A DNA stretch of 40,187 nt from a virus. Below the pieces are notes generated by a model. That model did not search any database. It saw nothing but the letters and a program-made list of their open reading frames with translations, and was not told the DNA's origin. The translations under genes were made by a program, and so were the position numbers. Below are positions 1 to 40,187 of the stretch, piece by piece. Numbering within the stretch: position 1 is the stretch's first letter; every line of letters starts with the position of its first letter. The stretch spans positions 1-40,187 of IMG/VR virus record IMGVR_UViG_3300005613_000160, one strand, 5' to 3'.

Positions 1-174
1 GATTGATTCGGTGCTTTCGGGTGGTCGCTCGAAGTCTGCTAATATACTGTAGGTACCGTCGGAGTTTTCGATAGCCTGAACTCGGGAGCAGATTGCCCGA
101 TCTCCCGGTCTCCACTTGGACTTCAACAGGGCTTTTTCCTTGGACTTGGCCTTGATTACCTGATATTTCTGCAT
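1..174 (-). CDS. Hypothetical protein, 3' end outside window
   Basis: An open frame of 58 codons starts at an ATG preceded by GAGGGAATC, a good ribosome binding site, and runs without a stop to the left edge. The visible product begins MQKYQVIKAKSKEKALLKSK and is basic at its N-terminus, then reads WRPGDRAICSRVQAIE, which resembles the opening strands of a small SH3-like beta-barrel. It is the first gene of a leftward unit served by the promoter at about 220. I do not recognise the family. Confidence 0.6.
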   Translation of the reverse strand, partial: MQKYQVIKAKSKEKALLKSKWRPGDRAICSRVQAIENSDGTYSILADFERPPESTESI

Positions 175-208
175 GATTCCCTCGATTTCTGAAAAAACTT
201 GGTTTTCC

Positions 209-233
209 TAAGTCTAACTATTATACCCAGTTA
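209..233 (-). promoter_or_regulatory. Leftward promoter/operator, copy 1 of shared 25-mer
   Basis: Read on the minus strand this is a TATAAT box (225 to 220) inside a 25-mer that matches 24 of 25 bases at 17981-18005. The core is an imperfect palindrome, TAACT(G/A) - GGTATAA - TAGTTA, overlapping the -10. No convincing -35 lies 16-18 bases upstream. It sits just ahead of the leftward gene at the left edge. Confidence 0.6.
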
Positions 234-276
234 CGGAACGCTGAAAAAATTTGTCCAAAAATAACCGGTTACACCC

Positions 277-305
277 TTGTATTTTCCTGAGGAATAGACG
301 ATACT
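277..305 (+). promoter_or_regulatory. Candidate sigma70-type promoter for rightward genes
   Basis: TTGTAT and GATACT are separated by exactly 17 bases and lie about 40 bases before the ATG at 348. The spacing is ideal but both boxes are imperfect. The spacer contains one copy of the TTTCCTGAGG repeat. Confidence 0.35.
283..292 (+). repeat. TTTCCTGAGG repeat, non-coding copy
   Basis: This is the only one of six exact copies that lies outside a gene. It falls inside the spacer of the candidate rightward promoter, where a bound protein would block or modulate transcription. Confidence 0.5.
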
Positions 306-347
306 GGTCCTTAGTGAGAGCAAACAAACACTAATCGGAGTGAAACG

Positions 348-533
348 ATGGCTAATTACACCCACCCGACGAAAAGAGATAAGTCTTATACCCACGAAGT
401 GACTCGTCATGCAAACGGAAAGTTAAAGACTGAAACGATTCGTTATTGTCTCAACAAAAAATGGTATGAGACAATCCGGTTTTTCTCTACGTCCGGTGTT
501 TTCTTTAATTGGATGGATCGTCCTGTTTCCTGA
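348..533 (+). CDS. Small hypothetical protein
   Basis: A 61-residue product with a good leader (CGGAGTGAAACG directly before ATG), the same style of ribosome binding site used by many genes here. The protein is basic and rich in His, Thr, Tyr and Arg, with no membrane segment or cysteine motif. It is the first gene of the short rightward unit, 39 bases before the DGQHR protein. No family recognised. The strong ribosome site and position after a promoter support it as real. Confidence 0.6.
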   Translation: MANYTHPTKRDKSYTHEVTRHANGKLKTETIRYCLNKKWYETIRFFSTSGVFFNWMDRPVS

Positions 534-572
534 CTGTTTTTCTGGGGCCTATGTTTTTGATTGGAGCGAATA

Positions 573-1937
573 ATGGTAACCGTACCGAAGAAAGCTGCGA
601 AGAATGTGAAGTATCCGAAACTGATTGCGGAGATCCGATCGAAAGATCACAAAAAAGGACCGCTCACGGTTGATGAGTGCAAAGCCTTGATTGGTTGGAC
701 CGAGGAGCCCAAGGATGATAGTTGGGGAACCGACTTCGTTTTGAAGGATCTCTACGGTCGAAAGATTCGATTGTTGAACAATCCAACGAATCGACCTTTC
801 AAACGTCCGCTTGCTGATCGTTATGCCAACGAACACTTGCGAAGAAAGTGGAGCTTGAATCTTGAATCGGTCGTTATTGATCGACTGGGAAACACTTTGC
901 AAGGTCAACATCGAATTGTTGGTCTTATCCTCGGAGAGCAAATGCGTGAGATTGATCCGGGTAAGTGGGGCAGATCTCCACTTACATACTCGACGTTGGT
1001 CGGGTTTGGGGCCGATAACAGGCCAGCCAATGTCAATACTTACGATCTTGGATCGAAGCGAAGTCTGAAGGATGTTCTCTATCGCCATCAAAAGTTTGCC
1101 AAGAGCGTATCCGACAAACAGCAAAAGAAAATCTCGACTGTGTTGTCCATTGCAATTCGCTTGGTTTGGTTGCGATCCGGGGGCAAGCAGGTTTCGTTTG
1201 CCCCACACTTCCCCCACAGTGAAGCCCTGGAGTTCTACAAAGAGCATCCCGGCATCTTGAATTGTGTCCAAGATATTGTAGCTCTTGATGATGGGGAGGG
1301 TGGCGAAAAGAACATTGCTTCTCTCGTTTCGCTTGGGTATGCTTCGACAATCCATTACCTTGCCTCCGATGTCAAAGGATCTGACAAGTCTCTCGAATTT
1401 TGGGAAGCATTTGCGACGGGCGAAGGCCTTAAAAAGGGAAGTCCGATTCTTTCGTTGCGGCAGTTTCTCATCAAGGTGGAAGCCGGCAGTGGAAGCAAGC
1501 GGGATGAGATCATCGGAACAATCATCAAGGCCTGGTTGTTGTGGAGTGATGGCAAAGACGGAACGCCCAAGCAAATTAAGATTCCAAGGAAGAAAGATGG
1601 TGACCGCTTCATTCTGTCAGAGTTTCCGAGGATCGGTGGTATTGATTCCGAAATCGAAAGCACTGAATCAGAATTGACGCAACGACAACGGATCATTCTA
1701 AGTATTCTCAAAAAGCAAAAGAAGGAAATCACTTACGCCGATATTTGTGAAGAAACAGGACTCCAAACTGGCACACTCGCAAAAGCATTGATGAAAGAAA
1801 CGAGTAAGGGAGAACCAATTCCCGATAGCTTGTGTTCTCTCGGGCTTGTTTCAGTTGCTCAGTACGAAGCCCAAGAGGATGAAAAGGTTGCTCCCTATTA
1901 CTTCAAGTTGACAATTGCCGGGAAGAAAGCTTCTTAG
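573..1937 (+). CDS. DGQHR/ParB-like phage protein, paralogue 1
   Basis: A 454-residue protein. I start it at the ATG preceded by GGAGCGAATA; an in-frame TTG four codons earlier lies on that ribosome site. Residues about 70-115 carry the phage ParB/DGQHR pattern NRPF...YANEHLRRKW...VIDRLGNTLQGQHRIVG, seen in many phage and plasmid proteins annotated ParB-like nuclease or DGQHR-domain; the usual Asp-Gly before QHR is Leu-Gln here. A later segment (SKRSLKDVLYRH) also fits the family. The C-terminal 80 residues (RQRIILSILKKQKKEITYADICEETGL) look like a winged helix, so DNA binding or regulation is likely. It is paralogous over about 350 residues to the protein at 16382-17866. The last 35 bases overlap the convergent methylase gene. 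The family is clear, the activity is not established. Confidence 0.75.
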   Translation: MVTVPKKAAKNVKYPKLIAEIRSKDHKKGPLTVDECKALIGWTEEPKDDSWGTDFVLKDLYGRKIRLLNNPTNRPFKRPLADRYANEHLRRKWSLNLESVVIDRLGNTLQGQHRIVGLILGEQMREIDPGKWGRSPLTYSTLVGFGADNRPANVNTYDLGSKRSLKDVLYRHQKFAKSVSDKQQKKISTVLSIAIRLVWLRSGGKQVSFAPHFPHSEALEFYKEHPGILNCVQDIVALDDGEGGEKNIASLVSLGYASTIHYLASDVKGSDKSLEFWEAFATGEGLKKGSPILSLRQFLIKVEAGSGSKRDEIIGTIIKAWLLWSDGKDGTPKQIKIPRKKDGDRFILSEFPRIGGIDSEIESTESELTQRQRIILSILKKQKKEITYADICEETGLQTGTLAKALMKETSKGEPIPDSLCSLGLVSVAQYEAQEDEKVAPYYFKLTIAGKKAS

Positions 1938-2913
1938 CTTTCTTCTTTACGTTTTTCTTCTTCGGAACCTTACGCCCATCAGTCTCTGTAGGGCGTTTTT
2001 TCTTTGGCTTTGCCTTAGTTTCGATTCCGTCTGTCAGGCAAGCTTTGTGTCTGTCGATCGTGTACTCTTGGTTTTTCAGCTTGTCGAGATTCTGCTTCAT
2101 TTTCTCGAAATACTCACTCTTCAATTCGACACCATAGAATCTCCTTTTCAGCCCGAGAGAAACATAGCCTTCTGAGCCGATACCAGCAAACGGAGAGAAT
2201 ACAAGATCTCTCGGGTTTGTGTATAGTTTCACAAGCCGATCGATCACTTGGAGTTGCATCGGGCAAATGTGCCTTGTGTCTTCCTCGCTCTTGGCTTCTT
2301 TGGTGTTTAGCGTTGCTGTCTCTTTGATCGTTTTCCAGTCCCAAGTCCCTTCTGCCCAACTGATCCAATCATCTCGTGAGACAGTACCGTCATTTTTGAC
2401 CGGTACTTTATTCTCCCCAGGTTTCTTCAATTTGATAAGGTAGTCTGACAAAGCACCGCGAACTCTAGACTGATCTTTCTCTAGCGAAGAAAATTGCAGT
2501 TGATGCGTGTGCGTTCTGATTGCTTGGGATTGTGGGTTCTTTGTGATTGCCCAATCATACTCATAGATGAATCCAGCACGTTGAGCAATGCGGATCAGCA
2601 AACCGCGAAAGTCAAAGATCCCTTCTTTTCCTGTTCGTTTCAAATAGGGGATGTTCATGCAATGAACAATGGCAATTCGGCCGGGCTTGATTACGCGAAC
2701 AAGTTGATTAAAGAAGAAAGAGAAATGAAGCTTGGCTTCTCCGTTCACTAGGTTCTCACTGTTACCGAGGTCGCGTAAGCTTGGGTTGTAAGCGAACAGC
2801 AATGGGAATGGTGGAGAGAAAACAGAGAAGTCGATACTGTTCTCTTTCATCGTTGGCATATGCTCAATACAATCCCCGTGGATTAGCTTGTATCGTGGCG
2901 GAATCTTAGGCAT
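1903..2913 (-). CDS. DNA N-4/N-6 methyltransferase (phage DNA methylase)
   Basis: A 336-residue class I methyltransferase for DNA amino groups. The catalytic motif IV is SPPF (residues about 33-36, after DFSV), in place of the commoner DPPY/SPPY. The AdoMet-binding motif FSPFAGIGSEG comes near residue 245, giving the beta-type order with the catalytic motif first. The C-terminus is a lysine-rich tail. It overlaps the end of the upstream helicase gene by 8 bases and ends convergently inside the DGQHR gene. In phages this methylase is often next to an SNF2-like helicase, as here, and is thought to protect phage DNA from restriction. No restriction nuclease partner is visible, so an orphan methylase is most likely. 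Confidence 0.9.
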   Translation of the reverse strand: MPKIPPRYKLIHGDCIEHMPTMKENSIDFSVFSPPFPLLFAYNPSLRDLGNSENLVNGEAKLHFSFFFNQLVRVIKPGRIAIVHCMNIPYLKRTGKEGIFDFRGLLIRIAQRAGFIYEYDWAITKNPQSQAIRTHTHQLQFSSLEKDQSRVRGALSDYLIKLKKPGENKVPVKNDGTVSRDDWISWAEGTWDWKTIKETATLNTKEAKSEEDTRHICPMQLQVIDRLVKLYTNPRDLVFSPFAGIGSEGYVSLGLKRRFYGVELKSEYFEKMKQNLDKLKNQEYTIDRHKACLTDGIETKAKPKKKRPTETDGRKVPKKKNVKKKAKKLSSRQLST

Positions 2914-4420
2914 GGTTCAGTCTTTCCTTCCAGTTTGTTTGGAACAAATCCTCTTGGTAACGTGTATCCTCATCGATCATTTTTGCTTTTCGTGCGATTG
3001 TGTCATACATCGGCTGTTCGATTGGCGTTAGCGGGATGTGTACGTTCAATGGTTGCGTTGATCCGACTCGATTTGATCGTTTGACTGCCTGATAAAATTG
3101 CTCGTAGCTATCTTGGATTCCTGAGAAAACGTGGCGAGTCGCCACTTGCAGATTCAGTCCAAAGCCGAGTATCTTTGGCTTGGTTATGATCGTCTTCAAT
3201 TTTCCTGAGGTAAACAAGTCAAGCAAGCGTTGACGTTCATCTTGCTTCGTGTGGCCATAGATGTTTCCAGCGTCCGGAAATGCTTCTCCAATCATGTCTT
3301 GCTCATAGTTGTATAGACACCAGATTATAGTCGATTCGTCGGGCCACGAATTCACCAGCCGTTTGATTCGTCGAACCTTGTTTGTCTTGACTCGCTCGCC
3401 TTTGTAGATTCCTTTTGCGAGTTGGGCCAATTGGGATCGTCTAGTGATTCCTCCCATCTTAATATCGCCGGTTTCTCGATACTCATCTCCGAGGATGTCG
3501 AGTTGTTCTTTGGTCAACTTCACTTTGTGAAAGTGCGTATAGATCGGTGGAAGTGTTTCGTCATTATCCTCCCATCCATACGTCGATGGATTGCTTAGGA
3601 AGATCGACCAATGCGACAGCGATCGGTAGAAATGCTCTTTGGCATGGTCTTTGAGAACCCATCTCTCATTTGTCTGCCCGCGATTGACGAAGTACGTTGC
3701 CAAGAAAGAGTTGACTGTCGGAAAATGATCTAAGAACACAGCATGATTCGCATACTCGATTCGATCGTTTGGAGCTGGCGTTCCAGTCGTGCAAAGTTTG
3801 TACTCCAAACCTTTTCCCAACTCCAGAATCTTCGTTGCCCACTTACCATAATGGCTCTTAAGCATCGAACTTTCATCGCATGCCATACCCCCAAGGCAAT
3901 TCGATGTGATACTTGGCTTCAATGAGTCGTAATTCGTTATCGCAACCCTAGACGTTTTGCCATTAAGCCACGTCTGTAGATTCTTTGCGGGGATGTACTC
4001 CAGCGGCTTATATCCAGGTTCATCGGCATAGAACACTTCGTATTCATCAATTATCTGCTTGCAAACCATTAATGGGCAAATGATTAGGAAGCTTTGATTC
4101 TTCTTTCGGAGTTGCTCCATTGCGTGACGCATAAACTCGAAGATGATAAGCGTTTTCCCGAGCCCACAATCGATGAAGGCTGCAAACTTCTTTTTCTTGA
4201 TTGCGATAGTCGTGATTGCTTGCTGGTAATCGAACAACCAATCCGGCGGTACGTACTCTTTCTGCTTTCCGTTCTTTGAAGGCTTCACATCAACCAAGTG
4301 GGCATACTCGTTTGGGAATGTGGCTACTCTCCCTTGAATTTTGTACGTCGGTAACGATCTCACCTTGAGAAACATCTTGTAAGAGTCAAGGCACTTCGTA
4401 TCGAAAATTATTTCCGGCAT
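2906..4420 (-). CDS. SNF2/DEAD-like helicase (superfamily 2)
   Basis: A 504-residue SF2 helicase. Visible motifs in order: Q-like YQQAITTIAIKKKKFAAF, motif I/Walker A CGLGKT (about residue 85), motif II DESS (about 182, where DEAH or DEAD is usual), motif III CTTGTPAPND, and motif VI QAVKRSNRVGST near residue 450. The GLGKT and TGTPAPN signatures fit the SNF2-like phage helicases rather than replicative DnaB. It is read between DNA polymerase and methylase and overlaps the latter by 8 bases, suggesting translational coupling. Likely role: unwinding or remodelling at the phage replication fork. The ribosome site is weak (GAAAG). Confidence 0.88.
   Translation of the reverse strand: MPEIIFDTKCLDSYKMFLKVRSLPTYKIQGRVATFPNEYAHLVDVKPSKNGKQKEYVPPDWLFDYQQAITTIAIKKKKFAAFIDCGLGKTLIIFEFMRHAMEQLRKKNQSFLIICPLMVCKQIIDEYEVFYADEPGYKPLEYIPAKNLQTWLNGKTSRVAITNYDSLKPSITSNCLGGMACDESSMLKSHYGKWATKILELGKGLEYKLCTTGTPAPNDRIEYANHAVFLDHFPTVNSFLATYFVNRGQTNERWVLKDHAKEHFYRSLSHWSIFLSNPSTYGWEDNDETLPPIYTHFHKVKLTKEQLDILGDEYRETGDIKMGGITRRSQLAQLAKGIYKGERVKTNKVRRIKRLVNSWPDESTIIWCLYNYEQDMIGEAFPDAGNIYGHTKQDERQRLLDLFTSGKLKTIITKPKILGFGLNLQVATRHVFSGIQDSYEQFYQAVKRSNRVGSTQPLNVHIPLTPIEQPMYDTIARKAKMIDEDTRYQEDLFQTNWKERLNHA
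3201..3210 (+). repeat. TTTCCTGAGG repeat inside helicase gene
   Basis: Exact copy. On the coding strand it is read as ACC TCA GGA AAA (TSGK), a different frame from the copies in the uracil glycosylase and radical SAM genes. Confidence 0.5.
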
Positions 4421-4452
4421 AATGATTCTTTCTATGGTCTCAAAGTAACTGG

Positions 4453-6459
4453 CTAAACTGTAATCCCTTCACTCCAATTATTTGGGTGATAATCGATTCC
4501 ACAAGTCAGTGGAATTCCAACACAATCGCCGACAGACTCCATGATGTGTTTGATCCGTCGAACCTTCGGAAGGTTTCGTTTCTTTCCTTTCGGAAAGTCC
4601 AACACAATCTCATCATGGACATTCATAATCATTTTGTACTCGGGTCCGATCGTATCAAGATACTTTTGAACCTTGACCATTGCCCGACACATGATCCAGC
4701 AAGCTGTTCCCTGAACATGATAGTTAAGAGGGACCGTGGCAAGTATGCCGCCCCATCGGTTTCTGCCGCAAAGCAATGGATACCCTTTAGTAGGATCAAC
4801 TTCCAAATCGGGGACTGTTTCAACGTAGCCTAGCTTCTTAGATTGCTTTATCATTCTATTGTTTAGCTTTGCAATCTTTGATAATCGTTTCTGGACTTTT
4901 GCTTGTCCATAGCGAACCCCATAAGCTTTGTCAGCCGTCCCCCAACCATCATCCATTAGAATGGCACCATATTGATTTGCGAAGTTACCATTCTTCGTTT
5001 TACCGTACAACTCGGGAAACTTTTTTTTGAACGATACATTTTCCTGAAGACAAGCATTCCACTTTGTCGGATGCAAGATAGAACAAACCAACAGATGATA
5101 ACTTCCAAAGAAAGGAGCCTCATCTGGTCTCTCGAACAGGCGGATCATCTCTCTTTCGTCTGCCTCATAAGCAGGAATACGCAACTCCAGATTATCGTAG
5201 TCCAATGCCCACCATTCTCTGCCATCGATGGGACCAAAAGAGTACCGAAGATTGAATCCAGTTTTCTTCGATATATTCTGTTCGTTTGGATTGTTTGAAG
5301 ACCATCTTAACGTATCCGTTCCCGTGGGATTCAGGGAAGGAAACAATCGAAATCCATCAACCCTTTTATGTTTTGTAGGAACTGGGAGCCAGAATCGTTC
5401 ATACCCTTCCATATAATTTAAGGCTGTATCTCTCTTTCGTTTGTCACAAAGGGATTGTATGAATTTCCTATCGTCCGACTTCTTCGGAAGATTGTCCAAG
5501 TATGTTTGCATTACCTCTTTATCTAAAGATGGCTTGCCGGTCTTCTTACTTCGCTTGACAGGATCTAATTCCAGATGGTCGAAGATAAACGTAGTGAGAG
5601 ACTTATTATTGCCAGACTTAGGCAACACAAGAGGATAGTCATATTTCGCTGCAATGTCCAGACAAACTTCAGAACACTTCTTACTTTCCTCTGTATACTC
5701 CTGTTGTTTCTCTCGTAATCGATGCTTGTTTATCGTTACCCCGTTTTTTTCCATCCTATAAACGACGGGAAGAATCTCAAGACGATCCAAGTAGATATCC
5801 CATAGCTTTCGTTTCTTTAGTCGCTTCCGCATTTCCTTATACAATATAATCGTGGTTAGGCTATCATTGTTGGCGTACTCCGCAACTAAGTCTGCCCATT
5901 CTTTCTTTCCCCCGCCCTCTGCCAAGATAGCCCTAGGCAACCACATATCAAACTTCCAAACCTTCTCCTTGGCAGAGGGCATTTCGGGCAATCCCTTCCT
6001 TGCTATTCTCCAATCCGGGAATTCCTTTTTTGCTAGTTTCCGAGCTTCTTCCGATGCTTTCTTAATACGCTCTTCAAAGGGCCCAGAGTTAAACCCAAGA
6101 TACACCAACGTCATCGTAGTAAGATCATGGGGCTCGTTCGATGCTAGCAAGTGTCCAGCCAGCAGGGTATCCCGAACCTTGCCCCAATCCCACCGCAAAC
6201 CACCATTAAAAACCGTCTGTAGGGCCGCTACATCGAATTTTGGGTTCTGTAGCACAATCTTATCGGCAGCATCTACAGCCCCTTGTATCGCCTCTAAATC
6301 GCCATTAGGGATAGCCGGTTCTCTTGTTAGTGGGTCAACGTCCCACTCCCACCATGTGTTCTCTCCTTGATCATTGCAGATCGTAACCAGATAGGGCTTA
6401 GCCCCATGCCTCAAATCTAATCCCGTAGTCTCGGTATCTAGAGAGATCATCTTATTCAT
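4453..6459 (-). CDS. polA: DNA polymerase I, family A, with 3'-5' exonuclease
   Basis: A 668-residue family A polymerase, shorter than bacterial Pol I because the 5' nuclease domain is absent, as usual in phages. The proofreading exonuclease motif DTETTG (Asp8, Glu10) is at the N-terminus. Polymerase motif A is WWALDYDNLELR (residues about 415-426), motif B is KTKNGNFANQYG and motif C is VHDEIVLDFP near residue 615, so all catalytic carboxylates are present. The position equivalent to E. coli Phe762 is Phe, the bacterial-like state; phage lifestyle has been correlated with this residue, weakly. The gene sits 3 bases after the HNH gene, and an in-frame ATG two codons in is an alternative start. 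Confidence 0.93.
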   Translation of the reverse strand: MNKMISLDTETTGLDLRHGAKPYLVTICNDQGENTWWEWDVDPLTREPAIPNGDLEAIQGAVDAADKIVLQNPKFDVAALQTVFNGGLRWDWGKVRDTLLAGHLLASNEPHDLTTMTLVYLGFNSGPFEERIKKASEEARKLAKKEFPDWRIARKGLPEMPSAKEKVWKFDMWLPRAILAEGGGKKEWADLVAEYANNDSLTTIILYKEMRKRLKKRKLWDIYLDRLEILPVVYRMEKNGVTINKHRLREKQQEYTEESKKCSEVCLDIAAKYDYPLVLPKSGNNKSLTTFIFDHLELDPVKRSKKTGKPSLDKEVMQTYLDNLPKKSDDRKFIQSLCDKRKRDTALNYMEGYERFWLPVPTKHKRVDGFRLFPSLNPTGTDTLRWSSNNPNEQNISKKTGFNLRYSFGPIDGREWWALDYDNLELRIPAYEADEREMIRLFERPDEAPFFGSYHLLVCSILHPTKWNACLQENVSFKKKFPELYGKTKNGNFANQYGAILMDDGWGTADKAYGVRYGQAKVQKRLSKIAKLNNRMIKQSKKLGYVETVPDLEVDPTKGYPLLCGRNRWGGILATVPLNYHVQGTACWIMCRAMVKVQKYLDTIGPEYKMIMNVHDEIVLDFPKGKKRNLPKVRRIKHIMESVGDCVGIPLTCGIDYHPNNWSEGITV

Positions 6460-6462
6460 ACA

Positions 6463-7056
6463 CTAGACTCCATAATACTTCTCCCAATCTTCCTCGGTTT
6501 TGAATTTAGATGGATACTCTTTGCCATTGAAAACGAGTCGCCAGTCTTTCCAAGGAGCCACGCCACCTTCTAGCATCAACTGACCCATCGAGTATTCCCG
6601 ATTATTGTAAGTGGTTTTCGAGATACCGTTTTTCGCTAGGACAGCATCGCCGTGCTGAATGATTGCGGTAAACTTTCGTTGACTCAATTTCCCCTGGTCG
6701 ATCAAAGCATTCAATCGACCATCGTGTATGTAGTTGTGACAAAAGTGACAGAGCGGAACGATACGAACGAAAGTCATGCGTCCGCGTTTGTAGTCGATGT
6801 CATAGACTTCGTGGGCTTCTAGCCATTGTCGGCCCTTTGCATCGAATTTGTGTACTCCGCAAGCTTCACAATGATAGGCGTTCTTTGCATAGGCTTTTTT
6901 TCGTTCGGCATCCCACCAAACTTGGCCCATGATTTCTCGCGGGGCAACTCCGTGCATTGGCTTTGGAATGTTTGGACAAAGCAAAAGCGATGGATCCGTT
7001 TTCCACTTCTTAGGCTTTGCATTTTTTCGGAGACTTGCGTTCAGTTTCTTTGGCAC
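6463..7056 (-). CDS. HNH endonuclease
   Basis: A 197-residue protein with a zinc-coordinated HNH core: CEACG near residue 70, the catalytic EAHEVYDID, and CHFCHNYIH about 35 residues later. I chose the GTG start because the resulting N-terminus, (M)PKKLNASLRKNAKPKK, closely matches that of the PD-(D/E)XK nuclease (MAKKLSKSLRRNAKTKTKK). A TTG 13 codons upstream would overlap the tiny peptide before it. It could be a homing nuclease, or serve phage DNA processing or host DNA degradation. It is integrated in the operon just before the polymerase, without surrounding intron signs. Confidence 0.82.
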   Translation of the reverse strand: MPKKLNASLRKNAKPKKWKTDPSLLLCPNIPKPMHGVAPREIMGQVWWDAERKKAYAKNAYHCEACGVHKFDAKGRQWLEAHEVYDIDYKRGRMTFVRIVPLCHFCHNYIHDGRLNALIDQGKLSQRKFTAIIQHGDAVLAKNGISKTTYNNREYSMGQLMLEGGVAPWKDWRLVFNGKEYPSKFKTEEDWEKYYGV

Positions 7057-7066
7057 TGTATTTCTT

Positions 7067-7123
7067 TCAGTCCTTGACTCGCTCTTCACTCTCAATGAAC
7101 CTATTGACGAATTTCTGAATCAT
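7067..7123 (-). CDS. Possible 18-residue coupled peptide
   Basis: The ATG overlaps the stop of the zinc-ribbon gene as ATGA, and the frame (MIQKFVNRFIESEERVKD) ends 10 bases before the HNH start. The coupling and gap-free packing are suggestive, but the peptide is so short that chance is quite possible. Its role may be only to carry ribosomes to the HNH gene. Confidence 0.25.
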   Translation of the reverse strand: MIQKFVNRFIESEERVKD

Positions 7124-7254
7124 TTTTTCACCATCTCTCGTTTTCGGTTGGATTGTTTCTTTCCGGTCCCTAGGCAGGGAACACACTTGAAGCCTTTACT
7201 GTTCAGACCGCTTCCGCCACAAGCTTTACATTTTCTCTCGGGAATTTTCGGCAT
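7120..7254 (-). CDS. Small DnaJ-type zinc-ribbon protein
   Basis: A 44-residue product beginning MPKIPERK. It carries CKACGGSG and, 11 residues on, CVPCLGTG: two CxxCxGxG motifs as in the DnaJ central zinc finger, enough to bind one zinc ion. The remainder is a basic tail (KKQSNRKREMVKK). The ribosome site upstream is poor (GGATTATAATC). Phages often carry such isolated zinc ribbons, and a nucleic acid or protein binding role is inferred. The gene is followed by ATGA-overlapped translation toward the HNH gene. Confidence 0.55.
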   Translation of the reverse strand: MPKIPERKCKACGGSGLNSKGFKCVPCLGTGKKQSNRKREMVKK

Positions 7255-7292
7255 GATTATAATCCGTTGAAAAACCGAACACAGACCTTAAC

Positions 7293-7376
7293 TCACCAAC
7301 CTATAAAAGCCCAGATTGGGACTGCAAGGAAGGCACCCAAAAACATAATCGATAAAAGAGAAAAGAGTTTCTTCAT
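7293..7376 (-). CDS. 27-residue membrane peptide
   Basis: The start overlaps the stop of the upstream membrane peptide as ATGA. The product is MKKLFSLLSIMFLGAFLAVP then IWAFIGW: two N-terminal lysines and a single hydrophobic stretch filling the rest. It shares the F/V-PIW motif with its neighbour, as if the two formed a pair in the inner membrane. Too short for a family call. A holin-like or membrane-signalling role is only a possibility. Confidence 0.45.
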   Translation of the reverse strand: MKKLFSLLSIMFLGAFLAVPIWAFIGW

Positions 7377-7537
7377 ACTCTTTTCTTCTCTTCACTGAGT
7401 TTTCTTTCCATCTCTTCAATTCTATTTCGGCCCCCCATCTCCCGCGTACTCAAAGGATTCCGCAGAAGAGATAAAAGCCAGATTGGAAAAGCAACAAGTA
7501 GGGCAATAGCGATAATCAGCCCTAAATCAATTGTCAT
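7373..7537 (-). CDS. 54-residue single-pass membrane protein
   Basis: Good ribosome site (GGGAAGGAAATAAG before ATG). Residues about 4-25 form one transmembrane helix (LGLIIAIALLVAFPIWLLSLL), followed by a charged, probably helical tail (RNRIEEMERKLSEEKKRV) of coiled-coil character. The topology is N-out, C-in by the positive-inside rule. It is coupled to the 27-residue membrane peptide. The size and shape resemble small phage membrane or holin-accessory proteins, but there is no diagnostic motif. Confidence 0.55.
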   Translation of the reverse strand: MTIDLGLIIAIALLVAFPIWLLSLLRNPLSTREMGGRNRIEEMERKLSEEKKRV

Positions 7538-7570
7538 CTTATTTCCTTCCCTGCTTGGTTAAAGAATAAA

Positions 7571-7661
7571 AGCACTTAGACTCAAGATGCCATACAGAAA
7601 ACATCTCGATCTTGAGGACTTGCATTGTTCACGGAGACATTGGCCTCTACATCCAAGTGCT
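7571..7661 (-). other. Two-stem structured element, 91 nt
   Basis: Outer arms AGCACTT (7571-7577) and AAGTGCT (7655-7661) pair perfectly, and an inner stem CTCAAGAT (7581-7588) pairs perfectly with ATCTTGAG (7609-7616). On the minus strand the outer stem is followed by TTTT, as at a terminator. The size resembles a tRNA with a long variable arm, but there is no T-loop consensus. It lies upstream of the membrane-peptide genes, between them and the satellite. A 28-codon frame (7539-7625) crosses it but lacks a ribosome site. Confidence 0.35.
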
Positions 7662-7706
7662 ACGCGATAGTCACGATAACTCAGAGTTGGAAGGATTATT
7701 TATTCG

Positions 7707-7949
7707 GACCTAGACCTAAACCTAGACCCAGACCTAGACCTAGACCCAGACCAAGACCCAGACCCAGACCTAGACCAAGACTCAGACCAAGACCCAGACC
7801 CAGACCAAGACCAATACCCAAACCTAGACCCAGACCTAGACCAAGACCAATACCCAAACCTAGACCAAGACCCAAACCTAGACCCAGACCTAGACCTAGA
7901 CCCAGACCAAGACCTAGACCAAGACCCAAACCTAGACCCAGACTTAGAT
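7707..7949. repeat. Hexanucleotide satellite, about 40 units of ACCYAG
   Basis: About 240 bases of tandem 6-mers of the form CC(T/C/A)(A)(G/A)A, with phase kept throughout. The plus strand is almost pure A/C/G with isolated T, so the strands differ strongly in composition. There is a higher-order pattern (units with AATACC recur about 48 bases apart). All but one frame are open (Pro-Arg, Gly-Leu, Ser-Arg dipeptides), which is a trivial result of the repeat. It sits between two leftward genes and is probably expanded by slippage. Confidence 0.9.
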
Positions 7950-7962
7950 CTAATCTTTTTTG

Positions 7963-8226
7963 TTATTCGCATTTGCTTTTTCCCCAACTTTCGATAGCGT
8001 TGAACATTACACGCCAAAGACTGGGTAACTTCTCGGCTGTAGACCAATCCCCCTCACACAGACCACCGGTATCGTACACGATCTTTGCGTTATCGAGTTC
8101 AATGTATTTATCATTAACCCCGACCAATTTTCCAGCGTAGATATACACGCTGCAGTACACGCAAATACTTTCTCCAAGCATTTCATCGAAACCGACATCT
8201 GTTACATCCACAATCCTCTTAACCAT
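7963..8226 (-). CDS. Small conserved phage protein, beta-barrel-like
   Basis: An 87-residue product with a strong ribosome site (AAAGGAGCGATTCG before ATG). The core ICVYCSVYIYAGKLVGVNDK followed by IELDNAKIVYDTG matches the pattern of small phage proteins with a Y-x-G-(K/R)-L-V-x-V strand pair followed by a (L/E)-(D/E)-x-A-x-(I/W)-V-x-D-T-G strand. These are of unknown function, possibly Sm/SH3-like barrels. The C-terminus is WRVMFNAIESWGKSKCE. It is the last gene after the tRNA-like cluster and just before the satellite. Confidence 0.7.
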   Translation of the reverse strand: MVKRIVDVTDVGFDEMLGESICVYCSVYIYAGKLVGVNDKYIELDNAKIVYDTGGLCEGDWSTAEKLPSLWRVMFNAIESWGKSKCE

Positions 8227-8276
8227 CGAATCGCTCCTTTACTCTTTGAGTTAAAAACTACACTACATCACATCAG

Positions 8277-8363
8277 AGGCTCCGGCGGGAGTCGAACCTG
8301 CATGATCCAGCATAATCCACACCCCGCCGATTTTGAGTCAGGTGCTGTACCGATGCGGAGAGC
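8277..8363 (-). tRNA. tRNA-Leu(CAA)-like gene, atypical
   Basis: On the minus strand the 3' half is tRNA-like: T-arm GCAGG-TTCGACT-CCCGC (one A-C mismatch), then CGGAGCC. The anticodon loop CTCAAAA gives anticodon CAA, and a 25-nt variable region fits class II (Leu/Ser) tRNA. The 5' side is poor: only CTCCG of the acceptor pairs, followed by two mismatches, the D-arm is shortened (GC-ATCGGTACA-GC) and the anticodon stem is four pairs with a G-T. It is either a diverged phage tRNA or a decaying one. Confidence 0.45.
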
Positions 8364-8444
8364 TTGTGCCCGGCTATTATGACCGGAAAAGATCACGCAT
8401 CGCACGGCTTTGGAATGCTGCGTCTACCGTTCCGCCACGGAACC
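8363..8444 (-). pseudogene. Degenerate tRNA-Leu-like element
   Basis: The 5' half is nearly canonical for tRNA-Leu: GGTTCCG, TG, then the D-arm GCGGAACGGTAGACGC. After it the anticodon arm does not fold (ATTCCAAAG, which would read CCA). A 5-bp T-stem CCGGT/GCCGG encloses the non-consensus loop CATAATA, and the 3' end does not pair with the 5' acceptor. I read it as a tRNA remnant abutting the next element. Confidence 0.35.
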
Positions 8445-8540
8445 AAAACGTGCGTTTTTCTGGCTGACGCACCCCAGCCTCTTGCATTTACATTAGGCAA
8501 GTCAATGCACTCTTTTATTTTCGGAGTAGAAGTGAAACTC

Positions 8541-8630
8541 CTAGGCTCACACGATCCAGCCATCGCCTAGCGATTACGGTTGCTTTGAACCACCGCTTCT
8601 TTTAGTTCTGAGTCAACCGCTAAGAGCATC
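8541..8630 (-). other. tRNA-like remnant and perfect hairpin
   Basis: A minus-strand stretch with D-arm-like GCTCTTAGCGGTT, loop CTCAGAA (would-be CAG anticodon), and T-arm-like GGTGG-TTCAAAG-CAACC with one mismatch, but no pairing acceptor. Next to it CTAGGC (8541-8546) pairs with GCCTAG (8565-8570). The bases between 8445 and 8540 hold further short hairpins (TGCATT/AATGCA) and no gene. Confidence 0.25.
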
Positions 8631-8663
8631 CCAGGGGGAGAGGAAACCTCCACTTTTTCTAAA

Positions 8664-8736
8664 TGGCTCTGTCGGGACTCGAACCCGATGATGCCCTATC
8701 ACTATCACTTTCAAAAATAGTTACCACACCAGAGCC
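8664..8736 (-). tRNA. tRNA-like gene with perfect acceptor and T-arm but no D-arm
   Basis: Exactly 73 nt. The acceptor GGCTCTG/CAGAGCC pairs fully with discriminator A, and the T-arm TCGGG-TTCGAGT-CCCGA is perfect and consensus. No D-arm can be formed. The centre pairs ACTATT with GATAGT around a TTTGAAAGT loop, consistent with a GAA (Phe) anticodon, with TGA (Ser) as a weaker option. The 3' CCA is not encoded. Either a D-armless tRNA or a decayed one; amino acid identity is uncertain. Confidence 0.5.
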
Positions 8737-8738
8737 AA

Positions 8739-8799
8739 CTACAGACCCAACCACGATTCCTTGCGATTGCTTTCCCCGATTCGTTGGAGTAGCCTGTAG
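8739..8799 (-). other. 61-nt stem structure next to tRNA-like genes
   Basis: Ends CTACAG (8739-8744) and CTGTAG (8794-8799) pair perfectly. Inside, CCAAC and GTTGG also pair. There is no T-loop or anticodon arm. It is probably part of the same relic array. Confidence 0.25.
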
Positions 8800-8815
8800 C
8801 TATCTTGTTTTGAAA

Positions 8816-8889
8816 TGTGCGGCTCCGACAATGTTCTCTCTTGCCGATATTTAATGGGCCGATCGAAATGAGTTTCTACCAACCGCACA
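8816..8889 (-). other. 74-nt tRNA-sized element with 7-bp terminal stem
   Basis: TGTGCGG (8816-8822) and CCGCACA (8883-8889) form a perfect 7-bp closing stem with tRNA spacing, and CAT falls at the position of an anticodon. The anticodon stem and T-arm are not recognisable. A relic of a tRNA-Met-like gene is possible but unproven. Confidence 0.25.
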
Positions 8890-8900
8890 AGTCAACCACC

Positions 8901-9962
8901 CTAGTCAGTTAGTTTTTCCCATGGGATTCCTTTATGGGATTTTCCGGTGTCGAGCCGCTTAAGATTGCAAGTCTCTTTGCCGGCAAACACAGCCGTAACT
9001 TCACAAGGTACTAGTTTCTGTGATTTCGGAGGCTTGAAGTTATAGACTTCGCCTTTTTCAGGTGGAGTATCTTCTTCATCTTCATCCAAATCGCCGTCAT
9101 CCGAATCTTCGGAATCATCTTCAGAAGACTCAAGCAAAGCCTTTGCGACATCGGCCCAAGACTCAAATTCATCGGGATCGATTCCAGCAGCTTCCGCAGC
9201 CTCGCCTAGTTCGATGGCTGCTTCATCATCATCGTTCTCATCTGCCTCTTTCGCAAGAGCCATTGCATCGAAAGAATCCTCTTCTGAATCTTCGGAGTCA
9301 TCGGAGTCATCGTCTGATCCCTTTTCGACATCGGCCGATTCATCCTCTTCGATTCCGTCGTCTTCTTCCGGCTCGTAATCTTCGAGGCCTTTTGCCCCAT
9401 TCCAGTTTTCCCACACTTGCTCTTCTGGGTACTGGACTGTTGGGGTTCTACTCGACGTATTAAACTTGAAGAAAATTTCAGCCCCAACAAGGTCTTTGAG
9501 CAATGATTCCAAGTCTTTATCGCTTTCTAGATCGGCGGTACACTCTTCACCGCCAAGCTTTCGCAACTCGTTAAGCATTCGCTCAATATTGGTGTCGAGT
9601 TCAACGACATCGCCATTGCCTTTTGTCGTTTCGCAAATCGGGAACAATTGGTTTGTCAATTGACCTTCGATCTTGACAGTCTCTGGGGCCGATACCTGAA
9701 CCTTTCCTTCTGCAAACACTTTCTTCGTTACATTGACTTCCCTGGGGGAAACAACTCGACCGCCAAGATAAACGAATTGCTTTCCCTCATTTCTGCCGCT
9801 CTTGTAAATGCCAATTTTTGCGTCGGTCAGTTTCGCGATTCCTCCACGAATACCAGAAGGCAACGGAATGATTTCCATACCGTAGTTGGTTTCGTCTTTC
9901 GCGTGGTTTTGCAGGGCCTTGCTGAGTGCGTTGAATGCCTTTGACTTCTTTCGTTTTGCCAT
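8901..9962 (-). CDS. Acidic-tailed protein, putative phage ssDNA-binding protein
   Basis: A 353-residue protein; the start is the ATG after AAGGAGAAGCTGTA, since the longer frame upstream lacks a ribosome site and overlaps csrA. It opens with a basic tail (MAKRKKSKAFNALSKALQNH). Residues 25-200 look like an OB-fold-type core (GIRGGIAKLTDAKIGIYKSG..FVYLGGRVVSPREV). From 205 to 330 it is extremely acidic (runs of D, E and S), interrupted by a helical segment (GIDPDEFESWADVAKALLE), and it ends with a small strand-rich domain (PCEVTAVFAGKETCNLKRLDTGKSHKG). The acidic tail and the position beside a Sak4-like ATPase and nuclease suggest a single-strand binding protein. The assignment is by architecture and context, not by a signature. 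Confidence 0.5.
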   Translation of the reverse strand: MAKRKKSKAFNALSKALQNHAKDETNYGMEIIPLPSGIRGGIAKLTDAKIGIYKSGRNEGKQFVYLGGRVVSPREVNVTKKVFAEGKVQVSAPETVKIEGQLTNQLFPICETTKGNGDVVELDTNIERMLNELRKLGGEECTADLESDKDLESLLKDLVGAEIFFKFNTSSRTPTVQYPEEQVWENWNGAKGLEDYEPEEDDGIEEDESADVEKGSDDDSDDSEDSEEDSFDAMALAKEADENDDDEAAIELGEAAEAAGIDPDEFESWADVAKALLESSEDDSEDSDDGDLDEDEEDTPPEKGEVYNFKPPKSQKLVPCEVTAVFAGKETCNLKRLDTGKSHKGIPWEKLTD

Positions 9963-9996
9963 TACAGCTTCTCCTTGATTGAAATAGATTGTTGAA

Positions 9997-10185
9997 CTAC
10001 TCTTCTCGCTTCTTTCTTCTGCCATTCCTCTCTACAGTTTCGCGTACCTCCTCTCTATCTACTTCCAAGCTTTGGGGTGCTTCAACCCCTAGTCTAACCT
10101 TATCCCCGCAAATATCAACCACCGTAATCTTTACGTGGTCTCCCACTAGAATCGCTTGGCCTTTCTTCCGTGTGAGCACCAGCAT
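9997..10185 (-). CDS. csrA: CsrA/RsmA family translational regulator
   Basis: A 62-residue protein with near full-length match to CsrA: MLVLTRKKGQAILVGDHVKI, then TVVDICGDKVRLGVEAPQSLEVDREEV. The N-terminal LTRK and the GVEAP..VDREEV segment carry the usual RNA-binding residues (Arg6; Val and Arg-Glu of the second site), and the basic tail is RNGRRKKREE. The ribosome site is excellent (GGGAGG), 3 bases after the ATPase gene. CsrA dimers bind GGA in mRNA leaders and block or protect them. Here it could control phage genes, many of which share AGGAGCGAA leaders, or reprogramme host metabolism. Target choice is inference. Confidence 0.95.
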   Translation of the reverse strand: MLVLTRKKGQAILVGDHVKITVVDICGDKVRLGVEAPQSLEVDREEVRETVERNGRRKKREE

Positions 10186-10188
10186 ATT

Positions 10189-11037
10189 TTAACCTCCCTG
10201 GTCAATTAGTTTTTTGATCTTAGAAAATGAGGGATCAACGATTACATCGGGTAACGCTTCGCCCCCCCTAGGAATCCTGAATTTAGTCGTGTAGATTTCG
10301 TCTGGTGCTGTTCGCAAACAATACTCTACCCCCTTTCCCTTCTGTGTTGTTGTTGTCGTTTTGCCTCCAATCTTGCGAGTAACAGTTTTCGTTTTCTGCC
10401 GGATGAAAGTCTGACAAATGTAATCGCAAGTAGGATTGAGCCAACCAACAACCGACGGAGTCAAAGCAGACGCAACGAAAGGCATCAACAAATCGCTTTC
10501 GGTATCGGCATTGAAATCCCGCTCTTGGGCAACGATCACTACATTACAATCCAGCCCCAGCAAAGCCCGAAGCAACTCTTTCATCCGTAAACCACATTGA
10601 CCCCAGTCCTGTTGCTTCGCCATTCCCCAGGAACTTTGAGCGGGCAATTCATCTAGCCCAAGTATCTCTTTCAGAACGAAGTCCTGCAAGCCACTCGCAT
10701 GATCCAAAACGATCGTCTTAAACTTCTCGGTTTCCTTCTGGAAGTCTATCAGTTCTTTGATCTCTAAGGAATTCTGAATCGTGACTTGCTGAATTCGTTT
10801 TCGATTCTCTTTTGTATTGATAGATCGAAGTTCTCCAGGCTTCATTGATCCACTGCAAACGATTGCCAATATCGGACTAGGGAAAGTAGACCATAGCGTA
10901 GTCTTTCCTGTTCCACTTTTCCCATACAGATTGATCTTGATTCCATCGTCACCGAAATCGATTGGACCGATTCTGTCGAGTACGTTTCTAGCTTTCTTCG
11001 CTCGCTTCTTTTTGACTGTCTTTTTAACTGTCGGCAT
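10189..11037 (-). CDS. RecA-like ATPase, Sak4-type recombinase (AAA_24)
   Basis: A 282-residue P-loop ATPase. The start is the ATG behind GCGAGGAAACAG. A lysine-rich leader (MPTVKKTVKKKRAKKARN) precedes the core. Walker A is YGKSGTGKTT near residue 45, Walker B is KTIVLDHASG near 120, and a conserved segment reads SWGMAKQQDWGQCG. CNVVIVAQERDF is a sensor-like strand. This is the pattern of phage Sak4/AAA_24 single-strand annealing ATPases, which work with an ssDNA-binding protein and a nuclease; both candidates are neighbours. The protein probably acts in recombination-dependent replication or repair. csrA follows after 3 bases. Confidence 0.82.
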   Translation of the reverse strand: MPTVKKTVKKKRAKKARNVLDRIGPIDFGDDGIKINLYGKSGTGKTTLWSTFPSPILAIVCSGSMKPGELRSINTKENRKRIQQVTIQNSLEIKELIDFQKETEKFKTIVLDHASGLQDFVLKEILGLDELPAQSSWGMAKQQDWGQCGLRMKELLRALLGLDCNVVIVAQERDFNADTESDLLMPFVASALTPSVVGWLNPTCDYICQTFIRQKTKTVTRKIGGKTTTTTQKGKGVEYCLRTAPDEIYTTKFRIPRGGEALPDVIVDPSFSKIKKLIDQGG

Positions 11038-11074
11038 CTGTTTCCTCGCTATTATCAAGTGTGCTAGGAATGTC

Positions 11075-11134
11075 TTAACCTTTGCCAGTAAGACACTCAT
11101 CCAATTCAAACAGTTTATCATTTTCAGCAAGCAT
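11075..11134 (-). CDS. Possible 19-residue coupled peptide
   Basis: Its ATG overlaps the nuclease stop as TAATG, and it reads MLAENDKLFELDECLTGKG. It fills the space before the ATPase gene. The same frame continues without another stop for several acidic codons after its TAA, so it may be a shortened remnant of a longer acidic protein. The evidence is coupling alone. Confidence 0.25.
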   Translation of the reverse strand: MLAENDKLFELDECLTGKG

Positions 11135-12261
11135 TACCTCAACTCCCCAAAAAGATATTCGGTTTTCTCTAGCCTAACCGTTGAACCAGTTGCTAAGTAT
11201 TCGTCAATTTCCGTCGAACCCCCTTCGGCCAACACGTTATAGATTCCAAAGGGGGTTCGCCAATGCAAGTGATTCTTCCCACCGTAATCTGTTGGGTCTG
11301 GAACATTAGTTACGTAACCATACCAATCACATAGACTTTCGAGGATCGGATTCAAAAACTCTGTCTTGAATTTCTCGATGTCGTGTTTGGAAACTTCGAC
11401 TCGCCACCGCATAAAGAATTCACTCGCATTCTCTTCTATTATACCGCCTAATCGAGAGTAGAATTCTTCGATGCTTTCTCCCCGTGGTTTTGCTTTCGTC
11501 GGTTTGTGTTGCCGTATTGATCCCTTACCACCGCTCAAAGGACGTTTGACAACATTGTAGTTTACACCGGTTATTGGCAAGTCCCATACGTCGGCCACAT
11601 AAAGTTCATCCGGTTGATTCCTGGCTTCGTCAAGAGCAATCAGATAGATCATCGTTTGCAAATCAAAAGTCAATTGCCGTAACATCTGATCTTCTTTGAT
11701 GTCGCTTTTTGTTTTGTGTTCTCCCAATCGAAGACAAGCTTTTTTTCCTTTGCCTTCCAAGATAACATCATCCCACTTACCACGAAGCTTTATGATTCTA
11801 CCGCTAGGTAGTTGATAGGGAACATTGAAAACACCCTCTTGCAAAAGTGATTTCCTTGGGATCTTGTCTTTGTTCTTTTTCCAGTATGCAACGTAGATCG
11901 GAAACTGAACCTTGATAACATTATACCACTTCTCGATTTGCTCTTGTTGAAGTGGGTACTTGCTCAAGAGTTTTTGAGTGTACTCTAGGAGAGGACCAAA
12001 ATCCCAAGTCTCAGGAAACTCTGCTAGTTGTTCCTCGCAGAGATGCCACATATTACCGAATTCGATGTGATGATTGAAATCTTTGACGGGTTGCAATCCT
12101 TCGATATACTTGACTCTGAATCGTTCTCGGCAAACGAGAAACATCGAGAGCATCGACTGAGTCACCCCATCGATTCCCGGACCTTTCCATAAGGGTTCGG
12201 TCCTTTTCTTCGTTTTTGTCTTTGCGTTTCTGCGTAAAGACTTCGATAGCTTCTTAGCCAT
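11134..12261 (-). CDS. PD-(D/E)XK nuclease (Cas4/RecB-like)
   Basis: A 375-residue nuclease. The basic N-terminus MAKKLSKSLRRNAKTKTKKR is followed by the core: TQSMLSMFLVCRERFRVKYI (helix with CRERF), GNMWHLCEEQL (the motif I His/Glu helix), LRGKWDDVIL (catalytic Asp), LGEHKTKSD (the E-x-K of the PD-(D/E)XK signature) and QLTFDLQTMIYLIAL (the Q-x3-Y helix). This order is typical of phage Cas4/RecB-like exonucleases acting with a recombinase and SSB. The start has the shared GGAGCGAATC leader. Iron-sulphur cysteines as in true Cas4 are not evident. Confidence 0.87.
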   Translation of the reverse strand: MAKKLSKSLRRNAKTKTKKRTEPLWKGPGIDGVTQSMLSMFLVCRERFRVKYIEGLQPVKDFNHHIEFGNMWHLCEEQLAEFPETWDFGPLLEYTQKLLSKYPLQQEQIEKWYNVIKVQFPIYVAYWKKNKDKIPRKSLLQEGVFNVPYQLPSGRIIKLRGKWDDVILEGKGKKACLRLGEHKTKSDIKEDQMLRQLTFDLQTMIYLIALDEARNQPDELYVADVWDLPITGVNYNVVKRPLSGGKGSIRQHKPTKAKPRGESIEEFYSRLGGIIEENASEFFMRWRVEVSKHDIEKFKTEFLNPILESLCDWYGYVTNVPDPTDYGGKNHLHWRTPFGIYNVLAEGGSTEIDEYLATGSTVRLEKTEYLFGELR

Positions 12262-12270
12262 GATTCGCTC

Positions 12271-12522
12271 CTAGAATAGACCCATTTTCGGTTTACCGGA
12301 GGGAGTTAGCGGTACTAGATTGCTCCAGACAACTTTCCCTTTCTTCACTTTGGGTGGGTACATTCCTGGAATTTGGGACTTGCTCCAGTCAATCTCGCTA
12401 TCGCTGAATTCTACCAGCGTAAAAGGGCTAGGGATTTTACCACCTATAACATTCCTCTCATAGGCAAGAAACTCTTTTGATTGACCAAACATACTCCCGT
12501 CTTTTTTTATTTTGATTGCCAT
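12271..12522 (-). CDS. Small hypothetical protein
   Basis: An 83-residue product with the same leader as its neighbour (TAGGAGCGAATC before ATG). It reads MAIKIKKDGSMFGQSKEF and ends VPLTPSGKPKMGLF, is rich in Lys, Ser and Pro, and has no cysteines or membrane segment. It is translated 9 bases before the nuclease and is presumably co-expressed with the recombination proteins. No family recognised. Confidence 0.6.
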   Translation of the reverse strand: MAIKIKKDGSMFGQSKEFLAYERNVIGGKIPSPFTLVEFSDSEIDWSKSQIPGMYPPKVKKGKVVWSNLVPLTPSGKPKMGLF

Positions 12523-12547
12523 GATTCGCTCCTAGATTGGTTATGGA

Positions 12548-12793
12548 TTAACGGGTTAATCGATCATACAAATTCTTTGGTGGGTGTGTAGCATTATGCT
12601 CGGATCTTTGAATGGCCTTATCTTCGTCCATCCAGATATGGTCCAACGCATGCATACCCGGCCTAGGCTTGGGTTGCTTGTACCGTGCGTTTGAGTTGCT
12701 GCATCCAGTGAAGCAAGCAGCTAAACTCAATAGCAACACAGTAAGAGCAATCACCAAAGAAAACTCTATGACTGTTCTGGCTTTACCGTTCAT
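12548..12793 (-). CDS. Small lipoprotein with signal peptide
   Basis: An 81-residue product, started at an ATG with a strong site (AAAGGGAGAAAGAGTG). It has a basic N-terminus (MNGKARTV), a hydrophobic core (FSLVIALTVLLLSL) and a lipobox LAAC at residues 24-27, with a second possible FTGC at 28-31, so it is probably exported and lipidated. The mature part is small and polar (YKQPKPRPGMHALDHIWMDED). A spanin-like outer-membrane lipoprotein is possible given its size, but no partner is seen. The frame is open upstream and fused in-frame with the damaged gene before it. Confidence 0.6.
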   Translation of the reverse strand: MNGKARTVIEFSLVIALTVLLLSLAACFTGCSNSNARYKQPKPRPGMHALDHIWMDEDKAIQRSEHNATHPPKNLYDRLTR

Positions 12794-13087
12794 CACTCTT
12801 TCTCCCTTTGTCGTGTATTCTGAAACCGGTTCATACGTAGCATCAAAAATTTCGGATTTGCACGGGTAAAATTCTCCATCAATACCTTTAATAACCCAAT
12901 CGCCAGGCTGTGCAACCATCACACATTCTGGCGTGTCTATTTGCAACCTCCAATCTACGCCTGTAGGTCCAACCCAACACCGTACTGGAAACTCAGTTCC
13001 ATCTGGAAACGTGAATCGAACATCCTTCGTACCAGGAATCCATTGGACGGCTTCGATAACGATAGGTTTCTTTCAGTATTGAGGCAT
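12794..13087 (-). pseudogene. PGDWVIKG-type conserved phage protein interrupted by TGA at codon 5
   Basis: The frame reads MPQY, then TGA, then KKPIVIEAVQW, and later PGDWVIKGIDGEFYPCKSEIFDATYEPV. This is the full pattern of a common phage family that starts M-x-x-Y-(R)-K-K-P-V-V-I-E-A-x-Q-W, so the TGA stands where Arg (CGA) is expected. The ATG overlaps the upstream stop as TGATG behind an ideal AAAGGAGGAG site, and no other start codon restores the N-terminus. The expected stop is also missing, so the frame runs into the lipoprotein. A nonsense mutation, a sequencing error or a recoded stop could explain it; many genes here end in TGA, which argues against general recoding. Confidence 0.65.
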
Positions 13088-13345
13088 CACTCCTCCTTTG
13101 CCGCTTGGGCAGCTTGTTGCGTGCTGTAACACCATCGAGCACGATAGCGGCAGCGGTGGACTGGGATACGCCTCGCCGGAATCCGGATTAGGACAATTCC
13201 AGCAGTAGCACGCATATATATCTTGTCTGACCTGACCTGAGCATCGCGAACAAAGCAACTCCACGCAATCCGGTAGTAGTACACCGTCGGCCGTCTGGTC
13301 GATCCTATTGCGGAGCCGTCCAATTTCATCAGACTGATCGGCCAT
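13087..13345 (-). pseudogene. Small Cys-rich phage protein with apparent frameshift
   Basis: Two overlapping frames share this stretch. One (from ATG 13345) reads MADQSDEIGRLRNRIDQTAD, then a Cys-rich middle (CSRC, CYCWNC) of natural composition, and would run on to 13073. The other (from ATG 13371, with a strong AAAGGAG site) is Arg-rich and unlikely in the middle, but ends CYSTQQAAQAAKEE, which matches the CYSTREAAEAA-type C-terminus of this phage family. A single frameshift near 13135-13170 would join the plausible halves. With the interrupted gene just downstream, this marks a decaying or wrongly sequenced patch. Confidence 0.5.
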
Positions 13346-13427
13346 GCATGCCCTACAGTTCCATCACTCATGCCACTTCTCCTTTGTCGCTCTCGGCTTT
13401 CGGATTTCCTCTACTCCCTACAACGGA

Positions 13428-13439
13428 AACTATTATACC
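13428..13439 (-). promoter_or_regulatory. Leftward promoter, GGTATAATAGTT motif
   Basis: The 12-mer AACTATTATACC is identical to that in the promoter at 209-233 and is found inverted at 17987-17998. The minus-strand TATAAT overlaps the stop codon of the uracil glycosylase gene and lies about 60 bases before ATG 13371, the start of the next leftward genes. Confidence 0.5.
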
Positions 13440-14074
13440 TTATTTTTAGACGGAGAAAATTTCCGCCGTTTCTTTTCCTGAGGGAAAGGTAGAATGTTCT
13501 TTCGGGTGTGCAAAACGTCGGTTATTTCGTGTAGCGTTACAACACAGCGTTGGATTGCTAGGCCTTTTTGTGAAACGTCTAGGCGTAAGATAGCCGCTGG
13601 ATGTATAATGTCGTAGAATTCGAGGGGCTTGCCCTTCAACCATTGACATTTACCCAAAGTAGCTTGTCCTGGAACCTCTTGCTTCACAAGCTTTCCAACT
13701 CTTACAACTACTTTAGGACGACACACAAAAGCAAAGTCGGCTAGTCTGGGTCTGCAAGTTTCTATATATTGAATATCGGGCTCCCCAAGCTTCGCTCCAT
13801 TTTCCAGCGGAATACATCCCACTAGGTTCGTCTTGGCTACATCTAACATACACAATCCACTAGCCTCTATCATCCTATCGAGCAAGGCTCCAGCAGGGCC
13901 CACAAAGGCTTTACCGAGAATGTTCTCCGATCTACCGGGAGCCTCCCCAATAAACAACACATCACAAGGGATCTTACCGCTGCCCAGTACGATTCTATTT
14001 CGTGTTTTGCAGAGCACACAATCCGTGCAATTCTTCCAACGTTTTTTGTGCAACCCATAAGGCGTCTCTTTCAT
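13433..14074 (-). CDS. Uracil-DNA glycosylase, family 4/5 type
   Basis: A 213-residue protein; I start it at the ATG behind GGGAGGAGACAATT, which overlaps the resolvase stop as ATGA. CTDCVLC at about residues 17-23 supplies the first iron-sulphur cysteines, followed by the catalytic/uracil-binding motif IGEAPGRSENILGKAFVGPAG and, later, HPAAIL (residues about 165-170), the family leucine loop region. Further Cys residues in GCIP and ETCRP could complete the 4Fe-4S site. It removes uracil from DNA for repair. There is no KRRIH insert, so it is not UdgX. A phage with uracil glycosylase presumably does not use uracil DNA itself. The stop codon lies in the next promoter. Confidence 0.88.
   Translation of the reverse strand: MKETPYGLHKKRWKNCTDCVLCKTRNRIVLGSGKIPCDVLFIGEAPGRSENILGKAFVGPAGALLDRMIEASGLCMLDVAKTNLVGCIPLENGAKLGEPDIQYIETCRPRLADFAFVCRPKVVVRVGKLVKQEVPGQATLGKCQWLKGKPLEFYDIIHPAAILRLDVSQKGLAIQRCVVTLHEITDVLHTRKNILPFPQEKKRRKFSPSKNKV
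13474..13483 (+). repeat. TTTCCTGAGG repeat inside uracil glycosylase gene
   Basis: Exact copy, extended here to the near-palindrome TTTTCCTGAGGGAAA. Read on the coding strand as CCT CAG GAA (PQE), near the C-terminus. Confidence 0.5.
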
Positions 14075-14568
14075 AATTGTCTCCTCCCATACTCTGTAAT
14101 TAGAAGAGCATCGCAAACCGCTCTTTGCATTCCGAGAGTCTGTTCCCAAACATCCAATTTCGGAAACAACTCCTGGGCCTTTCTTCTTAGTCGATCCTTG
14201 AATTGCGGTTTAGTCTCCCCCTTCTTAGTTTTTCTGGGTGGAATACCTAAGCCCTTCTGCCATGCTTGGGGTCTAATCGACTCAAAAGGCACGCGCAAAG
14301 AACTAACCACCATACGCAAACCACCATACCCCATTCCAAACGTAAAGGCACTAGTGACGCCCATTTGCGGAGAGGATGTGACATGTTCAATACAGACTCT
14401 ATCTATTCTGTAGAACCTGTGATACTCATGCACAATATCATAGATGTCCCGCTCTGTCTTAGGCATTGCAGAGTAGTCCAACACAACACCACCCCCCAGC
14501 AAAGCAAAGCCTCCGCTCTTTCCGGGATCAATTCCTAGAATAGTAAGGCTTGGTTTTTTCTTAGGCAT
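14071..14568 (-). CDS. RuvC-like Holliday junction resolvase
   Basis: A 165-residue RNase H-fold resolvase. The first catalytic Asp is in TILGIDPGKSGGFALL (residue about 14), the central Glu in RVCIEHV (about 61), and the acidic C-terminal group in AVCDALLITEYG (about 155). AFTFGMGYGGLRMV and the RPQAWQKGLGI helix are typical of phage RuvC-like enzymes. It resolves four-way junctions before packaging or during recombination-driven replication. It overlaps the small gene upstream by 8 bases and the glycosylase gene by 4. Confidence 0.88.
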   Translation of the reverse strand: MPKKKPSLTILGIDPGKSGGFALLGGGVVLDYSAMPKTERDIYDIVHEYHRFYRIDRVCIEHVTSSPQMGVTSAFTFGMGYGGLRMVVSSLRVPFESIRPQAWQKGLGIPPRKTKKGETKPQFKDRLRRKAQELFPKLDVWEQTLGMQRAVCDALLITEYGRRQL

Positions 14569-14830
14569 CTTTATCCCCTACTTTCTCCAAGATAACATCG
14601 GCAACCGTATGAACAATACCAAAGTCAATGGCAATGTCTACATTCCCAGAATATTCAGCAGTCAAAACATGCTCAGGCCAATCGTGCGTTGGCTTACCTA
14701 ATCGGATTGCGTTTGCTGTTGGTGATGTATCTAAATAAAATTTGTTTGTGCGAAGCACAACCCCCATTTGCTTCGAGGCTTTGTGACGAACAACGTCTCC
14801 AATCTCGAATGGGCATTTCTTTTCACTCAT
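14561..14830 (-). CDS. Small beta-barrel (KOW/SH3-like) hypothetical protein
   Basis: An 89-residue product. FEIGDVVRHKASKQMGVVLRTN is a KOW/Tudor-like strand-turn-strand, followed by PEHVLTAEYSGNVDIAIDF, and it ends VILEKVGDKDA. The next gene downstream on the same strand starts within its last bases. The fold is inferred. It resembles its neighbour at 14827-15012 (FNPGDLVKHITSGERGVFLW), suggesting the pair arose by duplication. Confidence 0.6.
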   Translation of the reverse strand: MSEKKCPFEIGDVVRHKASKQMGVVLRTNKFYLDTSPTANAIRLGKPTHDWPEHVLTAEYSGNVDIAIDFGIVHTVADVILEKVGDKDA

Positions 14831-15012
14831 TGGTCTTCCTCTACTTTCTCCAGGCAGATGCTTGGAATTTCTATGGTACCATTGAAATCAGTTGAAATTC
14901 TGGAGTATTCTGGTACACCGCCCTCCATCTTTCGTTGACTAATCCAGAGAAAAACACCCCTCTCGCCAGACGTAATATGTTTTACAAGGTCTCCAGGGTT
15001 AAAAGACATCAT
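14827..15012 (-). CDS. Small beta-barrel hypothetical protein
   Basis: A 61-residue product beginning MMSFNPGDLVKHITSGERGV, a strand-turn-strand with conserved Gly-Asp-Leu-Val, and ending IPSICLEKVEEDQ. It overlaps both neighbours by ATGA. The similar ending (LEKV) and opening to the 14561 protein indicate paralogy. A nucleic acid or protein binding role is likely but unproven. Confidence 0.6.
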   Translation of the reverse strand: MMSFNPGDLVKHITSGERGVFLWISQRKMEGGVPEYSRISTDFNGTIEIPSICLEKVEEDQ

Positions 15013-15218
15013 CCAGTCCTTTCTACCAAGATCGTATCCTCTTGGATTTTCACGCTAACGTAAATTTCTCGTTTGCAAGCAGCATTCCGAACTTGGCTTG
15101 CCATAGCATGGGGCATACCACTGTAATCGATTCCTCTTTGCAAAGTGAATCGCTTACGCTTGAACCACTTGTCCCAATCATGCCTCTCGAATCGTCTCTT
15201 CTTTTTCTTCTTAGCCAT
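15009..15218 (-). CDS. Small basic hypothetical protein
   Basis: A 69-residue product with a good site (GAGGAGAAGAA). It starts with a lysine-rich tail MAKKKKKRRFERHDWDKWFK, as do several DNA-metabolism proteins here, followed by GMPHAMASQVRNAACKREIYVSVK, a helix-strand unit. The strong positive charge suggests nucleic acid binding. No family recognised. Confidence 0.6.
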   Translation of the reverse strand: MAKKKKKRRFERHDWDKWFKRKRFTLQRGIDYSGMPHAMASQVRNAACKREIYVSVKIQEDTILVERTG

Positions 15219-15239
15219 TTCTTCTCCTCTTTTCTCGGG

Positions 15240-15629
15240 TCAGAGTTCTTCCAAATCGTCTACCACACTAACACACTTCTTTTGTGTAGCTTGTATTCTT
15301 TTCTTTCCTCCGGTTTTTTTAGGTCTAGGACTCTTATCCATGTAAGACACGAGGGAGAACAAAGCCTCTCTAGCAGTCTCCCAAAGTTCTTTCAGCTCCC
15401 CATCCGCAATCTTTCCTGAAGGAATGTAAGAATAGACGCAAAAGCCAAGGCCTTCGTAGGTGACATAGTCTTGGACTTGGGATGCTGTTAGCTTTCCCTT
15501 CGGGAGGCTCTCCGGTGGTTTGATCTTAGGCATTCCGCTCCAATCGTCCAATACGTTTGCCCCAGGTTCAGGGTAGAGTGGGTGTGGCTTGACTCGTCTC
15601 CTAGTTTTCTTTTTTGGAATTCTCGGCAT
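15240..15629 (-). CDS. Hypothetical protein
   Basis: A 129-residue product starting with a basic tail (MPRIPKKKTRRRVKPHP), a central region VQDYVTYEGLGFCVYSYIPS, and a helical LKELWETAREALFSLVSYM. It overlaps the preceding gene by 29 bases. No recognised domain. An approximate copy (one mismatch) of the TTTCCTGAGG repeat lies at 15412. Confidence 0.6.
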   Translation of the reverse strand: MPRIPKKKTRRRVKPHPLYPEPGANVLDDWSGMPKIKPPESLPKGKLTASQVQDYVTYEGLGFCVYSYIPSGKIADGELKELWETAREALFSLVSYMDKSPRPKKTGGKKRIQATQKKCVSVVDDLEEL

Positions 15630-16029
15630 TCTCTATGTCCTTGAAGTATCGTTCTAGAACGTCCCGAGCCCAGTCATTCTCTTTGGCTGAATCTATTTGT
15701 CTGAATGCGTATGCTGCCTTTTCCGGCGTTACTTTCTTTTCTTGCTCTTGATCCATGAGAAAGTCTTCAAAACTTGTATCACGATTTAGGGCGGCCTCGG
15801 TTCTCCCAATGGTCAGATTATCGGGATTGATTAGAAGATTGTATGCACCCTCAGGACAGTTTTCGATTATCTGATCGAGTACCGATGGTTTTTCCTGGGG
15901 AGGATTATCTAGGATCCAATCCTCGACTTGTGCGTCTTCCCGCGAGATAATTGGGCTAGGCCTGTCTCGGATTTCTCGGTTTGCTTTTCGGTACCTTCCT
16001 AAAAACTCTCTGATCGTTTTTTCGTTCAT
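15601..16029 (-). CDS. Hypothetical protein, first gene of leftward unit
   Basis: A 142-residue acidic, helix-rich protein with a good site (GGGAGAGAAAGCG). Segments include FLGRYRKANREIRDRPSPI and KAAYAFRQIDSAKENDWARDVLERYF. It has no cysteines or membrane segment. It is the first gene after the leftward promoter at about 16075, so it is expressed ahead of the resolvase and glycosylase genes. Not recognised. Confidence 0.6.
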   Translation of the reverse strand: MNEKTIREFLGRYRKANREIRDRPSPIISREDAQVEDWILDNPPQEKPSVLDQIIENCPEGAYNLLINPDNLTIGRTEAALNRDTSFEDFLMDQEQEKKVTPEKAAYAFRQIDSAKENDWARDVLERYFKDIENAENSKKEN

Positions 16030-16068
16030 CGCTTTCTCTCCCGTGGTTAGGTGATGATTGTCGACGGC

Positions 16069-16080
16069 ACGCTATTATAC
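16069..16080 (-). promoter_or_regulatory. Leftward promoter, GGTATAATAG motif
   Basis: Minus-strand TATAAT at 16079-16074 within GGGGTATAATAGC, matching the core shared by the promoters near 220, 13434 and 17990, and 45 bases before the ATG of the leftward unit. No clear -35. Confidence 0.5.
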
Positions 16081-16208
16081 CCCAATTCTTGGTGGAAATT
16101 TTTGCGAGAAATTTTTCTTCGGATTACCCGATTGATCGGGCCTAGGGAGTGTTATCGGCTATACCGGTCGGGAAATAAAGCATTCCGGAAAAATTTTCTT
16201 TTTGGGGG

Positions 16209-16236
16209 TTTACATTCGTCAGAAATGAATTATACT
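16209..16236 (+). promoter_or_regulatory. Rightward sigma70-type promoter
   Basis: TTTACA and TATACT are separated by 16 bases, the best promoter in this intergenic region, 145 bases before the second DGQHR gene. The leader that follows contains the AT-rich direct repeat TACTTATATA (16258-16279). Confidence 0.55.
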
Positions 16237-16320
16237 ATCGTGCACGCGGGGGTCTACTTACTTATATATACTTATATATAGTAGTAGAAAAAGGGAAAGT
16301 GGCCTTTACTTTCTGGTCGA

Positions 16321-16335
16321 TAGGTATTATACCTA
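16321..16335. promoter_or_regulatory. Perfect 7-1-7 palindrome, candidate operator
   Basis: TAGGTAT-T-ATACCTA lies 47 bases before the DGQHR start. It also contains the GGTATAATA core on the minus strand, so one protein could recognise this site and the shared promoters. Its position suggests autoregulation of the downstream gene. Confidence 0.4.
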
Positions 16336-16381
16336 CCTCCAATCGTTTTCCGTTTCACCACCATACCACTAGGAGCGAGCC

Positions 16382-17866
16382 ATGGTCACGAAGAAAAAGA
16401 GAAGCACGCCAAAGAGAAGCACCAATAGAGAAGTCACGTATCCGAAACCGTCGATCAAGTTGTGTGGAGGAGAGAAAACACCCATCACGGTTTCGATGGC
16501 AAAAAAACTGCTTGGTTGGGAACCAGAATCAGATAAGAAGTTCAACTCTGATTTTCTTTTGAAGGATTTGGATGGGGCAAAGATTCGTTGCAAAAATAAC
16601 GTAGCGAATCGACCACTCTATAAGAGCAATCACGAAACTCTCAGACAAGAAATCCTGAACGGAAGATGGAATTTCAATGGTGAACCGATCATCATAGGTA
16701 AGACCGGTATTGTTTTGAATGGTCAGCACCAATTGGTTGCTCTTATCTTGGCAGGCCAAACTTGGGAACGAGACAAAGAATCTTGGGATCACGTTTGGAA
16801 GTCTGAACCAACGATTGAAAAGATAATTGTGTTCGGAGTTTCTGAGAATGATTCCGTTGTTAATACGATGGATACCTGCAAATCCAGAAGTCTCTCAGAT
16901 GTTGTTTATCGAAGCGGTTATTTTCAGTCGATGAAAACGAAAGATCGGAAAGTCATTTCCAAGATCATGGAGAATGCGGTAAAACTTCTCTGGTATCGAA
17001 CTGGCGAAAAGCTTCTGAATGCGTTTGCCCCAATGAGAACCCACAGTGAATCGCTCGATTTCATCGATCGGCATCCTACTCTACTAAAATGTGTCAAGCA
17101 TATATTCGAGGAAGGCGAAAGCGGTCACATTAAAAACTGCATCTCACTTGGGTATGCTGCTGGCCTCATGTACTTGATGGCCTGTTCCGATACCGATCCC
17201 AAAGACTACCGAGATACGAGATCAGAAAAGAGTCTTGACTTTACCCAGTACGACAAAGCATCCGATTTCTGGGTCCTTCTCGCAGGAAATTCCGACGAAA
17301 CGGCCGCAATCCGCAAAAGCATTAGCAAGATGCAAGATGATGAGTGGTTAACGATGAATAACCGGTTATCCGCAATCGTGAAAGCATGGAATCTGTTCGT
17401 TCTCGGGAAGCCGATCGAAACAAAATCGATTCGCATCAAGTACACCCAGGATGAGAATGGTTGGAAAACTGCCGATGAGCTACCGATTATTGATGGAATC
17501 GACATAGGAGATTCATCGCAAATCGACGAAGCACACATCGACGTAACCGACCCAACTCCAGAAGAAATTGAACAAAGAAAACAGGCAGAACTTGAGAATC
17601 GAAAAGAAAACGGCAAAAAGGCCGATCGAAAGCCCACCGATCAACCGGTTAAGTCCGATACAAAAAAGAAGACGACGAAACGAAAGCTTCAAGTCGGCTC
17701 AGTTCGGTGGGTGTCTTCTTCGGGAAAAGAGCCATGGCGGGGAAAGATCGTGGAACTCTCGAAAAAAGCTGCGAGATTACGTGTTCTTCAAGGATTTCCT
17801 GGGTCTGGCAACACGGAAGTTGCCGATCTCTCAGATTTGAGTGTTTCCCAGCCCAAACCTGCCTAA
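16382..17866 (+). CDS. DGQHR/ParB-like phage protein, paralogue 2
   Basis: A 494-residue paralogue of the 573-1937 protein, started at ATG after AGGAGCGAGCC. A lysine-rich opening (MVTKKKRSTPKRSTN) leads to the shared segment LLGWEPESDKKFNSDFLLKD, then NRPL...LRQEILNGRWNFNGEPIIIG...LNGQHQLVALI, the ParB/DGQHR core, and KSRSLSDVVYRSG. The C-terminus differs from paralogue 1: a charged linker (about 385-430) and an SH3-like piece (GSVRWVSSSGKEPWRGKIVEL). It is the last gene before a strong terminator. The two proteins may be partners or regulators with different C-terminal targets. Biochemical function is unknown. Confidence 0.75.
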   Translation: MVTKKKRSTPKRSTNREVTYPKPSIKLCGGEKTPITVSMAKKLLGWEPESDKKFNSDFLLKDLDGAKIRCKNNVANRPLYKSNHETLRQEILNGRWNFNGEPIIIGKTGIVLNGQHQLVALILAGQTWERDKESWDHVWKSEPTIEKIIVFGVSENDSVVNTMDTCKSRSLSDVVYRSGYFQSMKTKDRKVISKIMENAVKLLWYRTGEKLLNAFAPMRTHSESLDFIDRHPTLLKCVKHIFEEGESGHIKNCISLGYAAGLMYLMACSDTDPKDYRDTRSEKSLDFTQYDKASDFWVLLAGNSDETAAIRKSISKMQDDEWLTMNNRLSAIVKAWNLFVLGKPIETKSIRIKYTQDENGWKTADELPIIDGIDIGDSSQIDEAHIDVTDPTPEEIEQRKQAELENRKENGKKADRKPTDQPVKSDTKKKTTKRKLQVGSVRWVSSSGKEPWRGKIVELSKKAARLRVLQGFPGSGNTEVADLSDLSVSQPKPA

Positions 17867-17904
17867 TATCTGGTTAGATCCTGGCAAAATCTTGATCTCC
17901 GCAC

Positions 17905-17932
17905 AAAGCCTCGGTGGGAATCGGGGCTTTTT
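17905..17932 (+). terminator. Intrinsic terminator
   Basis: AAAGCCTCG pairs with CGGGGCTTT (one G-T) around an 8-base loop, followed by TTCG, 38 bases after the DGQHR stop. Confidence 0.7.
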
Positions 17933-17949
17933 CGTGGGATATCAGTCAA

Positions 17950-18043
17950 TTCCAAAGAATTTTGAGATATTCGGTAGTCATAACTAGGTATAATAGTTAG
18001 ACTTATGCGAATTCGACTCCAGAAATCTCAAAATTCTTTGGAA
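17950..18043. repeat. Perfect 19-bp inverted repeat around a promoter
   Basis: TTCCAAAGAATTTTGAGAT (17950-17968) and its exact reverse complement (18025-18043) flank 56 bases containing the GGTATAATAG promoter. No base mismatches. It could be a pair of regulator sites, a replication origin element, or recombination sites of an invertible promoter; no invertase gene is seen in the window. Confidence 0.75.
17981..18005 (+). promoter_or_regulatory. Rightward promoter/operator, copy 2 of shared 25-mer
   Basis: TATAAT at 17989-17994 in a 25-mer that matches 24 of 25 bases of 209-233, in the opposite orientation. TAACTA-GGTATAA-TAGTTA is a perfect 6-7-6 palindrome across the -10, so a repressor could sit directly on the promoter. 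Confidence 0.6.
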
Positions 18044-18060
18044 ATAAGCGGGGGCAGGTA

Positions 18061-18089
18061 TTTACAAACGACCGATAAACAACTATAGT
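18061..18089 (+). promoter_or_regulatory. Rightward sigma70-type promoter
   Basis: TTTACA and TATAGT with exactly 17 bases between them, 84 bases before the ATG at 18174. Stronger by consensus than the GGTATAATAG site upstream, so the rightward block may have tandem promoters. The rest of the 17867-18173 gap holds no convincing gene. Confidence 0.55.
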
Positions 18090-18173
18090 TAAGGCAGACA
18101 TGGGGAATGAGACATGCGAAACAAATGCCCATCGAAAAGTCAAATACCCTCTCTAATCTAAAGGAGCGAAACG

Positions 18174-18488
18174 ATGAAAACTGCTTATGTTGAGACCAGA
18201 AGCCAGAAGTCAGTCGGTAGCAGCAATGGATTTGGCGGACCCAATACTTATGTTGCTGTCCAGGTTGTCCCCGCGGGGGTGGAGCGACTGAGAGTGCTCA
18301 ACCAGAGAGCTGCGAAGCAACGTGGAATTGAAATTATCTACTGTGGCGAAGGATACAGCAATCGTTGCACATCCCCTCGCAGTATGTTGTGTCAAGCAAT
18401 CGCGAAAGCTGAGCGAGTCGCTAACGAAATCAACCAAGCAGAAAAGTCTAAAGCCGTTCGTAATACTGCTCGTGAATTTGTTTGTTAG
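18174..18488 (+). CDS. Hypothetical protein, first gene of rightward accessory block
   Basis: A 104-residue product with an ideal leader (AAAGGAGCGAAACG before ATG). The segment YVAVQVVPAGVERLRVLNQRAAKQRGIEIIYCGEGY has an alpha/beta look, and the C-terminal half is helical with many Lys and Ala. It has no catalytic motif I recognise. Its position just behind tandem promoters suggests early, strong expression. Confidence 0.65.
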   Translation: MKTAYVETRSQKSVGSSNGFGGPNTYVAVQVVPAGVERLRVLNQRAAKQRGIEIIYCGEGYSNRCTSPRSMLCQAIAKAERVANEINQAEKSKAVRNTAREFVC

Positions 18489-18526
18489 TTTTTGGGAGCC
18501 AGAAACGGCAGAAAGCGAGGATAGAA

Positions 18527-18676
18527 ATGATGCTCAGCAATTACGACGACTGGAAACTGGCGAATGCCGAAACCGACGATAGCGTAGTCTGGTACGACGG
18601 CGAGCCGCATTGCTTGTTCTGTGGTTCTCTGTTGCTCGAAGATTACGAGTGCAAAAACTGCTCCGACGAATTCTGA
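18527..18676 (+). CDS. Small zinc-ribbon protein
   Basis: A 49-residue product started at ATG behind GCGAGGATAGAA. CLFCG and, nine residues on, CKNC make a four-cysteine zinc ribbon (residues about 29-45) after an acidic N-terminal part (DDWKLANAETDDSVVW). Phage zinc ribbons of this size often bind RNA polymerase or nucleic acid; no specific partner is evident. Confidence 0.6.
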   Translation: MMLSNYDDWKLANAETDDSVVWYDGEPHCLFCGSLLLEDYECKNCSDEF

Positions 18677-18790
18677 TTACTGCTCACACAACAGTAGCCG
18701 AGCGAGTGCGGATCAGAGTCAAGGCTCTGTGATCTCGCTGCCGTGAATGCGTAACCTAGTCATCGCAGCTAGGCACGGCACTTTTCTTCT
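18677..18790 (+). ncRNA. Structured RNA candidate ending in a terminator-like hairpin
   Basis: Three successive hairpins fill the gap: TACTG/CAGTA (about 18678-18695), AGCGA...CAGAG-tcaagg-CTCTG...TCGCT (18701-18739) and TGCCGTG/CACGGCA (18739-18745 with 18774-18780), the last with an inner CTAG/CTAG and followed by CTTTTCTTCT. This could be a terminator with processing signals or a small RNA. I see no promoter of its own. Confidence 0.4.
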
Positions 18791-18819
18791 GTCAAATCTC
18801 AAAAAGAAAGGAAGCGAAA

Positions 18820-19020
18820 ATGGCGAGCATGAAAACTTTTGATATTCTCGCAAAAATATACTCGGTAAGCGGGAAAAGAAAAACCCAGTCTGTCCAACTG
18901 GTTAATCACAAAGCACCAAGCGAGATAATCGCTAGACGATTGGCGATGGTGTGTTTCAGAAACCTAGGATACTACACCCGTAGTTTTTCCGTTGTAGAAG
19001 AGGTAAAAAATGACTCCTAA
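18820..19020 (+). CDS. Small hypothetical protein
   Basis: A 66-residue product with good site (AAAGGAAGCGAAA). MASMKTFDILAKIYSVSGKR is followed by KAPSEIIARRLAMVCFRNLGYYT. The charge is positive and the pattern strand-strand-helix-strand. It overlaps the HTH gene downstream by 11 bases, so the two are translationally linked. Not recognised. Confidence 0.6.
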   Translation: MASMKTFDILAKIYSVSGKRKTQSVQLVNHKAPSEIIARRLAMVCFRNLGYYTRSFSVVEEVKNDS

Positions 19021-19225
19021 AGAAGCAGCGAAGATCATTGGTTGCAACGTATCGCATGTTCGCAACCTAATCCGAATCGGTATTCTCAATGCAGAATGCT
19101 ATGCGATGCCGGGAGGATTCTACTATGATCTTGATCCGAAAAATGTTTGTGAGTTTGCAAAGACTCCGCAGACTCGCGGATACCCAAGAGGAAAAAAACG
19201 AAACCCAAAAAACGAAAGCGAGTAA
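19010..19225 (+). CDS. Excisionase/MerR-type HTH DNA-binding protein
   Basis: A 71-residue product. MTPKEAAKIIGCNVSHVRNL is a winged helix-turn-helix of the HTH_17/excisionase kind (helix, turn GCNVS, recognition helix HVRNLIRIG), followed by the wing YDLDPKNVCEFA and a basic tail TRGYPRGKKR resembling an AT-hook. It may be a repressor or excisionase acting on the promoter palindromes in this window. No integrase is present, so regulation is the likelier role. Confidence 0.72.
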   Translation: MTPKEAAKIIGCNVSHVRNLIRIGILNAECYAMPGGFYYDLDPKNVCEFAKTPQTRGYPRGKKRNPKNESE

Positions 19226-19480
19226 CTAGATGTGCAAATTCCGAAACATTGTTGTTTGATTGCCGAATACAGAAGGCTTGTCAGACGTGGCAAAAGATTT
19301 TGCTGTCACAAAGAGAGTGACAGATTGTCTAAAAGCGTCAAAGGTCGATCATGCTACAATCGGTCAGTATCTCCAATAGGCCCTCCAAGGCGACCATGAA
19401 AAGCTACTCCAAGTGACAGCCTCTTGGGTTGTCATTCAATAACAAACCACCAACAACAAATCTCGAAAGGTTGTTTAACT
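19226..19480 (+). other. Gene-free stretch with two hairpins
   Basis: CTGTCAC (19303-19309) and GTGACAG (19317-19323) form a perfect 7-bp stem, and TGACAGCC/GGTTGTCA (about 19416-19436) forms another with one G-T pair. Neither has a T-run, so they are more likely regulatory or processing sites than terminators. No coding frame with a ribosome site is seen; a weak TACAAT box lies near 19354. Confidence 0.35.
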
Positions 19481-19867
19481 ATGGAACCTAAATTCAAACA
19501 CGACTGCTCAACGTGCTGCTGCAATTTCCTAGGCCATTTCTACGGTTTGGATGTGTATTCTTATGAAGGTGGCCTTGGTCCTGGGCTATTGTGCAGATAC
19601 GGAAACGAAGGGCATGGATATAGCTCCATGCCCTTGTGTGTATTCGGAGACTCCCTGACAAATCCAAACCATCGTATTGGGTTTACCGATGGAGACTCCA
19701 TGTTCTATCGTGACTTTCTATTTTCAGAGCGTGCTGGATCGTTTGAACGTGCTTATCTGGTAGGGGCAGTTATGCTAGCAAACCAACAACAAAAGACCAT
19801 TGAGAAACTAACGCGAAAGTCTGACCACGGCTGTGCCGATACGTGGTGTAGGAGGTGTGATGAATAA
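19481..19867 (+). CDS. Conserved small phage protein
   Basis: A 128-residue product; I use the ATG after GAAAGG. KHDCSTCCCNFLGHFYGLDV followed by LLCRYGNEGHGYSSMP matches a recurrent phage pattern (H-D-C-x2-C-x-F-L-G-x-D-x-Y, then RYG-(N/S)-(D/E)-G-x-x-Y-S-S). The cysteines could bind zinc. The C-terminal helix FERAYLVGAVMLANQQQK also fits. Function unknown in all relatives I recall. It overlaps the next gene by 8 bases. Confidence 0.68.
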   Translation: MEPKFKHDCSTCCCNFLGHFYGLDVYSYEGGLGPGLLCRYGNEGHGYSSMPLCVFGDSLTNPNHRIGFTDGDSMFYRDFLFSERAGSFERAYLVGAVMLANQQQKTIEKLTRKSDHGCADTWCRRCDE

Positions 19868-20081
19868 CTGTAATTGCAAAGGTAACTATCACTGTTTTGA
19901 GTGTAGTCCACCGGTCAAAACAGTCTTAGCTGAACTAAGCACAAAACACGACGAAACATCGATAGTATCCAAATCTATCATCGAGCTACTAGCGAAGCAA
20001 ATTGCTGATTGTCAACGTCATTGCGATAACGCTGGCATCTGTTTCGTTGCGTTCAACGAGCCAATTTTAAACCCTAGTTGA
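19860..20081 (+). CDS. Small Cys-rich hypothetical protein
   Basis: A 73-residue product with start ATG behind TAGGAGGTGTG. MNNCNCKGNYHCFECSPPVK holds four cysteines in a compact cluster (C-x-C and C-x2-C), probably zinc-binding, and CQRHCDNAGIC adds three more. The central stretch ETSIVSKSIIELLAKQIADC is helical. It is translationally linked to both neighbours. Not recognised. Confidence 0.55.
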   Translation: MNNCNCKGNYHCFECSPPVKTVLAELSTKHDETSIVSKSIIELLAKQIADCQRHCDNAGICFVAFNEPILNPS

Positions 20082-20095
20082 AGGAGATAAAGAAG

Positions 20096-20797
20096 ATGTC
20101 CGAGAAAAATCAATTTGATTTTCAAGATGGTAATGGTCTAGTACCAGCTTACCGCTATCGAAATCTAGATGGCTTATTGGGTGGATGGGTAGCCAATACC
20201 GCAAATGTATCTGCTTCTGCTCGTATCCATGGCAATGCTTGTGTCTATGGCAATGCTCATGTATATGACAATGCTTGTGTCTATGGCAATGCTCATGTAT
20301 ATGGCAATGCTCATGTATATGACAATGCTCGTATCCATGGCAAGGCTTGTGTCTATGGCAATGCTCATGTATATGACAATGCTTGTGTCTATGGCAATGC
20401 TCATGTATATGGCAATGCTTGTGTCTATGACAATGCTCATGTATATGGCAATGCTCATGTATATGACAATGCTCATGTATATGGCAATGCTCATGTATAT
20501 GACAATGCTCATGTATATGGCAATGCTTGTGTCTATGGCAATCATATATTGAACGTCGGTGAGCACAAGAGCTCTCCATGGTATATCCAGGGTCATTGCT
20601 ATTGGATTGGGTATGTCGCCCCCGGAATAGTTCGATCTGGCTGCATTCAAAAGCCGATTATTTGGTGGCTGGAGCACGTAGAGCGGTGTGCTGAAGAAAA
20701 TGAATATACTACTCAAGAACAGAAAGAGTATCGTTTGCACTTCGAGCACATAGCCGATTTGATGCGTTTGTACGATGTGTTTGAAGAGAACCAATGA
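20096..20797 (+). CDS. Phage left-handed beta-helix (hexapeptide repeat) protein
   Basis: A 233-residue protein, started at ATG behind GAAGGAGATAAAGAAG. Residues 1-40 (YRYRNLDGLLGGWVANTANVS) precede 18 hexapeptides of the form A-(H/C/R)-(V/I)-(Y/H)-(G/D)-N at about 42-149, which should fold as a left-handed beta-helix. The tail (YWIGYVAPGIVRSGC, then LHFEHIADLM) matches the C-terminal domain seen with such repeats in other phage proteins. The architecture is known in phages, the role is not. No acetyltransferase catalytic residues are visible. The repeats are almost identical in DNA, so the number of coils is likely to vary between isolates. Confidence 0.75.
   Translation: MSEKNQFDFQDGNGLVPAYRYRNLDGLLGGWVANTANVSASARIHGNACVYGNAHVYDNACVYGNAHVYGNAHVYDNARIHGKACVYGNAHVYDNACVYGNAHVYGNACVYDNAHVYGNAHVYDNAHVYGNAHVYDNAHVYGNACVYGNHILNVGEHKSSPWYIQGHCYWIGYVAPGIVRSGCIQKPIIWWLEHVERCAEENEYTTQEQKEYRLHFEHIADLMRLYDVFEENQ
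20219..20542 (+). repeat. Tandem 18-bp repeats, 18 units, within the beta-helix gene
   Basis: Units such as GCTCATGTATATGGCAAT differ at only a few positions (TATGGC/TATGAC, GCTCATGTA/GCTTGTGTC). Silent positions are as uniform as coding ones, showing recent copying rather than only protein-level constraint. Confidence 0.9.
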
Positions 20798-20816
20798 AAC
20801 AAAGGAGGATGATACA

Positions 20817-21224
20817 ATGAGTTCAAATCCTGTGCTTGGATCAAAACGATCTGCTAGCGATCGCGGGAAGCCAGATCGCATCAATCCTGATTGGAAATAC
20901 TGGATCTGTCCTGTGCGATGCCCAGACGCAAGAGGTATGCCAAGTTGGTTAAATTTGAACTTCACTTTTATGGCAAGGGGATTCGCGATGCTGCCAAATA
21001 AACAAGACGCCATGGCATCTTTTGTTGCGGCTGGGCTATTTAGCCTTACGCGGCTAGACACGCCCGGAGTGGGGCAACCCAGCTTGCCGCCGCAACAGGC
21101 AAAAGTGTACTCAGCACTATGCCGTATTGCGGAGATGTGTTCAGTGTGCGACCTCATTCTGCTCGAAAACGCATTTGACGGATTTGGTGAAGACGGGAAC
21201 CCACTAATTGAGGAGACAACGTGA
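20817..21224 (+). CDS. Hypothetical protein
   Basis: A 135-residue product started at ATG with an ideal AAAGGAGGATGATACA leader. N-terminal Lys/Arg-rich, then WICPVRCPDARGMPSWLNLN and CRIAEMCSVCDLILLENAFD; five cysteines and a hydrophobic helix FVAAGLFSLTRL. The ATG-side overlap downstream (GTGA) couples it to the short gene that follows. Not recognised. Confidence 0.6.
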   Translation: MSSNPVLGSKRSASDRGKPDRINPDWKYWICPVRCPDARGMPSWLNLNFTFMARGFAMLPNKQDAMASFVAAGLFSLTRLDTPGVGQPSLPPQQAKVYSALCRIAEMCSVCDLILLENAFDGFGEDGNPLIEETT

Positions 21225-21310
21225 ACCGAGACGAAACGTATTTGGTACTCTGGGAGCCTCGGAACCCAGAGGCTATAATCTCACCGCAGACAACTGGGAG
21301 GCGATTCTAG
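21221..21310 (+). CDS. Possible 29-residue coupled peptide
   Basis: GTG overlaps the previous stop as GTGA and has a strong GAGGAG site five bases upstream. It reads MNRDETYLVLWEPRNPEAII and ends SPQTTGRRF. The ribosome site makes it more credible than the other tiny frames. It is the last reading frame before the hairpin between operons. Confidence 0.4.
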   Translation: MNRDETYLVLWEPRNPEAIISPQTTGRRF

Positions 21311-21348
21311 GCCCATATACGGCCGTCTGAGAGCATGGTTGATAGAAT

Positions 21349-21410
21349 GTGCCCCCCGTACACGCGTGGGAGGGAGCGAAACACCCACGGGAGAGTGGTA
21401 CGGGGGGCAC
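21349..21410. terminator. Perfect 13-bp GC-rich inverted repeat between converging operons
   Basis: GTGCCCCCCGTAC (21349-21361) and GTACGGGGGGCAC (21398-21410) pair exactly, with CGTGGG/CCCACG nested in the loop. It separates the rightward block from the end of the leftward tail operon. There is no T-run on either side, so it may be a two-way transcription barrier or a DNA-level signal rather than a classical intrinsic terminator. Confidence 0.55.
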
Positions 21411-21419
21411 TAAGCGAAG

Positions 21420-22148
21420 CTATATCTTTTCCCCTTTGAATGGATTCCTCCTATCTCGTTTTCTGCCAGATAGAAAGGTACGCAATCGCTGACTTCGTTC
21501 GGTTGCTTGACTTGGGATTGTGCCATCGATTCGCGGGGTGGTTCGACCGCACCAATTTTTTCCGCTCGGGCCCAAGTGGAGAACCTCAAAAGGTGGTCGA
21601 AGCTTGTCTGCCTTGTCCCACTGGGCCTGAAAGAAACTGTCGGCTCCACCTGCATGCTTCCAGTTCGTTTCATGCCATGGTGGATTTCCTAAGACTGGAT
21701 CATCACCATAGAAGACTTGGGTATATCCTGCCCATTCTCTCTGTTGCGTGTGCAAGGGAAATTTGCTCCAGTTGTTTGGGTTGGGTGGGATCGGTTGTGT
21801 CAAGTCAGATAACATTCTTCGCAAGGGGGTGTAAAGCTTTCCGTGCTCCCAATCGCAGTGAGGAAATTTTTTCGGCCAAAGAATGTCAACATCCATAAGG
21901 CAGATTAGACCCTCTCGACCAGACCAATCTAATCCTTGTTCAAGTGCTTTCCATTTGTTGAAATCGCAATCGTCATCGTAGAAAGCATTGGTACTAAAAA
22001 CCTTGGCATCGTTTGCGTCTGCTACTTCGTGCGTAAGAGTGTCTGTCAGAGTTGTGATAACCGTGACTTCGGAAAAGTGGTGGCGATTGTGTGGGAGAGT
22101 TATTGCTAGTAGATCACCGAATTCTACAGAAACGAGTAAGGCTTTCAT
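21420..22148 (-). CDS. Glycosyltransferase-like protein, GT-A fold
   Basis: A 242-residue protein. MKALLVSVEFGDLLAITLPHNRHHFSEVTVITT is the opening nucleotide-sugar strand, and GLICLMDVDILWP (residues about 81-93) contains the metal-binding DVD of GT-A transferases. The C-terminal half has aromatic sugar-contact residues (WAGYTQVFYGDDP, HETNWKHAGGADSFF). It belongs to a phage family seen in environmental genomes. It is the last gene of the leftward operon and overlaps the methyltransferase by 4 bases. Acceptor unknown; tail fibre or host glycan is inferred from context. Confidence 0.72.
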   Translation of the reverse strand: MKALLVSVEFGDLLAITLPHNRHHFSEVTVITTLTDTLTHEVADANDAKVFSTNAFYDDDCDFNKWKALEQGLDWSGREGLICLMDVDILWPKKFPHCDWEHGKLYTPLRRMLSDLTQPIPPNPNNWSKFPLHTQQREWAGYTQVFYGDDPVLGNPPWHETNWKHAGGADSFFQAQWDKADKLRPPFEVLHLGPSGKNWCGRTTPRIDGTIPSQATERSQRLRTFLSGRKRDRRNPFKGEKI

Positions 22149-22879
22149 TGGGATTCCCCCAGTTCAAAAAGACCTACTCCGCAAGATCGACCTCTCCAGT
22201 AGCGTAGCCATTGCTCGTGCGTCGATGCTGGATCGATTCCCCGGCATTCACGCTCTATGGATTCTTTGCTTTCATCGGTGTTAACATACTTGGTCACCGG
22301 AAGACTCGGGTAAGCTATCTTTGTTCGTTCGAAAGCTTCGACTGGGGCCGAGTCTTGAACGTCGTGCATGAAGATTTGGCTGTTGGGGCTCATTGAGCCA
22401 TAGTAGCAGTCGAAATCGGCATCGAAATGACACTTATCGCCGTCGATAAATAGAACATCGAGGGAATTTACCCAGTTCTTTACCTTGCGAACGATTCGCG
22501 GATCGTAACTGCTATCGGAAATCCAAAGGAATTGGATGTTTGGGAATGCATTCTCGAAAAGATCGGCGTAAGGAGTTCCACGGATTTCGCAAGCAATGAC
22601 TTTTTTGACTGTCGGAAAGCATTTGCACCAATGATAAAGACCGCCACCTTTGTCAGTACCGATTTCGTAGATGGTTTTTGGGTTGACTTCTCTGGCTTTC
22701 TGGATCATCCACTCTGTTTCTCGGACTCTTTGGAGAGGGAATAGCAGAGGATTGTCAAAGATGTCTTGATAGCTGTTTCTTCCGGGTTGTCTTGTGTGCT
22801 CAGACTCGAAAAACCGAGCCCAATAATCGTTGAGATCGGATGGGAGTGGGTCATCCCCAGTCTGGTATTTTGTATCCAC
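22145..22879 (-). CDS. Class I SAM methyltransferase (CmcI/Methyltransf_24-like)
   Basis: A 244-residue protein with the AdoMet-binding motif TIYEIGTDKGGGLYHW (residues about 69-84), an acidic second strand VIACEI, and the post-II segment DVLFIDGDKCHFDADFD followed by FMHDVQ, the arrangement of CmcI-like methyltransferases that often act on small molecules or sugars. ATGA-type overlap with the downstream glycosyltransferase. It probably methylates a sugar or glycan made by the neighbouring enzymes; the substrate is not shown. Confidence 0.8.
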   Translation of the reverse strand: MDTKYQTGDDPLPSDLNDYWARFFESEHTRQPGRNSYQDIFDNPLLFPLQRVRETEWMIQKAREVNPKTIYEIGTDKGGGLYHWCKCFPTVKKVIACEIRGTPYADLFENAFPNIQFLWISDSSYDPRIVRKVKNWVNSLDVLFIDGDKCHFDADFDCYYGSMSPNSQIFMHDVQDSAPVEAFERTKIAYPSLPVTKYVNTDESKESIERECRGIDPASTHEQWLRYWRGRSCGVGLFELGESQ

Positions 22880-22881
22880 GG

Positions 22882-23820
22882 TTATTCCTTTGCATTTCCT
22901 AGGTAGTTGGTGATTCTTTCGTGGGATTGTTCATCGAGCTGACTTCGATCAGTGACAATAAGCGTTTTATGGTCTTTGACTTTTGGGATTGCGATGCTTT
23001 GGTGGGTTATGCTCACGAGATTCACGCCGTCATTTTCCTGAGAAAGACAGCCTCGGGCTCTAAGCGGAATTCCGCAAGCTGGGCAATGGTAGAGTGCTTG
23101 GGGTGTATAGGCTTCCATGCTGTGCTTCCACCATCCGGGTTCGACTGGTACGCCTAGATCGGGATAGCTGTCTTCGTGCTGGTGTAGGATTGCTTGGGCC
23201 GCCGCTATCTCACAGAAATAGCCTCGAAGTTCTCCGCGAAATGGAGCAATCATCGCAGACCAGTGTTTGTTGATGTCACAATCGACAATCAGATTCCACA
23301 TTTCCTCTTCATTGTCGATTACGTCTTTGATTGCAATGTAGGGTGGGCTGTGCCTGCTATCATCTTTGAGTCCGAAGGGTCGTGACTCTGGCCAATCTCT
23401 TCTGAATTCGTCGAAAGCTTCTTTGTCTAAGTGCATGTTGAGGTTGGAGACCGAAGGATTAAAAGTTTCTCGGCAGTCTTTACCTTTTCCACGTGGGTGA
23501 TTTGACCATAGACCACATTTTTCCTGAGGGAAGTAGTCACGGAGAATCGAACATAGCTCGGTGAATTTTGGGTGAATCGTTGGGTTTCCGCCGATTAGTC
23601 CGACGATACCGAAATAGTTTTTGAGGGAATCACAAGCTTGGATGAACTGGGGTATGGTTATGAATCCGAAGTTCCCGCCGAAATTGCTTCCTTGCGTGCA
23701 ACCCCAGCAAGCGTTTTCGCAAGCCCTAGTGACCCAGATTTGTAGAACACCACCGAGCGGTTTGCATTTTCGTCGCTTCGACGGTGGAACCATCTTTAAG
23801 ACTTGGGCTTGTTTATCCAT
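22882..23820 (-). CDS. Radical SAM protein
   Basis: A 312-residue protein with the radical SAM cluster CENACWGC (Cys34, Cys38, Cys41: Cx3Cx2C), preceded by the usual first strand LQIWVTR and followed by VGLIGGNPTIHPKF, the GGE-like AdoMet motif. Near residue 245 HCPACG and RARGC supply further cysteines that could hold a second cluster or zinc. The fold is a partial TIM barrel of ordinary length. It overlaps the glycosyltransferase upstream by 8 bases. An oxygen-sensitive enzyme in a tail operon is unusual. Likely a sugar or peptide modification within this cassette. Confidence 0.85.
   Translation of the reverse strand: MDKQAQVLKMVPPSKRRKCKPLGGVLQIWVTRACENACWGCTQGSNFGGNFGFITIPQFIQACDSLKNYFGIVGLIGGNPTIHPKFTELCSILRDYFPQEKCGLWSNHPRGKGKDCRETFNPSVSNLNMHLDKEAFDEFRRDWPESRPFGLKDDSRHSPPYIAIKDVIDNEEEMWNLIVDCDINKHWSAMIAPFRGELRGYFCEIAAAQAILHQHEDSYPDLGVPVEPGWWKHSMEAYTPQALYHCPACGIPLRARGCLSQENDGVNLVSITHQSIAIPKVKDHKTLIVTDRSQLDEQSHERITNYLGNAKE
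23520..23529 (+). repeat. TTTCCTGAGG repeat inside radical SAM gene
   Basis: Exact copy extended to TTTTTCCTGAGGGAA. Read as CCT CAG GAA (PQE). A one-mismatch copy (TTTCCTGAGA) lies at about 23034 in the same gene. Confidence 0.5.
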
Positions 23821-24850
23821 AGTTTGCTCTCGTGTTTTCGATGTCGATCGCTAGTCGTTTGCCGATTGCTCGATAATCGTAGAATCGTTTGGCTTTCTCG
23901 GCAAAGTATTTTTGGCGTTCGGGATTATAGGTGGCAGCCAAGTCTAGAAGCTTCTCTCTGACTTCCTTGCTTGGTGTTTGTGGGTGAATCCTTTCTAAAT
24001 TGTCATCTATCTCAGGAAGAATCTCGTCGGAAGGTAGGTCGGTCAAGACTCGGCATCCACAAGCTGTTGATTCCATAAGTTTGCGGAGTGTGTAACCCAT
24101 GAAACTGCTTGTGCAAATCGAGACTTTGTATTCGCTCAGTAGCTTTAGAAAGTTCGGCGTATGACAGCCTCGAATATGGTATCCAGGGTGTTTCAAAACG
24201 TCTATTTCCGCTTGGAAATCTTGAGCTAGCCTTTTCCTCAGGGGGTAGTAGTTGGATATGGCTCCAGACAGTAGGATTTCTTTGTTACGGCGGAATGAAT
24301 ACTCAGGGACTATCGTTGAGTCAAGGCTGTGATAAGTTCGTATCAAGTGCCTGGATCGAACGTAGGGAGCTAACCGCTTTACGATTGCTGGATGATAATA
24401 AATGATCCAAGCATGGCAGTCGATTTCCTTAGCTGATTGTCTGTGATACTCTTGTCTGTGATGTGCATCTTTGAGGATCGTAAGTTTGAAGATGCTTGGC
24501 TGGTTGGCTAGATGTTCGACATTGGAGAATCGGGCATTGCTCGGTCGAAAGTCTTTGCGTCCTACGTCCCATTCTCTTTTGTCCTGGAGAACTACGATGC
24601 CGGGTGATGTCCTTTGTAGAATTTCTTCGGTTGCTGTTGTGTTGATCTTCAAGTTTTTACCACAAAGAGTGTAACCAGCGAACTGTAGGCCAGAAGCTAT
24701 TTGCCATCCTTCGTCGGTTGTGTGGTTTTTCATGGATTCGATGGCCATCATAATCCCATTGTCTTTTGCTCCAGAATATGTGGGTGCTTGAAGTAGCTGA
24801 CTGCCATTCTCTAGAAGATCAGTTAAGACTTTGTCCACATTCCAAGTCAT
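23813..24850 (-). CDS. Glycosyltransferase, GT-B fold (group 1-like)
   Basis: A 345-residue protein; I start it at MTWNVDKVL, whose ATG overlaps the cytidylyltransferase stop as ATGA, rather than at the longer frame upstream. The C-terminal half has the GT-B donor site: KEILLSGAISNYYPLRKRL, HTPNFLKLLSEYKVSICTSS, and the E-x7-E-like KLMESTACGCRVLTDLPSDE. The N-terminal half has HAWIIYYHPAIVKRL. This fits DUF3880/CgeB-like or group 1 transferases of phages and spore coats. Sugar and acceptor are unknown. Confidence 0.75.
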   Translation of the reverse strand: MTWNVDKVLTDLLENGSQLLQAPTYSGAKDNGIMMAIESMKNHTTDEGWQIASGLQFAGYTLCGKNLKINTTATEEILQRTSPGIVVLQDKREWDVGRKDFRPSNARFSNVEHLANQPSIFKLTILKDAHHRQEYHRQSAKEIDCHAWIIYYHPAIVKRLAPYVRSRHLIRTYHSLDSTIVPEYSFRRNKEILLSGAISNYYPLRKRLAQDFQAEIDVLKHPGYHIRGCHTPNFLKLLSEYKVSICTSSFMGYTLRKLMESTACGCRVLTDLPSDEILPEIDDNLERIHPQTPSKEVREKLLDLAATYNPERQKYFAEKAKRFYDYRAIGKRLAIDIENTRANYG

Positions 24851-25254
24851 AGCCTGCCCCTTATGTCTGTTGTGGATACGCCTTGCGTGTACGGGATGCG
24901 AATTAGACGTTTGTTGTTGTTGGTAACCCAAGCCTCTAAGTCAAGATGTCTTTGTTCGCTTCCCCAGGTGTCTCCGACAAAAATGATATCTGGACAAATG
25001 GCAAAAAGATTCCCAAGAAAGTCTAGGGTATCGTATGAGATAGCAGTTGATACGTAGCGTAGAGATTCGAGCATCAAAATACGTTCTTTCAGCGGGATTA
25101 CTGGTAGTCTGTTTTTGTCTTGAAAAACCACTTTATCACTGGGGACACCAACAACCAACTCATCGCAGAGTTCCGAAGCCCTACGCAGAATGTTGACGTG
25201 CCCAACGTGGAGCAAGTCCCAAACTCCAGGAATGTACCCGATCGTTATTGACAT
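24847..25254 (-). CDS. Cytidylyltransferase (TagD/glycerol-3-phosphate type)
   Basis: A 135-residue nucleotidyltransferase of the HxGH family. GYIPGVWDLLHVGHVNILRR contains HVGH at residues 16-19, VVGVPSDK gives the third strand, RLPVIPLKERILMLESLRYV is the family helix, and the C-terminal GVSTTDIRGRL is the TagD/GCT signature (RTEGISTT-like). It should make a CDP-activated alcohol such as CDP-glycerol, CDP-ethanolamine or an ADP/CDP-sugar from CTP. It overlaps its downstream partner by ATGA. The LicD-like gene two places upstream could use the product. Confidence 0.87.
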   Translation of the reverse strand: MSITIGYIPGVWDLLHVGHVNILRRASELCDELVVGVPSDKVVFQDKNRLPVIPLKERILMLESLRYVSTAISYDTLDFLGNLFAICPDIIFVGDTWGSEQRHLDLEAWVTNNNKRLIRIPYTQGVSTTDIRGRL

Positions 25255-25805
25255 GAGAACACCATGATCTTTCGGTGCTTTTTTACCTCTTGAATATTGT
25301 CTACGTCTGCCGATGCGTGGAGTTGATAAGGCATACTGTAGTTTTCTTCAAAGATTTTGGTGTCGAGAATCCCTAAGTCATAGACGATGAAAGCTTTTGC
25401 CTTGGTGCTTTCGACGTATTTTTTCGCGAGTTGAAGATAGTATTCTGGTTTGATTAAGACTAAGAAAATACCGCCAAAGATTACAGCATCGAATTGCTTT
25501 TCGACCGGTGGCTCTTCGATTCGTCCAACAAGAAACTCTTTGTCTGGATACAATTCTTTTGCTCGACTTATCGCAACTTCTGAACCGTCGATCCCCAAGT
25601 ATTCGGAAGTGATTAACGGAGCCAACCATCCTTCACCGCAAGCAACGTCCAAGCAGTTATAGTTTTTGTTGTTGACCCAATCAGCGATGGGCTTATGGAA
25701 AGCCTCGCGAAACTCCGGTGAATAAAGATACCAGTAGTAATCGTCGCTATAGACTTCGTTCAACTCGTTGGTAGACTGGTTGATATTAAGCATTGAGGAA
25801 GTCAT
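25245..25805 (-). CDS. Class I SAM methyltransferase
   Basis: A 186-residue methyltransferase. YNCLDVACGEGWLAP (residues about 49-62) is motif I, YLGIDGSEVAISRAKELYP is motif II, and FDAVIFGGIFLVLI is motif III/IV, followed by the helix YLQLAKKYVES. The start follows AAGGGATCAAAG and overlaps the LicD-like gene by 20 bases. It ends 10 bases into the cytidylyltransferase gene. Small-molecule or sugar methylation is likely. Confidence 0.8.
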   Translation of the reverse strand: MTSSMLNINQSTNELNEVYSDDYYWYLYSPEFREAFHKPIADWVNNKNYNCLDVACGEGWLAPLITSEYLGIDGSEVAISRAKELYPDKEFLVGRIEEPPVEKQFDAVIFGGIFLVLIKPEYYLQLAKKYVESTKAKAFIVYDLGILDTKIFEENYSMPYQLHASADVDNIQEVKKHRKIMVFSCQ

Positions 25806-26367
25806 CTTTGATCCCTTCTTTTTCGACGAAATTGTAGACTCTGGTTTGGCTTATGTGGTCAAGCTTTTGGGTTTTCCAGTCTTTGCCATACTCTCGTTCC
25901 AGGTAGATTTCTATATCTCTTGGGATTTGGAAGCTTCGATTGAAGAGAATAGTGGGTTGGTATTCTTCGAGAAGCTTTGCTTCGTGAACGATTGCGTAAG
26001 GTTCGGGAACTGTTGGGTGTACTGGGCTACAAGTGAATCGAAGATCTTTCCAGGTCATTTGACCGACGATATCAACGTGGATGCCATACTTCCAAGCTAC
26101 AATGGTTCTGACTTGGTGAAACGGTAGGCTGAATGTCTCAATTTGGTAGTCTGAATTTATGAGTGTTGTTATAAGGGGCAGGACTCTTACCGTGAGATTT
26201 TCCTGGAGGATACCGAGATCGATGTCGGCTTCCGTTGGGGTGAACCCACGATCTCGATAAGCTCCGAGGGCGGTTCCTTGGATCAGGAAGAATGGGATGT
26301 TAAGATTTTCGAGGATGTCGGAGGTTTCTAGGAGAAGCTTTTTTCCGTTTGTGAAGTTCATTGTCAT
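25786..26367 (-). CDS. LicD/fukutin-type nucleotidyltransferase-fold transferase
   Basis: A 193-residue protein with the LicD pattern: PFFLIQGTALGAYRDRGFTP (Gly31-Thr32, with the R-x-x-GF) and the DxD EADIDLGI (Asp48, Asp50), then HVDIVGQM as the third acidic strand and IPRDIEIYLEREYGKDW, the C-terminal motif of LicD and fukutin-related proteins. These enzymes move a phospho-alcohol such as phosphocholine or ribitol-phosphate from a CDP donor to a glycan. The TagD-like gene is adjacent but one, so donor synthesis and transfer are both encoded. Overlaps the upstream glycosyltransferase as ATGA. Confidence 0.83.
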   Translation of the reverse strand: MTMNFTNGKKLLLETSDILENLNIPFFLIQGTALGAYRDRGFTPTEADIDLGILQENLTVRVLPLITTLINSDYQIETFSLPFHQVRTIVAWKYGIHVDIVGQMTWKDLRFTCSPVHPTVPEPYAIVHEAKLLEEYQPTILFNRSFQIPRDIEIYLEREYGKDWKTQKLDHISQTRVYNFVEKEGIKDDFLNA

Positions 26368-27047
26368 TTGATTAGCTTCGTTGCGTCGAAGTCTTCCCCA
26401 CGAAAAGAGTTGGCTAGCGGATGTCTTGAGTTTTCTAGCGTGGTTTTTTCTCCCGTGTGTTGTACGAGCGATGGGAGATGAACGTACTCGGTATGCTTTA
26501 ATCTTCTGAAAGCCTCGATGACAGCACCGTCTAAGCCTTTGATTCTTCGTGGTCGAGTTGATAGCTTATCAACCATGTTCTTAGATTGCATGAGGGTGGT
26601 CACTACTTTGTTATCGAAGACTAGAGCGACGGCACCTTTACCGCGTTGATCGGATGGATGCCATCCTTCCGTATTGCCGCAAAGCTTCTCATTCTTTGGG
26701 AATGTGTAGAGGTTCCAGTAGCTTCGCTCTTTGTACTCGCATCCTTCGAGATAGGTTTTGAGGTTCGGGTAAGTCACGAAGTCATCTTGGAAGATTGCAT
26801 ATCGATCGGCATAGGGATTGCGGATGTGGAGTTCCCAAAGAGCTAAGAACCAATTACCGACGATCGATATTTTCGGGTAGTGTACGGTTCTCTCCAAGTC
26901 GAATCGATCGTAGATGCTTGGATCTTTGCAATTGTCGATGAATAGCCTGGGCTTGTCGAACCTTGCTTTGCATAAAGATGCTAGAGTTCGCGGAAGCAAA
27001 TCGTCTATTCGTTCTGGAACTGTTGTTACGCCGTAGGCCCATTTCAT
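26364..27047 (-). CDS. Glycosyltransferase-like protein, GT-A fold
   Basis: A 227-residue protein, started at MKWAYGVTTVPERIDDLLPR where the ATG overlaps the previous stop as ATGA. The opening strand is followed by RLFIDNCKD and, at about residue 100, RYAIFQDDFVTYPNL, whose QDD is the metal-binding DxD equivalent of GT-A enzymes. Aromatic segments (YWNLYTFPKNE, KGAVALVFDN) complete the fold. A longer frame upstream overlaps the Cys-rich gene and has no ribosome site. It is probably the first enzyme of the decoration cassette after the tail fibre gene. Confidence 0.7.
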   Translation of the reverse strand: MKWAYGVTTVPERIDDLLPRTLASLCKARFDKPRLFIDNCKDPSIYDRFDLERTVHYPKISIVGNWFLALWELHIRNPYADRYAIFQDDFVTYPNLKTYLEGCEYKERSYWNLYTFPKNEKLCGNTEGWHPSDQRGKGAVALVFDNKVVTTLMQSKNMVDKLSTRPRRIKGLDGAVIEAFRRLKHTEYVHLPSLVQHTGEKTTLENSRHPLANSFRGEDFDATKLIK

Positions 27048-27337
27048 ATTATTGACTCCAGTAGCGTCTCTTTCTTTCGTGCTTTGCGAATTGCTTGCTT
27101 TAGGATTGTCCTGCCCGCTATTCTTAGGAAAGGTAATCCCCGGATATTGGCTTCTTCTTCTAGCCAATCGACGATTAGTTCTAGGTTTCGTTCGCACCAA
27201 TCGCATCCTTGCTGATTCATGAGGGTTGCTCTGGCATTGCATCGGCATCCCGGTCTTTGTGGGATATGCAATCGCTCAAAGATTCTCTTCAATTCGGTTC
27301 CAGGGCCGCTATGAGTTCTCTGTACGAGTGCATTCAT
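27044..27337 (-). CDS. Conserved Cys-rich phage protein near tail fibre
   Basis: A 97-residue product with the pattern GPGTELKRIFERLHIPQRPG, CRCNARATLMNQQG, CDWCERNLELIVDWLEEEA and RGLPFLRIAG. I recall this family in many environmental phages, typically GxGTELKxLLxxxGIxxxxGCxCxxRAxxMDxxGxDWCExN. Cysteines at about 31, 33, 45 and 48 probably hold zinc. It lies between the collar protein and the glycosyltransferases and overlaps both by a few bases. Its function is not known; position suggests a fibre maturation or assembly helper. Confidence 0.72.
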   Translation of the reverse strand: MNALVQRTHSGPGTELKRIFERLHIPQRPGCRCNARATLMNQQGCDWCERNLELIVDWLEEEANIRGLPFLRIAGRTILKQAIRKARKKETLLESII

Positions 27338-29529
27338 TACTTGTATCTTTGTCGAAAACGTAGGACATAGAATGGTGGTCGGTTATCGCTTGTCGTATGC
27401 TGTGCATGTTGGGTGTCTGTTGTTCCCGATACATTGTCGTTATGGTTATTGGTGTTTGTCAGGACTGTGAGAGTCGGGGCAGTCCCTAATGGTTCTTCTG
27501 CTTCAACTGTTCCGTGGGCATCGTGGGTGTGGGTTGTGTGCTCTGTATGTGTGTCATGGTCGTTTGTTCCTGCCCCGTGCGATCTATTGCTTAGACTGTT
27601 TGGGCCCGCTACGGTCAACTCATCCGATGGGGTGTTGGCTGCTGGAGCCGGATCTCCAATACACATGGGGAACCGAGATTGCATATCGATGGTACCGTTG
27701 GACCCATCACACCAGTCCCAACCTTTAGGAAGAATCCCGTTAGTTTTGGAAGTCATTACGATGTCACCGATTTTGGAATTCAGATATGGGGTTAAGCATC
27801 TCCAACCACCTGATCCTCCTTCTGCCGTATAACATGCTATCACATCGTCTTCATAAATGTCTGGGTCAAAGTCTTCATCTCTGTCGGCCCTACGTCTAGG
27901 CAACGTAACTCCGATTTCAGCAGTACCAAACTCATCTTCAATGTTGTTTCCTAGTCGGTCTGATATTTGACAGGTTACTTGGGGCTCGCGAAATTGGATG
28001 ATAGCTCCACCGTAAGGATCAGTCCAATCAGCTGTGGCCTTCATATAGGCTATGCCTCCGTTTGACAAATGTTGAAGCACAAACCAACCTTCATCGACTG
28101 TTGATCCATCTATATATTCTTCATGCCACACCAGCAATACATGGTCATGCTGTCGCATCGTGTAACCAACATTATTGTCTCCGTGCCCAGCCCCCGGATG
28201 CCTATTTTGTACGCCTACGCCCGTTCCGCTTTCTGGGTCATAAGCTGTATATCGGGGCGAAATATCCCAAGTACCGCCTATCTCTGTTATCACGCGGGCA
28301 TCAAAGGTGTCATCGGTGGCCCGTACTATCATACCATTAGAGCCGTTGGAAACTATGTTAAGATTGGCCAAACACATGTTAGCCACTTGCTGACAGTTGA
28401 CTGCTTGATAGATGCCTAATTCATCGTCCCAAACAGCCAAGCCACGGCACCCAGAAATAGCCCGAGAAAATTGCCACTTGGTCGTAGCACCAGGGCTTTG
28501 AGTACCGCCCATGTCATAGATTATCTCTGTTGCTCCCGGATCAGACCCATGGAAGTAAGAATCTACATCGGCACTAGCAGATCGTGTTTCAGACGGGAAA
28601 ATACCACTAACAGAAAAATCAGATGTTAGCGTAAAACGTATGAATCGTGCTCTGCCTTCCCCTTCAATCATTACGAATTCCCAACGATCCAAGGCGTAGT
28701 TGAATTCGATTTTGCATTTTGCATTATCCGGGCCCTCCAAACCCCAAGGATTATAGACTGGAGTAAGAACTTCTCCAGCATTGTCTGTGGGATCTTTACC
28801 TCGAATAGCTGTTACGTTATCGACATCCCCTTCAGTGTCTGTAGAAAGTAACTCCTCGTACAATAGTGCGTTGCAACGTATACTTGGTTGTTGTGGATAG
28901 ACCACCACCCAATTTCCTGAGGAAGTCTTGCAAATGACAATCCACATGTGTTCATCTACGTCAAACTCTCCCACGTTATAAACAGTCTCAGACTCGCCAG
29001 TCGCAACCATAAGTCCCGAGACTTCATCAATGTAGTAAGTGTCGCAGGTTGCAGAGCCCGGTTCATCGTCGATCAAGGTTCCGTCTGTATCGTTATCATC
29101 GAGAAGCGGGATGCCCCCTTCTGGAGTTCGTGCAATCTTTGTATTAGTAGATTCAGAAATGGGGGTCACCCAATGTCCGCTTTTTGTTTTTGTAATAACG
29201 ATCCAAGTATTTTCAGGCACATCCGTTGTGGATACGTTATAGACTGTCTTCTCAAGTCCCGTATAGGGTTCAAGTTCTTCGCTGTCCCAAGAGATTCGCC
29301 AGATGGTGCAATCGGCGTAGCCGGGAGCATCATCCGTCAACACTTCCGTGTTCTCTGTCAGTGCAGGGATGCCTCCCTCGGGCGTGCGTGCTACGTATGT
29401 GTGTGATGCTTGGTAGACGTGCTCTTCCCCGGCAGCTAAAGGAGAACCACGCATAACCTTATTGAGATCACGACGAAGCTGATTGACGAATTCTAGGTCT
29501 TCATTCGTCAGGTTATATTGTTTGGACAT
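27337..29529 (-). CDS. Tail collar/fibre protein
   Basis: A 730-residue structural protein started at ATG behind GAGGTAATTTG. The C-terminal part is a tail collar domain: GDIVMTSKTNGILPKGWDWC with the G-(W)-x-x-C-D-G core, IDMQSRFPMCIGD, and the terminal RPPFYVLRFRQRYK. Between them a His/Thr-rich stretch (THTEHTTHTHDAH) could bind metal ions, as in long tail fibre tips. The N-terminal third carries two direct repeats of a module that reads ARTPEGGIP, about 100 residues apart (residues 48 and 135). Middle domains are beta-rich. It is a likely receptor-binding or fibre-tip protein and a candidate target of the glycosyltransferases encoded directly after it. Confidence 0.83.
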   Translation of the reverse strand: MSKQYNLTNEDLEFVNQLRRDLNKVMRGSPLAAGEEHVYQASHTYVARTPEGGIPALTENTEVLTDDAPGYADCTIWRISWDSEELEPYTGLEKTVYNVSTTDVPENTWIVITKTKSGHWVTPISESTNTKIARTPEGGIPLLDDNDTDGTLIDDEPGSATCDTYYIDEVSGLMVATGESETVYNVGEFDVDEHMWIVICKTSSGNWVVVYPQQPSIRCNALLYEELLSTDTEGDVDNVTAIRGKDPTDNAGEVLTPVYNPWGLEGPDNAKCKIEFNYALDRWEFVMIEGEGRARFIRFTLTSDFSVSGIFPSETRSASADVDSYFHGSDPGATEIIYDMGGTQSPGATTKWQFSRAISGCRGLAVWDDELGIYQAVNCQQVANMCLANLNIVSNGSNGMIVRATDDTFDARVITEIGGTWDISPRYTAYDPESGTGVGVQNRHPGAGHGDNNVGYTMRQHDHVLLVWHEEYIDGSTVDEGWFVLQHLSNGGIAYMKATADWTDPYGGAIIQFREPQVTCQISDRLGNNIEDEFGTAEIGVTLPRRRADRDEDFDPDIYEDDVIACYTAEGGSGGWRCLTPYLNSKIGDIVMTSKTNGILPKGWDWCDGSNGTIDMQSRFPMCIGDPAPAANTPSDELTVAGPNSLSNRSHGAGTNDHDTHTEHTTHTHDAHGTVEAEEPLGTAPTLTVLTNTNNHNDNVSGTTDTQHAQHTTSDNRPPFYVLRFRQRYK
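28913..28922 (+). repeat. TTTCCTGAGG repeat inside collar gene
   Basis: Exact copy. Read as TCC TCA GGA AAT (SSGN), the same frame as in the helicase gene. Confidence 0.5.
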
Positions 29530-29533
29530 CAAA

Positions 29534-29998
29534 TTACCTCGGTACTACACACAGAGAATAACGGATCGTTCCTGAGAGAGAACAGATCTCAATCGTCGAA
29601 GAATTGACTGGGCAGAATCTTGCCGATTCCTTCGGGGGAATTATGAGGCCATCGGAACCATTGAAGCGAATGACAATTGCTTGTCTTGAGATTGCTTCTT
29701 TCTCTCCATCGGAAGGCACTCGCATCAAGTCAGTGCCGGCTTTGTTCTGAATAAAGACGGTCCCGACGTTTACTTCTAGCCATCCAGTGTCAAGAGGTTC
29801 CCATTCTTCACCAATCTTCTTTTGGCGTTGGTAGGGTTCATCATCGCTTTGGAGATCGCGAGTGAATCGGCCTACATACTCGGCAATTCCACTTTCGATT
29901 GTGCGATGATAAAGAGTCTCTACAATCGTTAAGCGTGGGATAGGCTTCTTTGGCTCTGGATAATCTTCGATTCGCTGTTGGACTTCTGGGATATCCAT
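29534..29998 (-). CDS. Tail-associated structural protein
   Basis: A 154-residue protein, started at MDIPEVQQR, which has a GGGAGCGAACCT site; a TTG 11 codons upstream has none. It contains RLTIVETLYHRTIESGIAEY and IQNKAGTDLMRVPSDGEK, with a beta-rich remainder. By position between the tape measure cluster and the collar it should belong to the distal tail or baseplate. No signature. Confidence 0.6.
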   Translation of the reverse strand: MDIPEVQQRIEDYPEPKKPIPRLTIVETLYHRTIESGIAEYVGRFTRDLQSDDEPYQRQKKIGEEWEPLDTGWLEVNVGTVFIQNKAGTDLMRVPSDGEKEAISRQAIVIRFNGSDGLIIPPKESARFCPVNSSTIEICSLSGTIRYSLCVVPR

Positions 29999-30020
29999 AG
30001 GTTCGCTCCCTAAGAATTTG

Positions 30021-30446
30021 TTAAACTTCAAACGCCTCTACGAGCACAACCACCGAAGCGGTATCTGCTTTAAAACATAAAGAATTGGTACTGGGTCCAC
30101 TAGTCCCTACGCCTGTTCCGAATTCTTCTGAAAGATAACGGGACAATCGCAGAACAAAAGACTCACCAGGCAAGGCTTCCCCGAGCGGGAAGAATGTGGC
30201 TGACTCTGGATCCCAGATTCCGTACTCCACGAAATTGGTATCATCTTGGTTCTGGATTCGGCATAGTCCTGGGCTCGTTAGTTCGCTAAAGTCAACATTG
30301 GTTCCAGCCGTTGTTACCGTAAGGGCTCCAGGGACTGGTCCTTTCTCTCCGGCTACGTCGGCATTGAACTGAGTTGGCTTGGATGCGTAGTCGATATTAC
30401 CGACCTTCACTTGGAGTGATGCTCTTACGCTTGCTTCATTTGCCAT
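30021..30446 (-). CDS. Tail-associated structural protein
   Basis: A 141-residue protein with GGGAGAG site. VRASLQVKVGNIDYASKPTQ and PGLCRIQNQDDTNFVEYGIWD, with FVLRLSRYLSEEFGTG, suggest a beta-sandwich like those of small baseplate or neck proteins. Start and spacing fit the surrounding operon. Family unnamed. Confidence 0.6.
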   Translation of the reverse strand: MANEASVRASLQVKVGNIDYASKPTQFNADVAGEKGPVPGALTVTTAGTNVDFSELTSPGLCRIQNQDDTNFVEYGIWDPESATFFPLGEALPGESFVLRLSRYLSEEFGTGVGTSGPSTNSLCFKADTASVVVLVEAFEV

Positions 30447-30461
30447 GGCTATACTCTCCCG

Positions 30462-31373
30462 TTATAGGGTTGTCGGAATTCCTAACTGTAGGAAATCCGA
30501 TTCTTCATAATACTCTGGAGTGATCTTGTGTATATCATCTCTGTTTTCTGCTACATTTCCATCGCCGTCGAGGGGCATTCGCGTCCCAAGATTCTCATCT
30601 GTCCAGTCTTTGTTTTGTTGGAAGTTTTCAATCTTTGTTTTGTCTCCATCCTTTTTCAAATGCCTCGTGCCGGAGTCTGCAATTTCATAGTCGAAGGTGT
30701 TGAAGTCAATGTCAAATTCAAAATCGCGGGTGTAGTACACATCGCACAAGCCCCAATAATGTCGTTTCCAAGACACGTTTGAAAGCTTGATACATCGAGC
30801 AGGCAACCCCCACAACTCTGCATCGTTGACTGTATCAACCATCTCGGAGAATAGGTCTAACTCTAGAGTGGCAACAGTTTGACCGATTGTTACGTTAGGT
30901 CTGTTGTCATCGACTTCAACACTTAGTTTTTCATGGCTTGATGATAGGATCGCTTTTCCGGGATCAACCGGTTTGTCGGCACGCTCAAAGAAAGCCTCTT
31001 TCGTAAACTTCGTGAAACTGCCACTGACTCTTTGAGGTTCTATGAGGGGATTTTCAACTCGCTCATCTTGGCATCGGCGAATCGGTTTCGTGCTGAATTT
31101 GCTAGTGATTTCCCAATAATATCCTGGCTCGTTTTTGGGTTGCTTGCGATAGACTTTTACTTCTTTCGTTGGCCAACATGTAGCATAAGCATCGTAATCA
31201 CCGCCATAATTCCAGGCAGAACCTACTTGAGCTAGACCGACTACATCGTGAGCATTCAGTGGGCCTTGGTTTAGCGTGTCCATGCGTACCAATTCGGTGA
31301 GCGAGTAAGTACGATGACTGTCGGCATCGACTTGCAAACTCCAAGCTAATCTTCCTACTACACTACCAGCCAT
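30462..31373 (-). CDS. Tail-associated structural protein
   Basis: A 303-residue protein behind CGGAGCAATACT. Repeated aromatic-rich beta segments (AWNYGGDYDAYATCWPT, WKRHYWGLCDVYYTRDFEFD) and a C-terminal acidic part (GDGNVAENRDDIHKITPEYY). Lying directly after the tape measure gene, it occupies the usual place of the distal tail protein, but the sequence does not show a Dit signature. Probable structural component. Confidence 0.65.
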   Translation of the reverse strand: MAGSVVGRLAWSLQVDADSHRTYSLTELVRMDTLNQGPLNAHDVVGLAQVGSAWNYGGDYDAYATCWPTKEVKVYRKQPKNEPGYYWEITSKFSTKPIRRCQDERVENPLIEPQRVSGSFTKFTKEAFFERADKPVDPGKAILSSSHEKLSVEVDDNRPNVTIGQTVATLELDLFSEMVDTVNDAELWGLPARCIKLSNVSWKRHYWGLCDVYYTRDFEFDIDFNTFDYEIADSGTRHLKKDGDKTKIENFQQNKDWTDENLGTRMPLDGDGNVAENRDDIHKITPEYYEESDFLQLGIPTTL

Positions 31374-31388
31374 AGTATTGCTCCGCTT

Positions 31389-33866
31389 TTACAGGGATCT
31401 TCCGAATTCCGCTGCTTCAATTGCCTCTTGCTCTTGCAGCGTATCTCTAATTTCTTCCATCGTCGTTAGCATCTTATCTTGGGTTGTCTTTCCCCCTTTT
31501 TTCGCGTCAAGTTTTCCGACAAGATTGTAATACTCAGAAGTCCCAACCTTTATGCCTCTAGAAGCTGTTGTTGGTCCTGGTCCTGCTGTTGTGACTTTCT
31601 TACTCATCCCACTTTGGTAAGTTGCGAATGCTCTACGTGTTGCTTGCCTCGCATCTCTAATACTTAAGGGATTCTCTTCTAGCTTTGTCAATCGCCTTAG
31701 CTCATTGATCGTTGCTCTCAATCGTTGTGCGGGAGTCTTATTCTTCTCAACAATATCGGCAACACTCTTTTTGTCTTTTTGGGCTGCTCTTTCTGCTTCC
31801 TGCTTTAGCTTCTTTGTAGCCGCGATTTCCTTTTCTTTCTTCGTTAGAATCTCATCTTGGATACGTAGTTGCTCTATGAGTTCGCCATTAACATTTTGCT
31901 GTTCAAGTCGATAGATACTGGCTTCTCTCGGGAGCATACCGACAGTTTGCACTTGCATCTGATAAGTCGTAAGCAATTCTTCTGCCGTCTTCTTCAACTC
32001 TGCTTTCTTTGCTTTTACTCTTTCAAGGATTTGTCTTTGTGCCTCAAGCGAATCTTGTTCAGCCTTTGCTGCATCTTTGGCTGATTTGTTCAATACAGAA
32101 TCTCGAAGTTTCTGGAGTTTTTGAAGTTCGTTTTGAGCGTCTTTAAATCCCTGGATGAGAGGTGCTGTTGTATCGGTTCCGAAAAGGTATTCTGAAGCAC
32201 TTGCGGCGTAGCTTTGGTTTGCCTTTTGGACGAGGGCTTGTCTTGCCCTTTGTTCTGCGTTTACTAGTTGGTTTTTCTGTGCTTCAATTGTCCGATCAAT
32301 TTCGCTTAGCTGTCTTGGCCCTTCCATGCCCGCTAATACATCAAGGCGTCTGTCGAATGCCTCAGATGTATCTTTCGTTGACTTGTCCATTTCAGCATTC
32401 ATAGATGCAACTGCCGAACGACCAACGGCATACAGAGCTATAAGAGCTGTTAAACCAACAGTCCAGGCATTGAATAGTGAACTAACAGGCAATTTCAAAG
32501 TGTTCATTGCGAGTTTCATAATGCCGAGACTTTTAATGATCGTTCCCATCGCCATAAGCAATGGACCCGTAGCAGCAACAGCAAGTCCGATATTAGTCAC
32601 CCAAGATTTTGTTGTATCGCTGAGGGATTGCCACCAGGCTGTCAGTCGCTTCAACTCTTCACCAAGGGCTAACAATTTTGGTCCTAACTGTTGGCCGATA
32701 CTTGCAGCAAAGTTTTTGATGTTGTTCCAAACGATTTTCATTTGATTAGCGAATGACTCCATTTGCTTATCAGCAACTTCTTGTGTGGTCCCTCCCGCCC
32801 TTCTCAATTCTCTCTCATACTCTTTGATTGCTTCACTAGTCCCAAGCAATGGCAGAATAGCTTGCTGTACTCTTGCCTCAAAGCCGAGCATGTCAAGTGT
32901 CACAACTTTTGTTTGGTTACTCATCCCGGCTAAAATGTTTTCCAGATTTCCAATAATGTCTCCGAGGTTTCTCATTTTGCCTTCGTTGTCAAATACAGAG
33001 AAACCTAAACGCTTATGGGCTTCGGCATTGTCCATAGACGAGTTTGACAACAACCGAATGACTCTATCAAGTTGATTACCCGCTAGCTCTGCTTTGACTC
33101 CCTGATCGGCAAATGCAGCCAATACAGCAACACCCTCCTCAATATCTTTGTTGAATGCCTTGAGGGATGCTCCAGCCTTACTTGTCAGAGCAATCGAAAA
33201 TTGCTCAACACTAGCATTGGCTAGTGTGTTTGCTTTGACGAGTACATCACTGACACGTACAAGATTCAGCATATCTTGTGTGACGTTGTCTTTTACAGAC
33301 ATGCCCAAAGCACTTTGAGCATCCGTCAGCAAATCAGTAGCGGTTGCCATATCGAAAGCACCCGCTATAGCAAAAGCAGTCACTTTCGGAAGCAATGCCA
33401 TTGACTGTGCAGCATCTTTACCGGCCGATGCAAGATAGAAGTACGATTGAGCTAAGTCAGTGGCACTCTTAGACGATTCACCGCTAAGACTGATAGCAGT
33501 CTGTCTCATCTGCTCTGTTTGTTGCTGAGTCACTTTCATAATCGAAGTAGACTCGGTCATAGCCTGATCGAAACGTGCAAACTCTCGGACAGCCAATCCA
33601 CCGAAGATTGTCAGAGGCGTCGTAAGTCGCATGGTGAGAGATCTACCGATAGAAGATATTTGGCCGCCAATCTTCTTTAGTCGGTTCGCTTGCTGCTCGA
33701 TTACGCTAGTCATCTTTACAAATTGACCGGCAGTATTTCGATAACGGCCTTGAGCATCCCGAGTGAATTTCTCGGTATTTGCTTGTGCCGTCTTCATTGC
33801 TTGAGAATACTGTTTGGTATCCCCAACAAGTTTGACAGTCAATTTATCGACTACGGTAGCTGCCAT
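31389..33866 (-). CDS. Tail tape measure protein
   Basis: An 825-residue protein with strong site (CGGGGAGAATAAATA). The N-terminal half matches the phage TMP core domain (TIGR01760-like): LTMRLTTPLTIFGGLAVREF, DLAQSYFYLASAGKDAAQ, TATDLLTDAQSALG, LTSKAGASLKAF and GVKAELAGNQLDRV. Two hydrophobic stretches near 430-480 (WVTNIGLAVAATGPLLMAMG and LTALIALYAVG) and a long coiled-coil region (about 560-690) follow. At about 0.15 nm per residue it predicts a tail near 120 nm. It overlaps the tail chaperone gene's stop by one base. Confidence 0.94.
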   Translation of the reverse strand: MAATVVDKLTVKLVGDTKQYSQAMKTAQANTEKFTRDAQGRYRNTAGQFVKMTSVIEQQANRLKKIGGQISSIGRSLTMRLTTPLTIFGGLAVREFARFDQAMTESTSIMKVTQQQTEQMRQTAISLSGESSKSATDLAQSYFYLASAGKDAAQSMALLPKVTAFAIAGAFDMATATDLLTDAQSALGMSVKDNVTQDMLNLVRVSDVLVKANTLANASVEQFSIALTSKAGASLKAFNKDIEEGVAVLAAFADQGVKAELAGNQLDRVIRLLSNSSMDNAEAHKRLGFSVFDNEGKMRNLGDIIGNLENILAGMSNQTKVVTLDMLGFEARVQQAILPLLGTSEAIKEYERELRRAGGTTQEVADKQMESFANQMKIVWNNIKNFAASIGQQLGPKLLALGEELKRLTAWWQSLSDTTKSWVTNIGLAVAATGPLLMAMGTIIKSLGIMKLAMNTLKLPVSSLFNAWTVGLTALIALYAVGRSAVASMNAEMDKSTKDTSEAFDRRLDVLAGMEGPRQLSEIDRTIEAQKNQLVNAEQRARQALVQKANQSYAASASEYLFGTDTTAPLIQGFKDAQNELQKLQKLRDSVLNKSAKDAAKAEQDSLEAQRQILERVKAKKAELKKTAEELLTTYQMQVQTVGMLPREASIYRLEQQNVNGELIEQLRIQDEILTKKEKEIAATKKLKQEAERAAQKDKKSVADIVEKNKTPAQRLRATINELRRLTKLEENPLSIRDARQATRRAFATYQSGMSKKVTTAGPGPTTASRGIKVGTSEYYNLVGKLDAKKGGKTTQDKMLTTMEEIRDTLQEQEAIEAAEFGRSL

Positions 33867-34210
33867 TATTTATTCTCCCCGGAAACAAGAGACCACCATC
33901 GACGCTTGGACTCTTTGAGGGCTTTCTTTTTTTCTTCTTCAGTTTTCATCGGCTTTACTCGTTTGAACTTCATGACGAAATCAGAAAGCTTTACGGTTTC
34001 GGGTTTCCGATGTAATACACGGCAAACTTCGGCAGCAATTTGCATGAGATAATTGTCGGTTCTGCTCGGATGATTGTCTTCCTCTTCAAGCCAACGCATC
34101 CAAGTCAAAAATTGTCTGTGAGTCATAGGACCAGGCCAACCCATTACCTCATGCAACATTTTCCCTAGGCTATGAGCTAGTCGGAAGTGTCCGTCGTATC
34201 GTTCTCTAAG
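33866..34210 (-). CDS. Tail assembly chaperone, frameshift extension (gpGT-like)
   Basis: This frame has its own ATG at 34159 (MLHEVMGWPGPMTHRQFLTW), giving 97 residues, but it is open further upstream to the slip site and the extra residues LRERYDGHFRLAHSLGK belong to the family pattern (RLAxxLG before the MxxRxFLxW block). With ITWMRWLEEEDNHPSRTDNY and LMQIAAEV this is the C-terminal part of a tail chaperone of DUF4035/gpT type. I infer that it is made mostly as a -1 frameshift fusion of about 264 residues with the upstream protein. It acts in tape measure folding and is not in the mature tail. Confidence 0.78.
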   Translation of the reverse strand, partial: LRERYDGHFRLAHSLGKMLHEVMGWPGPMTHRQFLTWMRWLEEEDNHPSRTDNYLMQIAAEVCRVLHRKPETVKLSDFVMKFKRVKPMKTEEEKKKALKESKRRWWSLVSGENK

Positions 34211-34659
34211 TTTTTTGCCGTCTCTTCCTCTTTCTCCAAAGCTTCAATCTGTCTTTCGATTTCCACCTTTTGTTTCCTGAGGGAATCTATGGTCTCGTTT
34301 CCGAGGTTGCTGATCTCTCGGGCTTTCTCATGGAGTTTGCTAACGACTCGACTAGGCCATGTGCGGACTTCGGTTTCTTGGATGGGTCGTTCGTTAATAA
34401 CCGAGTCATCTTTTCCACGAACGATTTCAAACAGGCAGAGGGAGACAAGTAATGGTTCGATGTTCGCGGGATTTTTGATTCGAGAAACATTGCCATCATC
34501 GCCGTACACGATTGAAGCGGATCGGGCATTCTGATACTTGACGGCTGCGTCTTCAAGGGCTTCGCGTAGCATGCACTCCTTTTTTGTTCCGTCCTTTTTG
34601 TTGATCGTTACGGGGATTTGAATTCCAGCAAGATCGAATTCTAGTGCTTCGAGTGTCAT
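34177..34659 (-). CDS. Tail assembly chaperone, short form (gpG-like)
   Basis: A 160-residue protein with GGAGCGAAACC site. The N-terminal strand pair LEFDLAGIQIPVTINKKDG and LREALEDAAVKYQNAR are of the kind seen in tail chaperones, and the C-terminal 50 residues form a charged helix (IDSLRKQKVEIERQIEALEK). The A AAA AAC slip site sits 11 codons before its stop. Position between the tail tube and tape measure genes is diagnostic. Confidence 0.75.
   Translation of the reverse strand: MTLEALEFDLAGIQIPVTINKKDGTKKECMLREALEDAAVKYQNARSASIVYGDDGNVSRIKNPANIEPLLVSLCLFEIVRGKDDSVINERPIQETEVRTWPSRVVSKLHEKAREISNLGNETIDSLRKQKVEIERQIEALEKEEETAKNLENDTTDTSD
34210..34216 (-). promoter_or_regulatory. Programmed -1 frameshift site A AAA AAC
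   Basis: In the gpG frame the codons are GCA AAA AAC, which form the canonical X XXY YYZ heptamer. A -1 slip enters the frame of the gpT-like part directly, which has no stop from here to 33866. Confidence 0.7.
34273..34282 (+). repeat. TTTCCTGAGG repeat inside gpG-like gene
   Basis: Exact copy extended to GGGAA. Read as CTC AGG AAA (LRK), the third reading frame among the coding copies. Confidence 0.5.
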
Positions 34660-34721
34660 TGGTTTCGCTCCAAGTTAAGTTAGGTAATCTAGATAATCTC
34701 CGATTTAAGCGTCCTAGGGCT

Positions 34722-34804
34722 CCCCTATAGGCCCTCGCGTGCGTAGGGGTACGATATACGGTCGAAACCCCTAAAAGCCCCTAGAATCGACTCCTAGGGG
34801 CTTT
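34722..34804 (-). terminator. Two hairpins after the tail tube gene
   Basis: A perfect 11-bp stem, AAAGCCCCTAG (34774-34784) with CTAGGGGCTTT (34794-34804), follows the tail tube stop on the minus strand and ends in TTTT. A second, weaker stem CCCCTA/TAGGGG lies at 34722-34749. It probably trims or partly stops late transcription so that tail tube protein is over-produced. Confidence 0.65.
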
Positions 34805-34819
34805 CTCGACAGTCTAGGC

Positions 34820-35314
34820 TTAGGTTCCCGCTGTCTCGACCATTACCGGGGCTTGCTCGGCACGCGAGCTATCACGATTCGTCGGCACAATCGTAATCTG
34901 GGCTTCCGGCTGTTCGCCCTCTGTATGATCTTGGGGCTGGAAATTTTGGATGTAACCGAAGAAAGCTAGAGTCGAACCATCGGGGAAATAGATGGTGATG
35001 GTTTGTTCGACGTTAATCATCTCGGCAATCTGATTGTCATCGTCATCCGTGTAGGAATCAGGATCATAGCCACAAGTCCAAGTGATCGGCTCCAAAGTTT
35101 TGAGAGCCCGAGGACTGAAGGTCCGCCATGTATCATTGTGCATGGTCGTTTCTTCAATTGGATCGCCACCCTCGATACCGGGGGAGGGTCCAGATTTCTC
35201 CCAGACTTTTACCTCATCATTAAGGGAGAAGCCGATTAGTGTTTGGTATCCATCTTGAAGAGGAATACCGGCGGGCACTCTGTTTGATCGTGTTCCAGCT
35301 GCTGGGGCTGCCAT
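34820..35314 (-). CDS. Major tail tube protein
   Basis: A 164-residue protein with CAAAGGAGATTATT site. The pattern IPLQDGYQTLIGFSLNDEVKVW, GIEGGDPIEETTMHN, WRTFSPRALKTLEPI, FPDGSTLAFFGYIQNF and EGEQPEAQITIVPTN is that of a well-defined siphovirus major tail protein family, including the ETTMHNxxWRT block. It forms the tube around the tape measure. It is flanked by a terminator downstream and head-tail completion genes upstream, so it is expected to be the most abundant tail gene product. Confidence 0.9.
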   Translation of the reverse strand: MAAPAAGTRSNRVPAGIPLQDGYQTLIGFSLNDEVKVWEKSGPSPGIEGGDPIEETTMHNDTWRTFSPRALKTLEPITWTCGYDPDSYTDDDDNQIAEMINVEQTITIYFPDGSTLAFFGYIQNFQPQDHTEGEQPEAQITIVPTNRDSSRAEQAPVMVETAGT

Positions 35315-35329
35315 AATAATCTCCTTTGA

Positions 35330-35779
35330 TTAGGTAGTTTGTCGTATGGAGGCTACGACATCGATAGTGAATAGGTTAAGGTTGTTGGTGTTATGATCTT
35401 TCCCGAGGGAAATTACATCACTGGTTCGGGATACTGCGTAAACTTTGTAGACATTAGAATTGATGGTGATGCCTGCTAGGTTTACATTTTCGTCTAGGGC
35501 GATTGCAATGGCTCTTGCTTTTGCGTAGCCGGTTGCGTGATTTGTGCTTCGTACTTTTATGAGTAATCCATGATGCTCTTGTACCTCTCCGTTGTATTGG
35601 AATCGTCCGCTTTTTATGCTTGGAACATCGTAGACAACGATTAGGTTGTCTGGAGTGTCGGGTTCTCCGCTGTAGTAGACCGGCCAACTTCCTGAGAGAG
35701 AGTAGTCAGTTCCAACGTCTAGGTCTACTAGAAGATTGGCGACTATTTGGGATGGTGAGTTGTCGAGACTTCCGCTCAC
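35330..35779 (-). CDS. Tail terminator/minor capsid-like protein
   Basis: A 149-residue protein that starts at a GTG overlapping the preceding stop as GTGA. The pattern GSWPVYYSGEPDTPDNLIVV, YDVPSIKSGRFQYNGEVQEH and GLLIKVRSTNHATGYAKARA matches phage tail terminator or gp17-like completion proteins (PDNxIxVYDxxG...GR...GExxxHxGxxVxVR). It sits where expected, between the HK97 gp10-like gene and the tube gene. It caps the tail for joining to the head. Confidence 0.76.
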   Translation of the reverse strand: MSGSLDNSPSQIVANLLVDLDVGTDYSLSGSWPVYYSGEPDTPDNLIVVYDVPSIKSGRFQYNGEVQEHHGLLIKVRSTNHATGYAKARAIAIALDENVNLAGITINSNVYKVYAVSRTSDVISLGKDHNTNNLNLFTIDVVASIRQTT

Positions 35780-35994
35780 GGTGATTCACTTTCTACATGT
35801 ATCTTTTGGGCATCCTCTCCGGAATATCGAAGTTTTATGACTGCGATATTATGGGCTGGTAATTTAATAGACAAATTTTGTATTGGCAGGCTAGTGTCTA
35901 TATTGAGGCGTTTGGCAAGAGCCTGAAATTCAGGCCAATGGAATATCTCCCGGCCGGATGTTTGCTGAAATTCTCTATGTTTCTTTTCGCTCAT
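35776..35994 (-). CDS. Small hypothetical protein, head-tail region
   Basis: A 72-residue product from MSEKKHREF, chosen for its GGGGAGCAAAAA site; an upstream TTG at 36075 would overlap the previous stop and give 99 residues. It holds IFHWPEFQALAKRLN and PAHNIAVIKLRYSG, a strand-helix pattern, and ends ESESP. Not recognised. It may be a small connector component. Confidence 0.5.
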   Translation of the reverse strand: MSEKKHREFQQTSGREIFHWPEFQALAKRLNIDTSLPIQNLSIKLPAHNIAVIKLRYSGEDAQKIHVESESP

Positions 35995-36064
35995 TTTTTG
36001 CTCCCCAAGTATTTTGTATTTTTCCAACCATCGTTGTGAAAATTTGTTATCTCTACGACTAAAC

Positions 36065-36490
36065 TCATCGGCCAACTTTCGTAAAGGCGCTTTGTTTGAG
36101 GTTTCCGCTATCGACTGGTACTAGCTTTTGGCTTTCTCGTTGGAGGAATAGTCCTGCCGTAAATAGCCCAAGAGTTATATTGCCAGTTTTGAGGAAAACC
36201 TTTTTGACGATTGCTTGCATCTCTTTTCGTTTCTCGCGAAAAGGGCGTAGCAGGAATTGGCTTTGGCCTTTGCCTTGCGGGTCCCAATAGCATCCTTTTC
36301 TTTTGGAGCCGTCGGGCCGTTTTCCTGTTCGCTTCTTTCCCTTCCACTTCATCTTCTTATTTTGGTGAACGTAGATTGCATACTTGGCTGTGTAGCCGAC
36401 CGTTACGACAGCACCATGTTGGGCTGTTGCTTCAGCTGCTTTTTTGAGAAGCTTCGCTTGGAGTTCTTTTGATCCTTTGACGACTGCCAT
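36065..36490 (-). CDS. Head-tail completion protein, HK97 gp10-like
   Basis: A 141-residue protein with the HK97-gp10 pattern: VVTVGYTAKYAIYVHQNKKM near the start, QSQFLLRPFREK in the middle and AGLFLQRESQKLVPVDSGNL at the C-terminus (the VPVDTGxLKxSA signature, with LKQSAFTK). A Lys-rich stretch (WKGKKRTGKRPDGSKRKG) is larger than usual. It is part of the neck or tail completion complex. Confidence 0.8.
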   Translation of the reverse strand: MAVVKGSKELQAKLLKKAAEATAQHGAVVTVGYTAKYAIYVHQNKKMKWKGKKRTGKRPDGSKRKGCYWDPQGKGQSQFLLRPFREKRKEMQAIVKKVFLKTGNITLGLFTAGLFLQRESQKLVPVDSGNLKQSAFTKVGR

Positions 36491-36492
36491 TG

Positions 36493-36840
36493 TTAGCTTT
36501 CAGCGGGTGGCTCGATTGAAATTTGGAACTTGCCGGTCTGGGATGGAAATGTGTCTTCTTTGGTTGCTTCGATTACGACGAAGTAAGCGTGGTAGGTTCC
36601 CACTGTATCTACGTCGGCATCGACTGGGCTGTATTGAACTTCCCCATTGGTTGCATCGGTGATGGTTACGCCGGTTGACGTTTGAGTTACTTTGACTGTT
36701 CCGCTATCGCTGTTCACCATGAAGAATTCGACCGTTAAATCGGTCAAGTCCACGACAGTATTGTCTGGACGTTTCAGAGTAGCAGCGATTGCAATTCGGG
36801 TATTGCCTACTTGTCGATATTGTTTTTGGGTTGCCGACAT
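36493..36840 (-). CDS. Structural protein with BppU/Ig-like fold
   Basis: A 115-residue protein: RIAIAATLKRPDNTVVDLTD, LTVEFFMVNSDSGTVKV, GEVQYSPVDADVDTVGTYHA and TFPSQTGKFQISIE. The order (NTVVDLT, VxFxM, Y.....D.DT.GTY) is that of the BppU N-terminal/Ig-like modules common in phage head-tail and baseplate proteins. Likely virion decoration or connector. Confidence 0.68.
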   Translation of the reverse strand: MSATQKQYRQVGNTRIAIAATLKRPDNTVVDLTDLTVEFFMVNSDSGTVKVTQTSTGVTITDATNGEVQYSPVDADVDTVGTYHAYFVVIEATKEDTFPSQTGKFQISIEPPAES

Positions 36841-36841
36841 A

Positions 36842-37039
36842 TTAGGAGCCCCTTATCGGGAATTTTTTATCGCTTGTACCGTAGAGTGTGAATTTCTCTG
36901 TTGACGATCCGTAGAGTGTTTTATTGTCGATGCTTGAGCCGATCAGATCGAATCGTTCGGAGACGATTGCATCGGGAATAGTCGGGGAAGACTTCCAGCC
37001 TAAAACCATTCGTAAGTAATCGACGAATCCACCAGCCAT
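36842..37039 (-). CDS. Small structural-region protein with internal repeat
   Basis: A 65-residue product after CGGGAGTTTCCTA. The C-terminal half repeats the motif (K/T)LYGSS-x-EKFTLYGTSDKKF, with a third weaker DLIGSS. VDYLRMVLGWKSSP starts it. The same LYG... element appears at the N-terminus of the large beta-helix protein upstream (VKLYGVASF). The repeat suggests beta-strand stacking. The ATG overlaps the previous stop as TAATG. Not recognised. Confidence 0.55.
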   Translation of the reverse strand: MAGGFVDYLRMVLGWKSSPTIPDAIVSERFDLIGSSIDNKTLYGSSTEKFTLYGTSDKKFPIRGS

Positions 37040-40000
37040 TAGGAAACTCCCGTGATCGGATCGGCAGAGGCATCGACTGTTACCGTGTATGCTTGGAAGG
37101 CACTATCATCACTTGGTTTCTTAGATGTAAGAGTGGTTCCGCTGATGGAGCTATTCGTGGCTATCAGAATCACCGCACCTAGACTATGTCGATCGGCTGT
37201 GTCTTCAATGTTTTCGGCTGCACGATTCAGGATAGCATCGGCTGTACTATTGCGTTCGGAAACTGTAAGCGAAACTCCGGAAGTTACAGATTCAACAGAA
37301 CCAATTACACTACCATCGACATTCCCTGCGACTGAACCGACTGAACCGGAAAGACTTCCCGTGATGTTGGTTGCCCAAGCTGTGACTAGATCGAGTCCAT
37401 CGGATGCTAGCTTGAATCCGGTTTTGTCGCTGACTTCTACACTTGTGGCAGTTACCCAATTGTCATCGCCGTATGTTGGGATTGGGTAGGTAATTGTTCC
37501 AGATGTTTTTGTGGAATCGTAATCGCTTGCAGCAATATCGATCAGGAAGGTAGATGTATCTTCCTGGATTAAGCTGTATTCAGCACCGCTACCATCGTTT
37601 GATGTCGCTATTCTTCCTCTGATTATAGCTATGTTAGACTCTTCCTCTGATCGTACTCCATGGATAGCTCCTGTGTCTCCGCTATTTGTAGAACGAACAT
37701 CTACGCTACAATCAATCAGTCTCACAGTAGCTTCGGTATCTGCTTCGACGCCAAGCATTAGGAAGTCTTCCGCTGTAACTCTCCAAGCCCTTAGATCGCA
37801 TCGAATCAATGTGACATAAGGAATAATTGACGCCAAGTTGGACGTTCTGAATGCTCCAGCGGGGGTTAAGTCAGAGCCTTCCACTCCGGTGGTTAGCATC
37901 GTGCAATCTTTGTAGACCGTACCGACACCGCCACAGATTGTTGCATCAAAGGCACTAACAAACTGACACCGATTGAATAGACTGGTGTTTAGATCATCCG
38001 CACGGAAACCGTCATAGCCGCCCTCAAGATAGCAATCTTCGACCAACCAATTGTTGACACGGGATCTAATGCTGGCGACCCTCCCAACCTTGTAGACATT
38101 GATTGCAGCTAGATCGGTTATCTGAACGCCAGATGCACTGGAAGCGGTAAGGAAAGTCGATGAGATAAACCCAGTGTCACTGCAATAGAGCCTGGTGCTT
38201 GTGGATGAATTTCCTTTTAGTTTGATTCCATCAGTGAGTGTTACTGATGTTGTGGATCGGACGATGGCTTCCTTGGCATAGTCTGTATCTTCAAAGTTTT
38301 CTTGTAGATACTCGGCGACGATTACAACTTGATTGGTGGTAACGCTTTCGATAGGCCATACACGGTCATAATGTGTTGTCCCTGACAAGACGAAAGAATC
38401 GTTTGCGGAGAAAGAGTGGGCACCGATTGGGATACCAACCCTGTTATCCCCTAGGTCAACTGTCGATTGCTTGGAGATAATATCGTCCGCCCCAAACGTC
38501 TCAGACTCAAATCCGGTAGCATTATAAATTACAACTTGATCCGTTGTGGTTCCATCTTGCAGTATATAACGATTATCATAGTTCACCGTGTTTTCAATAC
38601 GGATAAAATCTCCGACACTGAATCCGTGCTCTGTGACAGGAATACCTACCATGTTGGCACCAAGGTCGCTACGATCTACTGCATCCTCACCGTTGTTGAT
38701 AGATTGTGTGTATTTGAGTTGTTGTGCCCCGAATGTCTCGTTCACGAAAGTATCGGTAATGACCACTTCGTTTGCCGTTGTGTCTGCATCAACTGTATGT
38801 TTACCATCGTAATTAGTAGTGCCAGTTATGACGACTGATTCATCGGCTACGAAGTCGTGGGCCACAACTGGGAATCCAACCTTGCCACCGCCCTTATCTA
38901 CCGCCGCACCGGACAACCCATGCCCGCCAAACTCGCCGGTTCCGATATGCAGTGTGTCCCCAGCACTCATTACGCTCAATGCATATTTCAGGGTTGCCAG
39001 TGGATCGTTTTTGGAGTACCCGTTATTTGAATCGCTACCGCCGTTCGCTGGCATCTCCATGAACCATTCAGTATGCTTGCCTGTTAGAACTACATTGGCT
39101 GTTGGTTGATAGCAATCATCGACGAATTCTTTGAGATCGGTGACAGATTGATAGTCATCAAGGATGGCATCGATTGTTGAGGAACCAACAGGAATAATTT
39201 GGTAGCCCGTTGTTGCGTCAGGTGTGACTTCCAAAGCTTCAACAGTTGCTTCTTGGTCAGTCCCGTTATAGGATTGGATCAATCTTACTTGATCCTGGCC
39301 GGTCCCCGAGAGAAGTTGAATGGTTTGACCTGTTAAGTCAGCACCACCAACACCAGGAGCAAGAGTATTGAGTTTCAGTACGGTGTGTGTGGCTGCTCGA
39401 ATTTGGCCTTCATTTGTTGAAAGTCTTCCGTCAGTTGCGACGATTGTGAACTCAGAAGTAGCGTCCGGAGTTGTTTTCCAATCACGATCGATAATAGCTG
39501 TTTTCGCGGCATTGCCGTTGCCTCCCCCTGAACCGAAGTATTCGATGATTCCTCGGACTTGGCCGGAGCCAGTTCCCCCGACGATAATTATCTGGGACGG
39601 ATCGTAGCTCCCATCGGAAGCACTTGCAGCACCATCTAGGGTGATTGTATTTGCTGACCCGGCTGTTGCTGTTCCTGTGTGTACAACATGGGATGCAATG
39701 TCTCGCAGCCTTCGACCAGCGGAAGTTGCAATGTTATGGGTTGCTCCGGTCAGTATTCGATCCCAAACAATCTTGGCTTGTTCAAGCATCGCAGAACCGG
39801 ACACTTCATCGCCAGATACTTGCGTCGAATCAACGGTGAACCAATCCTGGAAGTATGTAGCAGTGGCACCAAATACCGTTACATTTCCATTGCTGTCCGT
39901 GTTGAGCGAGTAATCGCCTCCGATCATGTTTGTTCGGCTTACTGTTTCGTCGATTACGGTTGTTCCACTAGAAGTGTCTGCTAGCGGGAATGATGCTACG

Positions 40001-40187
40001 CCATAAAGCTTAACAGTAGTGGTTGCCGTTCCACTAATAGTATAGCCGCCAGTCATTCCGATACACTGAACGGTCCCACCTCCACTCAGAACGAACGTAG
40101 CATCTCGGTAGAGTCCACGAAGCTCCACGTTTGCCCCGCCCGTCGTGAAGTTCTTGCCTCCACCTTGATGGACCTCATGGCTTATCG
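37039..40187 (-). CDS. Large beta-helix tail/virion protein, 5' end outside window
   Basis: The frame is open past the right edge (the last visible residues are ISHEVHQGGGKNFTTGGANV), so the GTG near 40128 is not taken as the start. At least 1048 residues are visible. Residues 400-600 carry three copies of a roughly 70-residue module (VGFPVVAHDFVADESVVITG, VGIPVTEHGFSVGDFIRIEN, VGIPIGAHSFSANDSFVLSG, each followed by NYD and a TxxxVVI strand). After it comes a pectate-lyase-like beta-helix (WLVEDCYLEGGYDGFRADDL) and a Gly/Ser/Val stretch NITGSLSGSVGSVAGNVDGS with a TADAILNR helix. It is probably a tail or neck appendage protein. No enzymatic residues are proven. Confidence 0.72.
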   Translation of the reverse strand, partial: ISHEVHQGGGKNFTTGGANVELRGLYRDATFVLSGGGTVQCIGMTGGYTISGTATTTVKLYGVASFPLADTSSGTTVIDETVSRTNMIGGDYSLNTDSNGNVTVFGATATYFQDWFTVDSTQVSGDEVSGSAMLEQAKIVWDRILTGATHNIATSAGRRLRDIASHVVHTGTATAGSANTITLDGAASASDGSYDPSQIIIVGGTGSGQVRGIIEYFGSGGGNGNAAKTAIIDRDWKTTPDATSEFTIVATDGRLSTNEGQIRAATHTVLKLNTLAPGVGGADLTGQTIQLLSGTGQDQVRLIQSYNGTDQEATVEALEVTPDATTGYQIIPVGSSTIDAILDDYQSVTDLKEFVDDCYQPTANVVLTGKHTEWFMEMPANGGSDSNNGYSKNDPLATLKYALSVMSAGDTLHIGTGEFGGHGLSGAAVDKGGGKVGFPVVAHDFVADESVVITGTTNYDGKHTVDADTTANEVVITDTFVNETFGAQQLKYTQSINNGEDAVDRSDLGANMVGIPVTEHGFSVGDFIRIENTVNYDNRYILQDGTTTDQVVIYNATGFESETFGADDIISKQSTVDLGDNRVGIPIGAHSFSANDSFVLSGTTHYDRVWPIESVTTNQVVIVAEYLQENFEDTDYAKEAIVRSTTSVTLTDGIKLKGNSSTSTRLYCSDTGFISSTFLTASSASGVQITDLAAINVYKVGRVASIRSRVNNWLVEDCYLEGGYDGFRADDLNTSLFNRCQFVSAFDATICGGVGTVYKDCTMLTTGVEGSDLTPAGAFRTSNLASIIPYVTLIRCDLRAWRVTAEDFLMLGVEADTEATVRLIDCSVDVRSTNSGDTGAIHGVRSEEESNIAIIRGRIATSNDGSGAEYSLIQEDTSTFLIDIAASDYDSTKTSGTITYPIPTYGDDNWVTATSVEVSDKTGFKLASDGLDLVTAWATNITGSLSGSVGSVAGNVDGSVIGSVESVTSGVSLTVSERNSTADAILNRAAENIEDTADRHSLGAVILIATNSSISGTTLTSKKPSDDSAFQAYTVTVDASADPITGVS

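Follow-up and report, generated by a model that had tools for sequence, protein, structure and literature searches.

The viral record IMGVR_UViG_3300005613_000160 raises the question of what eight tightly packed leftward genes for glycosyltransferases, methyltransferases and associated enzymes are doing directly behind a tail fibre gene, and on which molecule their products act. Our preferred answer, to which we give a probability of about one half, is a tail-linked, probably late glycosylation system acting on the phage's own tail-fibre protein. The window referred to below is the whole stretch of 40,187 nucleotides that was analysed.

Layout and boundaries of the cassette

Eight intact open genes, all leftward, span positions 27047 to 21420, and re-reading the junctions from the sequence confirmed both the short overlaps and tiny gap of an earlier note on this DNA and its several ATGA junctions, found at 27047, 26367 and 24850 (Table 1). 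A longer mechanical start for the GT-B frame, at 24931, is unnecessary, while the tail fibre/collar-like gene probably starts at the ATG at 29529. A hairpin with stem arms at 21349-21361 and 21398-21410 (-38 kcal/mol, z -5.85), lacking a T tract, is the likely end of the transcription unit and a candidate terminator. The promoter scan gave sites no more numerous than in shuffles. Two minus-strand frames of 327 and 170 aa at 20067-21157 were dropped as shadows of an opposite-strand repeat gene.

A hydropathy scan found membrane helices in none of the eight cassette proteins, and at least two helices in only 2/231 of the cargo proteins from related loci, which supports soluble, cytoplasmic enzymes. 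The gtrABC system of O-antigen conversion is likewise a glycosyltransferase operon carried by phage, but it includes a bactoprenol-linked flippase, whereas the proteins here are all predicted to be soluble (PMC3688519). Because the cassette has no membrane proteins, a GtrABC-like reading was rejected.

Table 1. Genes, junctions and flanking features of the cassette region, with the evidence for each
Feature	Position	Strand	Evidence
GT1, GT-A glycosyltransferase	21420..22148	-	predicted fold
CmcI/rhamnosyl O-methyltransferase-like methyltransferase	22145..22879	-	PF04989 5e-4, PF13578 8e-3, both under cut-off
Radical SAM enzyme (rSAM)	22882..23820	-	PF04055 5e-6
Putative GT-B glycosyltransferase	23813..24850	-	PF13524 E 0.06, conservation
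Cytidylyltransferase-like enzyme	24847..25254	-	PF01467 3e-17
Class I SAM methyltransferase (MT)	25245..25805	-	PF13847 2.8e-8, PF08241 5.9e-8
LicD-family phospho-alcohol transferase	25786..26367	-	PF04991 8.7e-7
GTA8, GT-A glycosyltransferase, tail-coupled member	26364..27047	-	predicted fold
CysR, small Cys-rich protein	27044..27337	-	CysR-type domain in GTA8 fusions
Tail fibre/collar-like protein, proposed acceptor	27337..29532	-	phrog_8469 tail fibre 0.0035
g29534, conserved tail-region gene	29534..30031	-	upstream of GTA8 in relatives
g30021, conserved tail-region gene	30021..30446	-	conservation in relatives' loci
g30462, conserved tail-region gene	30462..31373	-	conservation in relatives' loci
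Tail tape measure protein	31389..33866	-	phrog_1533 2.5e-71
Fibre/CysR junction	common stop/start at 27337	-	sequence
CysR/GTA8 junction	ATGA at 27047	-	sequence
GTA8/LicD junction	ATGA at 26367	-	sequence
LicD/MT junction	20-base overlap	-	sequence
MT/cytidylyltransferase junction	10-base overlap	-	sequence
Cytidylyltransferase/GT-B junction	ATGA at 24850	-	sequence
GT-B/rSAM junction	8-base overlap	-	sequence
rSAM/CmcI-like junction	2-base gap	-	sequence
CmcI-like/GT1 junction	4-base overlap	-	sequence
Hairpin 3' of the last stop codon	21349..21410	-	13-bp perfect inverted repeat

Enzyme classes

The GT-A class that had been proposed for GTA8 and GT1 is borne out by predicted fold and has no sequence-database support, both proteins being unnamed by PHROGs, Pfam and NCBIfam. 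The GTA8 model (AF2 pLDDT 87) is closest in fold to GT13, namely POMGNT1 (Z 17.9 over 214 residues) and GnT-I (Z 16.9), without a Pfam match; its D88 and D89 are invariant in 11 homologues, with the DD standing after Q or E. The GT1 model (AF2 pLDDT 95) matches the GT-A enzymes K4CP (chondroitin polymerase; Z 15.1), GalNAc-T2 (Z 13.5) and TarP (Z 12.9), and has D86 and D88 invariant in 20 homologues. Profile comparison gave no sequence link between the two. A CysR-type domain is fused to GTA8 in loci L012, L022, L024, L026, L028 and L103 and stands free in L027; on this pattern we propose that CysR may be an adaptor between GTA8 and its substrate.

The radical SAM call stands: PF04055, 2 bits under its cut-off for this protein, matches 24/24 homologues, and the cysteines of the CxxxCxxC motif (C34, C38 and C41) are invariant in the 24 sequences, as expected of the superfamily. 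The GT-B assignment holds as a conserved family, with many invariant residues in an 11-member alignment, whereas its fold class is putative given the Pfam E value and the lack of a PDB match; at the limits used, sequence relatives in the PDB were found for none of rSAM, GT1 and GT-B. The second methyltransferase is similarly qualified, its two Pfam matches agreeing with the class but being weak.

The remaining three enzymes form a trio. The LicD-like transferase was correctly named in the earlier note, since PF04991 scores 29.7 bits against a cut-off of 22.6 over 37 matched profile positions and the acidic residues D48, D50 and D99 are invariant in three homologues, in keeping with the LicD family; the NCBIfam Mf1 cholinephosphotransferase match (1.7e-13) is far under cut-off. 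The methyltransferase of the trio is likewise secure, with PF13847 above cut-off. The cytidylyltransferase, whose PF01467 match is above cut-off, retains HxGH, and PDB profiles match it to 3elb (1e-21), 5x3d (2e-20) and 1coz (2e-15); among solved sequences, ethanolamine-phosphate cytidylyltransferase and the Fom1 domain are closest to it, and TagD comes after them. Its earlier description as TagD-like is thus right as to enzyme class but loose as to TagD. Identity with the TagD glycerol-3-phosphate enzyme was rejected (TIGR01518, 54.8 bits against a cut-off of 165.4), as the RTEGIST motif is not matched, its Arg being replaced by Tyr (IPYTQGVST here). A lic phosphocholine pathway was rejected too: the nucleotidyltransferase belongs to PF01467, and the cassette has no PF12804 or choline kinase family match. 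A LicD-anchored search returned known loci only, and the phospho-alcohol branch therefore looks like a rare insert. The cytidylyltransferase-like protein of L103 looks HldE-like and is set apart from this branch.

Distribution among viral loci

A GTA8-anchored scan recovered 69 non-redundant viral loci, redundancy being collapsed only at GTA8 identity of at least 90%. Of the 68 non-redundant loci whose upstream flank is 6 kb or longer, 53 have homologous tail genes there in the same orientation as GTA8; fibre-gene homologues are found there in many loci, and g29534 holds this position in 47/47 of the loci that have it. Most relatives were reached only with alignments of at least two sequences: single-sequence scans of viral contigs with rSAM, LicD and CysR gave no matches, and isolated phages in GenBank had no match to rSAM, GTA8 or CysR.

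Co-occurrence, a check put forward in the earlier note, was clear. The radical SAM enzyme, GT-B and the second GT-A enzyme GT1 form a co-occurring core: in a locus set not selected on rSAM, the rSAM-GT1 pair (17/3/2/29) and the rSAM-GTB pair (16/4/1/30) each give p of about 1e-8. Relatedness among the phages makes these Fisher values look more significant than they are. In every one of the 47 loci that have both, duplicates counted, GT1 follows rSAM in the same orientation, and the CmcI-like methyltransferase occurs in 5/20 GTA8 loci with rSAM and 0/31 without. Moreover, 7/8 cassette genes recur, clustered and shuffled, in an unrelated viral contig (L002/L003), so their clustering exceeds chance. 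There the module stands without GTA8 and with no tail gene detected adjacent, and the record is possibly incomplete. Homologues away from a tail fibre gene, which had been named as evidence against a fibre-coupled pathway, thus exist in part, but most GTA8 loci are tail-linked. Judged from these gene arrangements, the cassette is one version of a swappable unit that dozens of environmental phages carry after their tail genes.

Cargo downstream of GTA8 includes methyltransferases, GT2, an epimerase, UDP-glucose dehydrogenase, DegT aminotransferase and a C-methyltransferase. Sulfotransferase-like and nucleotide-sugar cargo differs among relatives.

Only one cellular relative of rSAM was found (51% identity), in a Chromatiaceae MAG (L030), where it follows flagellin and a PF01973 gene of the Maf type. 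Among 369 genomes of that organism's class the enzyme is confined to this organism, and L030 therefore does not name the phage host. Its flagellin glycosylation island resembles the cassette in combining this enzyme with GT2 transferases and a methyltransferase, but the window proteins scanned include neither flagellin nor Maf and only rSAM is common to both; L030 gave no homologue of GT1, GTB or GTA8.

A proposed pathway on the tail fibre

In the preferred reading, soluble enzymes in the cytoplasm of the infected cell would either assemble a short glycan on the tail fibre or elongate one. The CysR domain would hold GTA8 to the fibre or its assembly while GTA8 adds an early sugar, and GT-B and GT1 would lengthen the chain. 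The rSAM enzyme may remodel a sugar or nucleotide-sugar used by GT1, a supply suggested by the constancy of the rSAM-GT1 pairing, and the two methyltransferases may cap or tailor residues. Within the trio, the cytidylyltransferase would make a CDP-activated small phospho-alcohol, MT would possibly methylate its head group, and LicD would transfer it onto the glycan. Gene order, overlaps, folds or families, co-occurrence and tail linkage are observed; the acceptor, the order of steps, and which sugars and which phospho-alcohol are involved are our inference. The dedicated pathway of the earlier note thus survives as cytoplasmic glycan building tied to the tail module; attachment to the fibre, and a product that is methylated and phospho-alcohol-bearing, are read from enzyme classes.

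A protein acceptor is favoured by the folds nearest to GTA8, since POMGNT1 and GnT-I act on glycoproteins. The lone cellular rSAM relative, placed beside flagellin and a Maf-type gene, is in line with this reading. Mucin-like Ser/Thr tracts occur in 7/346 ORFs just upstream of GTA8, all of them fibre-position genes of relatives, and in 0/781 other plus-strand ORFs (p = 2.5e-4). The phage's own fibre has no such tract, its richest 30-residue window being 37% Ser/Thr, and low complexity in fibres often has other causes, which counts against this argument.

More tentatively, widespread uncultivated phages may use a modular soluble line to build mucin- or dystroglycan-like fibre glycans, with a Cys-rich adaptor keeping the first transferase on the fibre, rSAM providing an unusual sugar and exchanged cargo altering the outer decoration. 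If the fibre is the acceptor, receptor-binding proteins of many environmental phages would bear phage-made, exchangeable glycans. Tails would then diversify enzymatically as well as by sequence change, and genome-based host prediction would miss this second route. The radical SAM/glycosyltransferase pair is a new testable enzyme couple without a curated family, and the gene set a compact co-expression system with a candidate acceptor in hand.

Alternative targets

The enzymes might instead act during infection on cytoplasmic precursors of the host's LPS, capsule or S-layer glycan, so that the receptor is masked and superinfection, or loss of progeny to debris, is prevented; receptor binding and receptor masking would then be inherited together, which would account for the linkage to the fibre. 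The authors who described the tail-fibre islands of pelagimyophages took the glycosyltransferases in them to modify the host O-chain (PMC7029224), and surface glycans and glycolipids are a known setting of LicD enzymes (PMC11982090). The nucleotide-sugar and sulfotransferase-like cargo shows the kind of variation seen in surface glycans, and the L002 module lies apart from detected tail genes. We nevertheless regard a host-surface target as possible but rather unlikely: the flippase, bactoprenol transferase and membrane transferase expected from gtrABC are missing, the CysR-GTA8 fusion and the fixed place behind g29534 and the fibre would be unexpected, and a tail-operon position seems better suited to virion modification.

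It is considerably less probable that rSAM is a peptide maturase working on the fibre or CysR, with glycosyltransferases acting later as in glycosylated RiPP pathways. Weak similarity of rSAM to SbtM (12/24 homologues) and HxsC (6/24), four more invariant cysteines in its C-terminal half (C181, C203, C246 and C249) that suggest an auxiliary cluster, and the S-glycosyltransferases SunS and ThuS in the GT1 Foldseek list point this way; however, similarity to the arsenosugar enzyme ArsS is equally weak (11/24), scores are far under curated cut-offs wherever a cut-off is shown, and no precursor-peptide gene was seen.

Hypermodification of DNA or nucleotides, in which the transferases and rSAM would decorate phage bases against restriction, is very improbable: such pathways are known to employ glycosyltransferases, methyltransferases and radical SAM enzymes of phages, and a separate DNA methyltransferase gene lies at 1903-2913, but the window proteins scanned include no hydroxymethylase or other base-modifying partner, the cassette sits in a tail operon, relatives carry sugar-nucleotide enzymes, and LicD with a cytidylyltransferase is not known to have a role in DNA pathways.

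Comparison with known systems

In the alpha-dystroglycan pathway (POMGNT1, PCYT2 and fukutin; PMC8587909), as here, a POMGNT1-fold GT-A enzyme, a PCYT2-like cytidylyltransferase and a LicD-superfamily transferase are brought together; the likeness is a working analogy without family membership, glycerol or ribitol phosphate being unsupported here. For mycobacteriophages Che8 and Rita, PMC11256854, citing Freeman 2023, describes glycans on the capsid and a proposal that the phages' own glycosyltransferases modify virion proteins. The likeness lies in this proposed role, and the differences are that their genes lie near the genome 3' end and their acceptor is the capsid.

The claim that known phage cassettes rarely combine these classes was overstated, as tail-fibre islands of a similar kind are already described in pelagimyophages, whose host recognition cluster has tail fibres together with several glycosyltransferases and, in certain genomes, also carries radical SAM cassettes (PMC7029224). 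In both systems a variable island within the structural module joins a tail fibre to several glycosyltransferases. Theirs, however, belongs to T4-like myophages and lies between vrlC and gp14 (PMC7029224), whereas the present one is a compact overlapping operon behind a single fibre gene, in which the first transferase is fixed and has a Cys-rich domain as its partner, and which includes a LicD/cytidylyltransferase branch.

Layout of the cassette

Within the virus record of 40,187 bases, the cassette consists of eight leftward genes behind the tail fibre gene, whose junctions, as read from the sequence, are ATGA or longer overlaps, and a strong hairpin closes it. Both its composition and its codon-position GC are near the values found elsewhere in the phage, and hence give no sign of a recent foreign block.

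Features of the phage record (fibre and cassette genes in gene order) and of two related loci
Feature	Position	Strand	Remark
Eight-gene cassette	27047-21420	-	
Tail fibre	27337-29532	-	
CysR, small Cys-rich protein	27044-27337	-	
GTA8, GT-A	26364-27047	-	
LicD		-	
Methyltransferase	25245-25805	-	
Cytidylyltransferase		-	
GT-B		-	
Radical SAM	22882-23820	-	
CmcI-like methyltransferase		-	
GT1, GT-A	21420-22148	-	
Repeat protein, 239 aa	20078-20797	+	Mostly NAxVYGNAxVYDN repeats; looks like a left-handed beta-helix protein; adjoins the cassette on the opposite strand
Repeat array	20229-20542		18/36-base tandem array encoding these repeats
Tandem repeat	7707-7943		18-base units, 13 copies; stretch without obvious gene
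Paralogous pair	561-1937; 16382-17866	+	Both match phrog_5931
tRNA-Lys (TTT)	8663-8749	-	In gene-poor stretch
Inverted repeat	17950-18043		Perfect, 19 bp, 56-base loop; between plus-strand genes
Locus L016, related phage	6930-7604		CMP-sugar-synthetase-like protein (by eye) immediately ahead of GTA8; suggests that this slot holds nonulosonic acid cargo
Locus L103	14559-15891		Lies downstream of a CysR-GTA8 fusion of 919 aa; HldE-like nucleotidyltransferase, then a gene that by eye looks heptosyltransferase-like

Three layers of the cassette family

Scanning with the cytidylyltransferase led to contig L002, of which L003 is a near copy; L002 carries seven of the eight cassette proteins (38-51% identity) in an order different from that of the window. 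The radical SAM alignment scan retrieved 25 viral loci and one cellular locus, and a GT1 homologue is present in 22 of the 23 distinct radical SAM loci tested. An independent GTA8 scan yielded 83 loci; 80 of them were retained, and with the window included 69 loci are non-redundant. The p values are optimistic, because the phages are related and only GTA8 proteins of at least 90% identity were collapsed; the loci are fragments, sampled non-randomly through peptide patterns.

From these loci the cassette family emerges as three layers: a tail-travelling base, a core and a variable cargo. The base comprises the conserved tail-region genes g30462, g30021 and g29534 together with the fibre, CysR and GTA8. 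A CysR-type domain lies near GTA8 in 47 of the 69 loci (by profile or motif, the motif share of this count being loose); it is fused to the N-terminus of GTA8 in L022, L024, L026, L028 and L103 and to the C-terminus in L012, and is free-standing in the window and L027. The core (GT-B, radical SAM and GT1, strongly co-occurring) is found in about 40% of the GTA8 loci having enough downstream sequence. Some phage contigs that lack a GTA8 match carry it too, and it is inverted in L087, indicating that it moves as a unit. The cargo includes methyltransferases, GT2, epimerase, UDP-glucose dehydrogenase, DegT aminotransferase and C-methyltransferase, as well as sulfotransferase-like, PAPS-reductase-like and CMP-sugar-synthetase-like genes named by eye. 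One such cargo is the LicD/methyltransferase/cytidylyltransferase trio, complete only in the window and L002/L003. In L114, from the same virus record as L002, no plus-strand ORF of at least 90 aa closes past 11131, which suggests a single very long gene leaving the fetched stretch or the record.

Tail-fibre islands that contain glycosyltransferases and radical SAM cassettes are known from pelagimyophages, where they were interpreted as modifying the host O-chain (PMC7029224). Added here are an architecture that recurs in many lineages, the link between CysR and GTA8, the core of radical SAM, GT-B and GT1, and a phospho-alcohol branch that is rare.

Enzymes and the putative phospho-alcohol branch

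The cytidylyltransferase, the adjoining methyltransferase and LicD have clear family support; that for the radical SAM protein is good, and that for the CmcI-like and GT-B proteins is weak. GTA8 and GT1 match no family in the databases searched; confident predicted models assign both to the GT-A fold, and putative metal-binding acidic residues are invariant in the homologue alignments of each. The folds nearest to the GTA8 model are POMGNT1 and GnT-I.

By sequence, the nearest counterparts of the cytidylyltransferase are ethanolamine-phosphate cytidylyltransferase and the Fom1 domain, whose substrate for cytidylylation is hydroxyethylphosphonate (PMC6697681). LicD is, judging from sequence, kin to Mf1 and fukutin-type transferases (PMC11982090); its direct profile match with fukutin-related protein was not significant. 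In mammals, PCYT2 produces CDP-glycerol and fukutin moves glycerol phosphate onto a protein-bound glycan (PMC8587909), a logic like that of the phage set, though the likeness is one of analogy and does not imply membership. Candidate head groups are ethanolamine, choline, glycerol and a phosphonate, and the methyltransferase beside the cytidylyltransferase would suit phosphoethanolamine methylation.

Candidate acceptors

No membrane helix is predicted in any of the eight cassette proteins, and just two of 231 cargo proteins have at least two; the acceptors should therefore be cytoplasmic, whether DNA, proteins of the virion or host precursors. Of the 346 ORFs that lie upstream of GTA8 within 6 kb, seven contain Ser/Thr-rich tracts (at least 60% Ser/Thr over 30 residues), every one a fibre-position gene, and such tracts occur in none of the 781 other plus-strand ORFs; the window's own fibre has no such tract at this threshold. 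The sole cellular radical SAM homologue found adjoins flagellin, a Maf-like gene (PF01973) and GT2 genes, which is a protein-glycosylation setting. Taken together, the cytoplasmic setting, the tracts and this homologue make the fibre the favoured acceptor, with odds of roughly one in two. In mycobacteriophages, glycans have been reported on the capsid (PMC11256854). In L015, L022, L024, L025 and L028, homologues of the phrog_5931 pair are found a short distance downstream of the glycan cassette.
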